Below, one piece after another: positions 1 through 64,000 of a DNA stretch of 64,000 bases; position 1 is the first letter of the stretch, and the number at the start of each line of letters is the position of its first letter. This DNA comes from Robiginitomaculum sp. (GTDB lineage Bacteria; Pseudomonadota; Alphaproteobacteria; Caulobacterales; Maricaulaceae), in contig NVWK01000002.1 of NCBI GenBank assembly GCA_002733605.1, forward strand, positions 62,001 to 126,000, read 5' to 3'. The translations under genes and the position numbers were made by a program. The notes under the pieces are model-generated. The model was not told the DNA's origin, did not search any database, and saw only the letters and a list, made by a program, of their open reading frames with translations.

Positions 1-314
1 AAATACTGGATGTCGCCGTAGATGCCCGTAAAAACTCCCCGCATTACGGCCAGCACGTAAAAATAGAATTAAGCGCAGACACTGCCGAACAACTCTGGGT
101 GCCTGCAGGTTTTTTACACGGATTTGCCACTTTGGCAGCCAACACCGAAGTGCAATATAAGTGTACAGCTTATTATGCGCACGAATGCGACGGAAATGTT
201 ATGTGGGATGATCCCGAACTGGCCATTGATTGGGGATTTGAGCCCCATAAGGCCGTCATATCGCAAAGAGATGCAAAAGCCTGCACATTTGCAAGTTTCA
301 ACAGCCCGTTCTAA
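1..314 (+). CDS. rfbC: dTDP-4-dehydrorhamnose 3,5-epimerase, C-terminal part (5' end outside window)
   Basis: The reading frame is open from base 3 and ends at TAA 312-314; the start lies left of the window. The visible 103 residues include WVPAGFLHGFATL, the EVQYKCTAYY strand and the DPELAIDW block, all typical of the RmlC cupin. RmlC epimerises C3 and C5 of dTDP-4-keto-6-deoxyglucose in the cytoplasm, the third step of dTDP-L-rhamnose synthesis. The genes for the other three steps follow directly on the same strand, which supports the call. The catalytic His region lies in the missing N-terminal half, so activity cannot be judged here. Confidence 0.95.
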   Translation, partial: ILDVAVDARKNSPHYGQHVKIELSADTAEQLWVPAGFLHGFATLAANTEVQYKCTAYYAHECDGNVMWDDPELAIDWGFEPHKAVISQRDAKACTFASFNSPF

Positions 315-360
315 AAAGAACTGGATCATATAAACCTGACCGACGAAAAAAGGATGCGCA

Positions 361-1422
361 ATGAAAATACTTGTTACCGGCGGTGCAGGCTTTATCGGAT
401 CCGCCCTTATTCGCATGGCAATTGCGCGCGGGCATGAAATCATCAATCTTGACTGCCTTACCTACGCCGCCAATCTAGAAAACCTGAACTCTGTCGCCGA
501 CAACCCACATTACACATTTGAAAAAGGTGATATTTGCGATATCGCCTTCCTCCAGCACCTATTTGCCAAACATCAACCGGAAGCCATTATGCATTTGGCG
601 GCCGAATCCCATGTAGACCGCTCCATTGATGGCCCCGCAGCCTTTATCCAAACCAATGTTATCGGCACGTTTAATCTGTTAGATACAGCGAAAACATATT
701 GGGAGAAACTGAAAGGCGAAAAACGTGATAGATTTCGTTTTCACCATATTTCCACCGATGAGGTTTATGGCGATTTGCAAATCGATGACCCTGCCTTTAG
801 TGAAACCACCCCCTATGATCCAAGCTCGCCCTACTCTGCCTCCAAAGCTTCCTCGGATCATTTGGTGCGGGCATGGGCACGCACGTATGGCCTCCCGACC
901 CTGATCACCAATTGCTCCAATAATTACGGCCCCTACCAATTCCCCGAAAAACTCGTCCCTGTTGTCATTTTAAAGGCCCTTTATGGGGCGCCAATTCCTG
1001 TCTACGGCAAAGGTGACAATATTCGGGACTGGTTATATGTGGACGATCACGCAGACGCCCTCCTGTGCGTTCTCGAACAAGGCAAGCTTGGCGAAACCTA
1101 TAATATTGGCGGTAATAATGAACGCACAAATCTGGAACTTGTGCAAACATTGTGCACACTGATGGATGCCCGAAAGCCGGACAATATATCACATGCCGCC
1201 CTGATCAAATTTGTGGCAGACCGTCCCGGGCATGACCAACGTTATGCGATCAATACCGAGAAAATTCATACCGAATTAGGCTGGAAACCCGCGATTGAAT
1301 GGGATGAAGGTTTTGAGAAAACCCTTAACTGGTATCTGGACAACGAAAGCTGGTGGCGCCCCTTGGTGAAAGAAGACGCCTTTGGATCACGCCTTGGACT
1401 AAAAACCAGCGCCGCCACATGA
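361..1422 (+). CDS. rfbB: dTDP-glucose 4,6-dehydratase
   Basis: 353 aa, the usual length for RmlB. It opens with the NAD-binding Rossmann motif GGAGFIGS. It carries the HISTDEVYG block (Thr, Asp and Glu of the dehydratase active site) and YSASK, the Tyr-x3-Lys pair of extended short-chain dehydrogenases. The C-terminal [11 protein letters not shown] block is also typical. It converts dTDP-glucose to dTDP-4-keto-6-deoxyglucose. The gene lies 46 bases after rfbC, and its stop overlaps the start of rfbD in an ATGA arrangement, so the two are probably translationally coupled. ATG 361 is the natural start because the Rossmann strand begins at residue 2. Confidence 0.97.
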
Positions 1423-2312
1423 AGCTTAATCTCGCCATTCTCGGAAAAACCGGACAGCTCGCCAAAGCCTTAAAACAAAGCGTAGAGACACAAGGCCATT
1501 CGGCCCAATTCTTTGATCGCAAAGCATGCGATCTCAACCAGTCTCCAGAAAAGATACGTGCGTTTATCAACACATTGGATAAACCGGACGTGCTCGTCAT
1601 CGCCGCTGCCTATACGGCCGTCGACGCGGCCGAAAATGACGAAAAAACTGCTTATGCAGTCAATGCCCTTGCGCCAACATACATTGCCGAAGCCTGTGCA
1701 ACGCGCAATATTCCGCTCGTCCATATTTCAACAGATTATGTATTTGCCGGCGATGCCAGCACGCCTTACCCGGTCAACACGGCCGCCGCCCCCATCAATG
1801 TTTACGGCGCCTCCAAACGCGCCGGAGAACAAGGTATATTGAATACAGGCTGTCACGCGGTCATTCTGCGTACATCATGGGTATATGATGGATATAGCAA
1901 AAACTTCATGACAACCATGCTTCGCCTCGCGCAAACCCGCACCTGCATTGATGTGGTCGCCGATCAGATTGGCAGACCAACCTATGCGGGCCATCTCGCC
2001 GATGCTGTCCTGAAAGCTGCCGCAGGCTTGCATCAGGGACAAACGGAGAGCCAAGGCATATTCCATGTCAGCGACACCGGCACACCAATCAGTTGGGCCG
2101 AATTTGCCAGAGCCATATTTGCAATCGCCAAACACAAACTCCCGCACAAAATTGAAGTCACCAATATCCCCTCTACACACTACCCAACCCCCGCACAAAG
2201 ACCTGCCTATTCTGTGTTGGACACAAACCGGTTTGAGCAAAACTTTAATTGTGCTTTACCCCTCTGGAACGAAGGGCTAAAAAAAGCCTACGCAGAATGG
2301 GACGCGTATTAA
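1419..2312 (+). CDS. rfbD: dTDP-4-dehydrorhamnose reductase
   Basis: 297 aa from ATG 1419. The frame is open further upstream, but ATG 1419 places the nucleotide-binding strand [10 protein letters not shown] directly at the N-terminus and overlaps the rfbB stop as ATGA. Family marks are [19 protein letters not shown] (Tyr-x3-Lys) and the RTSWVY segment of RmlD. It catalyses the last, NAD(P)H-dependent step to dTDP-L-rhamnose. The genes before and after encode the other steps. Rhamnose is most likely used for lipopolysaccharide O-chain or exopolysaccharide, but no glycosyltransferase lies inside the window. Confidence 0.95.
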
Positions 2313-2327
2313 GGTCAGGGGCCAATC

Positions 2328-3224
2328 ATGACAAAAAATACGCAGAATACAGTGAGAAAAGGGATCATATTAGCGGGCGGAACGGGAAGCCGTTTACATC
2401 CCAGCACAATATCGGTTTCGAAACAGCTCATGCCGGTCTATGACAAGCCAATGATTTACTACCCATTGTCTGTCCTCATGCAGGCGGGGATCAATGAAAT
2501 TCTCATCATCACAACCCCGCACGATCAAGCCGCATTTCAACACCTGCTTGGCGATGGTCATAAATGGGGAATGTCTCTCCTATATGCTGTACAGCCTGAA
2601 CCCAAAGGCTTAGCCCAAGCGCTCATCATTGCAGAAAATTTCCTAGACGGAGCCCCAAGCGCCCTCATTCTCGGAGATAATTTATTCTTCGGACAAGTTT
2701 TTAACGACACAATTACCACCGCCGTCCAAAACACAAGCGGAGCAACCGTATTTGGCTATCATGTGAAAAACCCCGAAGCTTATGGAGTTGTTGAATTCGA
2801 CGACAACCAAAAAGCAATCTCCCTTGACGAAAAACCGGCCCAACCCAAATCAAATTATGCCGTTACAGGTCTGTACTTTTATGACAATCGCGCCAGCGAA
2901 TTTGCGCGACAGGTAAAACCTTCCGGTCGCGGTGAATTAGAGATCACCACACTTAATCAAATGTATCTGGAGCGGGGCGATTTAACAGTAAAATTATTAG
3001 ACGACGGTACAACTTGGCTTGATACGGGCACCCACAGATCATTGCTCCAAGCCGCCCAATTCGTCAGCGTTATTGAAGAAAGACAGGGTCTGCGCATTTG
3101 TTGCCCGGAAGCCATTGCCTTCCACAAAGGCTGGATCGATACGCATCAACTGAGGCAATTGGCGATCCCGCTCGAAAAAAGCGGGTACGGGCATTATTTA
3201 CTGACGTTATTGCCCAACGCGTAA
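2328..3224 (+). CDS. rfbA: Glucose-1-phosphate thymidylyltransferase
   Basis: 298 aa. The N-terminal signature [20 protein letters not shown] is the nucleotidyltransferase loop with the catalytic Arg and Lys. [10 protein letters not shown] holds the Mg-binding Asp, and [10 protein letters not shown] holds the sugar-binding block. It makes dTDP-glucose from dTTP and glucose-1-phosphate, the entry step to dTDP-rhamnose, and the family is usually inhibited by the end product. It is the last gene of the C-B-D-A cluster, 15 bases after rfbD. The strand stays the same afterwards, but a gap of more than 300 bases with an operator-like palindrome separates it from the next gene. Confidence 0.96.
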
Positions 3225-3580
3225 GCGCATGATAGACAAAGAAACCACAAGCGTGTGATGATCATCACAGTCTGCAGGACCATTGGCGTGTTAACAGTAA
3301 TTACACTTACCAAATTTGCTATGGAAGGCCACAAGCATACCATAGCAGAATCGGAAAGTGCTGAAGGATTGATCAGATTTATGCTGGCATTGTACAAGAA
3401 ACCTTGAACATGTCAGTCGATTGGATGTTTAACAATCCATTGGCATAAAAGCGACCGGGTTTTACGGCAATTATCCCTTTGCCAAGCATGATGCAGATGC
3501 GCTCGGTCGCCATGCCCATACAAAAATTCACCTAAAACCCGCAGTTGCGCTTCAATAGCTTGCAAGGAAAGTCTATTTGT
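3225..3580 (+). other. Gap between rfbA and the TIR operon
   Basis: This 356-base stretch holds a CRP-type palindrome near its left end (own entry). A 49-codon frame (3258-3407, starting MIITVCRTIG and ending LALYKKP) reads through it from an ATG inside the palindrome. I see no ribosome-binding site or family for it, so I do not call it a gene. The rest probably contains the promoter and leader of the TIR operon. No terminator hairpin is evident after rfbA. Confidence 0.4.
3254..3269. promoter_or_regulatory. CRP-type operator palindrome upstream of the TIR operon
   Basis: TGTGATGATCATCACA is a perfect 16-bp palindrome and matches the classical CRP half-sites TGTGA-N6-TCACA exactly. It lies 312 bases before the proposed start of the TIR gene and 29 bases after rfbA. 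A second copy, identical in both half-sites, lies upstream of the CRP-family gene at 7867-8514. That regulator carries the recognition-helix residues R-E-x2-x-R expected to read this sequence. The link is an inference from sequence match; the distance to the TIR gene leaves room for a long leader. Confidence 0.7.
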
Positions 3581-5719
3581 GTGAACACTATACATACGCA
3601 AATACTACATCATTATATCCGGGAAAAATTGTTGAAAAGCTATAAGTACAAAGCATTTATAAGCTATAGTCATAAAGATGCACGTTGGGGCCGATGGTTG
3701 CACCGTCGGCTGGAAACCTACAATATACCAAACCATCTCGTGGGCAACACAACATCTGCCGGTATTGTCCCTAAACGACTCAGACCTATTTTTAGAGACC
3801 GCGAAGACCTTGCCGCCGCCAATAGCCTCGGTGAAACCATTGAACACGCGCTCGCGCAATCTGAAAACCTGATCATCATATGCTCGCCAGACGCCGCCAA
3901 ATCTCAATGGGTCAACCAGGAAATTTTAAGCTTTAAAAGGCAAAACCGTGACGCAAAAATTTTCAGCCTAATTGTTGACGGAACCCCTTTTGCGCAAGGT
4001 GACGCCATTGGGGACGCCATTGAAAACGAATGCCTACCCAAAGCCCTCCGCTTCCAAACCGATGAAAATGGTGAGTTAACCGAACAACCAGCCGAACCGC
4101 TTGCGGCAGACATTCGCCCCAACGCCGATGGCAAACGTCTGGGCCTACTTAAACTTATATCGGGCTTGATCGGAACTGGACTTGATGAGCTTGTCCAACG
4201 CGATATGCACCGTTTGCGCAACCGCGTGATGGCCATCACAGCAAGCTCTCTGACCATGGTGTTAGCTATGGCTATGTTGACAGGATTCGCTCTGGACGCC
4301 CGTAAAGAGGCCGAGCTTAGACGGAATGATGCAGAGGGACAAATTGAGTTTATGTTGACGGACTTAAAAGACAAACTTGAACCTGTCGGCCGTCTTGATG
4401 CTCTGCAAGTTGTCGGCGAAAACGCGGCCAATTATTATGATAAATACCCGTTGTCAGAACACGACGACGACGCGCTGGGACGCCGTGCCCGTGTCTTTCA
4501 TTATTTGGGAGAACTTCAGGATAAACTGGGTAATTTAGACGAAGCAGACACATATTTTCAAAAAGCCTACGTTGCAACGCAAGATTTGTTGGCGCGCGAC
4601 CCTGGCTCATTAGAACGAATTTATGAACATTCCCAAAGCGCATTTTGGGTTGGATATCCCCATTATAGGAACAAGGATTATCAAAAGGCACTGCACTGGT
4701 TTCAAGAATATAATGATTTGGCCAACGTCTTGGTGTCTGCAGAGCCTGAAAATCTAAACTGGTTGCAGGAAAAAACGTATTCACTGACCAATCTAGGCAC
4801 TATTTACTTCCAGCTTGGGGATCATGAAAAGGCCATGGAAAAATACCAAGAAGCCATTCCCATCTATGAAAGCATTGTGGCAAGCTCCCCAAAAGACGTG
4901 AATGCAAAACGCGATTTGGGAAACGTTTATGCATGGATAGCGGACACTCAATTGTTCTCCGGACCAATCTCTAACGCCATCATGATGAGAGACAAACAGA
5001 TTGCTATCCTGAAAAAAGCAGCAGCAGACAATCCAAGCAATAAGGTGTTGGAAGCTGACATGCTCAGCGCCTATTTTGCAAAGGCTAGTCTATTACAATA
5101 TCGTGGGGATATTGAGCCTGCGAAACGTCTATTGGCACAACAGTTAAACACGGTATTAGGTATATTAGCCATTGATGCTTCTAATACAGCCATTTCTCAA
5201 TATGTACCAATGATCCATGGACAACTTGGTCACATTGAATTCACTAGAGGTGCAATTGATATTGCCAGAGTACACGCTGATACCGCCCGCAAGGCCCTTG
5301 AATATTACGGACTGCATGATGCCTCAAACCGTGAACGGCATGAAACAACCACAATCCCTATATTACTGTTACGCGTCCAAATCGATATGTATGATCGCAA
5401 TTACAGCGCGGCTACGCAAAGCATCGCAGCCATAAAGAAGATAATTGGGAAAGATAGGCAAAAAATAGATGTCACACAATCTGAGCACAATATACATACA
5501 GCCTTACTAGAAGGAGATATTCTGCAAGCACGCGGCCAAGTAGACAAGGCGAACACGATTTGGCAATCAGCCATTGATAGCTATCTTTCAACACCTGTGC
5601 CATTGCCACCAGATGCATTCGTACAAATGATTTTGTTATATGAACGCCTTAACCAACAAGACAGTGCACAAAAATTAAAATCACAACTAAAACAACGCGG
5701 AATCAAAACTGGTCTATAG
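3581..5719 (+). CDS. TIR-domain protein with membrane segment and TPR tail
   Basis: 712 aa from GTG 3581, which has AAGGAAAG nine bases upstream. TTG 3632, preceded by GGGA, is an alternative that would start just before the TIR fold. Residues about 20-155 form a TIR domain: YKAFISYSHKDARWGRWLHR, the BB-loop region FRDREDLAAA, and SQWVNQEI. The Glu in W-x3-E (about residue 114) matches the catalytic Glu of TIR NADases such as SARM1, so NAD cleavage is possible. One hydrophobic helix follows (about 217-238, ITASSLTMVLAMAMLTGFAL), then about 450 residues of helical TPR-type repeats with EKYQEAIPIYE-like units. The domain order is TIR outside the repeats, tethered to the inner membrane. It is the first gene of a three-gene operon, 22 bases before the next. 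The function is probably immune or stress signalling, which is inferred. Confidence 0.85.
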   Translation: MNTIHTQILHHYIREKLLKSYKYKAFISYSHKDARWGRWLHRRLETYNIPNHLVGNTTSAGIVPKRLRPIFRDREDLAAANSLGETIEHALAQSENLIIICSPDAAKSQWVNQEILSFKRQNRDAKIFSLIVDGTPFAQGDAIGDAIENECLPKALRFQTDENGELTEQPAEPLAADIRPNADGKRLGLLKLISGLIGTGLDELVQRDMHRLRNRVMAITASSLTMVLAMAMLTGFALDARKEAELRRNDAEGQIEFMLTDLKDKLEPVGRLDALQVVGENAANYYDKYPLSEHDDDALGRRARVFHYLGELQDKLGNLDEADTYFQKAYVATQDLLARDPGSLERIYEHSQSAFWVGYPHYRNKDYQKALHWFQEYNDLANVLVSAEPENLNWLQEKTYSLTNLGTIYFQLGDHEKAMEKYQEAIPIYESIVASSPKDVNAKRDLGNVYAWIADTQLFSGPISNAIMMRDKQIAILKKAAADNPSNKVLEADMLSAYFAKASLLQYRGDIEPAKRLLAQQLNTVLGILAIDASNTAISQYVPMIHGQLGHIEFTRGAIDIARVHADTARKALEYYGLHDASNRERHETTTIPILLLRVQIDMYDRNYSAATQSIAAIKKIIGKDRQKIDVTQSEHNIHTALLEGDILQARGQVDKANTIWQSAIDSYLSTPVPLPPDAFVQMILLYERLNQQDSAQKLKSQLKQRGIKTGL

Positions 5720-5741
5720 GGCCTCACACCAAGGAGACAAA

Positions 5742-6287
5742 ATGTCCAAACCAAAAACACTCTTACTCATTCACGATGCATCAGGGTATGCGATTGTCGC
5801 AGACGACTATTATGAAAACCCCCAGCCGGCCAACAATGATCAAATAGATGATACCGGAGACGGATTTGCAGCGTTACGCGACAACCGGATGAAATTCAGT
5901 GTTGAGCACGATCAAAGCATTACCATTCAGATTGATCCCAAATCCCTTAAAGGCATTACATTTGTAAAACCCGGCGAGTCTATTAGTCGTGATAAATACG
6001 CGCTTTGGCCCCACGATGCGCTCAGCATTGACAATGGCCGCACGCGAGACGGGGAACCAAAAGATGCCCCCGCCGTAGATAATTATAAAGATTTAACTTG
6101 CACTGACACGTCTTTAACATTCGAATATGTGGGCATAAATGCCACAAATAATGGCCCAGGTCCGAACAATGATACAAGCTATTATAAGTATGAGCTCTCC
6201 CTATTAGACCAACGTTACGGCTACACAGTGCACATTGTAATCGACCCGGTTATCCGCAATGACGGAAGCTTAGGTGGTCTTCCGTAA
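5742..6287 (+). CDS. Small unknown protein between two signalling genes of the TIR operon
   Basis: 181 aa, starting MSKPKTLLLIHDASGYAIVA. AAGGAG lies just upstream of ATG 5742. I do not recognise a family. It has no signal peptide or membrane helix and is rich in Asp, Asn and predicted beta strands. It ends with a strand pair around YKYELSLLDQRYGYTVHIVI. Spacing of 22 bases before and 18 after ties it to the TIR gene and the TPR/SLOG-like gene, so it probably works with them as a ligand sensor, adaptor or modulator. A distant relation to the AidA/PixA beta-sandwich proteins crossed my mind because of the final strands, but I cannot support it. Confidence 0.75.
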   Translation: MSKPKTLLLIHDASGYAIVADDYYENPQPANNDQIDDTGDGFAALRDNRMKFSVEHDQSITIQIDPKSLKGITFVKPGESISRDKYALWPHDALSIDNGRTRDGEPKDAPAVDNYKDLTCTDTSLTFEYVGINATNNGPGPNNDTSYYKYELSLLDQRYGYTVHIVIDPVIRNDGSLGGLP

Positions 6288-6305
6288 ACCGCGTAAGGAC
6301 AATAG

Positions 6306-7874
6306 ATGAGCCACTTACGTCAAAACCATTTGCAAAATTACGAAAGTGCTCTCGCAGCACTTTCGACTTGCCCAGATGATATAGAAGCGCAACATCTGGC
6401 CGTCCTGTCTCTGGTACGGGCTGGCTCTTTGGCATTTGCTCTTGTTGAATACGAGCGCTATGGGCTTGATAAAATTCACCATCATGAAGATGTCATGGCC
6501 TTGGGCGGCCGATTATACAAAGACTTGTATCTGTCTCATCGCGAAAAGGCAGCACAGGCCTATGCTCATCAATCGGCTGAAAAATATGACGCCGCCTTTC
6601 AAGAGACAAATGGATATTATTCAGGAATTAATGCGGCCACCATGGCTCTCATGGCTGACATGCCTGATGATATGATCCAAACCCGTGCAAAGGCCATACT
6701 CAAGCACCTGCCTCAAACACCGGATTTAGACGACGAGCTTTTGTATTTCATCCATGCCACCCGGGCAGAAGCCTATCTTTTGTTGGATGAAAACAAAAAA
6801 TGCCAAATGTCCTTACAGACGGCCTGGAAGCACGACCCATTAAATTATACTGCCCATGCGACCACCTTAAAACAATTTCGCATGATTGAAACCAAACGCA
6901 AACACCCCAGCACGTGGCTAGATGCATTCACGCCACCCAAGGCCGTACATTTTGCCGGTCACATGTTTGGAACAGACGGCGAAGTGAGCGCAGCATTACC
7001 TGCGCTAAAACAAGAACAGATAAGCAGCTTGAAAACCCAATTATCCGACACAATCCAAAGAGAAGACATTGGGTTCGGTTATGGTGCACTCGCCGCAGGC
7101 TCCGATATTCTTATCGCAGAAGCTTTGGTTGAAGAAGGCTGCGAACTTCATATCATCCTCCCCGTGTCCAAAGATATATTTCTTGAACATTCGGTGGCAC
7201 CTTATGGCCCGTCATGGGTAAAACGTTTTGAAGATTGTTTATCTCAAGCCCACTCATTTCGCATTCTAACACCACTGACAACATGGCCCAATACAACCAT
7301 TGGGCAACACGCCAGTTTAGTTTGTATGGGTGAAGCCATTCACCAAGCCGATATTCTGTCTGTGTCGGCCGCCCAATTGTTAATTTGGGACCGTAAAACC
7401 AATGCATCGGGTACCGCAAATGACGCACAGAATTGGCGCATGACAAATCGTCCCCAATACAGTCTTGAATACCCCAAGACACGCGCCACACAAGCCCCTG
7501 CACCCCATGCTGAAGAATATGAAATGCACATTTCTCTGACACAGTCAGACAACACGGCACCTGCATGTTTTAAAGACATTGAATCCGCAATAAACACCGC
7601 CATCACAAACCGAAAAAAATCAAGCGCAGATATCCAGCAAGGGCTCCATCTGTTTATTGCCGCCCAAGACAATGCCGTTTCTACACGCAACGCAAATATA
7701 GGCGTTAATCTGGCAAAAACAGCCGTGCCCGGGTGCATCCTTGTCTCCGAAACCCTCGCAAGTCTTCTGGCCGTATATCACTTTAATGATTACAGCACCG
7801 ATTATCAGGGGCAAATAGAAACCGGAGAACGTGCATTTGCCTTGCGAAAAAAAGGGGCAAGCCAGATCACTTAA
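6306..7874 (+). CDS. TPR sensor protein with SLOG-like Rossmann domain and degenerate nucleotide-cyclase tail
   Basis: 522 aa. Residues 1-205 are helical repeats with the block ETNGYYSGINAATMAL, which I know from proteins annotated as TRAFs-binding/DUF4071 or TPR-S. Residues about 212-345 look like a Rossmann/SLOG-type nucleotide-binding domain: VHFAGHMFG, then GFGYGALAAGSDILIAEAL, GCELHIILP and WVKRFEDCL. The last 120 residues resemble the end of a class III adenylate-cyclase domain (VNLAKTAVPGCILVSETLA ... FALRKKG), but I see none of the metal-binding Asp or catalytic motifs, so it is probably a ligand-binding or dead cyclase. It lacks a signal peptide and should be cytoplasmic. It ends eight bases past the stop of the convergent regulator gene. 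Confidence 0.75.
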   Translation: MSHLRQNHLQNYESALAALSTCPDDIEAQHLAVLSLVRAGSLAFALVEYERYGLDKIHHHEDVMALGGRLYKDLYLSHREKAAQAYAHQSAEKYDAAFQETNGYYSGINAATMALMADMPDDMIQTRAKAILKHLPQTPDLDDELLYFIHATRAEAYLLLDENKKCQMSLQTAWKHDPLNYTAHATTLKQFRMIETKRKHPSTWLDAFTPPKAVHFAGHMFGTDGEVSAALPALKQEQISSLKTQLSDTIQREDIGFGYGALAAGSDILIAEALVEEGCELHIILPVSKDIFLEHSVAPYGPSWVKRFEDCLSQAHSFRILTPLTTWPNTTIGQHASLVCMGEAIHQADILSVSAAQLLIWDRKTNASGTANDAQNWRMTNRPQYSLEYPKTRATQAPAPHAEEYEMHISLTQSDNTAPACFKDIESAINTAITNRKKSSADIQQGLHLFIAAQDNAVSTRNANIGVNLAKTAVPGCILVSETLASLLAVYHFNDYSTDYQGQIETGERAFALRKKGASQIT

Positions 7875-8514
7875 TTCTAAGCTTTAACTCTTCTGGCTGC
7901 AAAATAAGGAGTGCGCCCGTCTCACGCTTTAAGACGCCATCCTTCACCAAATCACTGACCGTGCGTGAAACCGTTTCACGCGTACTACTGACCCTGAGAG
8001 CAAGCTCGGAAAAAATCGGGTTCGGACGGACAATCGACATCATCGGCTCAACACCAACCCGCGTGGACAAACGCATAAGCTCGGCACACACGCGCCCGGG
8101 GGCCGAAAGGGTAATCGCCTCAACCAAGCGGGTCGTCATCATATTCAACCGCAAAGCCAAGTCACGAGCAACAGCTTCAGCAAGTTCGGTGTTTGCCGAT
8201 AGCAAATTTTGAAACTCGGGAACTGGAATTTGTAATACCTGTGTCTCCACGCTGGCCGTCACCTCAAAGCCAATAGGTGTATTGGTCAGCAACGCAGCAT
8301 GACCAAGAAAATCCCCAACATAAAATCCGCCAATCCAAGTCTCTTGGCCCTGTTTTGAATAGACTCTTGCCACCGCCCGACCGGATGAAATGAAGCCAAC
8401 AATTTTGGCATATTCATTTTGAAAAAATATGGTTTCGCCCGCTTCATATTTTTTAAGAGTTCCAAGCACACCTAACGATCCAACCCAAGTCTGGCTTGTT
8501 TCATTCATGCCCAT
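7867..8514 (-). CDS. CRP/FNR-family transcriptional regulator
   Basis: 215 aa. The N-terminal half is a cyclic-nucleotide-binding fold (GETIFFQNEYAKIVGFISSG; GDFLGHAALL). The C-terminal half is a winged helix with ELALRVSSTRETVSRTVSDL. The RETVSR recognition helix keeps the Arg-Glu-x3-Arg pattern that lets E. coli CRP read TGTGA. In the effector pocket the family Glu (GEL.AL) is His and the Arg-Ser/Ala pair is replaced (TNTPIGFEV), so cAMP binding in the E. coli manner is unlikely. No FNR cysteines are seen. A matching TGTGA-N6-TCACA site lies 82 bases upstream of its start, suggesting autoregulation. It converges on the TIR operon, with stops overlapping by eight bases. Confidence 0.9.
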   Translation of the reverse strand: MGMNETSQTWVGSLGVLGTLKKYEAGETIFFQNEYAKIVGFISSGRAVARVYSKQGQETWIGGFYVGDFLGHAALLTNTPIGFEVTASVETQVLQIPVPEFQNLLSANTELAEAVARDLALRLNMMTTRLVEAITLSAPGRVCAELMRLSTRVGVEPMMSIVRPNPIFSELALRVSSTRETVSRTVSDLVKDGVLKRETGALLILQPEELKLRIK

Positions 8515-8595
8515 ACCCCTCTCTTATTTCACTCGTCCTTTCTTTGCCGGAAAAATTTATCGTCAAGGAATCGCTTTGCAAGGAATCACTTTAGA

Positions 8596-8611
8596 TGTGA
8601 CGACCATCACA
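8596..8611. promoter_or_regulatory. CRP-type operator upstream of the CRP-family gene
   Basis: TGTGACGACCATCACA has both full half-sites TGTGA and TCACA with a six-base spacer. It shares 14 of 16 bases with the palindrome before the TIR operon. It lies 82 bases before the start of the regulator gene, which reads leftward, a position compatible with autoregulation. Confidence 0.7.
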
Positions 8612-8667
8612 CTTAAAATTGCTCATTACAAGTACGCACGTGCCGTCACGCCGACCAATATTGTCTT

Positions 8668-9059
8668 TTAAGGAGATACCCTTTCGGCAAATAATTGCAA
8701 ACGTAAAATCTCTCTCCACCACATTCTTGGCCCGATCACGTCCGTTCCCAAGAACATCGGTTCATATCCCAAAGCACGCAAAACGGTCTTAAAACCCAAA
8801 CAATCAATATCAAAACAATGATCTAATTGTTTTGATATTCGCAATCCAAAGGCCCAAAGTCATAGCCCAATACATCGTGGTGTTTTTGCAACAGTCGGTT
8901 GCGCCTTTCGGGAAAGCGGCTCTTAACCATTAACCTTCCTGAATTATCACGTAATTGTGGCACAAAGGTTTGCTTGCAAATCCAACTTTGCGCTGTTGAG
9001 TATTCGACAACCGCATTTTCAACTAAATCGCGGCCCGTACTAGAATTAGGGGCTGCCAC
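8668..9059 (-). pseudogene. Frame-shifted remnant of an unrecognised gene
   Basis: Two protein-like reading frames follow each other on the minus strand. Bases 9059-8823 encode 78 residues ending KSRFPERRNRLLQ...DFGPLDCEYQNN. Bases about 8820-8668 continue in another frame with FDIDCLGFKTVLRALGYEP, MFLGTDVIGPRMWW and a TAA stop at 8668. The switch falls exactly at a 14-bp inverted repeat (8806-8839), as if the repeat had been inserted or formed by inverted duplication and broken the gene. I do not recognise the family. GTG 9059 is the first possible start; the true 5' end is unknown. The composition looks coding in both parts, but this is a judgement by eye. Confidence 0.4.
8806..8839. repeat. 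14-bp inverted repeat at the frame switch
   Basis: AATATCAAAACAAT (8806-8819) is followed by a six-base loop and its exact reverse complement (8826-8839). It has no T-run after either arm, so it is not a typical terminator. It sits at the join of the two frames of the broken gene. Confidence 0.7.
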
Positions 9060-9076
9060 ATATCATAATCATATAC

Positions 9077-9095
9077 GGCTTCGTAATACGAAGCC
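9077..9095. promoter_or_regulatory. Palindrome just upstream of the TonB receptor start
   Basis: GGCTTCGTAATACGAAGCC is a perfect palindrome with 9-bp arms around one central base. It ends 20 bases before ATG 9116 and directly before the ribosome-binding GAGGGG. It could be an operator or a leader hairpin controlling receptor synthesis. No run of T follows, so it is not an intrinsic terminator. Confidence 0.55.
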
Positions 9096-9115
9096 TCATT
9101 GTTTGAGGGGACAAT

Positions 9116-12100
9116 ATGACTAAAACTAGATTACTAAAAAACTTGCTCCAAACTACCGCAATCGTTGCGCTGGGTGTATCAAATGCATATGCGCAAACTA
9201 CAGAGCCAGAAGTGTTGCAAACAACCGCAGCACAGCCAGATCAACGTACAGCAAGTGACGACGTTATTGTTGTTACAGGTTCACGGATCAAAAGAGACGC
9301 GTTCAGTTCTCAGGCACCAATCGACGTATTGACGATTGCCGAAGCCCAGCTTGAAGGCATCTCCGATGTCGGCACACTCTTGCAGACCGCGACAATTGCG
9401 TCCGGCTCTCCGCAAATTACGGCGGCAACATCTGCACAATTTGTGCAAAATGGTGGCGTTGGTTCTACTACGGTTTCACTGCGTGGCCTAGGTGCCAACC
9501 GGACATTGTCATTGATCAATGGCCGTCGTGCAGGCCCGTCAGGAACGCGCGGTGCGGTGTCTTCATTTGACGTGAACTCAATTCCTTTACTGGCGCTCGA
9601 GCGTGTGGAAATCCTGAAAGACGGCGCGTCTTCAGTATATGGTTCCGATGCGATTGCCGGTGTTGTCAACTACATCACAGACAAATCTGATAGCAAGGCC
9701 GTTGATTTCTTTGCAACTGTACCAGAGCAATCCGGCGGGGAAACCTACCGAGCCAGTGGAACCTGGGGCGAAACATTTGAACGTGGACGCGTCCGGATTA
9801 CGGGTGATTACACAAGACAAAAAGAAATGGCGCGCGGAGATCGTGACTATTATGGCTGTGCAACCAACTACATGTTCAACCAGGATGGATCCCGTGCAGA
9901 CGTGATTGATCCGCGTACAGGCGAACCACAATGTATTGATTTGCTGTGGGGTCAGATCTGGGTTTACGATTACGGTTCAGGCAATATTCCAACAACATTC
10001 CCGGCTTTGGTACAATATGACTATACGGGCGCGTTAGCATCTTCCGGTATATCACCGTATCCAAATCAGGGTGGCAATGGCGGTGTAAATACGTCTACAC
10101 CTGCAGGCTGGTTCCCGATTTATTACGATCAGAATGATATTTCCGGTCTTGCTGACTGGAACGGTATTACGGTTGGTACCGAAGCACGCGGCCTTGTAAA
10201 TGGGGATCACCCGTTTCAGGATCGTCAATCCCTGATCCCGGATATTGAGCGCATCACCATCATGGCTGACGGTGAATATGAGCTAAGCTCACACGTAAAA
10301 GCCTACGGAGAGGTTCTTTATAATCGCCGTGTGACCAAACAAAACTCTTATCGTCAGTTCTGGTCATACCTTTATGGCGAAACTGCCGGTGTATTTGGCG
10401 GTACGACAGGTGATCCATTGGCAGCTGGCTGGGCTGGTGAAGCACAATGGTATAGCCCAACAGCAATTACCGAGTTTAGCGACTCTAAAACCGAGATTGA
10501 TTACACCCGTGTCGTTGGTGGATTATCCGGTGACTTTGGAAGTGGCTTTGGTGAAAAACTCTCGGGCTGGTCTTGGGATGCATCTGTTCAGTATAGTAAC
10601 TCAAAAGGTGAGTATACTGATGATCAAATTCGTAATGACTCTATTCAGGACAACTGGTTCAGAACAGGAAGTTGCGTAGGCACAACCTCATCTGTTGCAG
10701 GCATTCCGTGTGTGGACGTGGACTGGTTTAATCCGTCATTCCTTGCTGGCAACATTCCGCAAGATCAAAAGGATTTCCTGTTTACAACAGAAACAGGTAA
10801 CACCAAATATGATGTATTGTCTTTCGAAGCCTATGCAGCTGGTAATCTTATTAAGCTACCGGCAGGTGAAGTCGGCGCCGCATTTGGGGTTCTCTTGCAA
10901 AAAGATGACCTTGTCGACACACCAAGTGATATTGTTCAAGCTGGCAATGCTTGGGGAACATCAACTGCGGGCATTACGGCAGGTAAACAAGCTACAAAGG
11001 CTATTTACGGCGAGATTGATATACCGCTTCTTGCAGACAAACCAATGTTTGAACGTTTGAACGTTAAAGGTTCCGTCCGGTATTCTGACATTAAGTTGAC
11101 AGATCCAGCACTCGGCGACAGAAAATTTAACAATGTTACCTACCAAATTGGTGGTAACTGGCAGATTATTCCGTCCATCCGGGTACGGGCAACGCAAGGT
11201 ACATCCTTCCGTGCGCCAGCCCTCTTTGAATCCTTCCTGTCCAATCAAACCAGTTCCTCGTCTCTAAGAGGCAGTGACCCTTGCGTACAATGGGCGACAG
11301 GTTTGGCCAATGGTACGATCAACCAGACAACAGCCGACAACTGTCAATCTGCGGGTATCCCGAACAACTTCACCGGTGGTGCGATTACATCAACGATTAT
11401 TACCGGTGGTGGCTTTGCTGTACTGGAAGCGGAAACCTCGAAAAACTTTACGGCCGGTATTATCTGGACGCCAGAGTTTGCAGATTTGAAAGTTTCCTTT
11501 GATTATTTCAAAATTGAAGTTGAAGATGAAGTCTCGCAACTCGGCTCAACAGCAGTGTTGAACGGTTGTTATGGGTCTGAAAACTTCGCGACAGAGCCAT
11601 TGTGTCAATTGATCACACGTAATCCTGCAAATGGACCCGATCCATACCGGATCGATACGCTGGCAGATAGCTATATCAATGTGAACAATCAAACCAATGA
11701 AGGTTTGGATTTAACCATTCGTTATGGCCGAGACACCCGTTTCGGGCGTCTTACTGTGGATAGTCAGGCAACGTATCAGTTAAAAGATACAACACAATTG
11801 CTTGCAACAAGTTCAGTTCAAGACTTCAACGGTGAAACCGGTGAGCCAAAACTAACGGCTAATCTCGGCTTTACGCTTGTAACGGATGGTCCTTGGACAT
11901 TCCTGTATCGCCTGGACCATATCGGCAGAACATCCAATGTGGATCGTTTCTTCCGTTTTGGTGGCCAACAAACATTGTACGGAACGCCAGTGCTTTACAA
12001 ATTGCATACAGAAGCTGTGACCTATCACACAATTTCTGCAACGCGTGAATTTAGCCACGGTATTCGTGTTGTTGCCGGTGTACGCAACCTGTTTGGTGAA

Positions 12101-12229
12101 GAACCACCAAAGGTTTCAGCCGGTGGGCCGGGAAATGGTCAAGCCAGTCGTGTTGGTTCGACGGATTTCTCATCCAACTTTGACACAATTGGTCGTCGTT
12201 TCTTCGTGAATGTGACCAAAACATTTTAA
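9116..12229 (+). CDS. TonB-dependent outer-membrane receptor
   Basis: 1037 aa from ATG 9116, with GAGGGG upstream. It has a signal peptide (about 1-26, ending SNAYAQ) and a TonB-box-like segment DVIVVTGSRIKR. The plug domain carries VSLRGLGANRTLSLINGRR and EILKDGASSVYGSDAIAG. The long beta-barrel ends in an aromatic residue (FFVNVTKTF). The CaiA/oar-like DVIVVTGSRI plug and length near 1000 residues are common in Caulobacterales-type receptors of unknown substrate. It imports a ligand through the outer membrane, powered by TonB. The genes after it (sulfotransferase-like, tryptophan halogenase) commonly accompany such receptors in alphaproteobacteria, but the substrate cannot be read from the sequence. 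An intrinsic terminator follows directly. Confidence 0.93.
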   Translation: MTKTRLLKNLLQTTAIVALGVSNAYAQTTEPEVLQTTAAQPDQRTASDDVIVVTGSRIKRDAFSSQAPIDVLTIAEAQLEGISDVGTLLQTATIASGSPQITAATSAQFVQNGGVGSTTVSLRGLGANRTLSLINGRRAGPSGTRGAVSSFDVNSIPLLALERVEILKDGASSVYGSDAIAGVVNYITDKSDSKAVDFFATVPEQSGGETYRASGTWGETFERGRVRITGDYTRQKEMARGDRDYYGCATNYMFNQDGSRADVIDPRTGEPQCIDLLWGQIWVYDYGSGNIPTTFPALVQYDYTGALASSGISPYPNQGGNGGVNTSTPAGWFPIYYDQNDISGLADWNGITVGTEARGLVNGDHPFQDRQSLIPDIERITIMADGEYELSSHVKAYGEVLYNRRVTKQNSYRQFWSYLYGETAGVFGGTTGDPLAAGWAGEAQWYSPTAITEFSDSKTEIDYTRVVGGLSGDFGSGFGEKLSGWSWDASVQYSNSKGEYTDDQIRNDSIQDNWFRTGSCVGTTSSVAGIPCVDVDWFNPSFLAGNIPQDQKDFLFTTETGNTKYDVLSFEAYAAGNLIKLPAGEVGAAFGVLLQKDDLVDTPSDIVQAGNAWGTSTAGITAGKQATKAIYGEIDIPLLADKPMFERLNVKGSVRYSDIKLTDPALGDRKFNNVTYQIGGNWQIIPSIRVRATQGTSFRAPALFESFLSNQTSSSSLRGSDPCVQWATGLANGTINQTTADNCQSAGIPNNFTGGAITSTIITGGGFAVLEAETSKNFTAGIIWTPEFADLKVSFDYFKIEVEDEVSQLGSTAVLNGCYGSENFATEPLCQLITRNPANGPDPYRIDTLADSYINVNNQTNEGLDLTIRYGRDTRFGRLTVDSQATYQLKDTTQLLATSSVQDFNGETGEPKLTANLGFTLVTDGPWTFLYRLDHIGRTSNVDRFFRFGGQQTLYGTPVLYKLHTEAVTYHTISATREFSHGIRVVAGVRNLFGEEPPKVSAGGPGNGQASRVGSTDFSSNFDTIGRRFFVNVTKTF

Positions 12230-12252
12230 AGCCATAAAATTTGGATTTTATG

Positions 12253-12286
12253 AACGGCGGGCTATTCATAGCCTGCCGTTTTTTTA
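12253..12286 (+). terminator. Intrinsic terminator after the TonB receptor gene
   Basis: AACGGCGGGCTAT pairs with ATAGCCTGCCGTT across a short loop (one mismatch in the stem), followed by seven T. It lies 24 bases after the receptor stop and just before the next start, so the sulfotransferase-like gene would depend on readthrough or its own promoter. Confidence 0.85.
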
Positions 12287-12290
12287 TTAC

Positions 12291-13103
12291 ATGCCTCTAT
12301 TATGGAAACCGAATATGCCCCGCATTATTGCTAAACAAGATAGCCTTAACGATATCAACGGAAATTTCGAGCAACACGCGCTTGAGTTTCCTGTATTTCT
12401 CAATAGCGTCCCTAAATGCGGGTCACATCTTGTACGAAATGTTTTCAGAATGTTTGTGCCGGTTGCAGAGCAATATGACAGTGTATTTATTCAAATCCCT
12501 GTCCTTGAACAACACCGGAACGCCTTTAACCCCAACCAGCCACGGCTAAGTTGGGGGCATTTGCTTTTTGCCGATGACGCCGCCATTTACCTGAAGCATA
12601 CCCGTCATATTCTTTTAGTCCGTGATCCCTATAACTGGGTTTTGGCACGCGCTCGCTTTTTTCTATCCGATAACTTTCAAGGCGGGCTGGAGCATTTGAA
12701 AAACGGGAATGCCGCCATTGATGAAATATTGAATATGATGATTTTCGGGATTTATCAAAAAGTACCGGCATTACAGGAAATATTTGAAAACAACGCTCTG
12801 GCATGGATGGGCACAAAAGCCAAAATTGTCAAATATGAAGACGTGCTCTCACATATAAAAAATATCGAGAGTGACGCGACCGATTTGTTTTTTAAAGACC
12901 TGTTTGACCATTGCGGGATGGTACGGCCCGATGACTGGCGTGAACGGGTGCGTATTGGATCCGATCGCAAACAAAGCGCGACTGCGCGTGAAAATCTGGA
13001 CATGGCGACCGAAAAACTCATACCGGATGTTTTGCCAGACATGCAAAAGAAGCTCGTCAATGTCGCAGCGCCGGGTTTGCGTGAAATTCTGGGCTATAAA
13101 TAG
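12291..13103 (+). CDS. Sulfotransferase-like protein
   Basis: 270 aa from ATG 12291; ATG 12315 (MPRIIAKQ) is an alternative start. FLNSVPKCGSHLVRNVFR resembles the 5'-phosphosulfate loop (PKSGTTW type) of PAPS-dependent sulfotransferases. HILLVRDPYNWVLARARFFL resembles the 3'-phosphate-binding RDPxxxxxS block, although the Ser position is changed. The family transfers sulfate from PAPS to a hydroxyl or amino group. It lies between a TonB receptor and a tryptophan halogenase, which hints at tailoring or uptake of a natural product, but this is only context. Its stop is two bases from the stop of the convergent halogenase gene. Confidence 0.7.
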   Translation: MPLLWKPNMPRIIAKQDSLNDINGNFEQHALEFPVFLNSVPKCGSHLVRNVFRMFVPVAEQYDSVFIQIPVLEQHRNAFNPNQPRLSWGHLLFADDAAIYLKHTRHILLVRDPYNWVLARARFFLSDNFQGGLEHLKNGNAAIDEILNMMIFGIYQKVPALQEIFENNALAWMGTKAKIVKYEDVLSHIKNIESDATDLFFKDLFDHCGMVRPDDWRERVRIGSDRKQSATARENLDMATEKLIPDVLPDMQKKLVNVAAPGLREILGYK

Positions 13104-13105
13104 TC

Positions 13106-14737
13106 TTAAGCCTTACCCCAACCTGGAGGAGGCGTGTGCATTTCATATTGGTGCATGCCCATAACCTGATTTAACCAGATATGGTGAGGCGGTAATTTTT
13201 GTCGCGCCCCGTGGAGTCGTTGGATAATAAATTCGGGCACACGTACAGGATGGCGTACATGCCCCGGCTTATTTTCAAACTCCGGGCCACGAAAATCCAT
13301 ACCATATAAAATCGCTTCATAGCTTTCATGGTTCCATAGACCCGCCGTGTCTATCGGGCGGCGAACATCCCCGTGCCCCGATAGACTGGCAGACGTTTGC
13401 CCCGGGAAAAATTGATCATCAAAGTCTGCCGTCGATGGCAGTTTCAACTTCCAAAACTCCAGTTTTGCCTGCAAACGGTCCGTAATATGTTCCGGTTTTT
13501 GCACTTCTTTCCAAAAATCCGTATCTGTGCGTCGGCTCAGACAATAATGCATATTGATGAAATCGAGAATTTCATAAAACCGGTTTGTCAAAATCCGGTT
13601 AAACCGAAAGGCCATAGCCTCCATAGCATTTTGGGTGAACGGAAAATGTTCGGCCAACATAACCGCTGCCAAATCACACAAATATATACCGGTAGATTCA
13701 AGCGGTTCAATAAACCCGCCCGAAAGGCCAACAGCAATACAATTTCCCTTCCAAGCCTGTTCTCTACGTCCGACCTTGAAATTGATAAACTTCGTCTCGT
13801 ATGCACCACTGTGCGCCCCCTCATACGCATGCAATTCTTTTTGGGCCTGCTCTTCGGTAATAAACGCACTTGAATGCACATAGCCGATAGAGCGCTGGAT
13901 ACTCATAGGGATATCCCATATCCAGCCCGCAGACTGGGCCGTTGCTGTGGTGTATGGCCGCACTTGGCTTGGAAAATAATCGTCATACGGGATGTGCATA
14001 ACGGCGGCACGGTCACAAAGAAGCCATTGAGAACAATCTTCAAATCCAACCCCCAAAGCTTTTTCCATGAGATGCGCCGAAAACCCGGTGCAATCAATAA
14101 ACAGGTCGGCACTCAACGTTTTCCCGCAAGCTGTTTGCACGCTCTTAATATGCCCATTTTCTTGAATGTTCGTCTTCGTAACATTTGCGAGCAAATGTTT
14201 CACACCTTTTGGCACTGAAAAATCACGTAGATAATTGGCAAATTTGGCGGCGTCCATATGGTACGCATATTTTAACTTAGTGCCAAAATCCCACTCCCCC
14301 AACATTTGCGGCGCCAACCCCATTTCGCAAATCATAGCTTGTGCAGACACGGTTTCGGTAAACGGTATTTTACGGTCACTACCAATCCAATCCTGTGCAG
14401 ACCGGTCAATCGGTCCGGGACGGTAACGACTAAAAGGATGGTGATAAAACTCACCTTCGTTGTTCAGCCAGTTTGCATATTTAATAGATTGCTTAAATGT
14501 TGCATTCGTAGCCTTCATAAACTCTCGTTCATTTAAGCCAATAACCCCTAAAATATGACCAATAGAAGGAATGGTGGCTTCGCCGACAGAAATACTGGGA
14601 ATATCCGGAGATTCAACGAGCGTGATATCTATATTTTTCTCTGTCCCTTTTTTGTTCAAGGCCCCATTCAGATAAGCAGCCATAATCCAACCCGCAGATC
14701 CGCCGCCGACAATAAGTACTTTTTTTACATCAGGCAT
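13106..14737 (-). CDS. FAD-dependent tryptophan halogenase family protein
   Basis: 543 aa from ATG 14737, which puts the FAD-binding KVLIVGGGSAGWIMAAYL at residue 4; GGGAG lies 11 bases upstream. A TTG six codons earlier is also possible. It carries the halogenase signature WIWDIP (W-x-W-x-I-P). SIKYANW holds the position of the active-site Lys that forms the chloramine in PrnA. EPLESTGIYL holds the catalytic Glu. These enzymes oxidise chloride or bromide with FADH2 and O2 and halogenate an indole ring; a separate flavin reductase is needed and is not seen here. In Caulobacterales-type genomes such genes often sit beside TonB receptors and may act on substrates other than free tryptophan. The key residues suggest an active enzyme. 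Confidence 0.9.
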   Translation of the reverse strand: MPDVKKVLIVGGGSAGWIMAAYLNGALNKKGTEKNIDITLVESPDIPSISVGEATIPSIGHILGVIGLNEREFMKATNATFKQSIKYANWLNNEGEFYHHPFSRYRPGPIDRSAQDWIGSDRKIPFTETVSAQAMICEMGLAPQMLGEWDFGTKLKYAYHMDAAKFANYLRDFSVPKGVKHLLANVTKTNIQENGHIKSVQTACGKTLSADLFIDCTGFSAHLMEKALGVGFEDCSQWLLCDRAAVMHIPYDDYFPSQVRPYTTATAQSAGWIWDIPMSIQRSIGYVHSSAFITEEQAQKELHAYEGAHSGAYETKFINFKVGRREQAWKGNCIAVGLSGGFIEPLESTGIYLCDLAAVMLAEHFPFTQNAMEAMAFRFNRILTNRFYEILDFINMHYCLSRRTDTDFWKEVQKPEHITDRLQAKLEFWKLKLPSTADFDDQFFPGQTSASLSGHGDVRRPIDTAGLWNHESYEAILYGMDFRGPEFENKPGHVRHPVRVPEFIIQRLHGARQKLPPHHIWLNQVMGMHQYEMHTPPPGWGKA

Positions 14738-14969
14738 ATCTATGTCATCTCCCAACGCAAAGCGCGAAACTCTGCAAATATTACATACGTATATCGTACT
14801 CTAAATCAGAGAATTCTCAATGCGAATCCGCTTAATAAATTTCCTAATCTCACAAATAGATATTTTGAACTGAATACAGATCAGTCGCCCCAGATAATGT
14901 TTTCCTACAAACTTTCCTGACAGTTATATGATGCGCTATACCATTGCTTTGAACTCATAATAGAGGTGT

Positions 14970-15104
14970 ATGTGCACAACTTCCGTGAAAATACTCATCG
15001 TTGAAGATGACGGCGTATTAGAGGCGTTGATACAAAGGCATTTGAGCGATAGTGGCTTTAACGCCACATGGGTACAAACGGTAAAAAGGAAACCACCCCA
15101 TTAG
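14970..15104 (+). pseudogene. Truncated response-regulator receiver domain
   Basis: A 44-codon frame starts at ATG 14970 and encodes VKILIVEDDGVLEALIQRHL and DSGFNATWVQT, then runs into TAG. This is the first beta strand, the acidic pair (EDD) and the first helix of a receiver domain, which should continue for another 80 residues plus an output domain. The phospho-acceptor Asp and everything after it are missing. The remnant lies between the halogenase and gltS genes and suggests deletion of a two-component system. Confidence 0.6.
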
Positions 15105-15149
15105 CGAACCTTCGCATTATCAATTTGATATGCTAGCGACATATATTGA

Positions 15150-16355
15150 CTAGCCCAAGAAAAACTGAATGACGAAAGCATTGGTGAGGTCGACGAAGAA
15201 TGCTCCCACTAAAGGCAAGATAATAAACGCGGTCGGCGCCGAACCATGAGATTTAGTGACAGCGGTCATATTGGCAATCGCCGTTGGTGTTGCGCCAAGG
15301 AGAACGCCTGTAAAACCAGCGCTTAACACGACCGATTGATAGTCGCTCCCCATCAATCTGAAGAAAACAAACACAATAAACAAACTGGCAACAACCGCTT
15401 GCATGCCCAATAATATCATCAATGGCCCCGCAAGGCTCGCAACCGCCCACAACTGCATCCCCATCAATGACATAGCAATAAATAACCCCAACGAAAATTC
15501 AGAAAAAATTGCAAGCGATGGTGTATGCGCAGGCCATGGCATTTTCTTGAAGATCACCGGGATCGTGTTTGACATAATGATGCCGACAAACAAACAGGTC
15601 ACAAATAACGGAAGCCGTATTCCAATAGCGCTCACAACTTCATTGAGCATATAGCCCAAAATGATAGCAATATGGACAACCAGCAAAACGCTCATGAAAT
15701 TAACATGGCTTAGGGTCTCGGTTTCTTCATGGTCATACGTTGTACCAACACTCAATTCCTCATCCAAATTACCCGATATTTTATGACGAGCCATCAAATA
15801 TTTTGCAATTGGCCCACCAAGCAAACTTGCGATAATCAAGCCAAGTGTGGCGGACGCCACTCCCAATTCAAGCGCATTAGGAACGCCATGGTTTGCTGCA
15901 ATTTCAGGTGCCCACGCAATGGCTGTGCCGTGCCCGCCCATGAGTGAAGCCGAGCCTGTCAACAAGCCCATCGCCTTTGGCAACCCCATCATTTGGGCAA
16001 CCGTTACACCGATTAAATCTTGAAAGAAAATATAACTGAGCGTGATAACCAGTAAAATTATGAGTGGTTTCCCACCTTTAAGAAGATCACTAAACCGCGC
16101 ATTCAATCCAATCGTCGTGAAGAAATAGATCAAAAGGATATTACGAATCGTCATTTCAAATGAAAGTTCTATTTTGAATACAACAAAAAGAAACAGCGCC
16201 AGCAGAGACGCGATTATACCGCCAGTGACCGGTTCCGGCACATTATATTCTTGCAAAAATCCAATGCGCCGGGTCAAAATTCTGCCAACAAAATACACCA
16301 TGATCCCTGTGGTAAAGGCCATGAAGTTATCGATTTCAATGGTATGAGTGTCCAT
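15150..16355 (-). CDS. gltS: Sodium/glutamate symporter
   Basis: 401 aa, the usual length of GltS. It has about ten hydrophobic segments in two halves. Family blocks seen are PVTGGIIASLLAL, IGLNARFSDLLKGG and SASLMGGHGTAIAWAP, the last being the substrate/ion-binding reentrant-loop region. The second half repeats the pattern (GFTGVLLGATPTAIANMTAV). It imports glutamate with Na+ across the inner membrane. AAGGAATATT precedes ATG 16355. It is flanked by unrelated genes and is probably a single transcription unit. Confidence 0.95.
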   Translation of the reverse strand: MDTHTIEIDNFMAFTTGIMVYFVGRILTRRIGFLQEYNVPEPVTGGIIASLLALFLFVVFKIELSFEMTIRNILLIYFFTTIGLNARFSDLLKGGKPLIILLVITLSYIFFQDLIGVTVAQMMGLPKAMGLLTGSASLMGGHGTAIAWAPEIAANHGVPNALELGVASATLGLIIASLLGGPIAKYLMARHKISGNLDEELSVGTTYDHEETETLSHVNFMSVLLVVHIAIILGYMLNEVVSAIGIRLPLFVTCLFVGIIMSNTIPVIFKKMPWPAHTPSLAIFSEFSLGLFIAMSLMGMQLWAVASLAGPLMILLGMQAVVASLFIVFVFFRLMGSDYQSVVLSAGFTGVLLGATPTAIANMTAVTKSHGSAPTAFIILPLVGAFFVDLTNAFVIQFFLG

Positions 16356-16404
16356 AATATTCCTTAAGGAGAAGGGCCGACCCTATAGGGTTTCACCTAG
16401 AACT

Positions 16405-16932
16405 TCATTTGGTTCCAGTTGGAACCATCAAAACTTTTGGAGATATAGGCGATGGACATCCAATACCCAGAGCATAGCCTTTCAAAAAGGCCCGGCGACG
16501 ACGGCCTTGGTCATAGTACGCATCAAACTTCTTTTGGGCCGCTTTGGCACCACTAACAACCCGAACAACACCACTAAAGGGAATTATGCTGGCTGATGCA
16601 GAACTGACCACATCAGTTGTCGTATCGGCGCGCTGTTGTCCCTCTGTTTGTTTTGCAGCCTCATCATCGGCATCCGTCTCGCCAATCGCTTCATTTAAAG
16701 CCGAGAGTTCTTGAGCAATTCCCCGGCACGAAGGGCGCGGGGATGCCTGATAGATATACCCACCTTGTTGAAGATATAGAGGGGCTTCTTGTTTGCGAAT
16801 GTTTAAAACGTCCAAAGGAGACGTTACGGCCGTAGCCAATGATTTACCAGTATCGCTATCAGAACGATCTATTGTCGCACAGCCAGTTAGGACGGATACA
16901 GCTAGGATAGTAATAGTTGTTTTCTTAAACAT
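16405..16932 (-). CDS. Lipoprotein of unknown function
   Basis: 175 aa. Signal peptide and lipobox VLTGC put the acylated Cys at residue 18. The mature part has an Asp/Glu/Gln-rich linker (GETDADDEAAKQTEGQQ), a short hydrophobic glycine-containing stretch (SASASIIPFSGVVRVVSGA) that could insert in or lie on a membrane, and a basic region RRRRAFLKGYALGIGC. Two later Cys could form a disulfide. I do not recognise a family. It heads a series of minus-strand envelope genes leading to the RND pump, but spacing does not show a shared operon. Confidence 0.7.
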   Translation of the reverse strand: MFKKTTITILAVSVLTGCATIDRSDSDTGKSLATAVTSPLDVLNIRKQEAPLYLQQGGYIYQASPRPSCRGIAQELSALNEAIGETDADDEAAKQTEGQQRADTTTDVVSSASASIIPFSGVVRVVSGAKAAQKKFDAYYDQGRRRRAFLKGYALGIGCPSPISPKVLMVPTGTK

Positions 16933-17011
16933 AGTATTGGTTCTCTATTTTACTTATTGGGTTATTCTAGCTACCGCTAAGGACGAAGTTTAGGTTAACT
17001 AACAGTGTGGT

Positions 17012-17680
17012 TTATGGGGCTGCCCAATTAGGAAACTCTGCTAAAAGTATAGCAGCAGTCTCAGCTTCTGACGTTTTCGGCGAACGCATATCCTCCTTGC
17101 TCAGTATTTTTGAAGCACTCGCGTGCCAAACGGGGTGCTTGGTTTTTACATCAAACACATCAACTGAAATACTTCCTTCTATGCGCAAACTCGTTTCTGT
17201 ACGTGCAGGAGAAATTTGAGTAAGTCTACGGTCACGACCATAGAAATTAGATCCGCCAATAAATGGATCATAACGATCATTTAATGTTCCATACCTTCTA
17301 CCCGGAAAATAATTATATCCCCACCCCCAATTGTCGTAATTGGAATAATAGGTAGCCGGAATTGACTTGACTGTAAATTTATCACGGGCACCCACTGTGT
17401 ATGAAACGGCAAAATCGGCCGCGCTTTCATTACTGGTAAGTACGTAACCTTTGGACACCAATGTATCCTTGATCGCATCGGTCAGAGCCGCCTCGGCCAT
17501 TGGCGGAATCACATAATCTCCACTTTTAATCATTGGTGGGTTTTGCGCCCACGAAAATGTTTTATAACTGGAGAAATCCTGCTTTGGATCACTTTTGGAA
17601 TAAACAGAAGGGGTTGTGGCGCATCCTGCCAAGGCAAAAATCGCGACCCCTGTAAGCGTAAATAATGATTGTTTATACAT
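17012..17680 (-). CDS. DUF4136-type lipoprotein
   Basis: 222 aa from ATG 17680, chosen because AGGA lies at the right distance; two in-frame ATGs 6 and 18 bases upstream are alternatives. The lipobox LAGC is at residues 18-21. The mature start DPKQDFSSYKTFSW is the hallmark of DUF4136 lipoproteins. A later RIEGSISVDVFDVKTKHPVWHASASK strand block also fits. The family is predicted to sit in the envelope and has no established function. It is one of several small envelope proteins upstream of an efflux operon. Confidence 0.85.
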   Translation of the reverse strand: MYKQSLFTLTGVAIFALAGCATTPSVYSKSDPKQDFSSYKTFSWAQNPPMIKSGDYVIPPMAEAALTDAIKDTLVSKGYVLTSNESAADFAVSYTVGARDKFTVKSIPATYYSNYDNWGWGYNYFPGRRYGTLNDRYDPFIGGSNFYGRDRRLTQISPARTETSLRIEGSISVDVFDVKTKHPVWHASASKILSKEDMRSPKTSEAETAAILLAEFPNWAAP

Positions 17681-17774
17681 AGTCATATTTCCTAACATCT
17701 ATTACAGTTGATTTGCTTTGAGATCCCACCAAGCACGAGATTCAAATTGATAAACACACGAACCAATTTTAGTT

Positions 17775-18438
17775 TTAAAAGTTACGTGAAAACCCCAATG
17801 AAACAACAGGGTAGTATTTGTAACCATCCAGATCGGATTCCAGACTGTTAACTTCCCTATTAAGTTCTATTAGAAAATTCGGGTCTGATGCCAAAAGCCC
17901 TGTACTGCTAAGTTCGGCCTCAACAGATCCAACAAACATAACGCCAAGCCGTGCATTGAAGCTCCATTGCTTGTCCGAAAACATCCATGTATCATACCCA
18001 ATACCGGCATAAGGCGCGAAATCGTTCAGTGTAACCACCCCCCGAGAGCGTACCGACTTCACTCGCAGAATAGGTTACATCTCCGATTTGCACCGCCCCT
18101 GCAGGCGTGCCAAGCAATGTGAGAGTTTTATCACCATAATATCCCCCACCTTCCAATTTAAACCCATTACCAAAAGGATGATAATTAACAAAAGCGGAAA
18201 TATTGGAATAATCTAACTTGCCATCATACTCCACACGGCCATATTCTTTGGTATTGCTAAGCTTTAAATAATTATACCCGGCAGTTACCGAAATGCGTGG
18301 AGAAACTGCCAATTTACCCTGAAGGGTAATCCCGTCACTACCAATCGCAAGCCCGACACCCACATCATTAGCCAACGCCGGCATCGAAATAAAAGCCGCC
18401 GTTGCTATTATGCCTGTAAGTTTTTTTATTTTTCTCAT
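17775..18438 (-). pseudogene. Outer-membrane beta-barrel protein gene interrupted by a one-base shift
   Basis: The first frame (from ATG 18438) gives a signal peptide (KLTGIIATAAFISMPALA) and barrel strands up to YSASEVGTLSG. It then meets six G on the coding strand (C6 at 18038-18043 on the plus strand) and runs out of frame to a stop at 17992. Removing one G joins it directly to VVTLNDFAPYAGIGYDTW and onward to a proper barrel end, PVVSLGFSRNF, at 17775. The restored protein would be about 220 aa, like a small OmpA/OmpW-type or Borrelia-P13-type barrel. The shift could be a true mutation, slipped-strand phase variation or a sequencing error. It follows the TolC-like gene with a few bases between. 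Confidence 0.75.
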
Positions 18439-18443
18439 GCCTT

Positions 18444-19832
18444 TTATTTCCAATTTCCGCCAAGTGCGAGATTTAAATTGATGAACTGGTCAAGCTCACT
18501 GCGTTCCAGTGAGATAAGGTTGCTTTGTGCGCCGAATTTTCGTTGCTGAATTTGCAGGACTTCAAGCAGGTCGCTTTCGCCTTCATTGAAACGCACTTCG
18601 GCAATTTTAAGAGCCGTATTAATTTCGCTTACGGCTTCGCTCAGATTGCCTTTACGCTCGCGTAAAACCACACCTTGATCGAGAGCGGTTTCAACTTCAC
18701 CGAAAGCTTTAAGGGCTGTGTCCGCATAAGCTGCAACGGCCGCTCTTTGATCTGCATCGGTAATTTCAATGGCTGCATCCGAGGCGCCGCCGTCTATGAC
18801 AGGTACGAGGAGGCTTGACGCCAACTTCCATGCAATATTGGAGGGGCTCAGAAGGCTTGAGAGCGAATTGGACGCGCCTCCAAAGGAGCCGCTTAGACTA
18901 ATAGAGGGTAGTTTGGCGGCGTGAGCCTGATTGACCGTATTGATCGCGGCCGCGATACGGCGTTCGGCTGCAATAATATCAGGGCGGCGTTCGAGAATGG
19001 CGGACGGAATACCTGCGGGCGGCGCGGCGGGAACTGCAGGCAGTTCGGAGCGCACCTCGATGTCTGCACCGGGATAGCGACCCAACAAAAGCTCCAGTGC
19101 CCGTAGCGCGTCGCGCTTGCCGCCTTTGGCAGATGCCAAGCTGTCTTTTGCCGTCGCGAGGTCAGAACGGGCGAGTGACACATCTTGTTGTGTCGCGGCA
19201 CCGTTATCAAACTGTATCTGCACAATATTGGTAATTTTGCCGATCGCAGCCACCACGTCATTGGCAAGTTTCTCTTGGCGCTGTGCTTCGATCGCGACAA
19301 AATAGGATCGTGCTACGCCCGCGGCCAATGAGTGCTGAGAAAATTTATAATCAGCATCGGCAGATTGCGCACTTTGCACAGCGGCTTGTTGACCAGACTT
19401 AATACGGCCCCAGATATCAAGTTCCCAACTGGCTTGCACACCAAGATTAAAGCTACCTCCGCTAGCCCCGTCCAGATTGCCGGAACCGCCGCTGCCTGCG
19501 CTTAACCCCACCTGAGGGGACAAAGCCGCGCCAGCCTGTTTTGCCAATGCCCAAGAGCGATCAACATTTGCTGCCGCCGCTTGTAGGTTTTTATTATTGG
19601 CTTGTGCCTCATTAACTAGTTTAGAGAGGGCTGGATCGTCTATAGCTTTTACCCAACCCACTCGCACATCCCCGACCCGTTTGCCAACGGCAGCCCAATC
19701 TGTAGGCACATTGCTGACACTTGATGCGGCGATAGATTTGGCATCATTATTCACACTACCAGATGTTGTCGCACACCCTGTTAGTAAAACGGCAAGTGCC
19801 AATGTAGAGACAGATATACGTAAATTACGCAT
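18444..19832 (-). CDS. Outer-membrane efflux lipoprotein (OprM/NodT type, TolC family)
   Basis: 462 aa from ATG 19832, with AGGA seven bases upstream; an in-frame ATG 45 bases earlier lacks support. The lipobox LLTGC gives an N-terminal acylated Cys. Two repeats of the outer-membrane efflux domain are visible, with AAANVDRSWALAKQAGAALSP, LDIWGRIKSG and the second-half counterpart LERRPDIIAAERRIAAAINT. The family forms the trimeric exit channel of RND pumps. The gene starts 28 bases after the RND pump gene and is the third of the adaptor-pump-channel operon. The lipobox and the NodT-like blocks distinguish it from plain TolC. Confidence 0.95.
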   Translation of the reverse strand: MRNLRISVSTLALAVLLTGCATTSGSVNNDAKSIAASSVSNVPTDWAAVGKRVGDVRVGWVKAIDDPALSKLVNEAQANNKNLQAAAANVDRSWALAKQAGAALSPQVGLSAGSGGSGNLDGASGGSFNLGVQASWELDIWGRIKSGQQAAVQSAQSADADYKFSQHSLAAGVARSYFVAIEAQRQEKLANDVVAAIGKITNIVQIQFDNGAATQQDVSLARSDLATAKDSLASAKGGKRDALRALELLLGRYPGADIEVRSELPAVPAAPPAGIPSAILERRPDIIAAERRIAAAINTVNQAHAAKLPSISLSGSFGGASNSLSSLLSPSNIAWKLASSLLVPVIDGGASDAAIEITDADQRAAVAAYADTALKAFGEVETALDQGVVLRERKGNLSEAVSEINTALKIAEVRFNEGESDLLEVLQIQQRKFGAQSNLISLERSELDQFINLNLALGGNWK

Positions 19833-19860
19833 GGTATTTCCTTTCTGTATTTGGCTGTGA

Positions 19861-22800
19861 TTAAGCCGCGGTTTCACTCGACTTTATTTTGAAGAAAACC
19901 GTATAAAGTGCGGGAACGACAACCAATGTGAGGATAGTTGCAAAGCTCAAACCAAAGACCATGACAACGGCCATTGCTTTAAAGAATGCATCTCCGAACA
20001 ATGGAATCAGACCTAGCACGGTTGTCAAAGACCCCATCATCACAGGGCGAACCCGACTGGCTGCAGAATCGACCACGGCATCAAAGCGCGGTTTCCCGTC
20101 CCTAATTTCCAAATCCATTTGATCGACGAGAACAATCCCGTTTTTAATCAACAATCCCGACAAGGCTAACAAACCAACAATGGCCATAAATTCAAGCCCT
20201 GTATCGGTCACAAGCAATCCAAACACCACGCCAATTAAGGCGAGCGGCACCACAAGCCAGATAATGATTGGCTGTTTAAAGCCGTTAAACAAAATGACGA
20301 CCACAAGCACCATCGCAAGGAGGCCCAGAGGCAAAGTGGAAGCAAGGCCGCCATTGGCTTCTTGACTATCCCCGTATTCACCCTGCCATTTCAAATTATA
20401 TCCATCGGGAATGTCCATAGCTTCAATTTGTGGTTTGATCCGCAAGAACAAATTGCCTGCAGTTTCACCAGAAGCCGGATCAGATTGTGCCGTAATGGTC
20501 AAAACTCGGTTGAGTTTCTTAAGTCTACCATTGCGCCATGTGGTTTGGAATCCATCAACAACCTGAACCAAAGGAACAGTTTTACCAGAAGCCTGACTGA
20601 CAATTTGAATGTCCGCCATGCTATTTGCATCCCCACGTTCACGCGCAGGTGCACGTGCTATAATGGGGATTAAAGTATCGCCTTCACGGTAAACACCTAC
20701 GGATCGGCCAGAGAAGTTTGTTTGAATCGCATTCGACATGTCTTCACGCGAAATGCCAAGGCGGCGTCCGCGAACCTCGTTATACAAAGGTTCAATCACA
20801 CTTACTTGTTGGCGCCAATCATCCTTGATCGAAATCGCTTTCCCGTCACTTGCAAATATAGCTTTGGCTTCATTGGCAAGGCGGCGTAATACGACAGGAT
20901 CAGGGCCGGAAAACTCAGCCTCGATTTTAGAACCGCCACCAGGGCCGAGTTGAAAACGCCAGACTTTTGATTGCGCATCCGGGTAATTCTTATCAATATA
21001 GTTTTGGATTTTCGGGATCATTGCATTGATCTCGTGATAATCTTTCACCTTTACTAAAAACTGCCCATAGGAAGAGTTTTGAGGCTCTGATGCATATATC
21101 AACATATACCGAGGACCGCCCTGACCAATTAACGTCTGTAACCCCACTATATCGTCACGCGTAGAAAGCTCGGCTTCGATCTTTAGCATATCCGCTTTTG
21201 TCACACTGATATCGGTACCTTCAGGCAACCAATAATCAACAACGATTTGCGGCGATGTTGACGCCGGGAAAAACGCAGGTCTAACCTTGCCAAAGCCAAC
21301 AATCGCCAAAGCAAACAAAGCGACGACAGCCCCAATCACAACCCAACGCACCTTCAATACACCACGCATAAAGTTTTTATAGGCGCTCATGAATTTACCA
21401 TCGGCCTTCACAACACCGACTTTACCAGTGCTTTCTTTAAATAACAAATCTGCAAAGAGAGGCACAGCCGTAATCGCAAAAATCCAGCTATAGGCAAGCG
21501 AGATCATGACAACCCAGAATAAATCCCCTGCATACTCACCCGTATTCCCCGGCGCAAAGCCGATAGGGGCAAATGCAAGGATTCCGACAAGGGTCCCCCC
21601 AAGCAGGGGCCAAACTGTTCGTTTTACAATTTTTTTGGCAATAGCAAGTTTCTTCTCGCCATTTTGTGTACCGATAAGAATACCTTCCGTTACCACAATG
21701 GCATTATCGACCAACATGCCAAGCGCAACGATGAGCGCACCTAATGAAATACGCTGCATCGGAATACCCATGAGATACATGGTCGCGAGTGTCGCTGCGA
21801 TTGTAATCAACAATACGCCGCCAATTACGACCGCAGAACGCCACCCCATAAAGATCATCAACGTTACCAATACAATCAAAAGAGCAAGCACGACATTGAC
21901 GACAAAATTACTGACGGCAACAGCTACAATTTTTCCCTGATGGTAAAACTCATGCAACTCGATCCCAAATGGACGTTGGCTTTCGGTCGCTTTGAGTTTG
22001 GCGGAAATGCCCTCCCCCATTTTAACAACGTTAGCCCCCGTAACATTTGCAATCGCTAAGCTGATCGCGGGTTTGCCAGCATAGCGAACTTCCGAAGCTA
22101 TTGGGTCTTGGTAATCACGCCGGACTGTCGCGATATCTTTCAGATATACGACCGTGCCCGAATTCCCTGTCGATACAATTAGATTTTCAATGGCCTCTAC
22201 AGAATCGATTGTGCCCGTAGGGTGTATAATCAAACGGCGATTGCCAACTTTCACATTTCCGGCTTGGGTGACCGAGTTTTGCTTTGCCAGATCATTATAA
22301 ACCTGATCCACAGACGCGCCAAGTGCGGCCGCCCGTTCGCGAGAAATTTCCACATAAATGGCCTCGGGTTGGATGCCTCCAATGGCGATCTTACCGACAC
22401 CATCTACGCTTAATAACTCGGTTCGCAAACTCTTGGCATAGTCGTGTAATTCCTTCGGTGTAAAACCATCACCCGTGATCAGGTAATAAACACCAAACAC
22501 ATCGCCAAACCCGTCATTGACCATAGAGGTCTGCACGCCCGGCGGCATACGCAGTTGCGCGCCGTCAACACGCGCCCGTAATTTATTCCAAACGGCTTCC
22601 AAATCTGGCTTGGTCGGGGCAAATTTGGATTTAATATCCACAGTGATTTGCGACAAACCATCGGAAGAGGTAGAGGTAACCTTCTTAACCTCCTGCATTT
22701 GCTGTATGGCCGCCTCTAATGGCTCTGTGACCTCATCCGCCACTTCTTGCGGAGTTGCACCCGGATACTGGGTAATAACAACGGCTGTACGAATGACGAA

Positions 22801-22917
22801 CTCTGGGTCTTCAAAGCGCGGCATGTTTTTATAGGCACTCCAACCACCAATTAAGGCAGCCATAATGACGATCATACTGATCAAACGATTTTTAATCGAA
22901 AATTCTGCTGGATTCAT
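19861..22917 (-). CDS. RND-family efflux transporter, inner-membrane pump
   Basis: 1018 aa, typical for RND pumps. Twelve transmembrane segments occur in two repeats, each followed by a large periplasmic loop. TM4 carries LGALIVALGMLVDNAIVVTE, with the Asp used for proton coupling; the paired Asp expected in the same helix of AcrB-type HAE pumps is changed (LVDN), similar to other efflux pumps of this subfamily. RPVMMGSLTTVLGLIPL lies in TM11. The sequence resembles the subfamily around MexK/TriC/YegN-type pumps rather than metal exporters. It lies 9 bases after the adaptor gene and before the outer-membrane channel gene. The substrate is unknown. Confidence 0.95.
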   Translation of the reverse strand: MNPAEFSIKNRLISMIVIMAALIGGWSAYKNMPRFEDPEFVIRTAVVITQYPGATPQEVADEVTEPLEAAIQQMQEVKKVTSTSSDGLSQITVDIKSKFAPTKPDLEAVWNKLRARVDGAQLRMPPGVQTSMVNDGFGDVFGVYYLITGDGFTPKELHDYAKSLRTELLSVDGVGKIAIGGIQPEAIYVEISRERAAALGASVDQVYNDLAKQNSVTQAGNVKVGNRRLIIHPTGTIDSVEAIENLIVSTGNSGTVVYLKDIATVRRDYQDPIASEVRYAGKPAISLAIANVTGANVVKMGEGISAKLKATESQRPFGIELHEFYHQGKIVAVAVSNFVVNVVLALLIVLVTLMIFMGWRSAVVIGGVLLITIAATLATMYLMGIPMQRISLGALIVALGMLVDNAIVVTEGILIGTQNGEKKLAIAKKIVKRTVWPLLGGTLVGILAFAPIGFAPGNTGEYAGDLFWVVMISLAYSWIFAITAVPLFADLLFKESTGKVGVVKADGKFMSAYKNFMRGVLKVRWVVIGAVVALFALAIVGFGKVRPAFFPASTSPQIVVDYWLPEGTDISVTKADMLKIEAELSTRDDIVGLQTLIGQGGPRYMLIYASEPQNSSYGQFLVKVKDYHEINAMIPKIQNYIDKNYPDAQSKVWRFQLGPGGGSKIEAEFSGPDPVVLRRLANEAKAIFASDGKAISIKDDWRQQVSVIEPLYNEVRGRRLGISREDMSNAIQTNFSGRSVGVYREGDTLIPIIARAPARERGDANSMADIQIVSQASGKTVPLVQVVDGFQTTWRNGRLKKLNRVLTITAQSDPASGETAGNLFLRIKPQIEAMDIPDGYNLKWQGEYGDSQEANGGLASTLPLGLLAMVLVVVILFNGFKQPIIIWLVVPLALIGVVFGLLVTDTGLEFMAIVGLLALSGLLIKNGIVLVDQMDLEIRDGKPRFDAVVDSAASRVRPVMMGSLTTVLGLIPLFGDAFFKAMAVVMVFGLSFATILTLVVVPALYTVFFKIKSSETAA

Positions 22918-22926
22918 GACGCGCCC

Positions 22927-24021
22927 CTACTTGCCTTCATACCGGCGGATTTTCATACCCTCATGCAGATATGAAGCCCCCGCGCCAACAATTGTATCTC
23001 CGGCTTGCAGTCCAGAGGTCACCTCAAGCATTTCACCAATGCTGGTGCCAACCGTTATCGTACGTCGTGAAACTGTTAAGCTGTCCGTATTTACAATCCA
23101 GACATAACGTGCGTCCCCATCAGACAGGATCGCTAAAAGAGGGACGTTAATTTGATCAACACTTCCGTCTTCATTGGACCGTGTGAATTTGGTTTGAAGC
23201 GTACCCGTCATACCCGGTAAAATCACGACATCACTGGAAGGTAGAAAAGAGTATTTTGTCGCAAAAGTTTGAGAACTTGCATCCGCTTGCGTCGCAATTG
23301 ATTTAAATGTTGCAGGTATTCTTACATCGGGTGCCGCGTCCAACATGATGACCGTTTCTATCGAGTTAATACGGCCACTTCTTGCTATCAGTGTCGCAGG
23401 CAACTGCACCAGAGCTTCTGCGGCGCCAGTTGTCTGCAAGGTAACAATGTCTTCCAAAGCTTGAACGTTTTGAAACTTCTTCGCATGAACAGCCGAGATT
23501 ATGCCTGCAAATGGTGAACGTAGAACGGTGTCCTCTAAAGACTTATTTGCGCTGTCGAGTTGTGCACGCGCTACATCCAATTGAGATTTGCGTTGCTCGA
23601 AGGCGCTTCTTGAAATCGCGCTTGCGGCGATCAAACGCTCCGCACGCTTAAACTCTGTGTCCGCGCTATCATAAGCCGTTTTAGCTTCGGAAACCTGATT
23701 GAGGTAGTTGCGTTGGTCTAGGCGTCCAATAATAGTGCCGCGATTGACCCGTTCACCTGATACGACAAGCAATTGAGTTAATTGACCTCCAACTTGAAAC
23801 GTCAGATTAGATGTCTCGCTCGCCTCAATGATGGCAGGAAGATTCATAGTGGTGACATTTGAGGATGTGGCGATTTCAATCAGCTTGGCGGGACGAATCG
23901 CAGTAACTGTTTCAACCTCTTCTTTAGGTGCACACCCACTTATTAAAGCCGATGTTATCAACAGAGCTGATACCAATTTCAGATATTTTGGCATGGCTCG
24001 ACCATTGTTTAAAAATGACAT
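22927..24021 (-). CDS. RND efflux periplasmic adaptor (membrane fusion protein), lipoprotein
   Basis: 364 aa from ATG 24021, supported by GGGAG nine bases upstream; an ATG nine codons later (MPKYLK) is an alternative. The lipobox LISGC anchors it to the inner membrane. It has the HlyD/AcrA order: lipoyl half (NLTFQVGGQLTQLLVVSGERV), helical hairpin (FKRAERLIAASAISRSAFEQRKSQLD), second lipoyl half (LRSPFAGIISAVHAKKFQNV), then beta-barrel and membrane-proximal domains ending GLQAGDTIVGAG. It links the RND pump to the outer-membrane channel. It is the first gene of the operon. Confidence 0.95.
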   Translation of the reverse strand: MSFLNNGRAMPKYLKLVSALLITSALISGCAPKEEVETVTAIRPAKLIEIATSSNVTTMNLPAIIEASETSNLTFQVGGQLTQLLVVSGERVNRGTIIGRLDQRNYLNQVSEAKTAYDSADTEFKRAERLIAASAISRSAFEQRKSQLDVARAQLDSANKSLEDTVLRSPFAGIISAVHAKKFQNVQALEDIVTLQTTGAAEALVQLPATLIARSGRINSIETVIMLDAAPDVRIPATFKSIATQADASSQTFATKYSFLPSSDVVILPGMTGTLQTKFTRSNEDGSVDQINVPLLAILSDGDARYVWIVNTDSLTVSRRTITVGTSIGEMLEVTSGLQAGDTIVGAGASYLHEGMKIRRYEGK

Positions 24022-24106
24022 TATTACGTCTCCCCAATATTCAGCCAACAGCGCTGAATTTTATACTATCTCTATTTTTTAAAAACTACACAGTTTACTT
24101 GCGCGT

Positions 24107-24448
24107 TTATTTAAATGCCTGAAGCGCCATCATATTCGGATTAGCCGCGCAGGTTTCCATTACACTCACGATTGCGCCTTCAATGCGCGTTGCTGATTGT
24201 TCATTCCGCCCAGATTGCCCTGCGCGATATCCGTATAACAAAATTGCCGCATAACCCGCATCGGCTTCAGACAAGGTGGTAATTTCCCAACATGTCAGCT
24301 TCGTCAAATCGAACATCTCATCGGCATTTGCTGTTTGCACCGCACTCATGCTCTCCTGCGCTCCATACGCACCCATGTTAGAGGCACACCCACCTAGCCC
24401 TAATGCGGTTAAACTCATTGCAGTTAATATTTGTTTTGTAAAAGTCAT
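24107..24448 (-). CDS. Small lipoprotein with HdeA-like pattern
   Basis: 113 aa with lipobox GLGGC. The mature part has LTCWEITTLSEADAGYAAIL, GYRAGQSG, then IVSVMETCAANPNM. Two Cys spaced about 50 residues apart, with a helix-GYxxG pattern between them, resemble the HdeA/HdeB acid-stress chaperones, which have one disulfide. The similarity is by eye and the lipid anchor is unusual for that family. It lies 85 bases upstream of the RND adaptor gene on the same strand and could be co-transcribed or simply neighbouring. Confidence 0.65.
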   Translation of the reverse strand: MTFTKQILTAMSLTALGLGGCASNMGAYGAQESMSAVQTANADEMFDLTKLTCWEITTLSEADAGYAAILLYGYRAGQSGRNEQSATRIEGAIVSVMETCAANPNMMALQAFK

Positions 24449-24494
24449 AATATTCTCATTCTTATTTTAATCGTAAAAGCGCGAAGTGACGGGT

Positions 24495-24887
24495 TTACCG
24501 TCCACCAGACATGCATGTTTGAATTTCAAACTGATAACGCTCGCGTTTCTTTCTTTGTTTATCCTTGGCAATCGCGCGCTTAATAGCACCCTCAAGCGCA
24601 CCGCGTTTTGCAGCTTTTTTTCTAGCCCTACGAATTTCTTTTTTGTTACCACCGGCAAGCCAAGCGATTGCGCCAACAGTATTGGCACGTTTCGCCGCGC
24701 TGCGCAGTGCGCCACCATCCAAATACCTGTCCGGTACATCCCCATAATATCCGGAAATTTGTTGGGCACGTTGTTGGCACTGATCATATCGTGTTGGTTG
24801 TCCATACTGGGTTTGCGCAACAGCGGCTGACCCGAATCCGAAACTGTACCCAACGATAAGCGTAGCGCTCAATATAAGTTTTTTCAC
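24495..24887 (-). CDS. Exported basic protein of unknown function
   Basis: 130 aa from GTG 24887, directly after AGGGGGAATA; an ATG 48 bases upstream has no such signal. The signal peptide is KKLILSATLIVGYSFGFGSAAVA. The mature part has YDQCQQRAQQISGYYG and AIAWLAGGNKKEIRRARKKAAKRG, with very high Lys/Arg content near the end and a C-terminal Cys. I recognise no family. The region before it (24888-25085) separates it from a divergent regulator gene and should contain both promoters. Confidence 0.65.
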   Translation of the reverse strand: MKKLILSATLIVGYSFGFGSAAVAQTQYGQPTRYDQCQQRAQQISGYYGDVPDRYLDGGALRSAAKRANTVGAIAWLAGGNKKEIRRARKKAAKRGALEGAIKRAIAKDKQRKKRERYQFEIQTCMSGGR

Positions 24888-25085
24888 TATTCCCCCTGCT
24901 TCCCTGTAATGATATTTCGTACTCATTTTGTACACGATTTAAGAAAAAAGCTATATTTATCTACATAACGCATAAACAATCTACCATTAGCATTGTTTTA
25001 CAATTATACAAGCGAGAAATCCCTGCTATCAATCGCCTCAATTATGGTTGCGAATTATCGTCGATAGAGTAAATTGCCGACCAAG

Positions 25086-25928
25086 ATGACCAAACCATGT
25101 AACAGATTGATGAAAGCGCGGCGGATGGCCGGGTATCGTTCAGCGCGGGCGGCGTCCCATGCTTTGAGGGCCAAACCAGCGACCTATGCGGCTCACGAAA
25201 ACGGGTCACGCGGCTTCGGTATTGACGATGCACGACGTTATGCGAAACTTTTCAGGGTTTCTCCGGGATGGATTTTAACCGGGGAGTATTTGAGCGATGA
25301 CCCGCACCCCATAGTTAGTGACGCCGCTATAGCTGATGATATTTATGAACCTGCGTTCGCAAAAGCAAGCCCGGTACGCAATGTCGATGAAGTTTTGTCA
25401 GATAAAAATATCTTTAATTTTGGCAAACAAGCTCTTGAGCTTTTAGCACAACTCGCGTCCGCACCCCAAGCAAAACCGCCTGAAATTAACATATCCGAGG
25501 ATAACGTTAGTATTGGAGAAGTACACATACCGCAAATGAGAACCCATGATGGCAGCCCCGTGGAAGGAGAAGGGTATGAATTTATCGCCCAATGGCAATT
25601 TCCAAAAAAGTATATTTCTGAGATTCTAAAGGTCGGCCCGAACGATATATCGATCCTTGTTGTTGTCGATGACAATATGTCACCCACCTACAAAATGGGT
25701 GACCATCTCATTATAAACTTCCAACTCAAGGAATTTACGGTTGATGGTGTCTATTTCTTTCTGACGGAAGATGAAAAAATTCATATCCAAAATATCAAAC
25801 GCTCGAAGACCCAGTTCATACTCTCCAATGACAATCCGGAGCCATCCACCCGGCATCCTGAAAGAACCGTGGACAAAAAAACGATCATAATTCATGGAAA
25901 AGTCTGCGGCGTCATTGCCGCGTGCTAA
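25086..25928 (+). CDS. Phage-type repressor: HTH plus S24/LexA-like domain lacking the Ser nucleophile
   Basis: 280 aa from ATG 25086 (MTKPCNRLMKARRMAGY); a TTG four codons earlier is the alternative. Residues about 5-65 form an XRE-like helix-turn-helix (RSARAASHAL ... YAAHENGSRGFGIDDARRYA). The C-terminal 110 residues follow the S24 peptidase/LexA fold: VVDDNMSPTYKMGDHLIIN corresponds to the usual G-D-S-M-x-P-T motif. Here the catalytic Ser is Asn, so self-cleavage should not work. It may therefore be a constitutive repressor or respond to a ligand instead of RecA. It stands alone, with no phage genes next to it. Confidence 0.8.
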   Translation: MTKPCNRLMKARRMAGYRSARAASHALRAKPATYAAHENGSRGFGIDDARRYAKLFRVSPGWILTGEYLSDDPHPIVSDAAIADDIYEPAFAKASPVRNVDEVLSDKNIFNFGKQALELLAQLASAPQAKPPEINISEDNVSIGEVHIPQMRTHDGSPVEGEGYEFIAQWQFPKKYISEILKVGPNDISILVVVDDNMSPTYKMGDHLIINFQLKEFTVDGVYFFLTEDEKIHIQNIKRSKTQFILSNDNPEPSTRHPERTVDKKTIIIHGKVCGVIAAC

Positions 25929-26020
25929 CGCCCTCTCTCTCTCATTGCAACACAGCATTTGAATTTTCTTTGAAACTCGATTAGGTGTCTGAAGAATTAC
26001 AATATCAGGGGAGGGTCTAA

Positions 26021-26443
26021 ATGTTGTTTCAAATACTCATAGGTTCAGGGTTAATCTGCATAACAATTGTCATTCAAGTGGTCTTTATCGAGATCGCTAT
26101 GAAGGGTTTGCAAAAACATGCGCCCAAATTTATGCGACATCCCAGACTCCATCCGCCCGTTATCTTACTCACACTCTCAACCCTTTGGCTTCTCGCCGGC
26201 CTCAGCCTTGCCATCTGGGTTTGGGCACATGCGTTCAATCTATTGGGTGCATTTGAAACACTGGAACAATCCTTATATTTCTCCATGGTCGCGTTCACGA
26301 CCCTTGGGTTTGGAGATGTCACACTCCCGCAAGACTGGCGGCTCCTCTCCGGTATTATCGCCGCCAACGGCCTTGTCCTGTTCGGTTTAAACACAGCTTT
26401 TCTTATCGAAACACTAGGTAGGATTCTCGAATCAAACGATTAG
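26021..26443 (+). CDS. Two-transmembrane potassium channel
   Basis: 140 aa; AGGGGAGGG lies before ATG 26021. Three hydrophobic segments are seen: an N-terminal signal-anchor-like helix, an outer helix (LLTLSTLWLLAGLSLAIWVW), then the pore helix and filter SMVAFTTLGFGD and the inner helix GLVLFGLNTAFLIETLG. TTLGFGD is the K+ selectivity filter (GFGD variant). No RCK or cyclic-nucleotide domain follows, so gating is unknown. It lies about 90 bases after the repressor-like gene on the same strand and could be co-transcribed. Confidence 0.88.
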   Translation: MLFQILIGSGLICITIVIQVVFIEIAMKGLQKHAPKFMRHPRLHPPVILLTLSTLWLLAGLSLAIWVWAHAFNLLGAFETLEQSLYFSMVAFTTLGFGDVTLPQDWRLLSGIIAANGLVLFGLNTAFLIETLGRILESND

Positions 26444-26499
26444 GGCAAAAACACAAGTCTCTCCTACCGAAAGCCCACGTTCAGCGGATACATACCCGT

Positions 26500-27321
26500 T
26501 TAAATTTTGCAGGTTTTGGTTTTTTTGATATGATCTTCTAACCCTTCCGCTGTTTTATTGCCGCTAAAATACACTATATTTCTACTGAAAAAAATTGGGA
26601 AATTTTCTGACCTGATCTTAAGTTCATCAAGATTACTAGGCCAGCTTTTAAAAGACCGCCCACCTCTCCAGTCCAAAACAAGTTTCATATCGGGTATATA
26701 CCAATCATATTGACTTTCCATCATCAAAGAATAATCCCCTTTTTGATATACAGGTTGAGACGCAGCACATATGTAATTCATGTTGGCGGCGGGTATAAGA
26801 AGTGCACCATAATCCAGCTTGTACTCATCAAAAAATTCGATTTCAGCACCACTATTTTTCGTCGCGTAATTCAGGAATTTTTCATTATGTACGAACCTCA
26901 TGCGAGCCACCAAATTTAAGAACGTGCTTGAATGGTGAAACGCTACGAAACTCCTGTTCGAAATGGAAATGTTTTTCGTGCCCAAAAAGATTGACTGCGC
27001 GCATGCTGACAAACATGCGCCATCAATTATTACTGAAACTTCGGACTCATTGAGTTGATTGGCAATTCTCATGGCAATACGCTGAAATCCACCTTGTGAA
27101 GATATTTTTATAATACGTACTTTTTGATCAATTCGTTTCTTTATGCGCCGTTCAAAGCCTTCGTCTATAAATCCACAGACATAGGTTTCGTCTGTGCAGT
27201 ATTGGTTGAGTTCGTTGACGAGATTGTCACTTTTTTTAGGCAAATGCGATCGCGCCAATAGAACGGCAAGTAAAATGGCAAAACCAATGATAAGAATAGG
27301 AAATTGAATTCGCCGTTTCAT
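26500..27321 (-). CDS. Membrane-anchored ClpP/crotonase-fold protein
   Basis: 273 aa. One N-terminal transmembrane helix (PILIIGFAILLAVLLA) is followed by a domain outside the cytoplasm. ISSQGGFQRIAMRIANQLN, SVIIDGACLSACAQSIFLG and SFVAFHHSS follow the order of the ClpP/SppA-like fold: oxyanion glycines, the nucleophile Ser in CLSAC, and a His block. I know similar exported proteins annotated as predicted periplasmic ClpP-like (COG3904). The Cys residues flanking the Ser and other Cys (YCTDETYVCGF) suggest disulfides. It could be a peptidase or an inactive binding protein. It converges on the K+ channel gene. Confidence 0.7.
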   Translation of the reverse strand: MKRRIQFPILIIGFAILLAVLLARSHLPKKSDNLVNELNQYCTDETYVCGFIDEGFERRIKKRIDQKVRIIKISSQGGFQRIAMRIANQLNESEVSVIIDGACLSACAQSIFLGTKNISISNRSFVAFHHSSTFLNLVARMRFVHNEKFLNYATKNSGAEIEFFDEYKLDYGALLIPAANMNYICAASQPVYQKGDYSLMMESQYDWYIPDMKLVLDWRGGRSFKSWPSNLDELKIRSENFPIFFSRNIVYFSGNKTAEGLEDHIKKTKTCKI

Positions 27322-27464
27322 TTGATGATTAATATTAGTCCCGTTGTTAAATTTACCTTATTTTCCTTTTGAGAATATAGGAAATTAGTAATGAACTACA
27401 CACAATTGAAATAAGTAATAATGAATACCACATGCTACCGAACTTAAGAGCGCCCCTCTTAGCA

Positions 27465-27494
27465 TAGATTTAAATCTATCCCATAGGCGTTGTT
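27465..27494 (+). repeat. Half-copy of the dispersed palindromic repeat
   Basis: The segment AGATTT...TCT...CCATAGGCG aligns with the centre and right arm of the long palindrome at 44,781-44,842, with several mismatches. It lies in a gap without genes. Confidence 0.5.
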
Positions 27495-27537
27495 GAAGCC
27501 ATCCCCCTACTCCTGTGACAACAAACACCCGAAAGTA

Positions 27538-27572
27538 TACACACTGAGACCACAATGCAGTCTCAGTGTGTA
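27538..27572. repeat. 13-bp perfect inverted repeat
   Basis: TACACACTGAGAC (27538-27550) is followed by nine bases and its exact reverse complement (27560-27572). No T-run follows either arm. It could be an operator, a relic of an insertion-element end or an RNA hairpin. It sits about 220 bases beyond the start of the ClpP-like gene. Confidence 0.6.
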
Positions 27573-27855
27573 ACATGGCATACCGTAACTGACCCACATT
27601 CAGCTAAGGATACCTAATAACATCACGCTACATTACCCAGCGTGAATACTACAAAGTTAAACTAAAACGTGTCATAAGAACAAGATAGCGGGATTATTGT
27701 TTTACAGAGCCAAAATTGCTAATTTCCGTTATAATGCTTATCCAAAAACATCCTTAATTTTATCATTTTAGGACAGAAAATAACCTATACTTGCCTACAG
27801 CACTTTATATTTGTAGAGAAGCACTCGCTGAAAACGTCTAATTTCTAAATGTGGA

Positions 27856-28905
27856 TTGGAGAACAACCTGACAACAAGCAGCTATATACGAACGACTGTA
27901 CTCTTTGGGTTTCGGCAATTTGTTGAAAATTTAGGCGGCGACCCAAACGCACTCATGATTCAGGCTGGGCTTGCCCCTGATTTACTAGAACAAATGGATA
28001 CCGTTGCACCTTTTGATAAGGTCGTACGTCTAATGGAATTATCGGCCCAATCACTTGACCGCCCATCCTTTGGTTTAGAAAGGGCCCTATCTCTCCCCTC
28101 ACATTTCCCCAATCTTGGGCCCATAGTGCATTTATCATATTTTGTACGAAACGTTGACGGTTTTTTATCGGCCGGGCTAAGGTATTGGCATTTCCATACC
28201 AATGCATTCTACTTCAACATCATTGACCCTAAAGACTCTCACGAAATTTCACTCCGCATGCTAAGCACCGAATTTTATCCTCTCGGCCCTCAAATAGTTG
28301 ATACATTTTTAGCAAATCTTGTGATGCTCACTCGCGTTGTTACCAATAAACCCAATGAAGCTCCAGAGCGCATAAGCGTAAAACACGCGAGGCCTTCAGA
28401 TATTTCTTTTTATGAAAAAGTATTCAAATGCCCAATTGAGTTCGATGCATCTTATAATGAAATTATTTTTAACAGAGCCATTCTAAAATATGAAACTATA
28501 ATGTCATTATCGGCATTACGGCCAGTCATGGAAAAATACATATCTCTAAGATTGTCTAGAATGCTCCACTATGACAATTCATTCCCAACGACCGTATCAA
28601 TGATCATCTCAGGGTTACTCGGCACTGGCAATTGCAACAAACCAAATGTGGCGGCAATTCTTTGTATCGGTGAGAAAAAAATGCAAAGATTACTCACCAA
28701 ACACCAGACAAGCTTTCGTGCGATCTTAGATGAAACCCGCAAGAGTACCGCGACCAGTTTGATAGAAGACACCAACGTTTCTTTTGTTAATATTTCCGGA
28801 TTACTAGACTACCAAACCCAGCCAGCCTTTAATGCTGCTTTTGTACGTTGGCATGGCTGTTCGCCTTCAAAATACCGATCAAGCACTCAGAACAAGCCTA
28901 TGTAA
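27856..28905 (+). CDS. AraC-family transcriptional regulator
   Basis: 349 aa from TTG 27856, the only upstream start of a usual type; GGAG overlapping it may serve a CTG four codons later, so the start is uncertain. The N-terminal 200 residues follow the arabinose-binding-like domain of OruR/ArgR-type regulators (GGDPNALMIQAGLAPDLL; FPNLGPIVHLSYFVRNV). The C-terminal 90 residues are the double HTH: VAAILCIGEKKMQRLLTKHQTSF and NISGLLDYQTQPAFNAAFVRWHGCSPSKYR. It probably controls a neighbouring gene such as the convergent hydrolase or the sterol-desaturase-like enzyme, but no target is visible. Confidence 0.85.
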   Translation: MENNLTTSSYIRTTVLFGFRQFVENLGGDPNALMIQAGLAPDLLEQMDTVAPFDKVVRLMELSAQSLDRPSFGLERALSLPSHFPNLGPIVHLSYFVRNVDGFLSAGLRYWHFHTNAFYFNIIDPKDSHEISLRMLSTEFYPLGPQIVDTFLANLVMLTRVVTNKPNEAPERISVKHARPSDISFYEKVFKCPIEFDASYNEIIFNRAILKYETIMSLSALRPVMEKYISLRLSRMLHYDNSFPTTVSMIISGLLGTGNCNKPNVAAILCIGEKKMQRLLTKHQTSFRAILDETRKSTATSLIEDTNVSFVNISGLLDYQTQPAFNAAFVRWHGCSPSKYRSSTQNKPM

Positions 28906-28949
28906 GTGTCTAATTTGTCCCCAGCATGCGACAGAAAAACACGGCCATA

Positions 28950-29996
28950 TCAAGTCGGGCTTTCTTGTTCACGCAAAATCCGAACAATGCGTTTATAATT
29001 AACTTCCATTATCCCCCACATCCTAACACCGCTCGTATTTACAAATTGGATCACCACCGTATCAATATCTTTATGATAACGCGCGATACTCGAATAGCCT
29101 GGTAACAGGCCGGTATGCCCATATACATAAATGGAAGAATAAACCGCCTGTTCATCCTCATTGAATAATGAGCCATCATTCAGCGCCCGCAAGAAAATTC
29201 CAACGTCTTGCGCCGTGGCGATCATTGAGCCCATTGGGCCTGTATGATTAACTTCCTTAAGATCACCATCATACTCTATGGTATACCCGCTCATAAGATC
29301 GTCCATATTGATCTCGTCCATAGAGGTATAGGTATGCTTTAGATCAAGCGGACCAAGTATTTCTTTTTTTATATAGTATTGATAATCATGGCCCAATGTC
29401 TTTTTGAGTATCTCGCCAATTAAATAATAATTTGTATTGGAATAGTGATATCCCGTACCTGGTTTAAAGTCTGCGGGTTGCCCTGAAATGATTTTTAAGA
29501 CGTCCCCCGTGTCATCACTGGGATCATGCCATGGGTAATTCGGCGCATCGCTATAATTAGGTATGCCGCTTCTATGTTGCACCATCATGCTAAGTGTAAT
29601 TTGGTCTGCGTATTCAATACGCCCTTTCAGGGAAGGCAAATATTCTGCCAGGGTGCGGTCTAATGGCAACTCTTGTTTATTTGCAAGTTTTGCCACGGTT
29701 GCCGCCACATATAATTTAGTAATGCTGGCAATTTTGAACAACGCCTGCGGATCAGAAGGTGTTTTAGTGTCTCTATTTTTCCAGCCGCTAACATAAAATT
29801 TAGGCGCCTGCCCTTTTTTATCTACATACACAATCATGCCGTCTAAGCCGTTGTCGATTGCATCATCCAGTTGCTCTTGCACGGTTTCAGGTAAGGGCGT
29901 AAAATATACACGGAGCTGGCCCCAAGGCACGAAGAATAGGCTACCAACTGTAAGAAGTATTGATACCGATACAAAGATTTTTTGTTTTATATTCAT
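28950..29996 (-). CDS. Serine hydrolase of the class C beta-lactamase / penicillin-binding fold
   Basis: 348 aa from ATG 29996 (MNIKQKIF), with GGAACG upstream; an ATG 39 bases earlier lacks support. A signal-anchor helix (VSVSILLTVGSLFFVPW) is followed by the hydrolase. The nucleophile motif is SITK (S-x-x-K), the second motif YSNTNY (Y-x-N), and the third HTG (usual KTG). This set fits esterases, D-aminopeptidases and peptidoglycan hydrolases related to AmpC rather than proving resistance to beta-lactams. It would act in the periplasm. It lies 167 bases from the sterol-desaturase-like gene on the same strand, with a repeat between them. Confidence 0.85.
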   Translation of the reverse strand: MNIKQKIFVSVSILLTVGSLFFVPWGQLRVYFTPLPETVQEQLDDAIDNGLDGMIVYVDKKGQAPKFYVSGWKNRDTKTPSDPQALFKIASITKLYVAATVAKLANKQELPLDRTLAEYLPSLKGRIEYADQITLSMMVQHRSGIPNYSDAPNYPWHDPSDDTGDVLKIISGQPADFKPGTGYHYSNTNYYLIGEILKKTLGHDYQYYIKKEILGPLDLKHTYTSMDEINMDDLMSGYTIEYDGDLKEVNHTGPMGSMIATAQDVGIFLRALNDGSLFNEDEQAVYSSIYVYGHTGLLPGYSSIARYHKDIDTVVIQFVNTSGVRMWGIMEVNYKRIVRILREQESPT

Positions 29997-30170
29997 TTTC
30001 GTTCCATTTCGGCAGTCAACTTGGGCACATAACATTTTATAATGACGGCTTCACAGTAACGCGCAAATAAGCATTATTGCTGTGCTCTGTCCGTCTTCAT
30101 ATAATCTGGCACAAATTTCGGTCTGCACCAAGAGAGAGTTTGCCCATCTATTGTTGATTGATTGTCTAAC

Positions 30171-30198
30171 GTCAGCGCCTATGAGACAGATTTAAGTC
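30171..30198 (+). repeat. Half-copy of the dispersed palindromic repeat
   Basis: GTCAGCGCCTATGAGACAGA and the bases after it match the left arm of the palindrome at 44,781-44,842, with one or two differences. It lies between two minus-strand genes. The preceding TAAC is shared with the copy at 39,192. Confidence 0.6.
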
Positions 30199-30202
30199 CT
30201 TT

Positions 30203-30955
30203 TCATCTATTTTTATTAATATCATAAAACATAAGCATCGCCGGAATGCGCGCGGAGGCACCATTATAAAACCCGGTCTCTTTTTGAAAGTGTTTAGGGT
30301 TTTTGAAAGTTCCAAAAAGAATGTCAAAAATTGGAAAGTCAGAATAGTTATAGGCATGCACACCTGTTTGGTGGTGTACCGTATGGCTTTCCGGCCGTTG
30401 AACGAAGTACCCAATCCATTGTGGTGTACGAATATTAGCATGTTGAAACATAACAAGGAATAGGGACACAAATAAGAAGAGTGTAACTGTTTGCGCAGAA
30501 AGCCCGATAAAGATGGACAAGCTTAAGCTTCCAACCATTGTAAAGCCGATCATATCCAAGGGACTATAGTAAAATGTGCCGTAACTATCTACGCGCTCTG
30601 CGCTATGATGCATTTGGTGGAAAGGCAGCCACAGCCAATCTTGGCTATGCATGGCACGATGCCAGACATAAATAAGGAGTTCGAACACGAATAAGCTTGC
30701 GGCCACTGCAACAAATGGATGCACACTCTTTAGATCAAAGACTTGAAAGCCGGTTAAGTGTTTATCCCAAATGAGGGGTAAATACGTAGATAGGTAAAAA
30801 TAAATTACGAAACTCATTAACCCTCTAAGTTTCCAACCTTTAATGACGGGCAATTTCCTCGCGGGAAATATAGTTTCGAGACTTATGAAGAGTATATACA
30901 ATCCTATGACGCCAAGTGAAATTGGGTCGAGTAATATTTCTAAAGGTGTTGGCAT
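30203..30955 (-). CDS. Sterol desaturase / fatty acid hydroxylase family membrane enzyme
   Basis: 250 aa with about four membrane segments. It has the three histidine clusters of the family: HRAMHS (H-x3-H), HQMHHS (H-x2-HH) and HTVHHQ (H-x2-HH), which hold a di-iron centre. The family hydroxylates or desaturates sterols, fatty acids or carotenoids with O2 and an electron donor. GGAGATTGAA precedes ATG 30955. The substrate is unknown; bacterial members often act on lipids such as ornithine lipids or sphingolipids. It may form a unit with the beta-lactamase-fold hydrolase downstream. Confidence 0.9.
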   Translation of the reverse strand: MPTPLEILLDPISLGVIGLYILFISLETIFPARKLPVIKGWKLRGLMSFVIYFYLSTYLPLIWDKHLTGFQVFDLKSVHPFVAVAASLFVFELLIYVWHRAMHSQDWLWLPFHQMHHSAERVDSYGTFYYSPLDMIGFTMVGSLSLSIFIGLSAQTVTLFLFVSLFLVMFQHANIRTPQWIGYFVQRPESHTVHHQTGVHAYNYSDFPIFDILFGTFKNPKHFQKETGFYNGASARIPAMLMFYDINKNR

Positions 30956-31165
30956 TTCAATCTCCGTGAGCGCTTCCCTTTTATGGGATCAGGAAGCCAG
31001 TATGTCCTTTTGATGAAGTCGAACCTGAAGATTGGATAATGATTGGCTCATTAAACGGTAATATTGCGCCTTGAAAGCGTGATACCATTATTTTTGGACA
31101 TTACCAAATGTTGCGACTACAATGGCTACAATGGCTACAATGATGTGCGTTAAAGTTTGAGGGAA

Positions 31166-33013
31166 ATGGTGCTTTATCAATTTGGAACGATTGAAATTGA
31201 TACGGTCAATTTTCGCCTCACAAATAATGGGGATGAATGTGCCGTTGAGCCCCAAGTTTTTGACCTTATTGTTTATCTCATCAAACATAGAGACCGAGTG
31301 CTGACCAGAGATGAGATATTTGATGATGTATGGCAAGGCCGCCATGTTTCTGACACTTCATTAAGCAATCATATAAAAAGTGCCCGCCGCGTTCTAGAGG
31401 ATACGGCTCAACAGCAGCTTATTATTAAAACAGTACGTGGGCGAGGTTACCAGTTTGTTGCAAAAATCCAAGAACGTCCACGCCCCTCTCGTGTTATCCC
31501 AAAGCCAAAAAAATCGAACACAGTGTTATTCATAGCAACGATTGCAAGTTTGCTAACAATCATCGTGTTCTTAGTATTGAACCCTCAAAGCTTGAACCAA
31601 CAGAATGAATATGTGGCTTCTCAACATTTTGAAACGATAGCCGTTCTTCCCCTCATAAATGTAAGCCCGAATACTGAGATCGATTTTTTAGGGCTCGCGT
31701 TAACGGATCAAATTATTGGTCGTTTGAATTATATTGAGCAATTTTCAGTTCGGCCTTCGGCACTGATCCGCCAATTTAATGACACCAGCCAAAGCCCGGT
31801 AGAAATTGGGAAAGCACTGAACGTAGACTATATTCTTAGCGGGAACTATTTGAAACATGAGAATAAAATACGGCTCAACATCGAGTTTATAAATGTGTCT
31901 ACAAATGGACTGATCTGGCGTGAGGATGTCGACCTTGATTATGTCAATATCTTCGAACTTCAGGATGCGGTAGCGAAAATTACTTATGACAAATTCAACT
32001 TGGAGCAAGAAGAAAACCCCACATCCAAAAGTACAGACCTGACACCAACTCACCCAGCGGCCTATGAATATTACCTTCGCAGTATTGCTTACCCATTAAC
32101 GGAAAAAGGCGACGCGCTTGCAATAGCTATGTTGGAACAGTCAATCGCGCTGGAAGATAGTTTCGCACCCGCTTATGCCGAACTTGGCATAAGAGTTCAT
32201 CAACTTTCCGCTCATGGTATTCAAGGCAAACAATCTTCAGATGAAGCGGAGGCTTACCTTTTTAAAGCGCTCGCTCTTAATCCTCACTCTCTAAATGCGT
32301 TGGCAAATTTGACCGTACTCTATACGGACACGGGAGCACTTCTCAAAGCGTTAGAGACGTCGCAGAGGATGCTAGAAATCAATCCAAATTACGCGGATGC
32401 ATATTTTTCTTTGGGGTATGTGTATCGATATGCAGGCATGTTGGATTCCTCGATACAAATGATGGAAAAGGCACTCTCTATAGATTCGACAAATAAAAAA
32501 TTCCGCTCGGCAGGCGTGAGTTATTATAGTGTTGGCCGATATGAAGAGGCACATAGAATATTTGATCTGGACGCAGGAACTGCATTCACACTTTCGTGGC
32601 ACGCTATTTTATATCACCGCCAAGATGAGATCGAGAGAGCTGTTGAATATTTTGACCAAGCAATCTCTGCTGCACCTGATGGATATTTTGCGCTAGATTC
32701 AAAAGCTTATAAGCTCGCCATGTTAGGAAAGAAGAATGAGGGGCTACGGGCTGTAAAACGTCTCGAAAACACGTTAATTACGGATAGTGAAGCTAGGTAT
32801 TTTTGGGCGTTATATTATTCGGCGATGGGAGATAGAGACAACAGCATAAGAATTATGAAAGAGGTTGTAGAAGCTGGGTATTATAACCTCCCTGCGTTCA
32901 ATAGTGATCCCTTTTTAGATTTTATAAGAGATGACCCTGAATTTGTCAAAATTATGTCTATAGCCCACAAGGGACGCGAGGCCTTTAAAACCGCCGCAAA
33001 AACTTTAAAATAA
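31166..33013 (+). CDS. CadC/ToxR-like transcriptional regulator with membrane helix, TolB-like and TPR domains
   Basis: 615 aa from ATG 31166, directly after GAGGG; TTG 31157 and GTG 31169 are alternatives. Residues 5-105 form an OmpR-type winged helix (YQFGTIEIDTVNFRL ... VEPQVFDLIVYLIKHRDRVL ... RRVLEDTAQQQ ... VRGRGYQFVA). A single helix follows (VLFIATIASLLTIIVFLVL). A domain outside the cytoplasm (AVLPLINVSPNTEIDFLGLA) is like FlgO/TolB-N, then TPR repeats run to the end. It senses an envelope signal and binds DNA from the membrane. Its targets are unknown; the sterol-desaturase-like gene is divergent and shares its promoter region, so it is the first candidate. Confidence 0.85.
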   Translation: MVLYQFGTIEIDTVNFRLTNNGDECAVEPQVFDLIVYLIKHRDRVLTRDEIFDDVWQGRHVSDTSLSNHIKSARRVLEDTAQQQLIIKTVRGRGYQFVAKIQERPRPSRVIPKPKKSNTVLFIATIASLLTIIVFLVLNPQSLNQQNEYVASQHFETIAVLPLINVSPNTEIDFLGLALTDQIIGRLNYIEQFSVRPSALIRQFNDTSQSPVEIGKALNVDYILSGNYLKHENKIRLNIEFINVSTNGLIWREDVDLDYVNIFELQDAVAKITYDKFNLEQEENPTSKSTDLTPTHPAAYEYYLRSIAYPLTEKGDALAIAMLEQSIALEDSFAPAYAELGIRVHQLSAHGIQGKQSSDEAEAYLFKALALNPHSLNALANLTVLYTDTGALLKALETSQRMLEINPNYADAYFSLGYVYRYAGMLDSSIQMMEKALSIDSTNKKFRSAGVSYYSVGRYEEAHRIFDLDAGTAFTLSWHAILYHRQDEIERAVEYFDQAISAAPDGYFALDSKAYKLAMLGKKNEGLRAVKRLENTLITDSEARYFWALYYSAMGDRDNSIRIMKEVVEAGYYNLPAFNSDPFLDFIRDDPEFVKIMSIAHKGREAFKTAAKTLK

Positions 33014-33207
33014 CGTGTCCATCTTCATAAAAATGAGACAAGGTTTAAGCTTGGACTAAGACCCGCATTTGTTACAGTTAAGAACTGGCACATCGCCAAA
33101 GGCATACTGGCGGCTAGTTGATCATGTTTCTCGGCACTTTCGTGACCCCAAAACCCATCACATCCTAACTCGTGAGGCAAAGTGATGGAAACAGAGAAAA
33201 ACAGGTC

Positions 33208-33290
33208 GACAAATTTAAAGAAGCGGCCCGTGAGCTTGAATGTAGCAGCCTGAAAAAGATTTTGACCACAAGCTCGGGCGGTTAGTCAAA
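33208..33290 (+). pseudogene. Remnant of a small conserved hypothetical gene
   Basis: Bases 33208-33243 read DKFKEAARELEC, and bases 33252-33290 read EKDFDHKLGRLVK in another frame. Together they resemble a small protein common in alphaproteobacteria (pattern DKFKEAAREL...DExxFDxxLKKI). The frame is shifted and the start and most of the gene are gone. Recognition is from memory and the match is short. Confidence 0.3.
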
Positions 33291-33293
33291 GGC

Positions 33294-33338
33294 ATATACG
33301 CCGAATATAAGCACTTAACAAGTTCTGGAGCGGGCGAT
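33294..33338 (+). repeat. Direct repeat copy 1 with att-like core
   Basis: This 45-bp segment matches 39,219-39,263 at 42 of 45 positions. Its last 18 bases, AGTTCTGGAGCGGGCGAT, are identical to the 3' end and flank of tRNA-Gly at 57,984-58,001. The likeness to copy 2 continues, less strictly, for some 60 bases to the right (CAGTAATACCG...CTTT). The pair flanks the FecI/FecR/TonB-receptor locus. Confidence 0.75.
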
Positions 33339-33735
33339 AAAAAACCAACGAGAGGTCCCGAAAACCCAGTAATACCGCACTTTACAAAAGTAGCGCCACA
33401 CTGTTGTGTACCAACTATGTGTACCAGAAAATGAAATTGAGGGCACCTAATATTTCACCCAAAACTCACTTAATTGTGACGGCCTTCTTGTTATAATTAC
33501 ATCACCTGACACTACAAGCACTGCTTCTTTACAAGCGAAGTGTACAACCCCAATCTCGAGCTAAGTCTTAGCACTCTATCGGAACCTGAAAGTCTTGTCG
33601 CTCTGGATCACATTCAAGTGAGAGGCTAGCATCAGGCTTTAAATATTTGCCCCTTAAACGAAACCGCCCAAACCCGAACTAGAGACAGGCTTGAGCGGTT
33701 CACATGGGGACATGGTTAGTCTGGCGTCAATAGCC

Positions 33736-36249
33736 TTAGAAAGGGGCAGTCACGCGTAATTCCCAAGTTCTTGGCGGCGCATAAAGTTCCAAAACATTAA
33801 ACGGTAAGAAATCTCCTCGAATGGCCAGAACCTCTTTGTCAGCAAGGTTTCGACCAACCAGAGAAATCGTGTAATCGCTTCCTTTTGGTTTAAACACCAA
33901 TCCCGCATCCACCAGTGCATACCCGTCAGATTGCTCATAAGCAGGGTTGTTCAGCGCAGGGAATAACATTGTAGATTGATAGCTCATATCTGCATGTAGC
34001 GTCAATTCGCCCCAAGAGAGCGGCACCACATATTCAGCCCCGAAATTAGCCCCCCATTTAGGGGTATGCGGCAAAGCAGTGCCGGTACTGGGAAGTTCGC
34101 TTTTCGTATATGCGAGACCTCCGGTCAGGCGGAAGGCTTCGCTCAATTGTACCCTGCCTTCCAATTCAATACCTTTGATAGTCACATCGGGCGAGTTTCC
34201 GATGATCACATCCAGCAAACCGGTTACGGGATTTTGAATAGTTTGGTCGAGCTGCAAATTTTTGAAATCATAATAGAAAGCGGCCAGATTGAGCTGCATT
34301 CTATCATCAAGCAAAGTGCTTTTTATACCAGCTTCATAGGCCCAGAGATTTTCTGGATCATAAGCTGTCGCCGGCACACCCAGAGATGCATAGGAAAGCC
34401 CGCCACTTTTAAATCCATTGGTCACACTCCCATAGGCCATAACATTGTCTGACGGCGTATACTCCAAAACCACGCGCGGCGTGAATTCAGAGAAACTCAC
34501 CTCCGTTGGTACGCCAACAATTCCACTCGAAATATCGGTTTGTTGAAAGGCTTTTTTCTCGTGAGAGTAACGCCCTCCCAATGTCAATTTCCATTGGTCG
34601 CGTAAATCAATGCCAATGTTCAGATAGGCACCGTAGGAATCGGTTTCGGCTTCGTTAAAGAAATCGGAGATAAATTCATCGGCCCCACCAAATGGAACGG
34701 TACTGAATCTGAAAAAGTTTTTAGATTCCGAATCTTCGGTAAAATAGTAAAGTCCCGCAATCCATTCCAGTGTCTGGGGATTATTATTGCTAAGTTGAAA
34801 CTCTTGCGAGAATGTGCGCGAGTCGACCGTGTTATAACTCTGCTCTATATCGGCCGCTGTCCCATCCGTATCCGTTGCATCAATTACGTCCACATTGACA
34901 AGCCCCGAAATCGATTTCAAAGTCACACTGCCAAAATCATATCCGATTGTCGATGTCAGTTGATAGACATCCCGATCTGAAAACAACTCACCGTCCAGAT
35001 TCACATTGCGAGGATCCGTACCATTGGGGAAACCCATATAAATCTGCACATTGGGATCCGTGATATCATCGCCGGGAGCAGACGGGTTTTGTGTGCGGGA
35101 ATTATAATACCCGGCCCCTGGCGTACCATTATCACGAACATATTCAGCCGCAAAAACCATGGATAGGTTTTCTGAGGTATCCAATCGTAATTTCGCCCGG
35201 ACAGCACGACTATCCCGACTGTCCAGCCCACCATTTTGAGCCAGATTATTTGTATATCCATCATCACGCACAAGCGTCCCGGCAAGCCGTAATGCACCGC
35301 CGTTAAAAGGAAGGTTGATCGCGGCCTCTGTCGACACCAAATTGAAACTCCCCGTCGCCAGACTTACATAGCCTTCAAATTCGTCAGTTGGATCATTGGT
35401 CACAACGTTCACAACACCACCAGTCGTATTGCGACCATATAATGTACCCTGCGGGCCTTTCAAAACCTCGACACGGTCTACATCATAAAACCCAACCCGA
35501 AACAGAACCGGGCGGGCCTGATACACACCCTCATTATAAAGACCGACGGTCGGGTCAGAATGAATGCCGCTGATTGTACTGCCAATACCGCGAATGGCGA
35601 CGTTCGGTTCTGACTGTAGCAAAGTCATATTTAAGCCAAGGGTTTTATCTTCCAAATCAAGCGTGGACGTCATGCCACGCGAACGCATTTCATCTCCATT
35701 AAAAGCTGTGATACTTATGGGAACGTCTTGAATAGACTCACTACGTTTATCCGCAGTGACGATAATTTCGTCAAGAACATACCGTGTTGTCGGAGCTAGC
35801 GGGGCTACCTCCCCAACCACAGGCGTATCTTGTGCAACCGTTTGCGCAACGAGAAAGGGGGCCTTGGTCACCGCCTCCCCTTTGACCGAGTTGAGACGGC
35901 TTTTTGAACCAACAGCAATTGTACGCGCATTGACATAAATATAACCAACATCCGATCCAGCTAGCATTTTGTTAAATGCCTCGGCTTCGGTGAACACGCC
36001 AGAAAGCTTCGGGGCCTCAAAATCACCAATATCCGCGCTATACACTATGATTTGCTTGCCATAGGACTGGGCCAAAAGGTTTAGCGCACTTTCAAGAGGT
36101 TGTGCCTGTATCAAAATAGTTTCTGTGCCTGTTGGAACAGCTGCTTGCGCCAAAGCCGGAGAAACAAGGGTCGCGGCAGTGAGCGCCAGAGCGCTGACTA
36201 TGTATTTTGCTCTTTGTTTGAATAAATTCGTCTTGCATTTATGCGTCAT
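33736..36249 (-). CDS. FecA-type TonB-dependent receptor with N-terminal signalling (STN) domain
   Basis: 837 aa from ATG 36249, with GGGG five bases upstream; the frame is open for 28 more codons without a good start. A signal peptide (IVSALALTAATLVSPALAQA) comes first. The STN domain follows (about 45-115: LESALNLLAQSYGKQIIVYSA, FEAPKLSGVFTEAEAFNKML), which passes the ligand signal to a FecR-type anti-sigma factor. Next come a TonB box DEIIVTA, a plug with VAIRGIGSTISG and VEVLKGPQGTLYGRNTTGG, and a barrel ending TWELRVTAPF. The sigma and FecR genes lie just beyond a small lipoprotein gene, and its promoter carries the same bipartite motif as theirs. The substrate is unknown. Confidence 0.93.
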   Translation of the reverse strand: MTHKCKTNLFKQRAKYIVSALALTAATLVSPALAQAAVPTGTETILIQAQPLESALNLLAQSYGKQIIVYSADIGDFEAPKLSGVFTEAEAFNKMLAGSDVGYIYVNARTIAVGSKSRLNSVKGEAVTKAPFLVAQTVAQDTPVVGEVAPLAPTTRYVLDEIIVTADKRSESIQDVPISITAFNGDEMRSRGMTSTLDLEDKTLGLNMTLLQSEPNVAIRGIGSTISGIHSDPTVGLYNEGVYQARPVLFRVGFYDVDRVEVLKGPQGTLYGRNTTGGVVNVVTNDPTDEFEGYVSLATGSFNLVSTEAAINLPFNGGALRLAGTLVRDDGYTNNLAQNGGLDSRDSRAVRAKLRLDTSENLSMVFAAEYVRDNGTPGAGYYNSRTQNPSAPGDDITDPNVQIYMGFPNGTDPRNVNLDGELFSDRDVYQLTSTIGYDFGSVTLKSISGLVNVDVIDATDTDGTAADIEQSYNTVDSRTFSQEFQLSNNNPQTLEWIAGLYYFTEDSESKNFFRFSTVPFGGADEFISDFFNEAETDSYGAYLNIGIDLRDQWKLTLGGRYSHEKKAFQQTDISSGIVGVPTEVSFSEFTPRVVLEYTPSDNVMAYGSVTNGFKSGGLSYASLGVPATAYDPENLWAYEAGIKSTLLDDRMQLNLAAFYYDFKNLQLDQTIQNPVTGLLDVIIGNSPDVTIKGIELEGRVQLSEAFRLTGGLAYTKSELPSTGTALPHTPKWGANFGAEYVVPLSWGELTLHADMSYQSTMLFPALNNPAYEQSDGYALVDAGLVFKPKGSDYTISLVGRNLADKEVLAIRGDFLPFNVLELYAPPRTWELRVTAPF

Positions 36250-36334
36250 GATATCCCCATCCCTTTTATATGCATTAGACCCGGCACCCGGGCTATATTG
36301 CGAAAGCGTACCCAGTAAATCTGGGCCCCTCATG

Positions 36335-36369
36335 CAGTAGAGTGGCTATGTATCTCATTTTAGGGACAA
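36335..36369 (-). promoter_or_regulatory. Putative ECF-sigma promoter of the TonB receptor gene
   Basis: Read on the minus strand it is TTGTCCCTAAAA, 15 bases, then CACTCTACTG. It is 86 bases upstream of ATG 36249. The same two blocks occur before the lipoprotein gene and before the sigma-factor gene of this locus. Confidence 0.65.
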
Positions 36370-36500
36370 GTTTTAAAAAAATATCGAAATTTATGGGATT
36401 TAGTTTTGTATAAGTGGAATTTTCGCAGATAATGTCGATATTTTACGTCTTCTTTGAGGCATTTTCTCCTGTCGACGGCCACGCGGATGTGACCAATCGG

Positions 36501-37082
36501 TTACATTCCCCTGTCACTTGCTTCACTCACTTCATTCTCCGGAGCAAAAACAGGGTCGGGATCATAAAGCCCCATATCTGTCAGTGCTTTCCATTGGCCT
36601 TTGGTGTCTTTGCGCCAAATCGTTATGTATTTGCCGGTTTTGCGTTTGCCATCTTCGACATCCAATTGAAAATCACCCCATGTGAATCCGAAATCCCCAC
36701 TACTTGCCACATAGGCTTCCCGAGGCGACCAACGCAAAGGAGACGGAATATCATTCAAATCCCGTTGGGCGGATATGGCGGCCCGTCCACGTAATACATC
36801 AAGTCCAGATTCGAGTAAAAATCCGTCTTGCAAATCTAAAAACTCCAGAGTTGCCGTATTAAAACCGGCGGTAACATTGCGCGTATTGAAGGCTTTATCT
36901 TTTGCAATCAGAGATTGAATGATGTCTGCATGCTGTATGGACCCCTTGTGTAGTTTTGTTTGCGCCACCCGATTATCGGGAGATGTAGATGGGGAGAATG
37001 TCTGGGCACACGCCGAAAGCCCGTAGATACACCCATAGATACATATGACTAAAACTGCGCGTAAAGAAGTAATGTTTTTCAT
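36501..37082 (-). CDS. Exported NTF2-like (SnoaL/DUF4440-type) protein
   Basis: 193 aa. The signal peptide has a Cys near its end (VICIYGCIYGLSACAQ), so it may be a lipoprotein. The mature part has SLIAKDKAFNTRNVTAGFN, SGLDVLRGRAAISAQ, a GDFGFTWGDFQL strand and KYITIWRKDTKGQWKAL, the order of the NTF2-like fold. Such proteins bind or modify small molecules, and the function here is unknown. It has its own copy of the proposed ECF promoter, so it should be induced with the TonB receptor. It probably handles the same ligand in the periplasm, which is inference. Confidence 0.75.
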   Translation of the reverse strand: MKNITSLRAVLVICIYGCIYGLSACAQTFSPSTSPDNRVAQTKLHKGSIQHADIIQSLIAKDKAFNTRNVTAGFNTATLEFLDLQDGFLLESGLDVLRGRAAISAQRDLNDIPSPLRWSPREAYVASSGDFGFTWGDFQLDVEDGKRKTGKYITIWRKDTKGQWKALTDMGLYDPDPVFAPENEVSEASDRGM

Positions 37083-37188
37083 GTCAGACCTTTCTGGAAA
37101 ATTCCGATCTCCGTCAAGAACACGGGCGGGGTGTGAAATTACCCACGGGCGATCGTAATTTAGGTGTGCACTTAAAAGAGTGCTTACT

Positions 37189-37220
37189 AAGTAGAGGGCT
37201 GCGTTCTCGATTTTGGGGAT
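37189..37220 (-). promoter_or_regulatory. Putative ECF-sigma promoter of the NTF2-like gene
   Basis: Read on the minus strand it is ATCCCCAAAA, 14 bases, then CCCTCTACTT. It lies about 107 bases upstream of ATG 37082. Spacing equals that of the sigma-gene copy and is one base shorter than that of the receptor copy. Confidence 0.6.
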
Positions 37221-37295
37221 GTTTTAATCAAATATAGTTCCGTTACGTCCAATATTACGTAAAGAGTTAGAGACACAGAATTCGTTACCGAAAAA

Positions 37296-37329
37296 TTGTC
37301 CCCAAAACGACTCCTAAACCACTCTACTG
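37296..37329 (+). promoter_or_regulatory. Putative ECF-sigma promoter of the sigma-factor gene
   Basis: TTGTCCCCAAAA, 14 bases, then CACTCTACTG, about 92 bases before ATG 37421. Its presence before the sigma gene itself suggests positive autoregulation, as in FecI/FecR/FecA systems where the sigma gene is self-controlled. Confidence 0.65.
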
Positions 37330-37420
37330 GATGTAGGTATCCGTTTGTCCCGGAATGGGTTTGAATTTTGCACCGGGTTCAGGCATTATATTTTTAATTT
37401 TAGAGCGTGTAATCAACCCC

Positions 37421-37948
37421 ATGGCCAAGACCGAGTTCGAGCCCCGAAATGACCCCGAAAAATTGGCGGGTATTTTTGCCCATCATGGCCCGAGTGTACG
37501 GCATTTTCTCATTTCACGCCTCGGCAATACTGCAGATGCAGAGGATCTGGCCCATGAAACTTATTTACGTTTGGCCAGAGTTAAAGATCTTGATCTTATT
37601 CGCAATCCCGAAGCTTATCTCATTCGTATCGCCGCCAATCTGGCGAATGAATTCCATCTTAAACAGGGCCGGAACCCGGCATCGGTGAGTTTGGACGATA
37701 TATACAATACAGGCGCGGACGGCGACGGTATGCAGCACGAAGAAAACCTGCAACACCGCGCGGAAATCTCCAAATTAGAACATCTACTCTCAGAGATGCC
37801 CCCCCATTATGCCGCCGCCCTTTTGATGCGCAAACGCGATGGTTACAGCCCCGCCGAGATCGCCAAACATCTTGATATAGCCCCCAGCACGGTCACGACA
37901 TATTTGAAACGTGCCCTCGCTCTTTTGCGCGAACAGTGGACAGAATAA
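37421..37948 (+). CDS. FecI-type ECF RNA polymerase sigma factor
   Basis: 175 aa from ATG 37421 (MAKTEFEP); an ATG 66 bases earlier would add an unlikely hydrophobic N-terminus. Region 2 includes NTADAEDLAHETYLRLARV and EAYLIRIAANLANEFH, the -10 recognition helix area. Region 4 includes LLSEMPPHYAAALLMRKRDG and AEIAKHLDIAPSTVTTYLKRALALL, the -35 HTH. No domain lies between beyond a short linker, as in ECF sigma factors. The FecR gene starts four bases after its stop. It probably drives its own gene and the two minus-strand genes to the left through the shared promoter motif. Confidence 0.93.
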   Translation: MAKTEFEPRNDPEKLAGIFAHHGPSVRHFLISRLGNTADAEDLAHETYLRLARVKDLDLIRNPEAYLIRIAANLANEFHLKQGRNPASVSLDDIYNTGADGDGMQHEENLQHRAEISKLEHLLSEMPPHYAAALLMRKRDGYSPAEIAKHLDIAPSTVTTYLKRALALLREQWTE

Positions 37949-37952
37949 CCCG

Positions 37953-39101
37953 ATGAAAAAAATACCTTATCATAACAAACAAATCAGAGACGAAGCTGCG
38001 GAATGGGCTGTGTTGCTCGATATTGGTGGCCTGACGCCAAAAGCGCGCGAAGCTTTGGCCGCATGGCTTCTTATTTCGTCCAAACATGTGCATGAACTTT
38101 TACTGGCAACGACCCTATATGAAAATCTCGGCGAGATTCCCGAGAAACCTGCGCTTTCAATAGAAGTTTTATTGGCAGAAAAAGCCCCGGAAATTATTCC
38201 GCTCATCTCAAACCTGCCTGCCTCCCATAAATCTGTCCTTGATAAACCTACCCTTGCCTCCCCCACAAAACCAGCATGGGGGCGTAATATTGCCGCAATG
38301 CTGGCATTTATTGTGTTGGGCCTCGTCGGTCTATCATCGGTTCTCAAACCCGTTACCCCCCCCCTTTCGGCTATGGATCAAGTAACAGATATTGCCTTTG
38401 AAACGGTGTTGGGCGAACAACGAAAAATGACTTTGGAAGACGGATCGACCGTGCATGTAAATACCCAATCCGAGGTTATCATTCGCTACGAAGACACCCA
38501 GCGCATTGTTGAATTAATCCGGGGCGAGGCCCTCTTTGATGTTGCCCATGATCCATCGCGACCATTTCGGGTCCTTGTTGGCGATACAATCGTCGAGGCC
38601 ATTGGGACTAAATTCAACATTTATCGTCTGGAAGACACAACCTCGATTGCCGTTATAGAAGGCAAAGTCGCAGTGGAAACCGAAAATCAGATTATCCGGC
38701 ATGGTGTGGATACGCCGCGCCCTTCGGAAGACACACCAAGCGGCCCGACAGAATTTTTAAGGCCAAATCATAACAGGTTATTGCTGATTGCCGGCCAACA
38801 GGCCTATGTCGCAAAGGCGGACAAAACGGTGCATGTGGCAGAGGCCAATATCAAGGCTGTAAAATCGTGGAGTGTTGGGCAGCTTATTTTCGAAGGCGAC
38901 GATCTCGATACAATTATCACCCAGTTTAACCGGTATAACCATCGCCGCATTCTGATTGAAAATGCGGATTTGGCCTCATTGAAGCTTTCAGGCGTATTTG
39001 ACGTGGATGACCCGGAAAGCTTGATCAAAACTCTGGAACTATTGGGCGAAGTGAAAGTGGATCGCTCTGATCCGGCTGTCATCCGCTTACGCACGCCGTA
39101 G
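37953..39101 (+). CDS. FecR-family transmembrane anti-sigma regulator
   Basis: 382 aa from ATG 37953, four bases after the sigma gene. The cytoplasmic N-terminus (DEAAEWAVLLDIGGLTPKAREALAAWL) is the sigma-binding DUF4880 domain. One helix follows (IAAMLAFIVLGLVGLSSVL). Then comes the periplasmic FecR domain (GEQRKMTLEDGSTVHVNTQS ... IRGEALFDVAHDPSRPFRV ... AIGTKFNIY) and a C-terminal DUF4974-like segment LKLSGVFDVDDPESLIKTLE, which contacts the receptor's STN domain. It holds the sigma factor until the loaded TonB receptor signals. Confidence 0.93.
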   Translation: MKKIPYHNKQIRDEAAEWAVLLDIGGLTPKAREALAAWLLISSKHVHELLLATTLYENLGEIPEKPALSIEVLLAEKAPEIIPLISNLPASHKSVLDKPTLASPTKPAWGRNIAAMLAFIVLGLVGLSSVLKPVTPPLSAMDQVTDIAFETVLGEQRKMTLEDGSTVHVNTQSEVIIRYEDTQRIVELIRGEALFDVAHDPSRPFRVLVGDTIVEAIGTKFNIYRLEDTTSIAVIEGKVAVETENQIIRHGVDTPRPSEDTPSGPTEFLRPNHNRLLLIAGQQAYVAKADKTVHVAEANIKAVKSWSVGQLIFEGDDLDTIITQFNRYNHRRILIENADLASLKLSGVFDVDDPESLIKTLELLGEVKVDRSDPAVIRLRTP

Positions 39102-39191
39102 CTCGTTCCTTGGAAACTCATTGGCAAAAGCCCCGGTAGGAATCCACCTTAAAGTATTCGCTGAAATTGATGGAGTTGGAGGCTACCTAAC

Positions 39192-39216
39192 GTCAGCACC
39201 TATGACACATTTAAAG
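39192..39216 (+). repeat. Half-copy of the dispersed palindromic repeat
   Basis: GTCAGCACCTATGACACATT and following bases match the left arm of the palindrome at 44,781-44,842. It directly adjoins the att-like repeat copy 2. Confidence 0.6.
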
Positions 39217-39218
39217 AT

Positions 39219-39263
39219 ATATACGCCAAATATAAGCACTTAACAAGTTCTGGAACGGACGAT
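39219..39263 (+). repeat. Direct repeat copy 2 with att-like core
   Basis: It differs from copy 1 (33,294-33,338) at 3 of 45 positions. Two changes fall in the tRNA-derived part (CTGGAACGGACGATGAGA against CTGGAGCGGGCGATGAGA in tRNA-Gly), which implies age. About 50 bases to its right lies an inverted pair of boxes that may be integrase arm sites of another type. Confidence 0.75.
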
Positions 39264-39574
39264 GAGAGACCAAAGCGGATCGCAAAAATTGCAGTAATAC
39301 CGTGCTTTTTCAATACTACTATACCTGATATATAGCACGATTGTATAGTAGTTTGAAGGGGTTTATGGGGGAGAATATTTGAATAACATTGCGGGTGTTC
39401 TGTCTCTTGTACGCTGACGTCAGACACCTAGCTAAATCGGATTTGGAACTTTGAAACGAGTTAGTTCACAATCAAGTTACAGCATAGTTTTCCTCTTGAT
39501 ACAAAAACAGTTTTAGGTAGTATTAAGCGATAAATGGTCAGTAAAACACTGATCACAACTCTCGGGGAAGCATT

Positions 39575-40237
39575 ATGTTAAAATTGTTATTTACCACCGC
39601 CCTTATTGGGCTCATTGCGACACCTGCTTTTGCACAATCCACCAAAGATAAACTTTTAGCGCTCGAAGAAGCGCTCAATGATCCAAGTCCGATCATTCGC
39701 CTCGCAGCAGTTGAAGACGCATTGATGGACAGTAGTGCGGCAGTGCGCAGATATGCGCAATCGCAAGCACTTGCTAGTGATGATGATGATATCAAGGCGA
39801 TGGCTTTAATTAATTATTTTCAAACAAGAAAACAATTAACCATTGTGGTTGGAAAATCAGCCAAAATGCTGGAAAAAGAAGCTTCACTAAATAATGATGA
39901 CGAAGCCTTAGATACTTTGCGAAGTCGTGAAAGGCATAGTTATGAAATACAAGCCTACTACGGACCGTCGCTAATTTATACAATTAAAACTTATAATCCA
40001 ACATCTGGTGAAATAACTGGGTTTTGCATGAAAAATTTAACGAAACCAGAGGCGAGCAGTGTCTTCATGGGATCAATATTAGGTGATAAAATTTCAATTG
40101 AACATAACTGTTATAGAACTAAAAGACACAGCCGGTGTAGTTTACAGTTACGCTTAGCCGATGAAAACATTTATAGAGGAATTATGCATTGTGGCGAGGA
40201 AACATTTCCTGCCGCTGTAGCGCTTCCCCTTAGATAG
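39575..40237 (+). CDS. Periplasmic protein with HEAT-like N-terminal segment
   Basis: 220 aa with a clean signal peptide (KLLFTTALIGLIATPAFAQ); GGGGAAGC precedes ATG 39575. The start of the mature protein (ALEEALNDPSPIIRLAAVED, ALMDSSAAVRRYAQSQAL) looks like two HEAT-type helix pairs. The second half (residues about 115-220) has four Cys and beta character, with GFCMKNL and NCYRTKRHSRCSLQLRL. I do not recognise it. It converges on the serine-protease gene with eight bases of overlap. The block lies between att-like repeats, so it may be cargo of an older island. Confidence 0.65.
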   Translation: MLKLLFTTALIGLIATPAFAQSTKDKLLALEEALNDPSPIIRLAAVEDALMDSSAAVRRYAQSQALASDDDDIKAMALINYFQTRKQLTIVVGKSAKMLEKEASLNNDDEALDTLRSRERHSYEIQAYYGPSLIYTIKTYNPTSGEITGFCMKNLTKPEASSVFMGSILGDKISIEHNCYRTKRHSRCSLQLRLADENIYRGIMHCGEETFPAAVALPLR

Positions 40238-41426
40238 GGTTTGTTTGCACAGTGATACTTCGTAATTTCAGTGGAGAGTGCTTAGATTTTGGGCTGACAT
40301 TTAACTGAACAACTTTGACTTTTCGTGAACCAACCGTGCAATTTATACTCGCATGGCTTGCGCTGCAATATCGATAAGCCGTAGTATTGTTTACTTCCGC
40401 GCCACCGCGCACTTCTACGCCGCCAAGATTACCGTCACCATCGCAGGTTTGAATTGACACTGCGGTGGTTTGTACATTGTCCGGCAATAAATAATCCAAA
40501 GTGATACGGCCTTTTTTATCCGGCTTTACCGTCCAGCACCCGGAACCCGCGATTAAACCGTCCGGGGTTCCCGATATGGTTTCGCCCGTAAAATTTAAAA
40601 GCCGTATATTGTTTTTAGCACTGGACGCTTGTTTGGGTTTGATCGTGCTTGCTTCCATCTCCGCAAACAGTCGGCGGATTTCATCCATGCGGAGTACGGT
40701 CGCATAATGACCTGCACCACAGATGTCATGTTTTGGCGCTTTGGAAACTTCGCCCCCAAATAAATCATCAAAATCAATATCTGCACCGCCTTGTGCGCTC
40801 CCACTATCGCAAACACTGAGCACAAGACCGAGCGGTAAATCCCCGCCGCCCAATGTAGCCGCGCCGTTACGGTCAATCAGCCCACCAGAAAATCCTTGCT
40901 GTATTTTTGGGTTTTTATTAGCGGATGAAGGGACGGGTTCTACTGAAAACTTTATAGCTTTTACACCTCCGTCTGCCGTGCGAATACGCATAGGGAGAAA
41001 ACGCGCACCGCTTGTAGCCGTATCAATTAAATTTAGCCTAGCATCTGACCCTGCCTCAAGTACGCTATCCAAACGGCGTATAGTTAACCTGTCAAGGCAA
41101 GTGCGGCCAAGGCCAGTTACGCGGGCGAATGCAAGGTCTACAGACATATCAGGTTGAATAGGGTTGACGGCTACACCTGAACGGCCTTGCGCATCATGCA
41201 AGACGTTGCTTGTTAGTGACCCGTCAGTTGCACGCAACACATGAGCTGGAGTAGCAAGCCAACAGCTTCCATCTGATGATGATCCAAATACATAGCCGTG
41301 GCCGTGGCTAGCACCTCCTCCTGCGCCAACGCGAACAACACCAGCCTGTGCCGAGACTGAAAGCGTTGTCAATGCAACAAACATGATGGTTTTCAATGGA
41401 CGCTTGATAGCTACCGTCTTAGTCAT
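40230..41426 (-). CDS. Exported trypsin-like serine protease
   Basis: 398 aa with a signal peptide ending VSAQA. A chymotrypsin-fold triad can be placed: His in SCWLATPAHVLRA (the usual T-A-A-H-C position), Asp in SVDLAFARV, and Ser in QQGFSGGLIDRNG (G-x-S-G-G). Cys are spread so as to form disulfides. The C-terminal 130 residues (from about 270) form a separate beta-rich domain (IRLLNFTGETISGTPDGLIA). The start overlaps the end of the upstream membrane-protein gene by eight bases, so the two should be translated together. A role in processing envelope proteins or outside targets is likely; the substrate is unknown. Confidence 0.7.
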   Translation of the reverse strand: MTKTVAIKRPLKTIMFVALTTLSVSAQAGVVRVGAGGGASHGHGYVFGSSSDGSCWLATPAHVLRATDGSLTSNVLHDAQGRSGVAVNPIQPDMSVDLAFARVTGLGRTCLDRLTIRRLDSVLEAGSDARLNLIDTATSGARFLPMRIRTADGGVKAIKFSVEPVPSSANKNPKIQQGFSGGLIDRNGAATLGGGDLPLGLVLSVCDSGSAQGGADIDFDDLFGGEVSKAPKHDICGAGHYATVLRMDEIRRLFAEMEASTIKPKQASSAKNNIRLLNFTGETISGTPDGLIAGSGCWTVKPDKKGRITLDYLLPDNVQTTAVSIQTCDGDGNLGGVEVRGGAEVNNTTAYRYCSASHASINCTVGSRKVKVVQLNVSPKSKHSPLKLRSITVQTNPI

Positions 41427-42429
41427 TTTTTGTTTTCTCTGGTTTATTGGCCCTTGCTTTTTTATCGGGCTTTGACGATTTAACCTTTAGGGCGCTATTA
41501 TTTGGTTCGGCTGTTTGCATCACAGAGGCTACTGTTTGAAAAATAATAAGTATCAAAGCCAACAATACTTGCATTCTAATTATACCGGGGTCACGAGTTT
41601 GGCTCACAAATGCAGATGCTCCGATTGGATCTGGTTTTCCGTCAGTTTCACCCTGTCCTGATCTGTAAAGCCAAACCGTGTCGCTATCAGTAGAGACATC
41701 AATTTGAAATCCAGTAATTCCGTTTTCATCTAAAATTCGCGCAGCGCCAATCCAGGGCAAAGAGCTTTTATTATCTGCATTACGCCTTTCGCTACGGAGC
41801 ATTGAGCCTGCTGGGAGATTTACTACCCCGGCATCATATAGACCTCGCGCGCCTTTAAAAATAAAGAAAACTCTCTCTACGGCCTTTGCGGTCACCCGAA
41901 CCTGTCCGCCGATTAGATCACCCGGTTCCATTTCAAGCCCGCTACCAAATGTGCGTAATGTGCCAATATTGCCTTGCCCTCTAATTGGTAGAGCATCTGG
42001 AAGTTTAGCAGGGCAAGCTTCATTTCGAGGATTTAGATATAGTTGGTCTAAGGTTGACAATGATACAACATCACCACTTTCACTTTCAAAGTGCGCCGCA
42101 CGAATAACTTCATTCTCCGAGGAAAAACTAATGCCAATCGAGCCGTCACTACCGCGTCTATAACGAACATTAATACCCGCTTCAGGTAACAATCGGCCTC
42201 TTAAACACGTTGGTGGTTTTGCAATTTCAAATGGATCCGAATTTCCATCTATAAGTAATACGTTATGCATCATAATGCTTGCCGCACTACTATCTATAAC
42301 CTGATATTCAACTGTTTCTGATTGCGCAGAGATAGATAATATAACATCGGGCTTGGGCAATGCCCACAAACCGATGAAAGCAAGTATGACCAATACACTA
42401 GAAATCAATATCGTATGTTTTAACATCAC
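41419..42429 (-). CDS. Unknown envelope protein with N- and C-terminal membrane helices
   Basis: 336 aa. It has an N-terminal signal-anchor (ILISSVLVILAFIGLWALP), a beta-rich middle of about 250 residues and a second helix near the end (IIRMQVLLALILIIFQTVASVM), followed by a Lys-rich tail (KSSKPDKKARANKPEKTKND). The middle part would lie in the periplasm and the basic tail in the cytoplasm. No family is recognised. It is the second of three tightly linked genes (nine bases after the first, overlapping the protease gene), so it may hold, activate or restrain the protease at the inner membrane. That is inference from gene order only. Confidence 0.65.
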   Translation of the reverse strand: MMLKHTILISSVLVILAFIGLWALPKPDVILSISAQSETVEYQVIDSSAASIMMHNVLLIDGNSDPFEIAKPPTCLRGRLLPEAGINVRYRRGSDGSIGISFSSENEVIRAAHFESESGDVVSLSTLDQLYLNPRNEACPAKLPDALPIRGQGNIGTLRTFGSGLEMEPGDLIGGQVRVTAKAVERVFFIFKGARGLYDAGVVNLPAGSMLRSERRNADNKSSLPWIGAARILDENGITGFQIDVSTDSDTVWLYRSGQGETDGKPDPIGASAFVSQTRDPGIIRMQVLLALILIIFQTVASVMQTAEPNNSALKVKSSKPDKKARANKPEKTKND

Positions 42430-42438
42430 AAGTCCAGT

Positions 42439-43176
42439 CTAATGCTTGAGGGTGTAGGGAGGAATGTATATATCGAACTTCAATTTTTCCGCTTGCCCTG
42501 TCATTCCGATTAAAGCCAATTGTAAATCGGCTCTACCCGACGCTTCGGGTAATGGAATACGGCACACCCTATCAGCAGCAACACGAGCTGAATTGACAAT
42601 AGGTTCGCATTCAACATTATTTGATATAGCCTTCCCTGCCCTAGATAGACGAGTAACAACCCGCCTATCCCCACTGTTTATATGTACCACAAGCACACTC
42701 TCACCACTACCGATAACAGGGAGATAGTGAGCAGACGATAAATCTGTGCATCCTGTCGATGTTGGAACCGCAATTCTAAATGCTAGCTGCTCACTCGACA
42801 TGGTTTTTAAAACCTTAGTGTATTGCTTAGTGAGCGGCCCTAAACTTGCCGTAGTTACACCGCTTGGTGGTAGATATGGGTTTTCAGACCAAAACCTACC
42901 GTCCAAACTTGATATGCGTAAACAGAGCTGTTTTGGCGTGTCCTTAGGAAGCTCCACCGCAACATTTGAAATCGTCCAAACTGACTTGGCACCTATTGAA
43001 AGACCAACGAGCACACCTGCACTAGAAACATTTACTTGCCCCGTATAACCCTCAGAAAAATTTTCTGCTGAAATGTTTAGTTTTACCTCTTGAGCACTTA
43101 CTTGTGTAAATGAGCAAATGCTCACGGCCATTGCTATTGAAGCAACCACGTAACGCCCAATTTTCTTTTTCATCAT
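42439..43176 (-). CDS. Unknown exported protein, first gene of the protease operon
   Basis: 245 aa with a signal peptide (VVASIAMAVSICSFTQVSAQ); GGAGGATG precedes ATG 43176. The mature protein is beta-rich, with four Cys in CLRISSLDG, GCTDLSS, NVECEPI and RVCRIPL, suggesting two disulfides. No family is recognised. It is followed after nine bases by the two-helix membrane protein and then the serine protease. The arrangement suggests a periplasmic partner, inhibitor or substrate of the protease. Confidence 0.6.
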   Translation of the reverse strand: MMKKKIGRYVVASIAMAVSICSFTQVSAQEVKLNISAENFSEGYTGQVNVSSAGVLVGLSIGAKSVWTISNVAVELPKDTPKQLCLRISSLDGRFWSENPYLPPSGVTTASLGPLTKQYTKVLKTMSSEQLAFRIAVPTSTGCTDLSSAHYLPVIGSGESVLVVHINSGDRRVVTRLSRAGKAISNNVECEPIVNSARVAADRVCRIPLPEASGRADLQLALIGMTGQAEKLKFDIYIPPYTLKH

Positions 43177-43473
43177 ACTTCATCCTCCAACTGCCCAGGA
43201 AAATAGTATGGAATAATAATAGCCTTTGTACAAAAAAATTTTTGCGGGGCTCAAAAAGCAAACTAAATTAAACTTTTTAAGATCAAGACATATTACCCAT
43301 TCAAATCATTCTATAAGTACCCAGTACAACTCGTCTCCATATAAAATAGGACAGGCTTAAATCTGTGCCATTTTATGTGAAGCCGGACAATACAGAAGCA
43401 AACACCAGAGGCACAATCTTTTGGTTGTCTTCGGTTCTATATTGATAGTCCAAACATGTGTAGTTTAACGGCC
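43177..43473. other. Short gap with a weak repeat copy
   Basis: It is AT-rich, with no gene seen. Bases 43354-43372 (GGCTTAAATCTGTGCCAT) resemble the centre and right arm of the dispersed palindromic repeat. The left part should hold the promoter of the protease operon. Confidence 0.4.
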
Positions 43474-44463
43474 TTATAAATCACTAAGCCCCTTCGCTTT
43501 TTGATTTCGTCTACTCTCCAACTCTTTGATTTTTTCTCTGACATCCTGCTCACGTTTCCATGTTTGGGCCGCTTCCGGTATAAACCGTCCAATCGTTTCA
43601 ACAATCATTTTATCTGAGGTCACATTAATCTGAAGTGCACGTGCATCTTTAATAGCCTCAAAGAATAAATGCGTGCCATAAGCATCCAAGCCCATAAGGT
43701 ATGAGCATCGCTCATCAATAACGACATCGTAATATTTAAGATGATTATTAAAACATTGCATTCGCGTTATAGATGCACGCATGGCTTTAGTTTCACCAAA
43801 CAACGATTGCACAGTTTGTTCTGTTAAAACATCATCATAGGCCTCACCACTAGGTAAATTCGCATGCATTAAATACTGTATGAATAATTCTTGCTTATTT
43901 GCATCACCCCGTGTCTCAACTCGGTTGGCTTTGCCATAACGCTTAAGCAATGCATCCTTCATGTTCTCGGGGTGGATCGGATCTGCAAAAGGCTTAGTAT
44001 ATTTGACGCTATAAAGCTTTTCAATACCATCAATATCTAAAAAGAAAAATGGAGCAACAGTTTCCTGAACACCTGTTTCACTGTCAGTGCGCGCGGATAA
44101 AGTAGCAGTTGATTGTGTTTGCCCAATGCGGCACTTGTTAATTCTATCTACTTCATCGCAACCCAACCCTAAGGGTGAACTTGGAGCCATAAAACCGCCG
44201 CCTGTCGGTATTTCAAAACCCTTGCTTTCAAGTTCTTGTCTCACCTCTTTAATTGTCATCAAAGGTTTTAGTCCCAGCACAGAAACATTCAAATATTGAT
44301 CTAGCGTGTAACCTTCAGTCACCTTTTTAACTTTGGACTTTTTTTCTACCTGCACCGTTTTTGTAGAGGGGTCATTCTCCTCATTCTTATCCGTTCCAGA
44401 GCCCCCGCATCCACCCAAACCCATAATTAAACAAGCAGCCCCGATCATCAACATTGCTTTCAT
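43474..44463 (-). CDS. Lipoprotein of unknown function
   Basis: 329 aa from ATG 44463, with GGAG seven bases upstream. The lipobox GLGGC is followed by an acidic/basic linker (DKNEENDPSTKTVQVEKKSK). The mature part has a sequence GLKPLMTIKEVRQELESKGF that resembles the substrate-binding or turn-helix start seen in some lipoproteins, several Cys, and a long charged helix at the end (REKIKELESRRNQKAKGL). I do not recognise a family. It is upstream of, and on the same strand as, the three-gene protease operon but separated by about 300 bases. Confidence 0.65.
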   Translation of the reverse strand: MKAMLMIGAACLIMGLGGCGGSGTDKNEENDPSTKTVQVEKKSKVKKVTEGYTLDQYLNVSVLGLKPLMTIKEVRQELESKGFEIPTGGGFMAPSSPLGLGCDEVDRINKCRIGQTQSTATLSARTDSETGVQETVAPFFFLDIDGIEKLYSVKYTKPFADPIHPENMKDALLKRYGKANRVETRGDANKQELFIQYLMHANLPSGEAYDDVLTEQTVQSLFGETKAMRASITRMQCFNNHLKYYDVVIDERCSYLMGLDAYGTHLFFEAIKDARALQINVTSDKMIVETIGRFIPEAAQTWKREQDVREKIKELESRRNQKAKGLSDL

Positions 44464-44624
44464 AATCCACTCCAAATTTTCTAATTTTATGAAATCAGCA
44501 TATTATGGAAATATAAGAAAGCAAATTAATTAAACTTATAGAGTGTGCTTTAAGATTGTTATACTATTCTTGATAAACTTAAAGCCACTGAACAGCACAG
44601 AGTGCCCACCTTCATATGAATAGC

Positions 44625-44654
44625 ATTTAGGTCTGCGCCATAAGCGTTGATGTC
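44625..44654 (+). repeat. Half-copy of the dispersed palindromic repeat
   Basis: ATTTAGGTCTGCGCCATAAG and following bases align with the loop and right arm of the long palindrome 190 bases further on, with about five differences. Confidence 0.55.
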
Positions 44655-44748
44655 AAACAACTGGAATATATAAGGAATGACAGCTTTTGGTACGGGTGGC
44701 GGGAACTCATACGCCACCCTATAAAGTCCTATAAAACAGTGCCTTTTT

Positions 44749-44780
44749 AAATATGCTACACATAAATGTGTAGCATATTT
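44749..44780. repeat. 15-bp perfect inverted repeat holding paired TGTGTAGCA boxes
   Basis: AAATATGCTACACAT, two bases, then its exact complement. Each arm carries the 9-mer TGTGTAGCA, which also occurs as direct copies inside both ends of the neighbouring island (44,998-45,018 and 57,916-57,924). It lies outside the island's att core, so it probably belongs to an earlier element or to the host side of the attachment region. Confidence 0.7.
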
Positions 44781-44842
44781 TGTCCGAGGTCAGCGCCTAT
44801 GGCACAGATTTAGGTCTGTGCCATAGGCGCTGACCTCGGACA
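44781..44842. repeat. Long perfect palindrome, 28-bp arms
   Basis: Left arm 44781-44808 and right arm 44815-44842 are exact reverse complements around the six-base loop TTTAGG. It directly adjoins the 15-bp inverted repeat. Single arms or central parts recur, with mismatches, at 27,465, 30,171, 39,192, 43,354 and 44,625. It behaves like a dispersed palindromic element (REP- or MITE-like). No coding capacity is seen. Confidence 0.8.
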
Positions 44843-44905
44843 CCAAAGTATAGCAAAAGCACGGTTTTATTGGAGTTTTTAGCGTTTTCAATGACATGGA
44901 GGTCA

Positions 44906-44924
44906 CTGGAGCGGGCGATGAGAT
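44906..44924 (+). other. Left attachment core (att) of the island
   Basis: CTGGAGCGGGCGATGAGAT is identical to 57,988-58,006. After it the sequence leaves the tRNA match (ACCTAC instead of TCGAAC), which marks the limit of the duplicated core. Confidence 0.85.
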
Positions 44925-44997
44925 ACCTACGAAAAACCCGGAAACCCTTGTTTTATTGCATGTTTTTAATCTGCAACACATTGGTTGTGTACACATT

Positions 44998-45018
44998 TGT
45001 GTAGCAGATTGTGTAGCA
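44998..45018 (+). promoter_or_regulatory. Probable integrase arm sites, left end
   Basis: Two direct TGTGTAGCA boxes (44998-45006 and 45010-45018), preceded by a TGTGTACAC variant at 44,986. The same box and a TGTGTACAA variant occur at the right end (57,916-57,937). Confidence 0.55.
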
Positions 45019-45140
45019 AAAGTCACCTATTTTTCAACTAAAATTATCCACGTCTAAATATATTTCACACCTTGATGATATTCAAAATTCTGCTTCCTTC
45101 GTGACTGAGCCAAGTGCATTCAAACTAAGAGGAGACGAGA

Positions 45141-45740
45141 ATGCTTAATATTATAACGCATCACCAAGCACCGAAAGAAAAGATGTTATCGGGAAATCCA
45201 GATGAAGCTGTTAGCTTTGTATCCAAATTTAACGTCGGGTTACCCAACCATATTTTTACTATTGATCCCAAAACAAATAAAATTTTAGCAAAAACATTTG
45301 AACATCACGAAAACGAAAAATTACGCCAGTATATTTTTGACGGCATGGGGATACTAAATTTCTACTTCCTACCCAATCGGCCAACCGATGGATTCAAAAA
45401 CAAAAAACCTAAAAAAAGCGACATCCAATATGCCACCCATTTGTATGTAGATGTTGATGACCCAAGCCCTGAAACCCTCAACAAAATTCAATCGCATTCG
45501 CCGCCACCATCAATAGTAATTTTTTCTGGGGGTGGGTATCAAGCGTTTTGGGCACTAAACACTCCCTGCTCTAATTTTATGCAAATCGAAAGTACCAACA
45601 AGTCAATCGCAGTGCGCTTAGACGGAGACCATTGCCACAATGTGGATCGTATCATGCGAATTCCCGGCACTATAAATATGCCTAATGCAAAAAAACAAGC
45701 AAGCGGGCGCATACCAACATTAGCTTATGAGGTAAAATAA
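45141..45740 (+). CDS. RepB-like DNA primase domain protein
   Basis: 199 aa from ATG 45141, with AGGAG seven bases upstream. Blocks YATHLYVDVDDPSPETL, SIVIFSGGGYQAFWAL and LDGDHCHNVDRIMRIPGTIN match the RepB/archaeo-eukaryotic-type primase domain found in plasmid and phage replication genes. The acidic DVDD pair should bind metal. It lies one base before the VapE gene, and the two together normally make a primase-helicase replication module. This suggests the element replicates after excision. Confidence 0.8.
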   Translation: MLNIITHHQAPKEKMLSGNPDEAVSFVSKFNVGLPNHIFTIDPKTNKILAKTFEHHENEKLRQYIFDGMGILNFYFLPNRPTDGFKNKKPKKSDIQYATHLYVDVDDPSPETLNKIQSHSPPPSIVIFSGGGYQAFWALNTPCSNFMQIESTNKSIAVRLDGDHCHNVDRIMRIPGTINMPNAKKQASGRIPTLAYEVK

Positions 45741-45741
45741 A

Positions 45742-47367
45742 ATGACCAGTCCATTGAAAACTTATGATATCACCGATTTTGCACCAATAGAAAATATTAT
45801 ACTATTCCCGATAGATGATCATTCAGCTTCCGAAGTTAAGAAAATGACGATCGAAGAGCTAGACTTACAAATTCCCGACCAAATACATAAGCTAATTAAG
45901 CTCGGTGACGACCCTATACATCCACGTTACTCAAAGAACCCAAAGTACAAATCTCGTAGCGAATGCACTTGGAAAGTAATGACTGCATTGGCAAAAATGA
46001 AACTTAGCATCACGTCAATAGCTGGAATTTGCATCAACCCTGAATACGGTATCTCTGAAAGGTTCTTAGAAAAAAACCAGCCTGCAAAAGAAGCCTTTCG
46101 GGAGGCCAAGAAAGCGACAGTCGTGACTTCAGGTGAATGGCCAGATATCACCCAATACAATAAACCAAAAGCAACTATGCTAAACGCCTATACAGGCATT
46201 AAGCGTTTAGAAGTTACCTGTTCACATAATATTTTTCGCAATCGTAAATTCGTAACAGCAGGTTTCTTAGGTGAATATTCTGGGGAAATCTCCGATAAAA
46301 CTTTAATCACTTTGCGCAAAAAAATCATCGATACCTTTGGGTTCGATCCTAAGAAAGAAAACCTAGGAGATGCTATTGAAACATTATGCTACGAAACCCC
46401 CTATCACCCGATACGAACTTATCTAAACAGTTTAACTTGGGACAAAACTCCAAGAATTAAGGACTTCTTACACACCTATCTAGGAGCAAAGCAAACCGAG
46501 TTAAACCAAGCCATCTCGACAATTATGTTCATAGCCGCCGTTCGTAGAATACGAAAACCTGGGTGTAAATTTGATACAATGGTCGTACTAGAAGGCAAGC
46601 AAGGCAGTGGTAAGTCTACAGCCTTACGCATTTTAGCGGGTAACGACAATTTCTCAGATCAGGAAATCATTGGACTAGACAGCAAAACACAAATGGAGTT
46701 GCTTGAGGGTGTATGGATATACGAAGCTTCTGAACTATCGGGTTTGAAACATACCGAAGTTGCAAAAATGAAATCGTTCTTATCACGTACTGAAGATCGG
46801 GGTCGACCAGCATATGCAAGATACAAGGAAAACACACCGCGACAATCAATCATAATTGGTACAACTAATGACACCGTATATTTGAAAGATAGAACAGGTA
46901 ATAGACGGTTTTTACCAGTAGAAACCCATGCAATTGATTTGGCAGCTATTGAGAAAGACAGAGATTTACTCTGGGCAGAGGCGGTTGCTTTGGAGGCACA
47001 AGGACAAAGCATTATCTTGCCAAAAGCGTTATGGCATGATGCTGGATTGGAACAGCACGCGCGATTACTTGAAGACCCATGGCTAGAAGCCTTAGAGGAT
47101 GTCCAAGGCACCCAATGTGGGGAAAAATGGCGTGTATCAAGCAACACACTGCTAATAGAATATTTACAAATGAAATCGGCATTTTCCCAAGTTCATCACT
47201 CAAAACGACTTGCTGAGTGCATGAACGACCTGGGATGGAACGGCCCCAAAAAACTGCGTATAAACGGAATGTCGGTACGCGGCTATGAGCGTGACACACC
47301 AGTGCCACAAAACAACGAACCCAGTATACTTGTACCATCTGTTCCAGATGTTCCATATGAACTTTAA
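45742..47367 (+). CDS. VapE-family replicative helicase/ATPase
   Basis: 541 aa. The N-terminal 200 residues are poorly conserved, including a segment YSKNPKYKSRSECTWKVMTAL like the helix region of primase-linked proteins. Then comes the VapE domain: Walker A EGKQGSGKSTAL, Walker B GVWIYEASELSG, sensor region GTTNDTVYLKDRTGNRRFLPV. Next come LLWAEAVALEAQGQSIILP and a C-terminal winged-helix part. VapE proteins are SF3-like helicases of phages, satellites and islands. The gene starts one base after the primase gene. The C-terminus is low-complexity (SVPDVP). Confidence 0.88.
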   Translation: MTSPLKTYDITDFAPIENIILFPIDDHSASEVKKMTIEELDLQIPDQIHKLIKLGDDPIHPRYSKNPKYKSRSECTWKVMTALAKMKLSITSIAGICINPEYGISERFLEKNQPAKEAFREAKKATVVTSGEWPDITQYNKPKATMLNAYTGIKRLEVTCSHNIFRNRKFVTAGFLGEYSGEISDKTLITLRKKIIDTFGFDPKKENLGDAIETLCYETPYHPIRTYLNSLTWDKTPRIKDFLHTYLGAKQTELNQAISTIMFIAAVRRIRKPGCKFDTMVVLEGKQGSGKSTALRILAGNDNFSDQEIIGLDSKTQMELLEGVWIYEASELSGLKHTEVAKMKSFLSRTEDRGRPAYARYKENTPRQSIIIGTTNDTVYLKDRTGNRRFLPVETHAIDLAAIEKDRDLLWAEAVALEAQGQSIILPKALWHDAGLEQHARLLEDPWLEALEDVQGTQCGEKWRVSSNTLLIEYLQMKSAFSQVHHSKRLAECMNDLGWNGPKKLRINGMSVRGYERDTPVPQNNEPSILVPSVPDVPYEL

Positions 47368-47488
47368 GGTTCCAGAAATTCAGCATTTAAATATATTGGC
47401 GGAACTCGCGGAACATATGGAACAAGATTGTTCTCGAGATTGTGATCGTGGCTACTTGCTTAAATTTCGTGTTTCTCCTCAGGAGTAG
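47357..47488 (+). CDS. Possible small protein overlapping the end of vapE
   Basis: 43 codons from ATG 47357, overlapping the VapE stop by 11 bases, starting MNFKVPEIQHLNILAELAEH. It has a predicted helix and a Cys pair (CSRDCDRG). The overlap would allow translational coupling, but no ribosome-binding site of its own and no known family are seen. It could equally be chance. Confidence 0.2.
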   Translation: MNFKVPEIQHLNILAELAEHMEQDCSRDCDRGYLLKFRVSPQE

Positions 47489-47619
47489 ACATCACAGAAG
47501 TTGTGCGAACTCCCCATTAACGGTCACAACCGAAACTGTACATTTATCCCCTTAGCGGACATTAGCTCAGTTGCTTAATTAATCAAATTTTTGGGTCCAG
47601 ATACTATAAATTGGGCCGA

Positions 47620-48255
47620 TTAACCTTCGGGCCAGTAGCTCTCAGGAGTCGGCAAGAAAACACACTCATAGGTATTTTTGATACCGTTCTCACCATTATT
47701 CGATTTTCCTATTAAGTCTCTCAGACGTTTTTTTAAATCTTTTTCGTTATCAGTAGCTAACTTCCCAATGCTTGGTGCCTTGACATCATTACGAATATCC
47801 AGAGCGAGACGAGAGACATATTCCCCAAACCCTGCATAAAATATCTGACGGTGGGAAAAAAAGTGATTAAATTCATAATCATGTTCCCAAGCATCGGAAA
47901 GGTATTCCTGTATTGAGTCTTCAATTGGAGCCAAGACAAACAGCTTATTAAGGTATTTTGGCTTAATATATTCTATATTCTTCATATCATCGAACCTCGG
48001 CATGGGCGCTAAACATGTTGTCACGTTACGCGGATGAAGCTCAGAAGGATTGTCACCTCCGTCGAACACACCCTCATCATAAGATACTTCCAAACATTGC
48101 CTTGCGATACGTTCTAGAATTGATGCAATGTGCACTGAAATAAGCAAGCAAATTTGTCTTTGGTTTTTCCACCACTTATAGATTGTGAAGGACAATCCAG
48201 CTGCGGCAATTAAGACGGTTAATGCTGCTATCCATGTAGATATCACAATCGTCAT
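47620..48255 (-). CDS. Unknown membrane-anchored protein of the island
   Basis: 211 aa from ATG 48255, which follows GGGGG by four bases; an ATG 90 bases upstream would add a second hydrophobic stretch. One membrane helix (ISTWIAALTVLIAAAGLSFTIY) lies near the N-terminus, followed by a cytoplasmic part with helices (LLISVHIASILERIARQCLE; HFFSHRQIFYAGFGEYVSRL). No family is recognised. It stands between the replication genes and the serine recombinase, on the opposite strand to the former. Membrane-tethered unknown proteins in such positions are often defence cargo, but nothing specific supports that here. Confidence 0.6.
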   Translation of the reverse strand: MTIVISTWIAALTVLIAAAGLSFTIYKWWKNQRQICLLISVHIASILERIARQCLEVSYDEGVFDGGDNPSELHPRNVTTCLAPMPRFDDMKNIEYIKPKYLNKLFVLAPIEDSIQEYLSDAWEHDYEFNHFFSHRQIFYAGFGEYVSRLALDIRNDVKAPSIGKLATDNEKDLKKRLRDLIGKSNNGENGIKNTYECVFLPTPESYWPEG

Positions 48256-48374
48256 ACAGCCCCCAATAGAGAAAAACAGAATGCCTTGAATAACAGGGGC
48301 AATGTGAAAAATACAACTATAGCATATAGTTTTATTGAATTTCAAATCTAAAATTTCAAGCTCTAAGTGCTCTC

Positions 48375-48406
48375 TAACGTCCGCTCTGCCTCCAGCAGCA
48401 GACCTT
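48375..48406 (+). repeat. Island intergenic repeat, copy a
   Basis: TAACGTCCGCTCTGCCTCC and following bases (AGCAGCAGAC). The same pattern occurs at 53,394 and in part at 53,324, and inverted at 50,376. Confidence 0.5.
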
Positions 48407-49043
48407 ACACACGATCAAGGAGCCGAGCTACCGAGGTTTTGTACCAAATTCCATCTTTTCTGGTTTTTATACCTCCTTCATTGAGTACGCGTGCAATTGA
48501 TTGCAAATTCATATCTTGTGTTATTCCCAAGCGGTCAAAGCTCATCGCAATAGCTTGTGCAAACAATTCAGCTTCCTTCCTGTTCTTTATTGCTAGCACC
48601 TTCCCATTTCTCCCAAGTTCAACACCTCGCTCCTTAGCCGCCGCCAACGCCGCCTTAGTCCGTTCACTAATCCGTCTACCCTCTTCCTCCGCCATAGCAG
48701 CGTAAACATGCAACATAAACCGATCTGCGTTAGGCATGTCGACGGCAAGGAAGTCTACACCCGTTTCCATAAGTCCAGATATGAAGTGCACATTACGGGC
48801 TAGGCGATCAAGCTTGGCTATGACCAATTTTGCTTTGTGTTTGCGGCAATAATCTATGGCCTTTTCCAGTTCAGGACGTTTTGACTTCTTACCGCTCTCT
48901 ATCTCTATGAACTCTTTGTATGACTGACCATCAAGTAAAGTCTCTATAGCTTTACGTTGCGCATCAAGCCCCAAGCCTGACATGCCTTGCCTTAGGGTGC
49001 TAACTCGGAGGTAGGCGGCTGGAGGAGCCTTATAGCCGCCCAT
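48405..49043 (-). CDS. Serine recombinase (resolvase/invertase family)
   Basis: 212 aa from ATG 49043, with GGGGGG five bases upstream; TTG 49055 is the alternative. The catalytic domain has AYLRVSTLRQG (nucleophile Ser in R-V-S-T), VIAKLDRLARN and MAEEEGRRISERTKAAL. A short C-terminal HTH follows (NLQSIARVLNEGGIKTRKDG). It is the size of resolvases and invertases, not of large integrases. It may resolve element dimers or invert a segment; no obvious recombination site was found nearby. The gene downstream of it in the operon direction is the unknown membrane protein. Confidence 0.88.
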   Translation of the reverse strand: MGGYKAPPAAYLRVSTLRQGMSGLGLDAQRKAIETLLDGQSYKEFIEIESGKKSKRPELEKAIDYCRKHKAKLVIAKLDRLARNVHFISGLMETGVDFLAVDMPNADRFMLHVYAAMAEEEGRRISERTKAALAAAKERGVELGRNGKVLAIKNRKEAELFAQAIAMSFDRLGITQDMNLQSIARVLNEGGIKTRKDGIWYKTSVARLLDRV

Positions 49044-49100
49044 ATTGCCCCCCAAGCTTCGGGTAACAGATAAAGGAGGGTTTGTGTGTTACCGAGCGGC

Positions 49101-50192
49101 TCATAGGTGCTTCTCCGTCATTGGGTGAGCATTCATGGATGTTTGTAATATTCGCATCCCGTCACTGATTTGAGCCGCCGTGAGGCCATAGCCAACCTGA
49201 TCAGCTTGGTGTCTTATCCTGTCTGTTACATCCCAAGCTTGGCGGTCAGTACACATTGCAGATAAGACTTTGAAACACAGTTCTCTTAAGAGTGCATTCC
49301 GATCTGTCTTAGAGATCACAGTGTGCAGATATTCACGGAGTTCGGGAGATTGATTGACCAACCAATATAGATACCGCCGCCCTGCTCTTGTATGGCCATC
49401 AAAAGCATACCGTGGGATTGTGCTTATCTGGTATGTGGAGAGATCGGTATCTGATTTTGCACCTAGCGGTTCTGATACTTGCCGCCAATCATTCCAGAGT
49501 AATGGTATGATCGCGGGGAGTATGGTTCCTGATCGTGACACCCCTACTCTACAGATCGCAAGAACATGCTCGGGGCATTGCTCTGTATCAAAGCATGTGA
49601 AGAAACGTTCTACATCCCCCTTACGTCGATACAACACCTCAGATGCAAACTTGTCAGTGCCAAGAGCATACCATGCCGCTATGACGCGGTGGGAAAATGG
49701 TTCAGACAATGCGTTTGCCATAGACATTACGGTCTCGACAGATGCATTTGCCAACGCCTCCCGAATAGCTTCAAGGGAAACATCGTGATCCACTATGGTT
49801 ACAATATCGTCTGTCACCCTGTTTTTGGGTACAGTGCAGAGTTGGCGGATGAGATACGAAGCTATTTTCCACTCACCCCCTACTTTTTCCCTCCACCGTT
49901 TTGACCCCGCCGCCGCCGTGACCATCCCACAAAGGTCGAAATCACCGAAGCTAATATCTTCCCACGCAATCACACACAGTCGCCGCCAGAACATACGATA
50001 GTCAAGGTTCAGTAGATATTGCCCTGCCCGTAGAGCCTCCTGTGTATCGCTCCGCCTTATGGCCTTTTGCAATAGGCTCATGGCGATCCAGCGTTCTGGT
50101 AGAGATTGATATTCGTGTTGTGGTGGTTTGTATGTGGCTAATCTATCAGCCAGTTGTTCACACAGGTATTCAGTCCAAATGTTATCGAGCAA
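49101..50192 (-). CDS. Protein resembling the C-terminal part of RarA/MgsA, without ATPase domain
   Basis: 363 aa from TTG 50192, supported by GGGAGG six bases upstream. The block LLQKAIRRSDTQEALRAGQY and FWRRLCVIAWEDISFGDFDL is very like the RarA/MgsA/WRNIP1 C-terminal helical region (KAIRGSDxDAALYW...RRLxxIASEDIGxAD), which forms tetramers on clamp-loader-like ATPases. There is no Walker A or B, so the ATPase half is absent. The remaining 250 residues are helical and unrecognised. It may act as a partner or decoy of the host replication-restart machinery. It lies between the serine recombinase and the helicase-exonuclease fusion. Confidence 0.6.
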   Translation of the reverse strand: MLDNIWTEYLCEQLADRLATYKPPQHEYQSLPERWIAMSLLQKAIRRSDTQEALRAGQYLLNLDYRMFWRRLCVIAWEDISFGDFDLCGMVTAAAGSKRWREKVGGEWKIASYLIRQLCTVPKNRVTDDIVTIVDHDVSLEAIREALANASVETVMSMANALSEPFSHRVIAAWYALGTDKFASEVLYRRKGDVERFFTCFDTEQCPEHVLAICRVGVSRSGTILPAIIPLLWNDWRQVSEPLGAKSDTDLSTYQISTIPRYAFDGHTRAGRRYLYWLVNQSPELREYLHTVISKTDRNALLRELCFKVLSAMCTDRQAWDVTDRIRHQADQVGYGLTAAQISDGMRILQTSMNAHPMTEKHL

Positions 50193-50526
50193 TGCTGCCT
50201 CCCATAAATACGGGAGAGCAAAACGATTTCACCCCGAACGAAGCGTAGCTAAAGGGCGGGCGTGGGCAAGAAAAAATATAGGGAAATTCGGCGGTCTAAT
50301 GAAAACATCAAGCCTGTATAAAGATACCTTTTCCCCAATAGCAGACATTATCCTTATGCACTGTTAGGCCTTCAGTGGGGGCAAAGCGGACATTAAATTA
50401 CGACAGAAGGTTCTTCCTGTTCTTTTTAGCGAATGCCTACTTTAGGGTTGATATTCGCCAAAAGCTAATTGCTACGTATTCTCGGAATAGAAACCACAAG
50501 TACGATGGTAACTAAGAGCTAAGCCG
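50193..50526. other. Gap with repeat, no gene seen
   Basis: Contains an inverted copy of the island repeat at 50376-50395 (GGGGGCAAAGCGGACATTA) and a small hairpin CTCCC...GGGAG near 50,200, inside the leader of the leftward gene. Nothing else is recognised. Confidence 0.45.
50376..50395 (-). repeat. Island intergenic repeat, inverted copy
   Basis: GGGGGCAAAGCGGACATTAA is the reverse complement of the TAATGTCCGCTTTGCC pattern at 53,394. A shorter inverted match, AGCGGACATTAG, lies at 47,553-47,564. Confidence 0.45.
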
Positions 50527-53226
50527 TTATTGGGTATTCGCTACGGTTTTTACATAATCGCTCGACACCCAATGTTCTTGATCTTTATTAATTTCTTGTG
50601 GAGGTGAAATCTTATACCATCCGTCTCGCTCGTCGACTATAATGACTCGTTGGCCTCTTAGACTACTACCAATCACCTCACAATCTGTGCTGGGACATTT
50701 GCGCTGTCTCAGCTCACTAGCTGTCACAATTCCTGTTCTTGCAGGTGAGGTCTGAATTTCATTTTCCGTAAGTGCTGATGAATTACGGATTGTTACGGCA
50801 TAATAAGCGATAAATTTTATAGTGTATATACCAATTATGAAAGCACCTAAGCCCAGAATTAAAAGCCCTATCTTGCTCTTTGGTTTTTGGTTTGGTAAGT
50901 TCTTGAGCGCGGTCTGCCCCGACTTCTTATTGGGCTTCTGAGCTCTCACATTTATAGAGCAATCAATACCAAAGTTTGCATCGGGACTCTCTGTGTTCTC
51001 AGGTATTGTTTTTTTTGGTTTGTGTTTGTTTTCCAGTTTTCTTTTAAGCTCCGCCTGCTTTGATTGTTTGTTGGATTTTTCCATAAACTCTTTTGAAAAA
51101 TCATGTGAACTATAAGTAGTTTTCAAATATTTATTTTGAGCCATGAGCACAGCATTATCTATCCCATTTTCACGAAAGTATTTTGGCGTAACCTTCGTTA
51201 GCCTCAAAAGATTGTCTGCTGTCAGCAAAAACTTTCCATCGGTTTCATGAAGCAACATTCTATGAATTTCAGACAGCAGGTGAGTTGTCATTTCTGCATC
51301 GCTAAGTGCTCTATGAGCTTTTCCCTTTGGTAAATTGAACTCTGAAACCAAGTTTCCAAGCTTATAACTCGATAAATTTGGAAAAACGCGGCGAGATAAT
51401 AAAAGGGTACAAATCAAGTCGACTGAAAAATTGCGTGAAATAAGTTTAAGCTCGTTGTTTAAAAATTTACGCTCAAAAGAAGCGTTATGTGCTACTAGCG
51501 GAGTATCGCCTAAAATCTCCATAGCTTCAGATAAAACCTCACGGGAGCTAGGTGCGTTGCGAACCATATTGTCCGTAATACCTGTCAACTCTTGAACGAA
51601 TGAGGGTATGGTTCGCTCTGGATTAATAAGGGATTGGTATCGTTTTATAATCTTACCATTTTGCCAAATTACAAACCCTATTTCAGTGATTCTATCACCA
51701 TAATCAGGATCCAAACCGGTCGTTTCCAAGTCAATGACAGCGAACTTTTGCGGCGAGTGCCCCAATTGCTTTTCGCAAAAATCCTTAAGTTGGTGTGGCA
51801 TATCCAAAATCTTACGAGCACGCGTCATGGCTACATAAAGAAGCCTTAGCTCTTCTTCTTGCCCCTGTAGATTTAACGCATCAGTAGGAAATTCAAAATC
51901 ACTTGAAAGTTTGACGCTGTCCCATTCTAAGCCTTTAGCTTGATGCCCCGTTGTAAGTGACGGGTATGATTTTCCTTCCCTTTTTTTTGAGCTTTTGATT
52001 GCTTTAAGAATAATGTTTGGATCGTTGCTTTCAAATAACTCTACAAATCCTCGAAAAGGATTATCTTCCTCTTTCTTTGCTATTGAGACAACAGCACTCC
52101 ATGAGTTATACCCTTCAAATGCCTGACTCTTCCCCCAAAGACCATCATTCAGGCGAAAGTAATCCTGAACAGATTGTTCGATGTTTTTATTTGGATCTAC
52201 AATATAAAAAGGCTTGTCCGAGGTATATAATTCTACTGCCTTGGCTATTAAAGTAGCATTCTTCCTGAAAATGAACGCATTCGCATCCTGGTCAGAAATT
52301 GTTTCTACACTCGTCCCAGTATCTGAATGAGAGTTTATCCGCTTTTCAACTAACAATGATCTCAGCACTCTATTCGCAAGATTTGATAGGTCATTGCCAA
52401 ATCTAAATGTATTTGTAAGAAAATGTTCTTCGGCTATAATTTCGTGCCTCATCGCATCGACAGCACCGCGCCATGAATATATTTGTTGTTGACTGTCGCC
52501 AACAAATATTTTCTGCCCGCCAAAGTTATCAATTACCTCTAACATAACAGGACTCAAGTCCTGTGCTTCATCAATAAATAAAAAATCATAGTCAAGAACA
52601 GGTAATTTCAGAGACCAGTGTTTCAAATAACCATCATGCCCGAGTGGTAGATCGCTTTCTGGGTTTCCCATCTTTTCCCAAGCACTTTGAGCCGTGGCTA
52701 CCAGTATATCTGCATTTCTTTCCAATACTTCCTGTTCACTTAGGTAAGAAAGATGACCCCAAGGCAAATGTTTCGAGCTAATTTTTTCATCTCTACTGTT
52801 ACAATAATTTTTCAAGACTAGCGAAAGAGTTGTAATTGTTTTGTATTCGGAAAATCCATTTACGCTTGGAATGGGAACAGATTTTTTCAGTAAAGCTCGA
52901 TTTGGAGATTGAAGAAGTTTTTCTTTGGCAAATTTCTCGCTTGCCCATTTCCATGCCAGTGAATGAATAGTTGAGGCATCGATATTATCAGGCATCTTTT
53001 TTCGAGCTTCAGTAGCTATTCGTTTGTTGAAGGCAATGTATAAACCTTTATTTTTTGTCTTTCTTGCTAGATATTCGAGTGTAGTCGTTTTGCCTGTCCC
53101 GGCAAAAGCATGAATTTTTATATTTTTCCCTTTCTTGAAAGCTAAGAGTATATCTTTTTGCTCTTTGGTTGGGTTGAAGGCCGACAAAATAAAAGCTCCG
53201 GATAAGTAAGACAGTGAATTGAACAC
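50527..53226 (-). CDS. UvrD-type helicase / DnaQ-type exonuclease / membrane helix / SH3b fusion
   Basis: 899 aa from GTG 53226 (AGG five bases upstream); TTG 53187 after CCGGAG is an alternative. Residues about 17-510 form an SF1A helicase: FNPTKEQKDIL (Q motif), HAFAGTGKTTT (Walker A), FLFIDEAQDLSP (Walker B), VGDSQQQIYSWRGA, NTFRFG, TTGHQAKGLEWD and YVAMTRARK. Residues about 520-690 form a DEDDh exonuclease: AVIDLETTGLDP (DxE), PLVAHNASFERKFL (D/N position read as N) and HRALSDAEMT. After a basic linker there is one membrane helix (IGLLILGLGAFIIGIYTIKF), then an SH3b domain (ASELRQRKCPSTDCEVIGSS ... GWYKISPP). The helicase resembles Fbh1/UvrD-like proteins. The whole fusion should be anchored in the inner membrane with SH3b outside the cytoplasm. 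I know no described system with this order. Confidence 0.85.
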   Translation of the reverse strand: MFNSLSYLSGAFILSAFNPTKEQKDILLAFKKGKNIKIHAFAGTGKTTTLEYLARKTKNKGLYIAFNKRIATEARKKMPDNIDASTIHSLAWKWASEKFAKEKLLQSPNRALLKKSVPIPSVNGFSEYKTITTLSLVLKNYCNSRDEKISSKHLPWGHLSYLSEQEVLERNADILVATAQSAWEKMGNPESDLPLGHDGYLKHWSLKLPVLDYDFLFIDEAQDLSPVMLEVIDNFGGQKIFVGDSQQQIYSWRGAVDAMRHEIIAEEHFLTNTFRFGNDLSNLANRVLRSLLVEKRINSHSDTGTSVETISDQDANAFIFRKNATLIAKAVELYTSDKPFYIVDPNKNIEQSVQDYFRLNDGLWGKSQAFEGYNSWSAVVSIAKKEEDNPFRGFVELFESNDPNIILKAIKSSKKREGKSYPSLTTGHQAKGLEWDSVKLSSDFEFPTDALNLQGQEEELRLLYVAMTRARKILDMPHQLKDFCEKQLGHSPQKFAVIDLETTGLDPDYGDRITEIGFVIWQNGKIIKRYQSLINPERTIPSFVQELTGITDNMVRNAPSSREVLSEAMEILGDTPLVAHNASFERKFLNNELKLISRNFSVDLICTLLLSRRVFPNLSSYKLGNLVSEFNLPKGKAHRALSDAEMTTHLLSEIHRMLLHETDGKFLLTADNLLRLTKVTPKYFRENGIDNAVLMAQNKYLKTTYSSHDFSKEFMEKSNKQSKQAELKRKLENKHKPKKTIPENTESPDANFGIDCSINVRAQKPNKKSGQTALKNLPNQKPKSKIGLLILGLGAFIIGIYTIKFIAYYAVTIRNSSALTENEIQTSPARTGIVTASELRQRKCPSTDCEVIGSSLRGQRVIIVDERDGWYKISPPQEINKDQEHWVSSDYVKTVANTQ

Positions 53227-53323
53227 AATGCCTAATAGCTTTTAATCGTAATGCAAACTTTTGAAAGCGCAATATTTTAAGGTCCGCTCTGGAGGATCAT
53301 CGTGACTTAAACCTCAAATATTC

Positions 53324-53350
53324 TAACGCCCGCTTTTGCCTCCGGAGAAG
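53324..53350 (+). repeat. Island intergenic repeat, diverged copy
   Basis: TAACGCCCGCTTTTGCCTCC matches copy a at 48,375 with an added T and one change. It lies between the helicase fusion and the zinc-ribbon gene. Confidence 0.4.
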
Positions 53351-53393
53351 AAATTTCTCAACGTCCTGAATTCGCCGAAAATGAGACACTGAC

Positions 53394-53424
53394 TAATGTC
53401 CGCTTTGCCTCCACCAGCAGACTT
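53394..53424 (+). repeat. Island intergenic repeat, copy b
   Basis: TAATGTCCGCTTTGCCTCC and the following ACCAGCAGAC match copy a at 48,375-48,406 with about four differences. Confidence 0.5.
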
Positions 53425-53465
53425 CCTTGCAACCCCAGCAAACAGCATAAGGAAACAGCTCCAAA

Positions 53466-54068
53466 TTACCTCTTAACCATCGATAGCGCTTTCGAACTTT
53501 TCACCACGTATTCTTCAAGCAGCCTCAAGTAAGTGGTAATATGCATTCCCTTTGGGCTTTTGGGAAGCGGTTCCAGCAAATTCTCCGAACCATCTAAGCT
53601 CCGCCTGATCTTGCGGGCTCTTGCAAATAGCCGTGTCCGTTCACACTGATACTGGCTCACATAATGTAGCTTTGTACAATGGCGGCATTTGAAATGATCT
53701 TGCCAATATAAAATCCCAACCCGCTTGTCGCAATCAGGGCAGAGGAACCATTTACGAGTTCCGCCATAATGACACGGCGTCTTCTCCAACACTATTTGTT
53801 GTGAGGTGTTCGTCTGTTCGGCGTTTGGATACTGAATACATAAGAAATTATGACAGGCTTGAAGCTGTATAGCTCCAATAGGGTTTCCGCTTTGCAAGAT
53901 AGTCATTGAGACCGGAACATGGTTGGATAATACGCCCTCTTTATTCAGCACAGATATGTCCAACCGTAGTAAATTGTTCAGCCGTTCTTCTGCTGGCTCC
54001 GCACCAGCATTTGACAAATTCTTAGCATATTCTTCGAAATCATTAGGCAAGCCAATAGATTCGTACAT
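53466..54068 (-). CDS. Zinc-ribbon protein of mobile elements
   Basis: 200 aa from ATG 54068, with GGGAGGT eight bases upstream. The core GGTRKWFLCPDCDKRVGILY and FKCRHCTKLHYVSQYQCERTR form a C-x2-C ... C-x2-C zinc ribbon. I know similar proteins next to integrases in alphaproteobacterial islands (pattern GGxRxWFxCPxCGRRV), all without a known function. The N-terminal part carries RLNNLLRLDISVLNKEG and beta strands. The C-terminal helix (TYLRLLEEYVVKSSKAL) is basic. It probably binds DNA and may control excision or expression. Confidence 0.75.
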   Translation of the reverse strand: MYESIGLPNDFEEYAKNLSNAGAEPAEERLNNLLRLDISVLNKEGVLSNHVPVSMTILQSGNPIGAIQLQACHNFLCIQYPNAEQTNTSQQIVLEKTPCHYGGTRKWFLCPDCDKRVGILYWQDHFKCRHCTKLHYVSQYQCERTRLFARARKIRRSLDGSENLLEPLPKSPKGMHITTYLRLLEEYVVKSSKALSMVKR

Positions 54069-54145
54069 GTTTACCTCCCACTCTACTCCATAATGCAAAG
54101 GCGAACGTTCATGTACAAACGCTTGAAGCCGATAACGCTTCCAAA

Positions 54146-54994
54146 TCAGTAACTAGGCAGAACAGTCTTCAACACCTTACCATCCGGGTCAGTGATCACT
54201 GCACATAAAATATCACCAACAAATATACGATATTGAAAATCCTTATCGTAGGGTGCAGCCATGGTCGCCGAAAAACTTCCACTCCCTTTAAGGATTTTTG
54301 GGCCTTTCAGCTTAAAATAGATACCAACTTGGAGTTTTCCATTGATTTGCTTCGCCTCATCGATTGGAACAGGAATACCAACTGCAGGCCCACTTATATC
54401 TACATTTCCATCCTTCCCCTTAGCTTTGCTTACTACAAAATCTGTAGACCAGTTTTCATCAAACATGTCTTTTTTCTTTCGGTCGTAAACCGCATAAGTC
54501 GTATCAGTAATTGCAACAACACGTGTTGTCGCGCCATATGCATTTGACGCTTCATAACTATCGCCTTCTACAATATCTTTTTTCAATACTATCCCGTGTT
54601 GCTTCAAGGATTGCACTCCGCTTATTCCATACGGTTCACCATTTTTTAACGCATTTCTCCAACCAATTCCAAGATTACTCCAAGCAAATGAAGAAGCCAC
54701 AAACCGTTGATTGTCCGCATCATATTTCACTCGTTTTGGATCCCACACTGACCTGAGAAGCAACGTTTCATTGGCTTTACCTCCAGAAGTCGTTTTTCTA
54801 GCCTCAAACTCTACAGTTGTTTCATACTCCCCCTTTATCGGGGTGCTTTGCTCCAACCTACTATAGGCGAGTTCAACATCCCCAAGAGTAACTAAGCTTC
54901 CTATTTTCACAGGGCATTGAGCATGGCCTATCATAGGCGACAACATAGCGATCGATACACAGCCCCCAACACAACTCATTAAATATCGTTTCAT
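54146..54994 (-). CDS. Unknown exported protein of the island
   Basis: 282 aa with a signal peptide ending MIGHAQ. AAGGAA precedes ATG 54994. The mature part has CPVKIGSLVTLGDVELAYSR, EYETTVEFEARKTT and two strand-rich halves. A Cys near each end of the mature chain (CPVK, DILCAV) could form a disulfide. No family is recognised, though EYETTxEFEAR is reminiscent of small exported proteins with a DUF-type fold. It forms a pair with the exported protein gene 20 bases upstream. It is probably periplasmic cargo. Confidence 0.6.
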   Translation of the reverse strand: MKRYLMSCVGGCVSIAMLSPMIGHAQCPVKIGSLVTLGDVELAYSRLEQSTPIKGEYETTVEFEARKTTSGGKANETLLLRSVWDPKRVKYDADNQRFVASSFAWSNLGIGWRNALKNGEPYGISGVQSLKQHGIVLKKDIVEGDSYEASNAYGATTRVVAITDTTYAVYDRKKKDMFDENWSTDFVVSKAKGKDGNVDISGPAVGIPVPIDEAKQINGKLQVGIYFKLKGPKILKGSGSFSATMAAPYDKDFQYRIFVGDILCAVITDPDGKVLKTVLPSY

Positions 54995-55013
54995 AACAAT
55001 TTCCTTGGTTCAA

Positions 55014-55442
55014 TTAATGGGAGGCCAATACTCGGCACTCTCCAGCCTTGGTACTTAGGCCAACTGGCCGCGCCTTGCGGATGAAGCCGTCGCCGTCATA
55101 CATTCTCAAGGAACCATCACTAGCTACACGGACATATTCACCAAAATCATCATGGATGCGATACGATCCATTTAGCCTGTTGGCGGAGTGAACATTTATA
55201 GGCTGCTCACCGTCTTTTTCTTTTTTGAAGATTTGAAGTCTCTTATATTTACCATCTTTCAGCTTCCAAAGCTCAATGATGTAATCAAGTGTCGGATCGG
55301 TGTAGCTGTATGTGTCACACCATCGTCCGATCCGAGTTGCTCCTTCTAAAGCTAAATCTTGTTTCACCTCAGGAACCGCCAATGCAGTTGCGGGAATCAC
55401 CACGAACCCAATTGCAATCAAACTTGTAAAAATACGCTTCAT
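55014..55442 (-). CDS. Small exported protein of the island
   Basis: 142 aa with a signal peptide (SLIAIGFVVIPATALA); GGCGGAGC precedes ATG 55442. The mature part has a lipocalin-like or META-like beta pattern: EGATRIGRWCDTYSYTDPTL, YIIELWKLKDGKYKRLQIF, LNGSYRIHDDFGEYVRV and LRMYDGDGFIRKARPV. The two Cys (RWCDTY and AGECRV) could pair. I cannot name a family. It lies 20 bases upstream of the other exported-protein gene, so they probably form one operon. Confidence 0.6.
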   Translation of the reverse strand: MKRIFTSLIAIGFVVIPATALAVPEVKQDLALEGATRIGRWCDTYSYTDPTLDYIIELWKLKDGKYKRLQIFKKEKDGEQPINVHSANRLNGSYRIHDDFGEYVRVASDGSLRMYDGDGFIRKARPVGLSTKAGECRVLASH

Positions 55443-55601
55443 GCTCCGCCCTCACCTGTTATGGAATATGACTTTCAAGAACTATCCTTACTTAATTTGC
55501 AATTGATTGCAATTATATTTCGTATTTATAATTTTCCATATTATCACTCCCTCACACCTTTGTCGTGATCCCGTTACCGTTTACGTAAATACGGAGACAT
55601 C

Positions 55602-55934
55602 ATGACAACGCTTAAAGACCTATTCGGCGCACAAGTACGACATTACAGAAACAAAGCAGGTCTCAACCAAACCCAATTGGCGGAACGCGTCGGCGTGACG
55701 ACAGAAATGATAGGGAAGATCGAGCGAGGAACCTCTGGAACCTCCTTTAATACCATCGATAAACTCTGTCGGGAATTAAGAGTGCCCCCTAATGCCCTGT
55801 TTCCCTCCCAAGAGCTTTCTGAGATCAATGAAAGAGGGCCGCTAGGGGATTTGGTGGTTAAACTCTCTAAGCTCAATGAGGAAGAGATTGAGTGGATTTC
55901 TAAGCTCCTAAAGGAAGCTTTAGCGCATCCTTAA
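55602..55934 (+). CDS. XRE-family HTH regulator
   Basis: 110 aa; GGAG lies six bases before ATG 55602. The HTH occupies residues 6-62: FGAQVRHYRNKAGLNQTQLA, RVGVTTEMIGKIERGTSGT and SFNTIDKLCRELRVPPNALF. The C-terminal 40 residues form an acidic helix pair that probably dimerises. It is typical of small Cro/C-type regulators of mobile elements, and could also be a control protein of a restriction system, but no such genes are present. It is divergent from the exported-protein pair and convergent with the integrase. Confidence 0.88.
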   Translation: MTTLKDLFGAQVRHYRNKAGLNQTQLAERVGVTTEMIGKIERGTSGTSFNTIDKLCRELRVPPNALFPSQELSEINERGPLGDLVVKLSKLNEEEIEWISKLLKEALAHP

Positions 55935-56087
55935 ACCACCCTCAAATCTATGTCGCTGTTATATCCACATCTTTGGCAAATCTAATTGTCGTTTCAGCCA
56001 AGTATGCTTAGCTTATTTGACTATTACTCCCGCCAAAGATGAGAATTAAGGCGGACTAAAGTCGTTTGTGATTTCGATTGTCTTTTA

Positions 56088-57902
56088 TCAAACATATAGG
56101 TGGCTAAGGTCGAGTTCTGGGTATGCGAATTTATTCATTTCCTTTTCGAGTTCAGACATAAACTGTCCATCACCATAGTTGCGATTCGCGCCCTTTTCAT
56201 TATTCCAGCCCCCCAAGGCATCAACCCGCTCACTAGATATATCCGCACGTCTTAGTACGTCTCTGAACGTGTGCCTGAATGAATGGAAACTCGTCTTCTC
56301 CGTTTTAGCGCCTATCTGCTCCAGATACCTTGAATATTTAGGAGAGAAATTTTTACTATATCGCACAGCTTTACCCATGACGACCTCAGGGAACAATCTG
56401 GAGTTAGGTTTATTAGACACAGATTTAAGGAATTCAGAAAAACCCAATTTATGCATTTCAGGATTGACAGGTACCTTTCTTAGCGAAAAGGGATTCTTCA
56501 AAAAATTTCCATTTTTGTTATGAATATCAAAATAAACCACCTTACTGTTTTTATCAGATATTATGTCAGAAGTTCTTAGCTGTAGAATTTCTTCCATACG
56601 AAACCCATGGAGAAAAGCGAGTAACGACACCCAATATATTGCATTCCCGCATGGCTTAGATTTATGAAATGCTTTCGAAGAGAAAATAACTCTTAATTGT
56701 TCAAGTGAAAAAGAGTTTCGTAAATCTTTCTTTGAAACGGGGTTAAAGTCTACAGCAACCACCCCATCAACGGGGTTTTTATCAATAAAACCTTCAACCA
56801 TAGCATATTGCATTAAACTCCTCATACTCGAGAGACGCTTATTAACATTTACGGGCTTCATAATACGCCGCCCATGTTTCTTTGCGTCAGCAACAAGCTC
56901 CTCTAAACTCATGTTCTTGGTACGATTGAGTTTTCTGGCATTCGTTGGCATTTTAACCAATATGTCACGTAGATATTTAAAATCCTGTCGGGTGATATCC
57001 CTGATTTGCTTCTTTGAACCAACTTTCTCGATCAAAATATCAAAAGCAGTGCGCATGTCATCAAGAGTCTTTTTATTTGTAATTTTCTCCCGTATTGGTT
57101 CTTTAAAATATTCTTCGATCAACCACTCTAGTGCCTTAGAATTATGGGAAGGTCCATGATTTAATGTGCCTGACTGCTGATAGGCACTATTAAGATTAAA
57201 AAGAGAGATAGTTGGCGTTTTTTTAATCTGTACCCCGAGACGAATTAGTTCTTCTTCTAATAGATGAACTAAGCCCTTACGGATTAACTCCGCAAACAGT
57301 TGGTATTTATCGCTGTTTTTATCAACATGAGCACGAATAGACTCAACTCTTACTTTAGCCTTGGCCTTGGCTTTGCCTATACTTTTTGCTCTTTCTTTTT
57401 CTTTCTCTTTTTCCCACTTTTTTTCTTCTGCCGTTAATGGCGCTCTGGGGTATTTCAAATAAATCAGAACTCGGTCCGTATAACGATGCAGATCACCACC
57501 ATAGCGAAGAAGGTCTCCAGACTTCCACTCAGTCAGTTCCAGACCAAGATCAATAATACGACCTTTTTTTGTATGCTCGTCATAAAATTGCTGAAAATCA
57601 TTTTTAGCTATCTTTTCGAGTTCCCGCTTATACCATCTACGAGCTTCCCACTCCACATCCAAACCATCCAATGATGCAACTTTTTGCTCTTTGGTTTTCC
57701 CCCTCGCAACTGAGAGTTTCTGCTCTACCTCCTGGAGCACATCCGCATATCGCCGCTTTATATCCGCAGCACTACCAGTACCTAACGAGTAGAAAAACTC
57801 TTTCTGACCAAAGTTATCCACAAGTGCAGTAGGTACACGGCGACGAAATTCCCAAATTTCACCCCGTTTTTGAATGTATTTCTGCTTCTTTGCCACACGC
57901 AT
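56088..57902 (-). CDS. Tyrosine-type integrase
   Basis: 604 aa, larger than lambda integrase because of a 250-residue N-terminal part (QKRGEIWEFRRRVPTALVD; DUF6538-like start) rich in Lys/Glu coiled coil (EKKWEKEKEKERAKS). The core-binding region (RDITRQDFKYLRDIL) is followed by the catalytic domain: LHGFRMEEILQLR (Arg I), HSFRHTFRDVLRRA (His-x2-Arg), LGGW, and a Tyr in ANRNYGDG. The gene ends about 1.9 kb from, and starts 86 bases from, the tRNA-Gly att site, with arm-type boxes between. It should insert and excise the island at 44,906-58,006. AGGAG abuts ATG 57902, so the third codon, GTG, may be the real start. Confidence 0.93.
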   Translation of the reverse strand: MRVAKKQKYIQKRGEIWEFRRRVPTALVDNFGQKEFFYSLGTGSAADIKRRYADVLQEVEQKLSVARGKTKEQKVASLDGLDVEWEARRWYKRELEKIAKNDFQQFYDEHTKKGRIIDLGLELTEWKSGDLLRYGGDLHRYTDRVLIYLKYPRAPLTAEEKKWEKEKEKERAKSIGKAKAKAKVRVESIRAHVDKNSDKYQLFAELIRKGLVHLLEEELIRLGVQIKKTPTISLFNLNSAYQQSGTLNHGPSHNSKALEWLIEEYFKEPIREKITNKKTLDDMRTAFDILIEKVGSKKQIRDITRQDFKYLRDILVKMPTNARKLNRTKNMSLEELVADAKKHGRRIMKPVNVNKRLSSMRSLMQYAMVEGFIDKNPVDGVVAVDFNPVSKKDLRNSFSLEQLRVIFSSKAFHKSKPCGNAIYWVSLLAFLHGFRMEEILQLRTSDIISDKNSKVVYFDIHNKNGNFLKNPFSLRKVPVNPEMHKLGFSEFLKSVSNKPNSRLFPEVVMGKAVRYSKNFSPKYSRYLEQIGAKTEKTSFHSFRHTFRDVLRRADISSERVDALGGWNNEKGANRNYGDGQFMSELEKEMNKFAYPELDLSHLYV

Positions 57903-57915
57903 CTCCTATTGCATT

Positions 57916-57937
57916 TGTGTAGCAGATTTGTGTACAA
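57916..57937 (+). promoter_or_regulatory. Probable integrase arm sites, right end
   Basis: TGTGTAGCA (57916-57924) and TGTGTACAA (57929-57937) lie between the integrase start and the att core. The first is identical to the boxes at the left end. Confidence 0.55.
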
Positions 57938-57987
57938 AAAGTAAGTACTTTCAGTAACTTATAAATAAAACAAGGGATTAGGGAGTT

Positions 57988-58006
57988 CTGGAGCGGGCGA
58001 TGAGAT
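57988..58006 (+). other. Right attachment core (att), inside tRNA-Gly
   Basis: CTGGAGCGGGCGATGAGAT covers the CCA end, acceptor 3' strand and part of the T-arm of tRNA-Gly. It is identical to 44,906-44,924. Confidence 0.85.
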
Positions 58007-58063
58007 TCGAACTCACGACCCCAACCTTGGCAAGGTTGTGCTCTACCACTGAGCTACGCCCGC
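57989..58063 (-). tRNA. tRNA-Gly (anticodon GCC)
   Basis: 75 bases including an encoded CCA. On the minus strand the acceptor GCGGGCG pairs with CGCCCGC. The D arm is GCTC...GAGC. The anticodon stem CAACC/GGTTG holds loop TTGCCAA (anticodon GCC), and the T arm is GTGAG-TTCGAAT-CTCAT. All four arms pair. Its 3' end is the attachment site of the neighbouring island and is restored by the element's own copy. Confidence 0.97.
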
Positions 58064-58266
58064 TCTTAGACGTTGTGCATAGCTCAAACATGTTGGAGCT
58101 ATGCAAGGGGGGCTATATGACAAAATCTTGGAGAAACTGCAAGCCTTATTCGTGAAATATTACGCTTTTTCTCAGCGCCCTAAAACCCTCTGGACTGGAA
58201 ATATTTCCCTACAGTCTGTATAGGGAGTTTATAGAGGGGAACAAACCCCTGTTTCAAGGATATACT

Positions 58267-58842
58267 GTGAAAACCATCGACACCACAGAGGCACAAAAAA
58301 GACCAGACATAGAGGCTCAAAAGGCCGATTTATTTGCCTTTTTCGAGACATGTGGCATTGCCCACACAACCCACACTCACAAAGCCGTTTTTACAGTCGA
58401 AGAAAGCGAAGATATCAAAGCCCACCTACCCGGCGGACACACAAAAAACCTGTTCTTAAAAGACAAAAAAGGGGTATATTTTCTCATCTGTGCCCTGGGA
58501 AACACTCAAATCCCGGTGAACCAGCTTCACAAACATCTGGATTGCAAACGTCTGTCTTTTGGCAAGCCCGAGGCCCTGCTAGAAAACCTTGGCGTCACTC
58601 CCGGATCAGTCACTTTATTCGCACTCATCAATGACCGTACCTGCAATGTCCAACTTATCCTCGACAAGGCCCTCTTTTCCCATGACGTTGCCAATTTTCA
58701 TCCACTGACCAATACGGCCACCACAGCGATTACCAGTGCGGACATGCTTGTCTTTGCCAAAGAGACCGGACACAACCCCATCATACTCGATTTTGATGCG
58801 CTCACGGCAGGGCTTGAACCAAACCCTAAAGCCCCCACATAA
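58267..58842 (+). CDS. YbaK/ProX-type aminoacyl-tRNA deacylase
   Basis: 191 aa from GTG 58267, with AAGGA seven bases upstream. The fold blocks are FFETCGIAHTTHTHKAVFTV, GGHTKNLFLKDKKGVYFLIC, KRLSFGKPEALLENLGVTPG and VANFHPLTNTATTAI. The GGHTKNLFLKDKK segment holds the Lys typical of the family. Freestanding members (ProXp-ala, PrdX) clear mischarged Ala-tRNA-Pro or similar products. It lies 25 bases before the thioredoxin gene on the same strand, in the order often found in alphaproteobacteria. Confidence 0.9.
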   Translation: MKTIDTTEAQKRPDIEAQKADLFAFFETCGIAHTTHTHKAVFTVEESEDIKAHLPGGHTKNLFLKDKKGVYFLICALGNTQIPVNQLHKHLDCKRLSFGKPEALLENLGVTPGSVTLFALINDRTCNVQLILDKALFSHDVANFHPLTNTATTAITSADMLVFAKETGHNPIILDFDALTAGLEPNPKAPT

Positions 58843-58866
58843 AGAAGACAAATACAGGAGCACACG

Positions 58867-59226
58867 ATGAGCGACACAGAGACAACACACGAACATATCT
58901 TGCACGGTACCGATGCCGGCTTCATGAAAGACGTCATTGAGACATCAAATGATGTACCCGTTCTCGTCGATTTTTGGGCCCCGTGGTGTGGGCCCTGTAA
59001 ACAGCTCATGCCTATGCTTGAAAAATTGGTAAAGGCAGAAGGCGGCAATGTGAAACTGGTCAAAATCAACACAGAGGAACACTCCGGTATTGCCCAACAA
59101 TTGCGGGTCAGAGGCATCCCTATGGTCTTCGCCTTCAAAGACGGTAAGCCCGTCGACGCCTTTACAGGTGCCCTGCCCCAAAGCAAGGTGCAAGAATTTA
59201 TCGACAAACAAATTGGCCGTACATAA
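58867..59226 (+). CDS. trxA: Thioredoxin
   Basis: 119 aa; AGGAG lies seven bases before ATG 58867. Active site WAPWCGPCKQLMP, and the cis-Pro loop RVRGIPMVFAF. It is a cytoplasmic dithiol reductase by sequence. The next gene encodes a second thioredoxin domain very similar over its whole length (both have WAPWCGPCKQLMP, KLVKINxxE and PVDAFTGA), so the pair probably arose by tandem duplication. Whether this is the cell's main TrxA cannot be told, and the closeness to CnoX suggests it may be a specialised copy. Confidence 0.9.
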   Translation: MSDTETTHEHILHGTDAGFMKDVIETSNDVPVLVDFWAPWCGPCKQLMPMLEKLVKAEGGNVKLVKINTEEHSGIAQQLRVRGIPMVFAFKDGKPVDAFTGALPQSKVQEFIDKQIGRT

Positions 59227-59259
59227 CACCCCCGCAAACGACAGAACGGATAACCCATT

Positions 59260-60165
59260 ATGGACACAGACATAAACACAGATAACGTCATTATCGATTC
59301 TGACGAAGCCCACTTTATGGCGGACGTGATTGAGGCCTCTAAAACCACGCCGGTTATCGTTGATTTCTGGGCACCATGGTGTGGGCCATGTAAACAGCTC
59401 ATGCCTGCACTGGAACGGGTTGTGAGTGCCGAAAACGGCGCTGTGAAGCTGGTCAAAATCAATATCGATGAAAACCAGCAGATCGCTGCCCAATTGCGCG
59501 TCCAGTCCGTACCAATGGTATACGCTTTTGTAGACGGGCAGCCGGTAGACGCATTTACAGGCGCACAACCGGAATCAGAGCTAAAGAAGTTTGTCGGCAA
59601 ATTAACCGGTGCTACGGATGTGGTCGCAGAAGCTGAAATACTGGTCGCACGCGCTCAGGATAGCTTGAACGCGGGTGACCCCGGCGGTGCGGCACAAGAC
59701 TTTGCCCAGGCCCTGCAAATGCATCCTGACTGCGCCCCCGCCCTCGCCGGACTAGCCCGCATTTCATTGGAAAATGACGACGAGGAAGGCGCACGCTCCT
59801 TGTTAGCGCAAGCCTCGGACGAAATTGAAAACCATGCAGATATTGTCAGTCTACGGGCCGCCTTATCCTTAAGCGAAGCTGCACCGGACACGCCGGAAGC
59901 CGATACGGGTTTAGCTGATTTACAGGCCAAGCTTGATACTGACCCTGACAATCTGGATCTACGCCTAGAACTCGCCAAAGCCCTCGCTGCCACCGGCGAC
60001 ACACAAAGCGCGGTTGACCATTTACTCGTGAGCATTGCCAAAAACCGCGCTCACGAGGATGAAACCGCCCGCAAGTTCCTGCTCACCATTTTCGAAGCCG
60101 AAGGGGTCACGTCTGACATCGCCATACAGGGCCGCAAACGCCTGTCTTCCATTTTGTTTGCATAG
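59260..60165 (+). CDS. cnoX: Thioredoxin-TPR co-chaperone, CnoX/YbbN type
   Basis: 301 aa. An N-terminal thioredoxin domain (about 1-115) with intact WAPWCGPCK is followed by TPR units (LVARAQDSLNAGDPGGAAQD, FAQALQMHPDCAPALAGLAR, NLDLRLELAKALAATGDTQS). This is the CnoX/YbbN order, a holdase that protects proteins from over-oxidation and hands them to GroEL or DnaK. E. coli CnoX lacks the CxxC pair, while many alphaproteobacterial ones, like this, keep it. It is the third of five same-strand genes. Confidence 0.92.
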   Translation: MDTDINTDNVIIDSDEAHFMADVIEASKTTPVIVDFWAPWCGPCKQLMPALERVVSAENGAVKLVKINIDENQQIAAQLRVQSVPMVYAFVDGQPVDAFTGAQPESELKKFVGKLTGATDVVAEAEILVARAQDSLNAGDPGGAAQDFAQALQMHPDCAPALAGLARISLENDDEEGARSLLAQASDEIENHADIVSLRAALSLSEAAPDTPEADTGLADLQAKLDTDPDNLDLRLELAKALAATGDTQSAVDHLLVSIAKNRAHEDETARKFLLTIFEAEGVTSDIAIQGRKRLSSILFA

Positions 60166-60181
60166 CGGCTAGTGTGAGCAC

Positions 60182-60889
60182 ATGAGCACCCATTTCAAAG
60201 CCCTTGCCAAACGTACCAATCCCGACACGATTGCCATTTTTCCTTTGGCGGGTGCAGTTTTACTCCCCGGCTGTGAATTACCTCTCAACATCTTCGAACC
60301 CCGTTATCTAAACATGATAGATGATGCCCTGAAGGGAGATCGGTTAATCGGCATGGTGCAACCGACAACGGATGATGATGAACGCTCATCTCTGGAAGGG
60401 CTGAATAAAATTGGCGGTCTAGGCCGAATTATGCAATTCGCCGAATCCGAGGATGATCGCTATATGGTCGTGCTTAAAGGGCTAAAACGGTTCCGCATCC
60501 TCGATAAAGCCGACACAAACACACCCTACGCACAAGCCCGTGTCAATTACGAAGGCTTTGAAGCGGACGTTGACGTTCATGATGGCCCCCTGACCCCCGA
60601 AGCGTTTAAAACCCAAAAGGGCGAGCGTGGCGCCTTGACCATGGCGATGAAATCCTATGCACAAACCCTCGGAGTCAGGCTGGATTGGCAAAGCCTTAAA
60701 GAAATACCGCTGGAACGCTTGGTCGATCAAGCCGCTATGATCAGTCCGTTTAGCTCAAGCGACAAGCAGTCCCTGCTCGAAGCCCAAACCCATTCGGAAC
60801 GCCGCAGGCTCCTCATTGGCCTCATGCATTTGCATTCCGATACCTCCCTGTACACGGGTGGCTCAAGCGATGACACGATTTTACAATAA
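60182..60889 (+). CDS. LON-substrate-binding-domain protein
   Basis: 235 aa. It consists only of the N-terminal domain of Lon protease: IAIFPLAGAVLLPGCELPLN, IFEPRYLNMIDDAL, GGLGRIMQFAESEDDRYMVV and GLKRFRILDK. The ATPase and peptidase parts are absent. The family is conserved in alphaproteobacteria next to thioredoxin and Trm112 genes, as here, and has no settled function. It starts 16 bases after the cnoX stop. It is cytoplasmic. Confidence 0.93.
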   Translation: MSTHFKALAKRTNPDTIAIFPLAGAVLLPGCELPLNIFEPRYLNMIDDALKGDRLIGMVQPTTDDDERSSLEGLNKIGGLGRIMQFAESEDDRYMVVLKGLKRFRILDKADTNTPYAQARVNYEGFEADVDVHDGPLTPEAFKTQKGERGALTMAMKSYAQTLGVRLDWQSLKEIPLERLVDQAAMISPFSSSDKQSLLEAQTHSERRRLLIGLMHLHSDTSLYTGGSSDDTILQ

Positions 60890-60907
60890 CACAGACAGGA
60901 CACTCTG

Positions 60908-61108
60908 ATGAGCGAGACAAAAACAGATTCTCAAAACATTCAAATCGACCCGAGACTACTTGAAATTCTCATCTGCCCTGTCACCGGTGGTCGCCTTCAA
61001 TATGACCGCGAAGCCGGCGAGCTTATCTCTAAAAAAGCCAAGCTTGCCTTCCCTATTCGCGAAGGTGTGCCGATTATGCTAGCCGATGAAGCAAGAGTGC
61101 TGGACTAG
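60908..61108 (+). CDS. Trm112 family small zinc-ribbon-like protein
   Basis: 66 aa with [21 protein letters not shown] and [13 protein letters not shown], the standard Trm112/UPF0434 (YcaR) pattern. One Cys remains in LICPVTG; the usual zinc Cys set is reduced, as in most bacterial members. In eukaryotes Trm112 activates methyltransferases; the bacterial role is less certain. It is the last gene of the rightward operon, and its stop is three bases from the convergent ArsC-like gene. Confidence 0.93.
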
Positions 61109-61111
61109 GTT

Positions 61112-61456
61112 TTACAAAAACCGCGCTTTCACGCCTTGGTTCCAGCCCACTGTAATCCCGCCGTCATGTTCAATAACAGGGCGTTTAATCAAGGTCGGAT
61201 GTGCGGCCATAAGCCCAATCGCTTTCGCCTGATCTACATTTTCTTTATCAGAGGCATCCAAATTACGCCATGTGGTAGAACGGGTATTCAGAAGTTTTTG
61301 CCAGTCTATTTGACCCGCCCACTGCGTAAGTTTTTCAGCACTCACCCCATCTGCACGCACGTCAACAACATGGAAATCCTGCCCTGCCGCCGTCAATTCT
61401 TTTTGCGCCTTGCGACACGTATCACATGTTTTCAAGCCGTAAAATGCAATACTCAC
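61112..61456 (-). CDS. ArsC/Spx-family protein
   Basis: 114 aa with YGLKTCDTCRKAQKELTAAG at the start (Cys-x2-Cys in the ArsC position), LLNTRSTTWRNL and AHPTLIKRPVIEHDGGITVG. The length and the KRPV block fit the YffB-like branch of the ArsC/Spx family more than true arsenate reductases, and no ars genes are nearby. Its start overlaps the stop of the UbiH-family gene by four bases (ATGA), so both are co-translated. Confidence 0.88.
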   Translation of the reverse strand: MSIAFYGLKTCDTCRKAQKELTAAGQDFHVVDVRADGVSAEKLTQWAGQIDWQKLLNTRSTTWRNLDASDKENVDQAKAIGLMAAHPTLIKRPVIEHDGGITVGWNQGVKARFL

Positions 61457-62718
61457 ACCCTGTCCTCCCGGTAGGCTTCACCCCGTAAAAGCGGCGGCAA
61501 ATCCCCGATCTGACCACTGGCTTCGCGCATAAAAAATCCGCGGACAGGCGCAAGTTTATCAACCAGTCCAAGACCGAGACGACGCGCATGTTTCAAAGGC
61601 CCCACATCATTAGAAAACAGCCGGTTAAACACGTCACACGCATGGGTCAGCAGCGTATTATCAAATTTACGCCAATCCTCGAACAGATCTAAATTCAAGT
61701 CCGAACCAATATCGCGACCCTCTGCGCGCGCCTGCACCAAAATCTCCGCAAGCGCCGCCGCATCACGCAACCCCATATTAAAGCCCTGCCCTGCAATCGG
61801 ATGGATCGCATGGGCCGCGTCCCCGATCAGCACCAGACGTTCGCCCGTATAGGATTTCGCATGTTGAAAACTCAACAGATAACTCCAGCGCGGCGCAATT
61901 GGCCAAACCTTGCCGAGAAAATTCCCAAACCTGCGCGCAAGCTCGGCAGAAAATTGTGCATCATCCAAAGCCATAGCGGCATCCGCCGCACGCGGTGTTT
62001 CCGTCCAGACAATGCTGGCGCGGTTGCCCGTCAACGGTAAGATTGCAAATGGCCCCGAAGGCAGGAACAATTCATGCGCGATACCTTCATGCGGCAGTTC
62101 ATGTTCAACCGTCGTCACAATCGCTTTTTGATGACATGGCCAACTGCTCACACCAATCCCTGCCAGTTTGCGGATAAAGGAATTACGCCCATCAGCGGCA
62201 ACCAACAGGTTAGCACTGAGAACTTTACCATCCTCAAAACGGATACTGACTTTATCCGCACCTGCCTCAAAGCTCGCAACCCGCACAGGCGCAATCCATG
62301 TAATATTTTTTACCTTTTTGGTTTGCTTATGCAAGGCATGGCGCATCCTACGGTTTTCCACCATATAGCCCAGCGGTTCCCCGTCATTAGCCTCGGAAAT
62401 CTGGGCGCTATCAAAAAACAGATTGAGCGGCGAAGGCGCTTTGCCAGCCTGCCCGTCACTCACTAAAATTTTATGGATCGGCCCCGCATGACTATCCTCA
62501 CCCTCGACCAACGCGTCCGCGACCCCAAGGGCCCGCATCATCCGAAAACTGGCCGTCGCAATCGCTGATGCCCGTCCATCATGGGTATCCGCCAATTGGT
62601 CAGACGGTTCCGCGATATCAATCACACCGATTTTAAACCCGGCCTGTGCACAGGCCAAAGCCGCCGTCAGACCCACAAGCCCGCCCCCAACAATCAGCAC
62701 ATCAAAATCAGTTTTCAT
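61453..62718 (-). CDS. UbiH/UbiF-family FAD-dependent hydroxylase
   Basis: 421 aa. N-terminal FAD-binding GGGLVGLTAALACAQAGFKI, the middle DG-type block LVAADGRNSFIRKLAG, and the second FAD motif RLVLIGDAAHAIHPIAGQGF (GD...P) are all present. The family hydroxylates the ubiquinone ring at the membrane. Paralogues differ in ring position (UbiH, UbiI, UbiF, UbiL, UbiM), and the sequence alone does not tell which. It is the first gene of a two-gene minus-strand operon with the ArsC-like gene. Confidence 0.92.
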   Translation of the reverse strand: MKTDFDVLIVGGGLVGLTAALACAQAGFKIGVIDIAEPSDQLADTHDGRASAIATASFRMMRALGVADALVEGEDSHAGPIHKILVSDGQAGKAPSPLNLFFDSAQISEANDGEPLGYMVENRRMRHALHKQTKKVKNITWIAPVRVASFEAGADKVSIRFEDGKVLSANLLVAADGRNSFIRKLAGIGVSSWPCHQKAIVTTVEHELPHEGIAHELFLPSGPFAILPLTGNRASIVWTETPRAADAAMALDDAQFSAELARRFGNFLGKVWPIAPRWSYLLSFQHAKSYTGERLVLIGDAAHAIHPIAGQGFNMGLRDAAALAEILVQARAEGRDIGSDLNLDLFEDWRKFDNTLLTHACDVFNRLFSNDVGPLKHARRLGLGLVDKLAPVRGFFMREASGQIGDLPPLLRGEAYREDRV

Positions 62719-62790
62719 ACGGGCATTTTATGCGGGTTTAATATCCGCGTCCATCCCTGTTTACCAAATATGGCATTTTGCATGACACAT

Positions 62791-62815
62791 AAAAAAGACC
62801 CGCACGAGGCGGGCC
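62791..62815 (-). terminator. Intrinsic terminator of pnp
   Basis: Read on the minus strand: GGCCCGC, loop CTCGT, GCGGGTC (one G-T pair), then six T. It lies about 30 bases after the pnp stop. Confidence 0.85.
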
Positions 62816-62845
62816 TTCATTTCTTTTTACTAAAGGAGGTAAGAC

Positions 62846-64000
62846 CTAGTCTTCGCCGCCTTCTTCAATTTCTTCGCCAGTTTCCTGATCAACAACTTTC
62901 ATGGACAGGCGAACCTTGCCACGATTATCAAAGCCCATAAGTTTGACTTTTACTTCGTCGCCTTCTTTAACGTAATCAGATGGGTGGTTCACACGCTCCT
63001 GAGCGATTTGGCTCACATGGACAAGACCATCGCGCTTACCGAAGAAGTTCACGAATGCACCGAAGTCCATCACTTTAACGACTTTACCTGTGTAGATCAC
63101 ACCCGCTTCCGGTTCAGCCGTTAGTCCGATAATCCACTCTTTCGCAGCTTCGATAGATTGCTGGTCATTAGAGGCGATTTTGATCGTACCGTCGTCTTCA
63201 ACACTGACGCGCGCGCCAGTCACTTCAACGATTTCGCGGATCACTTTACCGCCAGTGCCAATCACGTCACGGATTTTATCAACCGGAATTTTGATGGTTT
63301 CGATACGCGGTGCAAATTCACCCACATCACCACGGCTCTCGTCAAGAGCTTTGGACATTTCATCGAGGATGTGTAGACGTCCGCCGTGCGCTTGTGTCAA
63401 AGCATCTTTCATAATGTCCAGAGTAATACCGGCGATTTTGATGTCCATTTGCAATGACGTAATACCATCAGCCGTACCAGCCACTTTAAAGTCCATATCA
63501 CCAAGATGATCTTCATCACCAAGGATATCGGACAGGATCGCAATGCCGTCACCGTCTTTGATAAGACCCATAGCAATACCTGAAACAGGTTTTGTGATCG
63601 GCACACCGGCGTCCATAAGAGCAAGTGAACACCCACACACAGTCGCCATAGAGGACGAACCATTTGATTCCATAATTTCGGAAACCAGACGGATTGTGTA
63701 CGGGAACTCTTCATTGCTTGGCAGAACGGCCTGCAAAGCACGCCATGCCAATTTACCATGACCCATTTCACGACGGTTGGTGCCGCCCATACGGCCAGCT
63801 TCACCCACAGAATATGGAGGGAAGTTATAGTGCAACATGAATTTGTTTTTGATCGTGCCTGTAAGCTGATCAACAAATTGCTCGTCATCAGATGTACCCA
63901 AAGTCGCTACACAAAGCGCTTGTGTTTCGCCGCGTGTAAACAGGGCGGAGCCATGGGTGCGTGGCAACAAGCCAACTTCACCAACGATTGGACGTACCTG
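62846..64000 (-). CDS. pnp: Polyribonucleotide nucleotidyltransferase, C-terminal part (5' end outside window)
   Basis: About 385 residues are visible; the frame stays open to the right edge. It contains the second RNase PH core with [20 protein letters not shown] and [20 protein letters not shown] (the acidic catalytic Asp residues), then the KH domain ([20 protein letters not shown]) and the S1 domain ([27 protein letters not shown]). It ends in an acidic tail. PNPase degrades RNA from the 3' end using phosphate and is part of the degradosome. A terminator follows. Confidence 0.97.

Follow-up and report, generated by a model that had tools for sequence, protein, structure and literature searches.

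A predicted membrane-tethered FBH1-like helicase-exonuclease with an SH3b tail in a tRNA-borne mobile element of Robiginitomaculum sp.

Why should a mobile element carry a DNA helicase, an exonuclease, a membrane helix, and an SH3b domain in one polypeptide? The question is raised by a gene on the minus strand (50527..53226) of a 64,000-nucleotide stretch of Robiginitomaculum sp. DNA (contig NVWK01000002.1 of assembly GCA_002733605.1, positions 62,001 to 126,000), referred to here as the window. The gene is a single open frame with a GTG start and 899 codons without interruption; its start codon is uncertain, as a clear ribosome-binding site upstream of the GTG is not visible by eye. The GC content is 0.36-0.44 throughout. 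From the N- to the C-terminus, the protein consists of an SF1 helicase (residues ~17-482), a DnaQ-type exonuclease (497-650), a predicted transmembrane (TM) helix (786-809), and an SH3b domain (842-893), and the proposal of the initial annotation that one 899-residue protein joins these four parts is thus borne out by the open frame, Pfam, and hydropathy. Structure prediction, which had been suggested as a check, was informative in part: the AlphaFold model (42-row alignment) is confident for the helicase (pLDDT mostly 80-97) and for a helix at residues 785-819, but its confidence is low over the exonuclease and the greater part of the tail, and therefore the modelled shapes of the exonuclease and SH3b domain support no claim.

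The helicase part (residues 17-482; 51781..53178, minus strand) is FBH1-like according to the PDB sequence match, the model and fold search, and Pfam places it among SF1 helicases (UvrD-helicase 1.1e-12, UvrD_C 2.7e-12). The SF1A motifs recognised by Pfam and by direct reading are all intact, i.e., AGTGKTT at residue 42, DEAQD at 219, QQIYSWRG at 247, FRFG at 274, HQAKGLEW at 428, and YVAMTRAR at 464. The closest solved relative in the PDB sequence search is human FBH1 (1.6e-43), ahead of UvrD (9e-5) and GajB (4e-4), and the fold search with the model concurs (FBH1 5e-34 vs. 6e-18 for the best UvrD). The earlier label of a UvrD helicase was correct in naming an SF1 helicase with its main motifs, but the protein is closer to FBH1 than to UvrD in both sequence and fold. 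Its helicase part is like those of human FBH1 and of the phage helicase family phrog_1967, which matches at 1.5e-90, whereas the fusion to an exonuclease, TM helix, and SH3b domain sets the window protein apart, as does the absence of the F-box of eukaryotic FBH1 from the 16 Pfam matches checked, with just 16 residues lying N-terminal of the helicase. SF1A helicases move in the 3'-5' direction, and 3'-5' unwinding would be expected of this FBH1-like motor. Among the relatives, five (L025, L042, L043, L195, and P0003) have in common an N-terminal stretch, RP-x-x-S ... EL ... FR, which by eye is absent from the window protein. On the viral contigs L152 and L153, the FBH1-like match (6001-8331) extends over 777 residues for a query span of 468 residues, with about 300 residues inserted in the helicase match, perhaps an intein.

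The exonuclease part (residues 497-650; 51277..51738, minus strand) matches Pfam RNase_T at 2.1e-35 and is of the PolC/DinG type. The name DEDDh exonuclease given to it earlier agrees with this match and with four of the five catalytic residues (D499, E501, H638, and D643), but in motif II the expected Asp is replaced by Glu585. The motif reads HNASFE here, while F-D stands at this place in five PDB relatives that were compared, out of ten with a match. Scanning relatives' DNA for the motif detected Glu in motif II also in the three permuted actinobacterial fusions found, and Asp in the Leucothrix fusion and in six separate exonucleases. DnaQ-type exonucleases digest DNA 3'-5', and because Glu stands for Asp in motif II, exonuclease activity of the window protein is plausible but not assured.

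The putative membrane helix (core residues 786-809; 50800..50871, minus strand) is the sole strong hydrophobic segment of the protein, with a best 19-residue hydropathy mean of 2.24 at residue 788 against at most 1.2 elsewhere, and it coincides with the modelled helix. The 15 residues before position 786 comprise four K/R and no D/E, and the 15 residues after position 809 one K/R and two D/E. Because basic residues flank the helix on its N-terminal side, the helicase and exonuclease are predicted to be cytoplasmic and the SH3b domain periplasmic (N-in/C-out). The anatomy and the predicted topology proposed initially, a membrane helix followed by a periplasmic SH3b domain, are upheld by the hydropathy and the charge bias. 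The SH3b domain (residues 842-893; 50548..50703, minus strand) matches Pfam SH3_3 at 5.6e-10, and the phage amidase family phrog_1794 matches residues 807-897 at 7.7e-9; it also matches weakly (best 6.9e-4) the solved structures of SH3b domains from surface and cell-wall proteins. Searched as a separate module, the TM/SH3b tail had no match in plasmids at 1e-3 nor, at 1e-5, in a set of 288 further class genomes, and in phages it had two weak matches that concern the SH3b part only.

The four-part order was not found elsewhere, with scoring confined, in the large genome sets, to the top 2 to 4 candidates of each genome. The genome itself contains the gene and one DnaQ-like match. Among 98 other relatives at 1e-30, seven had an exonuclease match, one had a helicase match, and none had both. 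In the class, 384 further genomes scored at 1e-45 (top 2 to 4 candidates of each) yielded no full-order relative, and the helicase part alone was found in 0/384 at 1e-20; in the order, 4 of 397 further genomes had a helicase match, by eye without exonuclease or tail. The distribution of the helicase in genomes is patchy. In the best 80 of 412 matches of the genome-contig scan, a helicase-exonuclease in the order of the window protein occurred on two Leucothrix MAG contigs only, and the viral scans (0, 77, and 11 loci) gave no alignment past residue 516. Matches reaching at least the 1e-5 threshold were present in 2553 plasmid and 431 phage records; in the best 40 and best 20 of these, respectively, the alignments covered the helicase or the helicase and exonuclease. 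No plasmid or phage record covers 80% of the query, an unaligned tail being detectable among those 40 and 20 records only. Among the papers listed on helicase/DnaQ/SH3b or membrane anti-phage combinations and on a bacterial FBH1 homologue with phage (10 of 357 for the latter), no title or abstract opening names the helicase/exonuclease/TM/SH3b build. Within their scope, these genome and literature searches agree with the earlier remark that a described system with this domain order was not known.

The tail is absent from every relative with a judgeable C-terminus, i.e., from 69 of 74 frames (two run off the contig and three are broken), from the plasmid proteins translated, one of which is a frame stopping early, and from L192-L194. 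The top 19-residue hydropathy mean near the C-terminus in the 74 frames is 1.74 vs. the 2.24 of the window protein. Relatives without the membrane/SH3b part are the outcome that the initial annotation had named beforehand as refuting its proposal by showing a recent accidental fusion, and the tail could therefore be such a lone event.

Fusions of the two enzymes without this tail do exist. On Rhodococcus and Dietzia plasmids, one protein likewise unites members of these two enzyme families and has Glu in motif II as here, but in the reverse order, exonuclease-helicase (order and motif II were checked in three, L011, L012, and L018), and TM/SH3b is absent in the two that were translated whole. 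The Leucothrix fusions L021 and L022 have the helicase-exonuclease order of the window protein and group with it at 95/74 on long branches, but their motif II keeps Asp, and in the complete L022 the place of TM/SH3b is taken by a C-terminal stretch that matches no Pfam family; L021 runs off its contig. These two similar copies occur in one MAG with alike neighbour genes. The tree was calculated from 82 candidates, of which seven were dropped by name and four lacked the anchor motifs, leaving 71 rows, which do not include L192-L194. In it, the two whole Rhodococcus/Dietzia fusions (P0001 and P0002) pair at 100/100 outside the 28-row clade of the window protein, and they alone form the permuted group, as L149 has no exonuclease by motif scan. 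The row of the window protein is long-branched and its exact placement is unsure. Since well-supported branches separate the two kinds of fusion, the tree suggests that the helicase-exonuclease fusion arose twice.

A different kind of C-terminus was recognised in six helicase-only relatives, in which a proline-rich linker is followed by a MinD-like tip, [KRT]G[FLI][LFM]x[RWK][LI][FL]; Rhizobium and Shinella are among the bearers of such tips. Because the six tips themselves served to define the pattern, its match among helicases is descriptive and only the background count, 0/1250 non-helicase ORFs in the same DNA, is independent. The E. coli MinD tag KGFLKRLFGG, documented as a membrane tether (PMC5471200; PMC6803595), fits the pattern. 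The tip sample comprised 74 of 157 loci, near-copies being left out by hand, of which 70 passed the length filter and two were added; a loose form of the pattern was present in 8/12 proteins with a proline fraction of at least 0.15 vs. 5/60 others. Nine rows were labelled as tipped by hand, although L038 fits the loose pattern and is unlabelled. The six tips and three looser, hand-labelled ones share the 28-row clade with the window protein at a support of 100/99. All six MinD-like tips fall within one 11-row subclade, with the window protein outside it, and may thus represent one single event; the nearest tip-labelled relative of the window protein, L003, ends in RFWFKFGKST and does not match the pattern. 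The relatives L192 and L193, whose genomes belong to the same order, have the ending W-x-x-G-[LM]-F, unlike a basic membrane tip; this ending is possibly a short interaction motif. As the tips are possibly one event and L192 and L193 end otherwise, tethering as a trait of the clade is put forward as a hypothesis.

A 13.1-kb element (44906-58006), integrated in a tRNA-Gly (GCC) gene (57989..58063, minus strand), harbours the fusion gene. The element is bordered by a 19-bp repeat, CTGGAGCGGGCGATGAGAT, with the left att copy at 44906..44924 and the right one, which overlaps the 3' end of tRNA-Gly, at 57988..58006 (both plus strand). It encodes a tyrosine integrase (DUF6538 and Phage_integrase by Pfam; 56088..57902, minus strand), a RepB-type primase domain protein (45141..45740, plus strand; Pfam 1.5e-10), a VapE-like replication ATPase (45742..47367, plus strand; Pfam 1.1e-71), a serine resolvase (48405..49055, minus strand; Pfam 2e-28), and several genes of no assigned family. 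The repeats at both borders, the tRNA-Gly, and the integrase confirm that the gene is part of a mobile element, as had been proposed. In its gene content the element is like phage-satellite-like integrative elements, whose tRNA-borne att site, integrase, and primase/VapE are all present. One further gene (47620..48345, minus strand), with a hydrophobic N-terminus by eye, matches the candidate defence family PDC-S67 at 1.6e-13, and the next gene downstream of the fusion (49101..50192, minus strand) weakly matches the C-terminal domain of RarA/MgsA (0.016, under the curated cut-off); these two neighbours have no plasmid matches. Of 13 further genomes in the genus, 8 contain the gene that flanks the tRNA, and tRNA-Gly adjoins it in six of the seven such loci scanned, L202 having none within its stretch. 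These genus loci are short; at L205, a different integrase adjoins the tRNA by eye. Just beyond the left att copy, at 44781-44842, two perfectly complementary 28-bp arms form an inverted repeat around a 6-base loop, and elsewhere in the window (3545-5719) a 724-residue protein has a TIR-like start, both noted by eye.

Defence-type genes adjoin or lie near some members of the clade. L024 is adjoined by a phospholipase (2.4e-113), cyclase (2.4e-126), E1-E2 (2.4e-163), and JAB protein (1.2e-44), a set which we take to be a type II CBASS; L078 is adjoined by a type IIG enzyme (5.2e-272), and near L180 we hand-picked a class II pAgo (5.8e-207) and a Fic protein (7.8e-24). Of ten clade-neighbour proteins picked by eye, among them those at L024 and L180 and a type IIG fragment, nine matched at 1e-5, which by its selection is no test. 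A comparison of the nearest ORFs of at least 150 aa, one to the left and one to the right, at 12 loci of the clade and 10 controls, with a cut-off of 1e-10, gave defence matches for 3/24 clade vs. 0/20 control neighbours, a difference that is not significant (p about 0.15, one-sided, calculated by hand). All these loci were hand-chosen, the neighbours of all 12 clade loci had been seen beforehand, and two of the 24 neighbours (an ORF antisense to a regulator and, by eye, a transposase) were left unscanned and counted as no match. One of the three matches, that at L195, is to MkoA and lies in the C-terminal part of the neighbour. At this locus, the large protein with the MkoA match (11084-14533) adjoins the helicase, and a separate DnaQ-like exonuclease (1233-1769) lies 7.4 kb from the helicase-only relative.

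In its logic, the window protein appears to resemble SNIPE and Zorya, but by the features tested it belongs to neither. SNIPE is reported as a nuclease that needs its membrane anchor to avoid toxicity, and it is likewise one protein with a single membrane anchor and a nuclease on the cytoplasmic side (PMC13190303). It differs in that its anchor is N-terminal and is combined with DUF4041 and a GIY-YIG nuclease, neither of which is among the Pfam matches of the window protein, and the word "helicase" is absent from the text of PMC13190303. Zorya is reported to sense at the envelope and has an envelope-linked part that works with DNA-degrading enzymes (PMC12904381), but it consists of four proteins with a ZorAB motor, and ZorA and ZorB had no match among the nine neighbouring proteins scanned (five of them in the element, the five other element genes being covered by Pfam only). 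SNIPE offers a precedent for an anchor that guards against self-damage, and Zorya one for DNA degradation coupled to sensing at the envelope. As for Gabija, the matches to GajB are partial only and GajA had none among the nine neighbours scanned. Nhi also combines a helicase and nuclease in one protein, but the window protein matches it at 34.7 bits over residues 210-310 only, not over its full length. To our knowledge, Nhi has no membrane part.

We favour, with a probability of roughly 0.38, the reading that the element carries a barrier to DNA entry in the form of an inner-membrane-tethered 3'-5' helicase-exonuclease. The domains and their order, the single membrane helix with its N-in/C-out charge bias, and the element borders are computational results, to which we add by inference the polarity, activity, SH3b ligand, and biological target. 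The FBH1-like motor and the DnaQ-type exonuclease would degrade DNA from its ends, and as both are 3'-5', their activities would be compatible on one strand. The C-terminal helix would keep the two enzymes at the inner membrane, facing the cytoplasm, where they would spare the nucleoid but meet entering DNA, be it a phage genome or DNA arriving by conjugation or transformation; the periplasmic SH3b domain would place or trigger the enzyme by binding to peptidoglycan or to an envelope protein. The tipped clade relatives, the defence-type neighbours, and the PDC-S67 gene in the element agree with the original suggestion of attack on phage DNA or action at DNA entry, but with relatives lacking the tail and a neighbour test that is not significant, the suggestion is left as plausible. 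In favour of the entry barrier, the six MinD-like tips are a hint of recurring tethering in the family.

The protein could alternatively serve the element itself by aiding its replication, resolution, or transfer together with the RepB-type primase and VapE, the anchor putting this process at the envelope. We regard this as rather unlikely: the primase, VapE, resolvase, and integrase on the same element and the frequent matches on plasmids and phages fit well, but the gene is on the strand opposite to the primase/VapE pair, replication needs no SH3b domain, and no transfer gene was seen among the element genes scanned with Pfam. A repair or restriction helicase-exonuclease might also have gained the TM-SH3b tail recently, with little or no functional meaning. 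The full order seen once, the tailless Leucothrix fusion, and a tail that stayed unmatched in plasmids and class genomes, with the two weak SH3b-only phage matches, would be explained in this way; the frame, however, is intact over all four parts with an even GC content, and the membrane-like tips in some other clade members could mean selection for tethering, so we consider a meaningless tail unlikely. Eukaryotic FBH1 acts on RAD51 as an anti-recombinase, and a membrane-bound counterpart could strip RecA from incoming single-stranded DNA while the exonuclease removes the strand, by which recombination of foreign DNA would fall. This would suit FBH1 as the nearest solved relative in sequence and fold and the emergence of single-stranded DNA at the inner membrane in transformation and conjugation, but no link to competence or conjugation was seen at the locus, and such a role seems improbable.

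The entry-barrier reading could be extended to the whole clade, in which bacterial FBH1-like helicases would often be membrane-tethered, either by MinD-like tips or, as here, by a TM helix with a periplasmic SH3b sensor, and would form an undescribed class of DNA-entry surveillance enzymes, with the window protein as a self-contained version that both unwinds and digests DNA arriving at the inner membrane. We hold this extension to be doubtful, since the subclade with the MinD-like tips does not include the window protein. The tethering idea is testable through the tips of the Rhizobium and Shinella relatives. If the tether is functional, the protein would discriminate between self and foreign DNA by place and not by sequence within one polypeptide, in the manner reported for SNIPE with a motor added, and the scattered family of FBH1-like helicases would gain a function.
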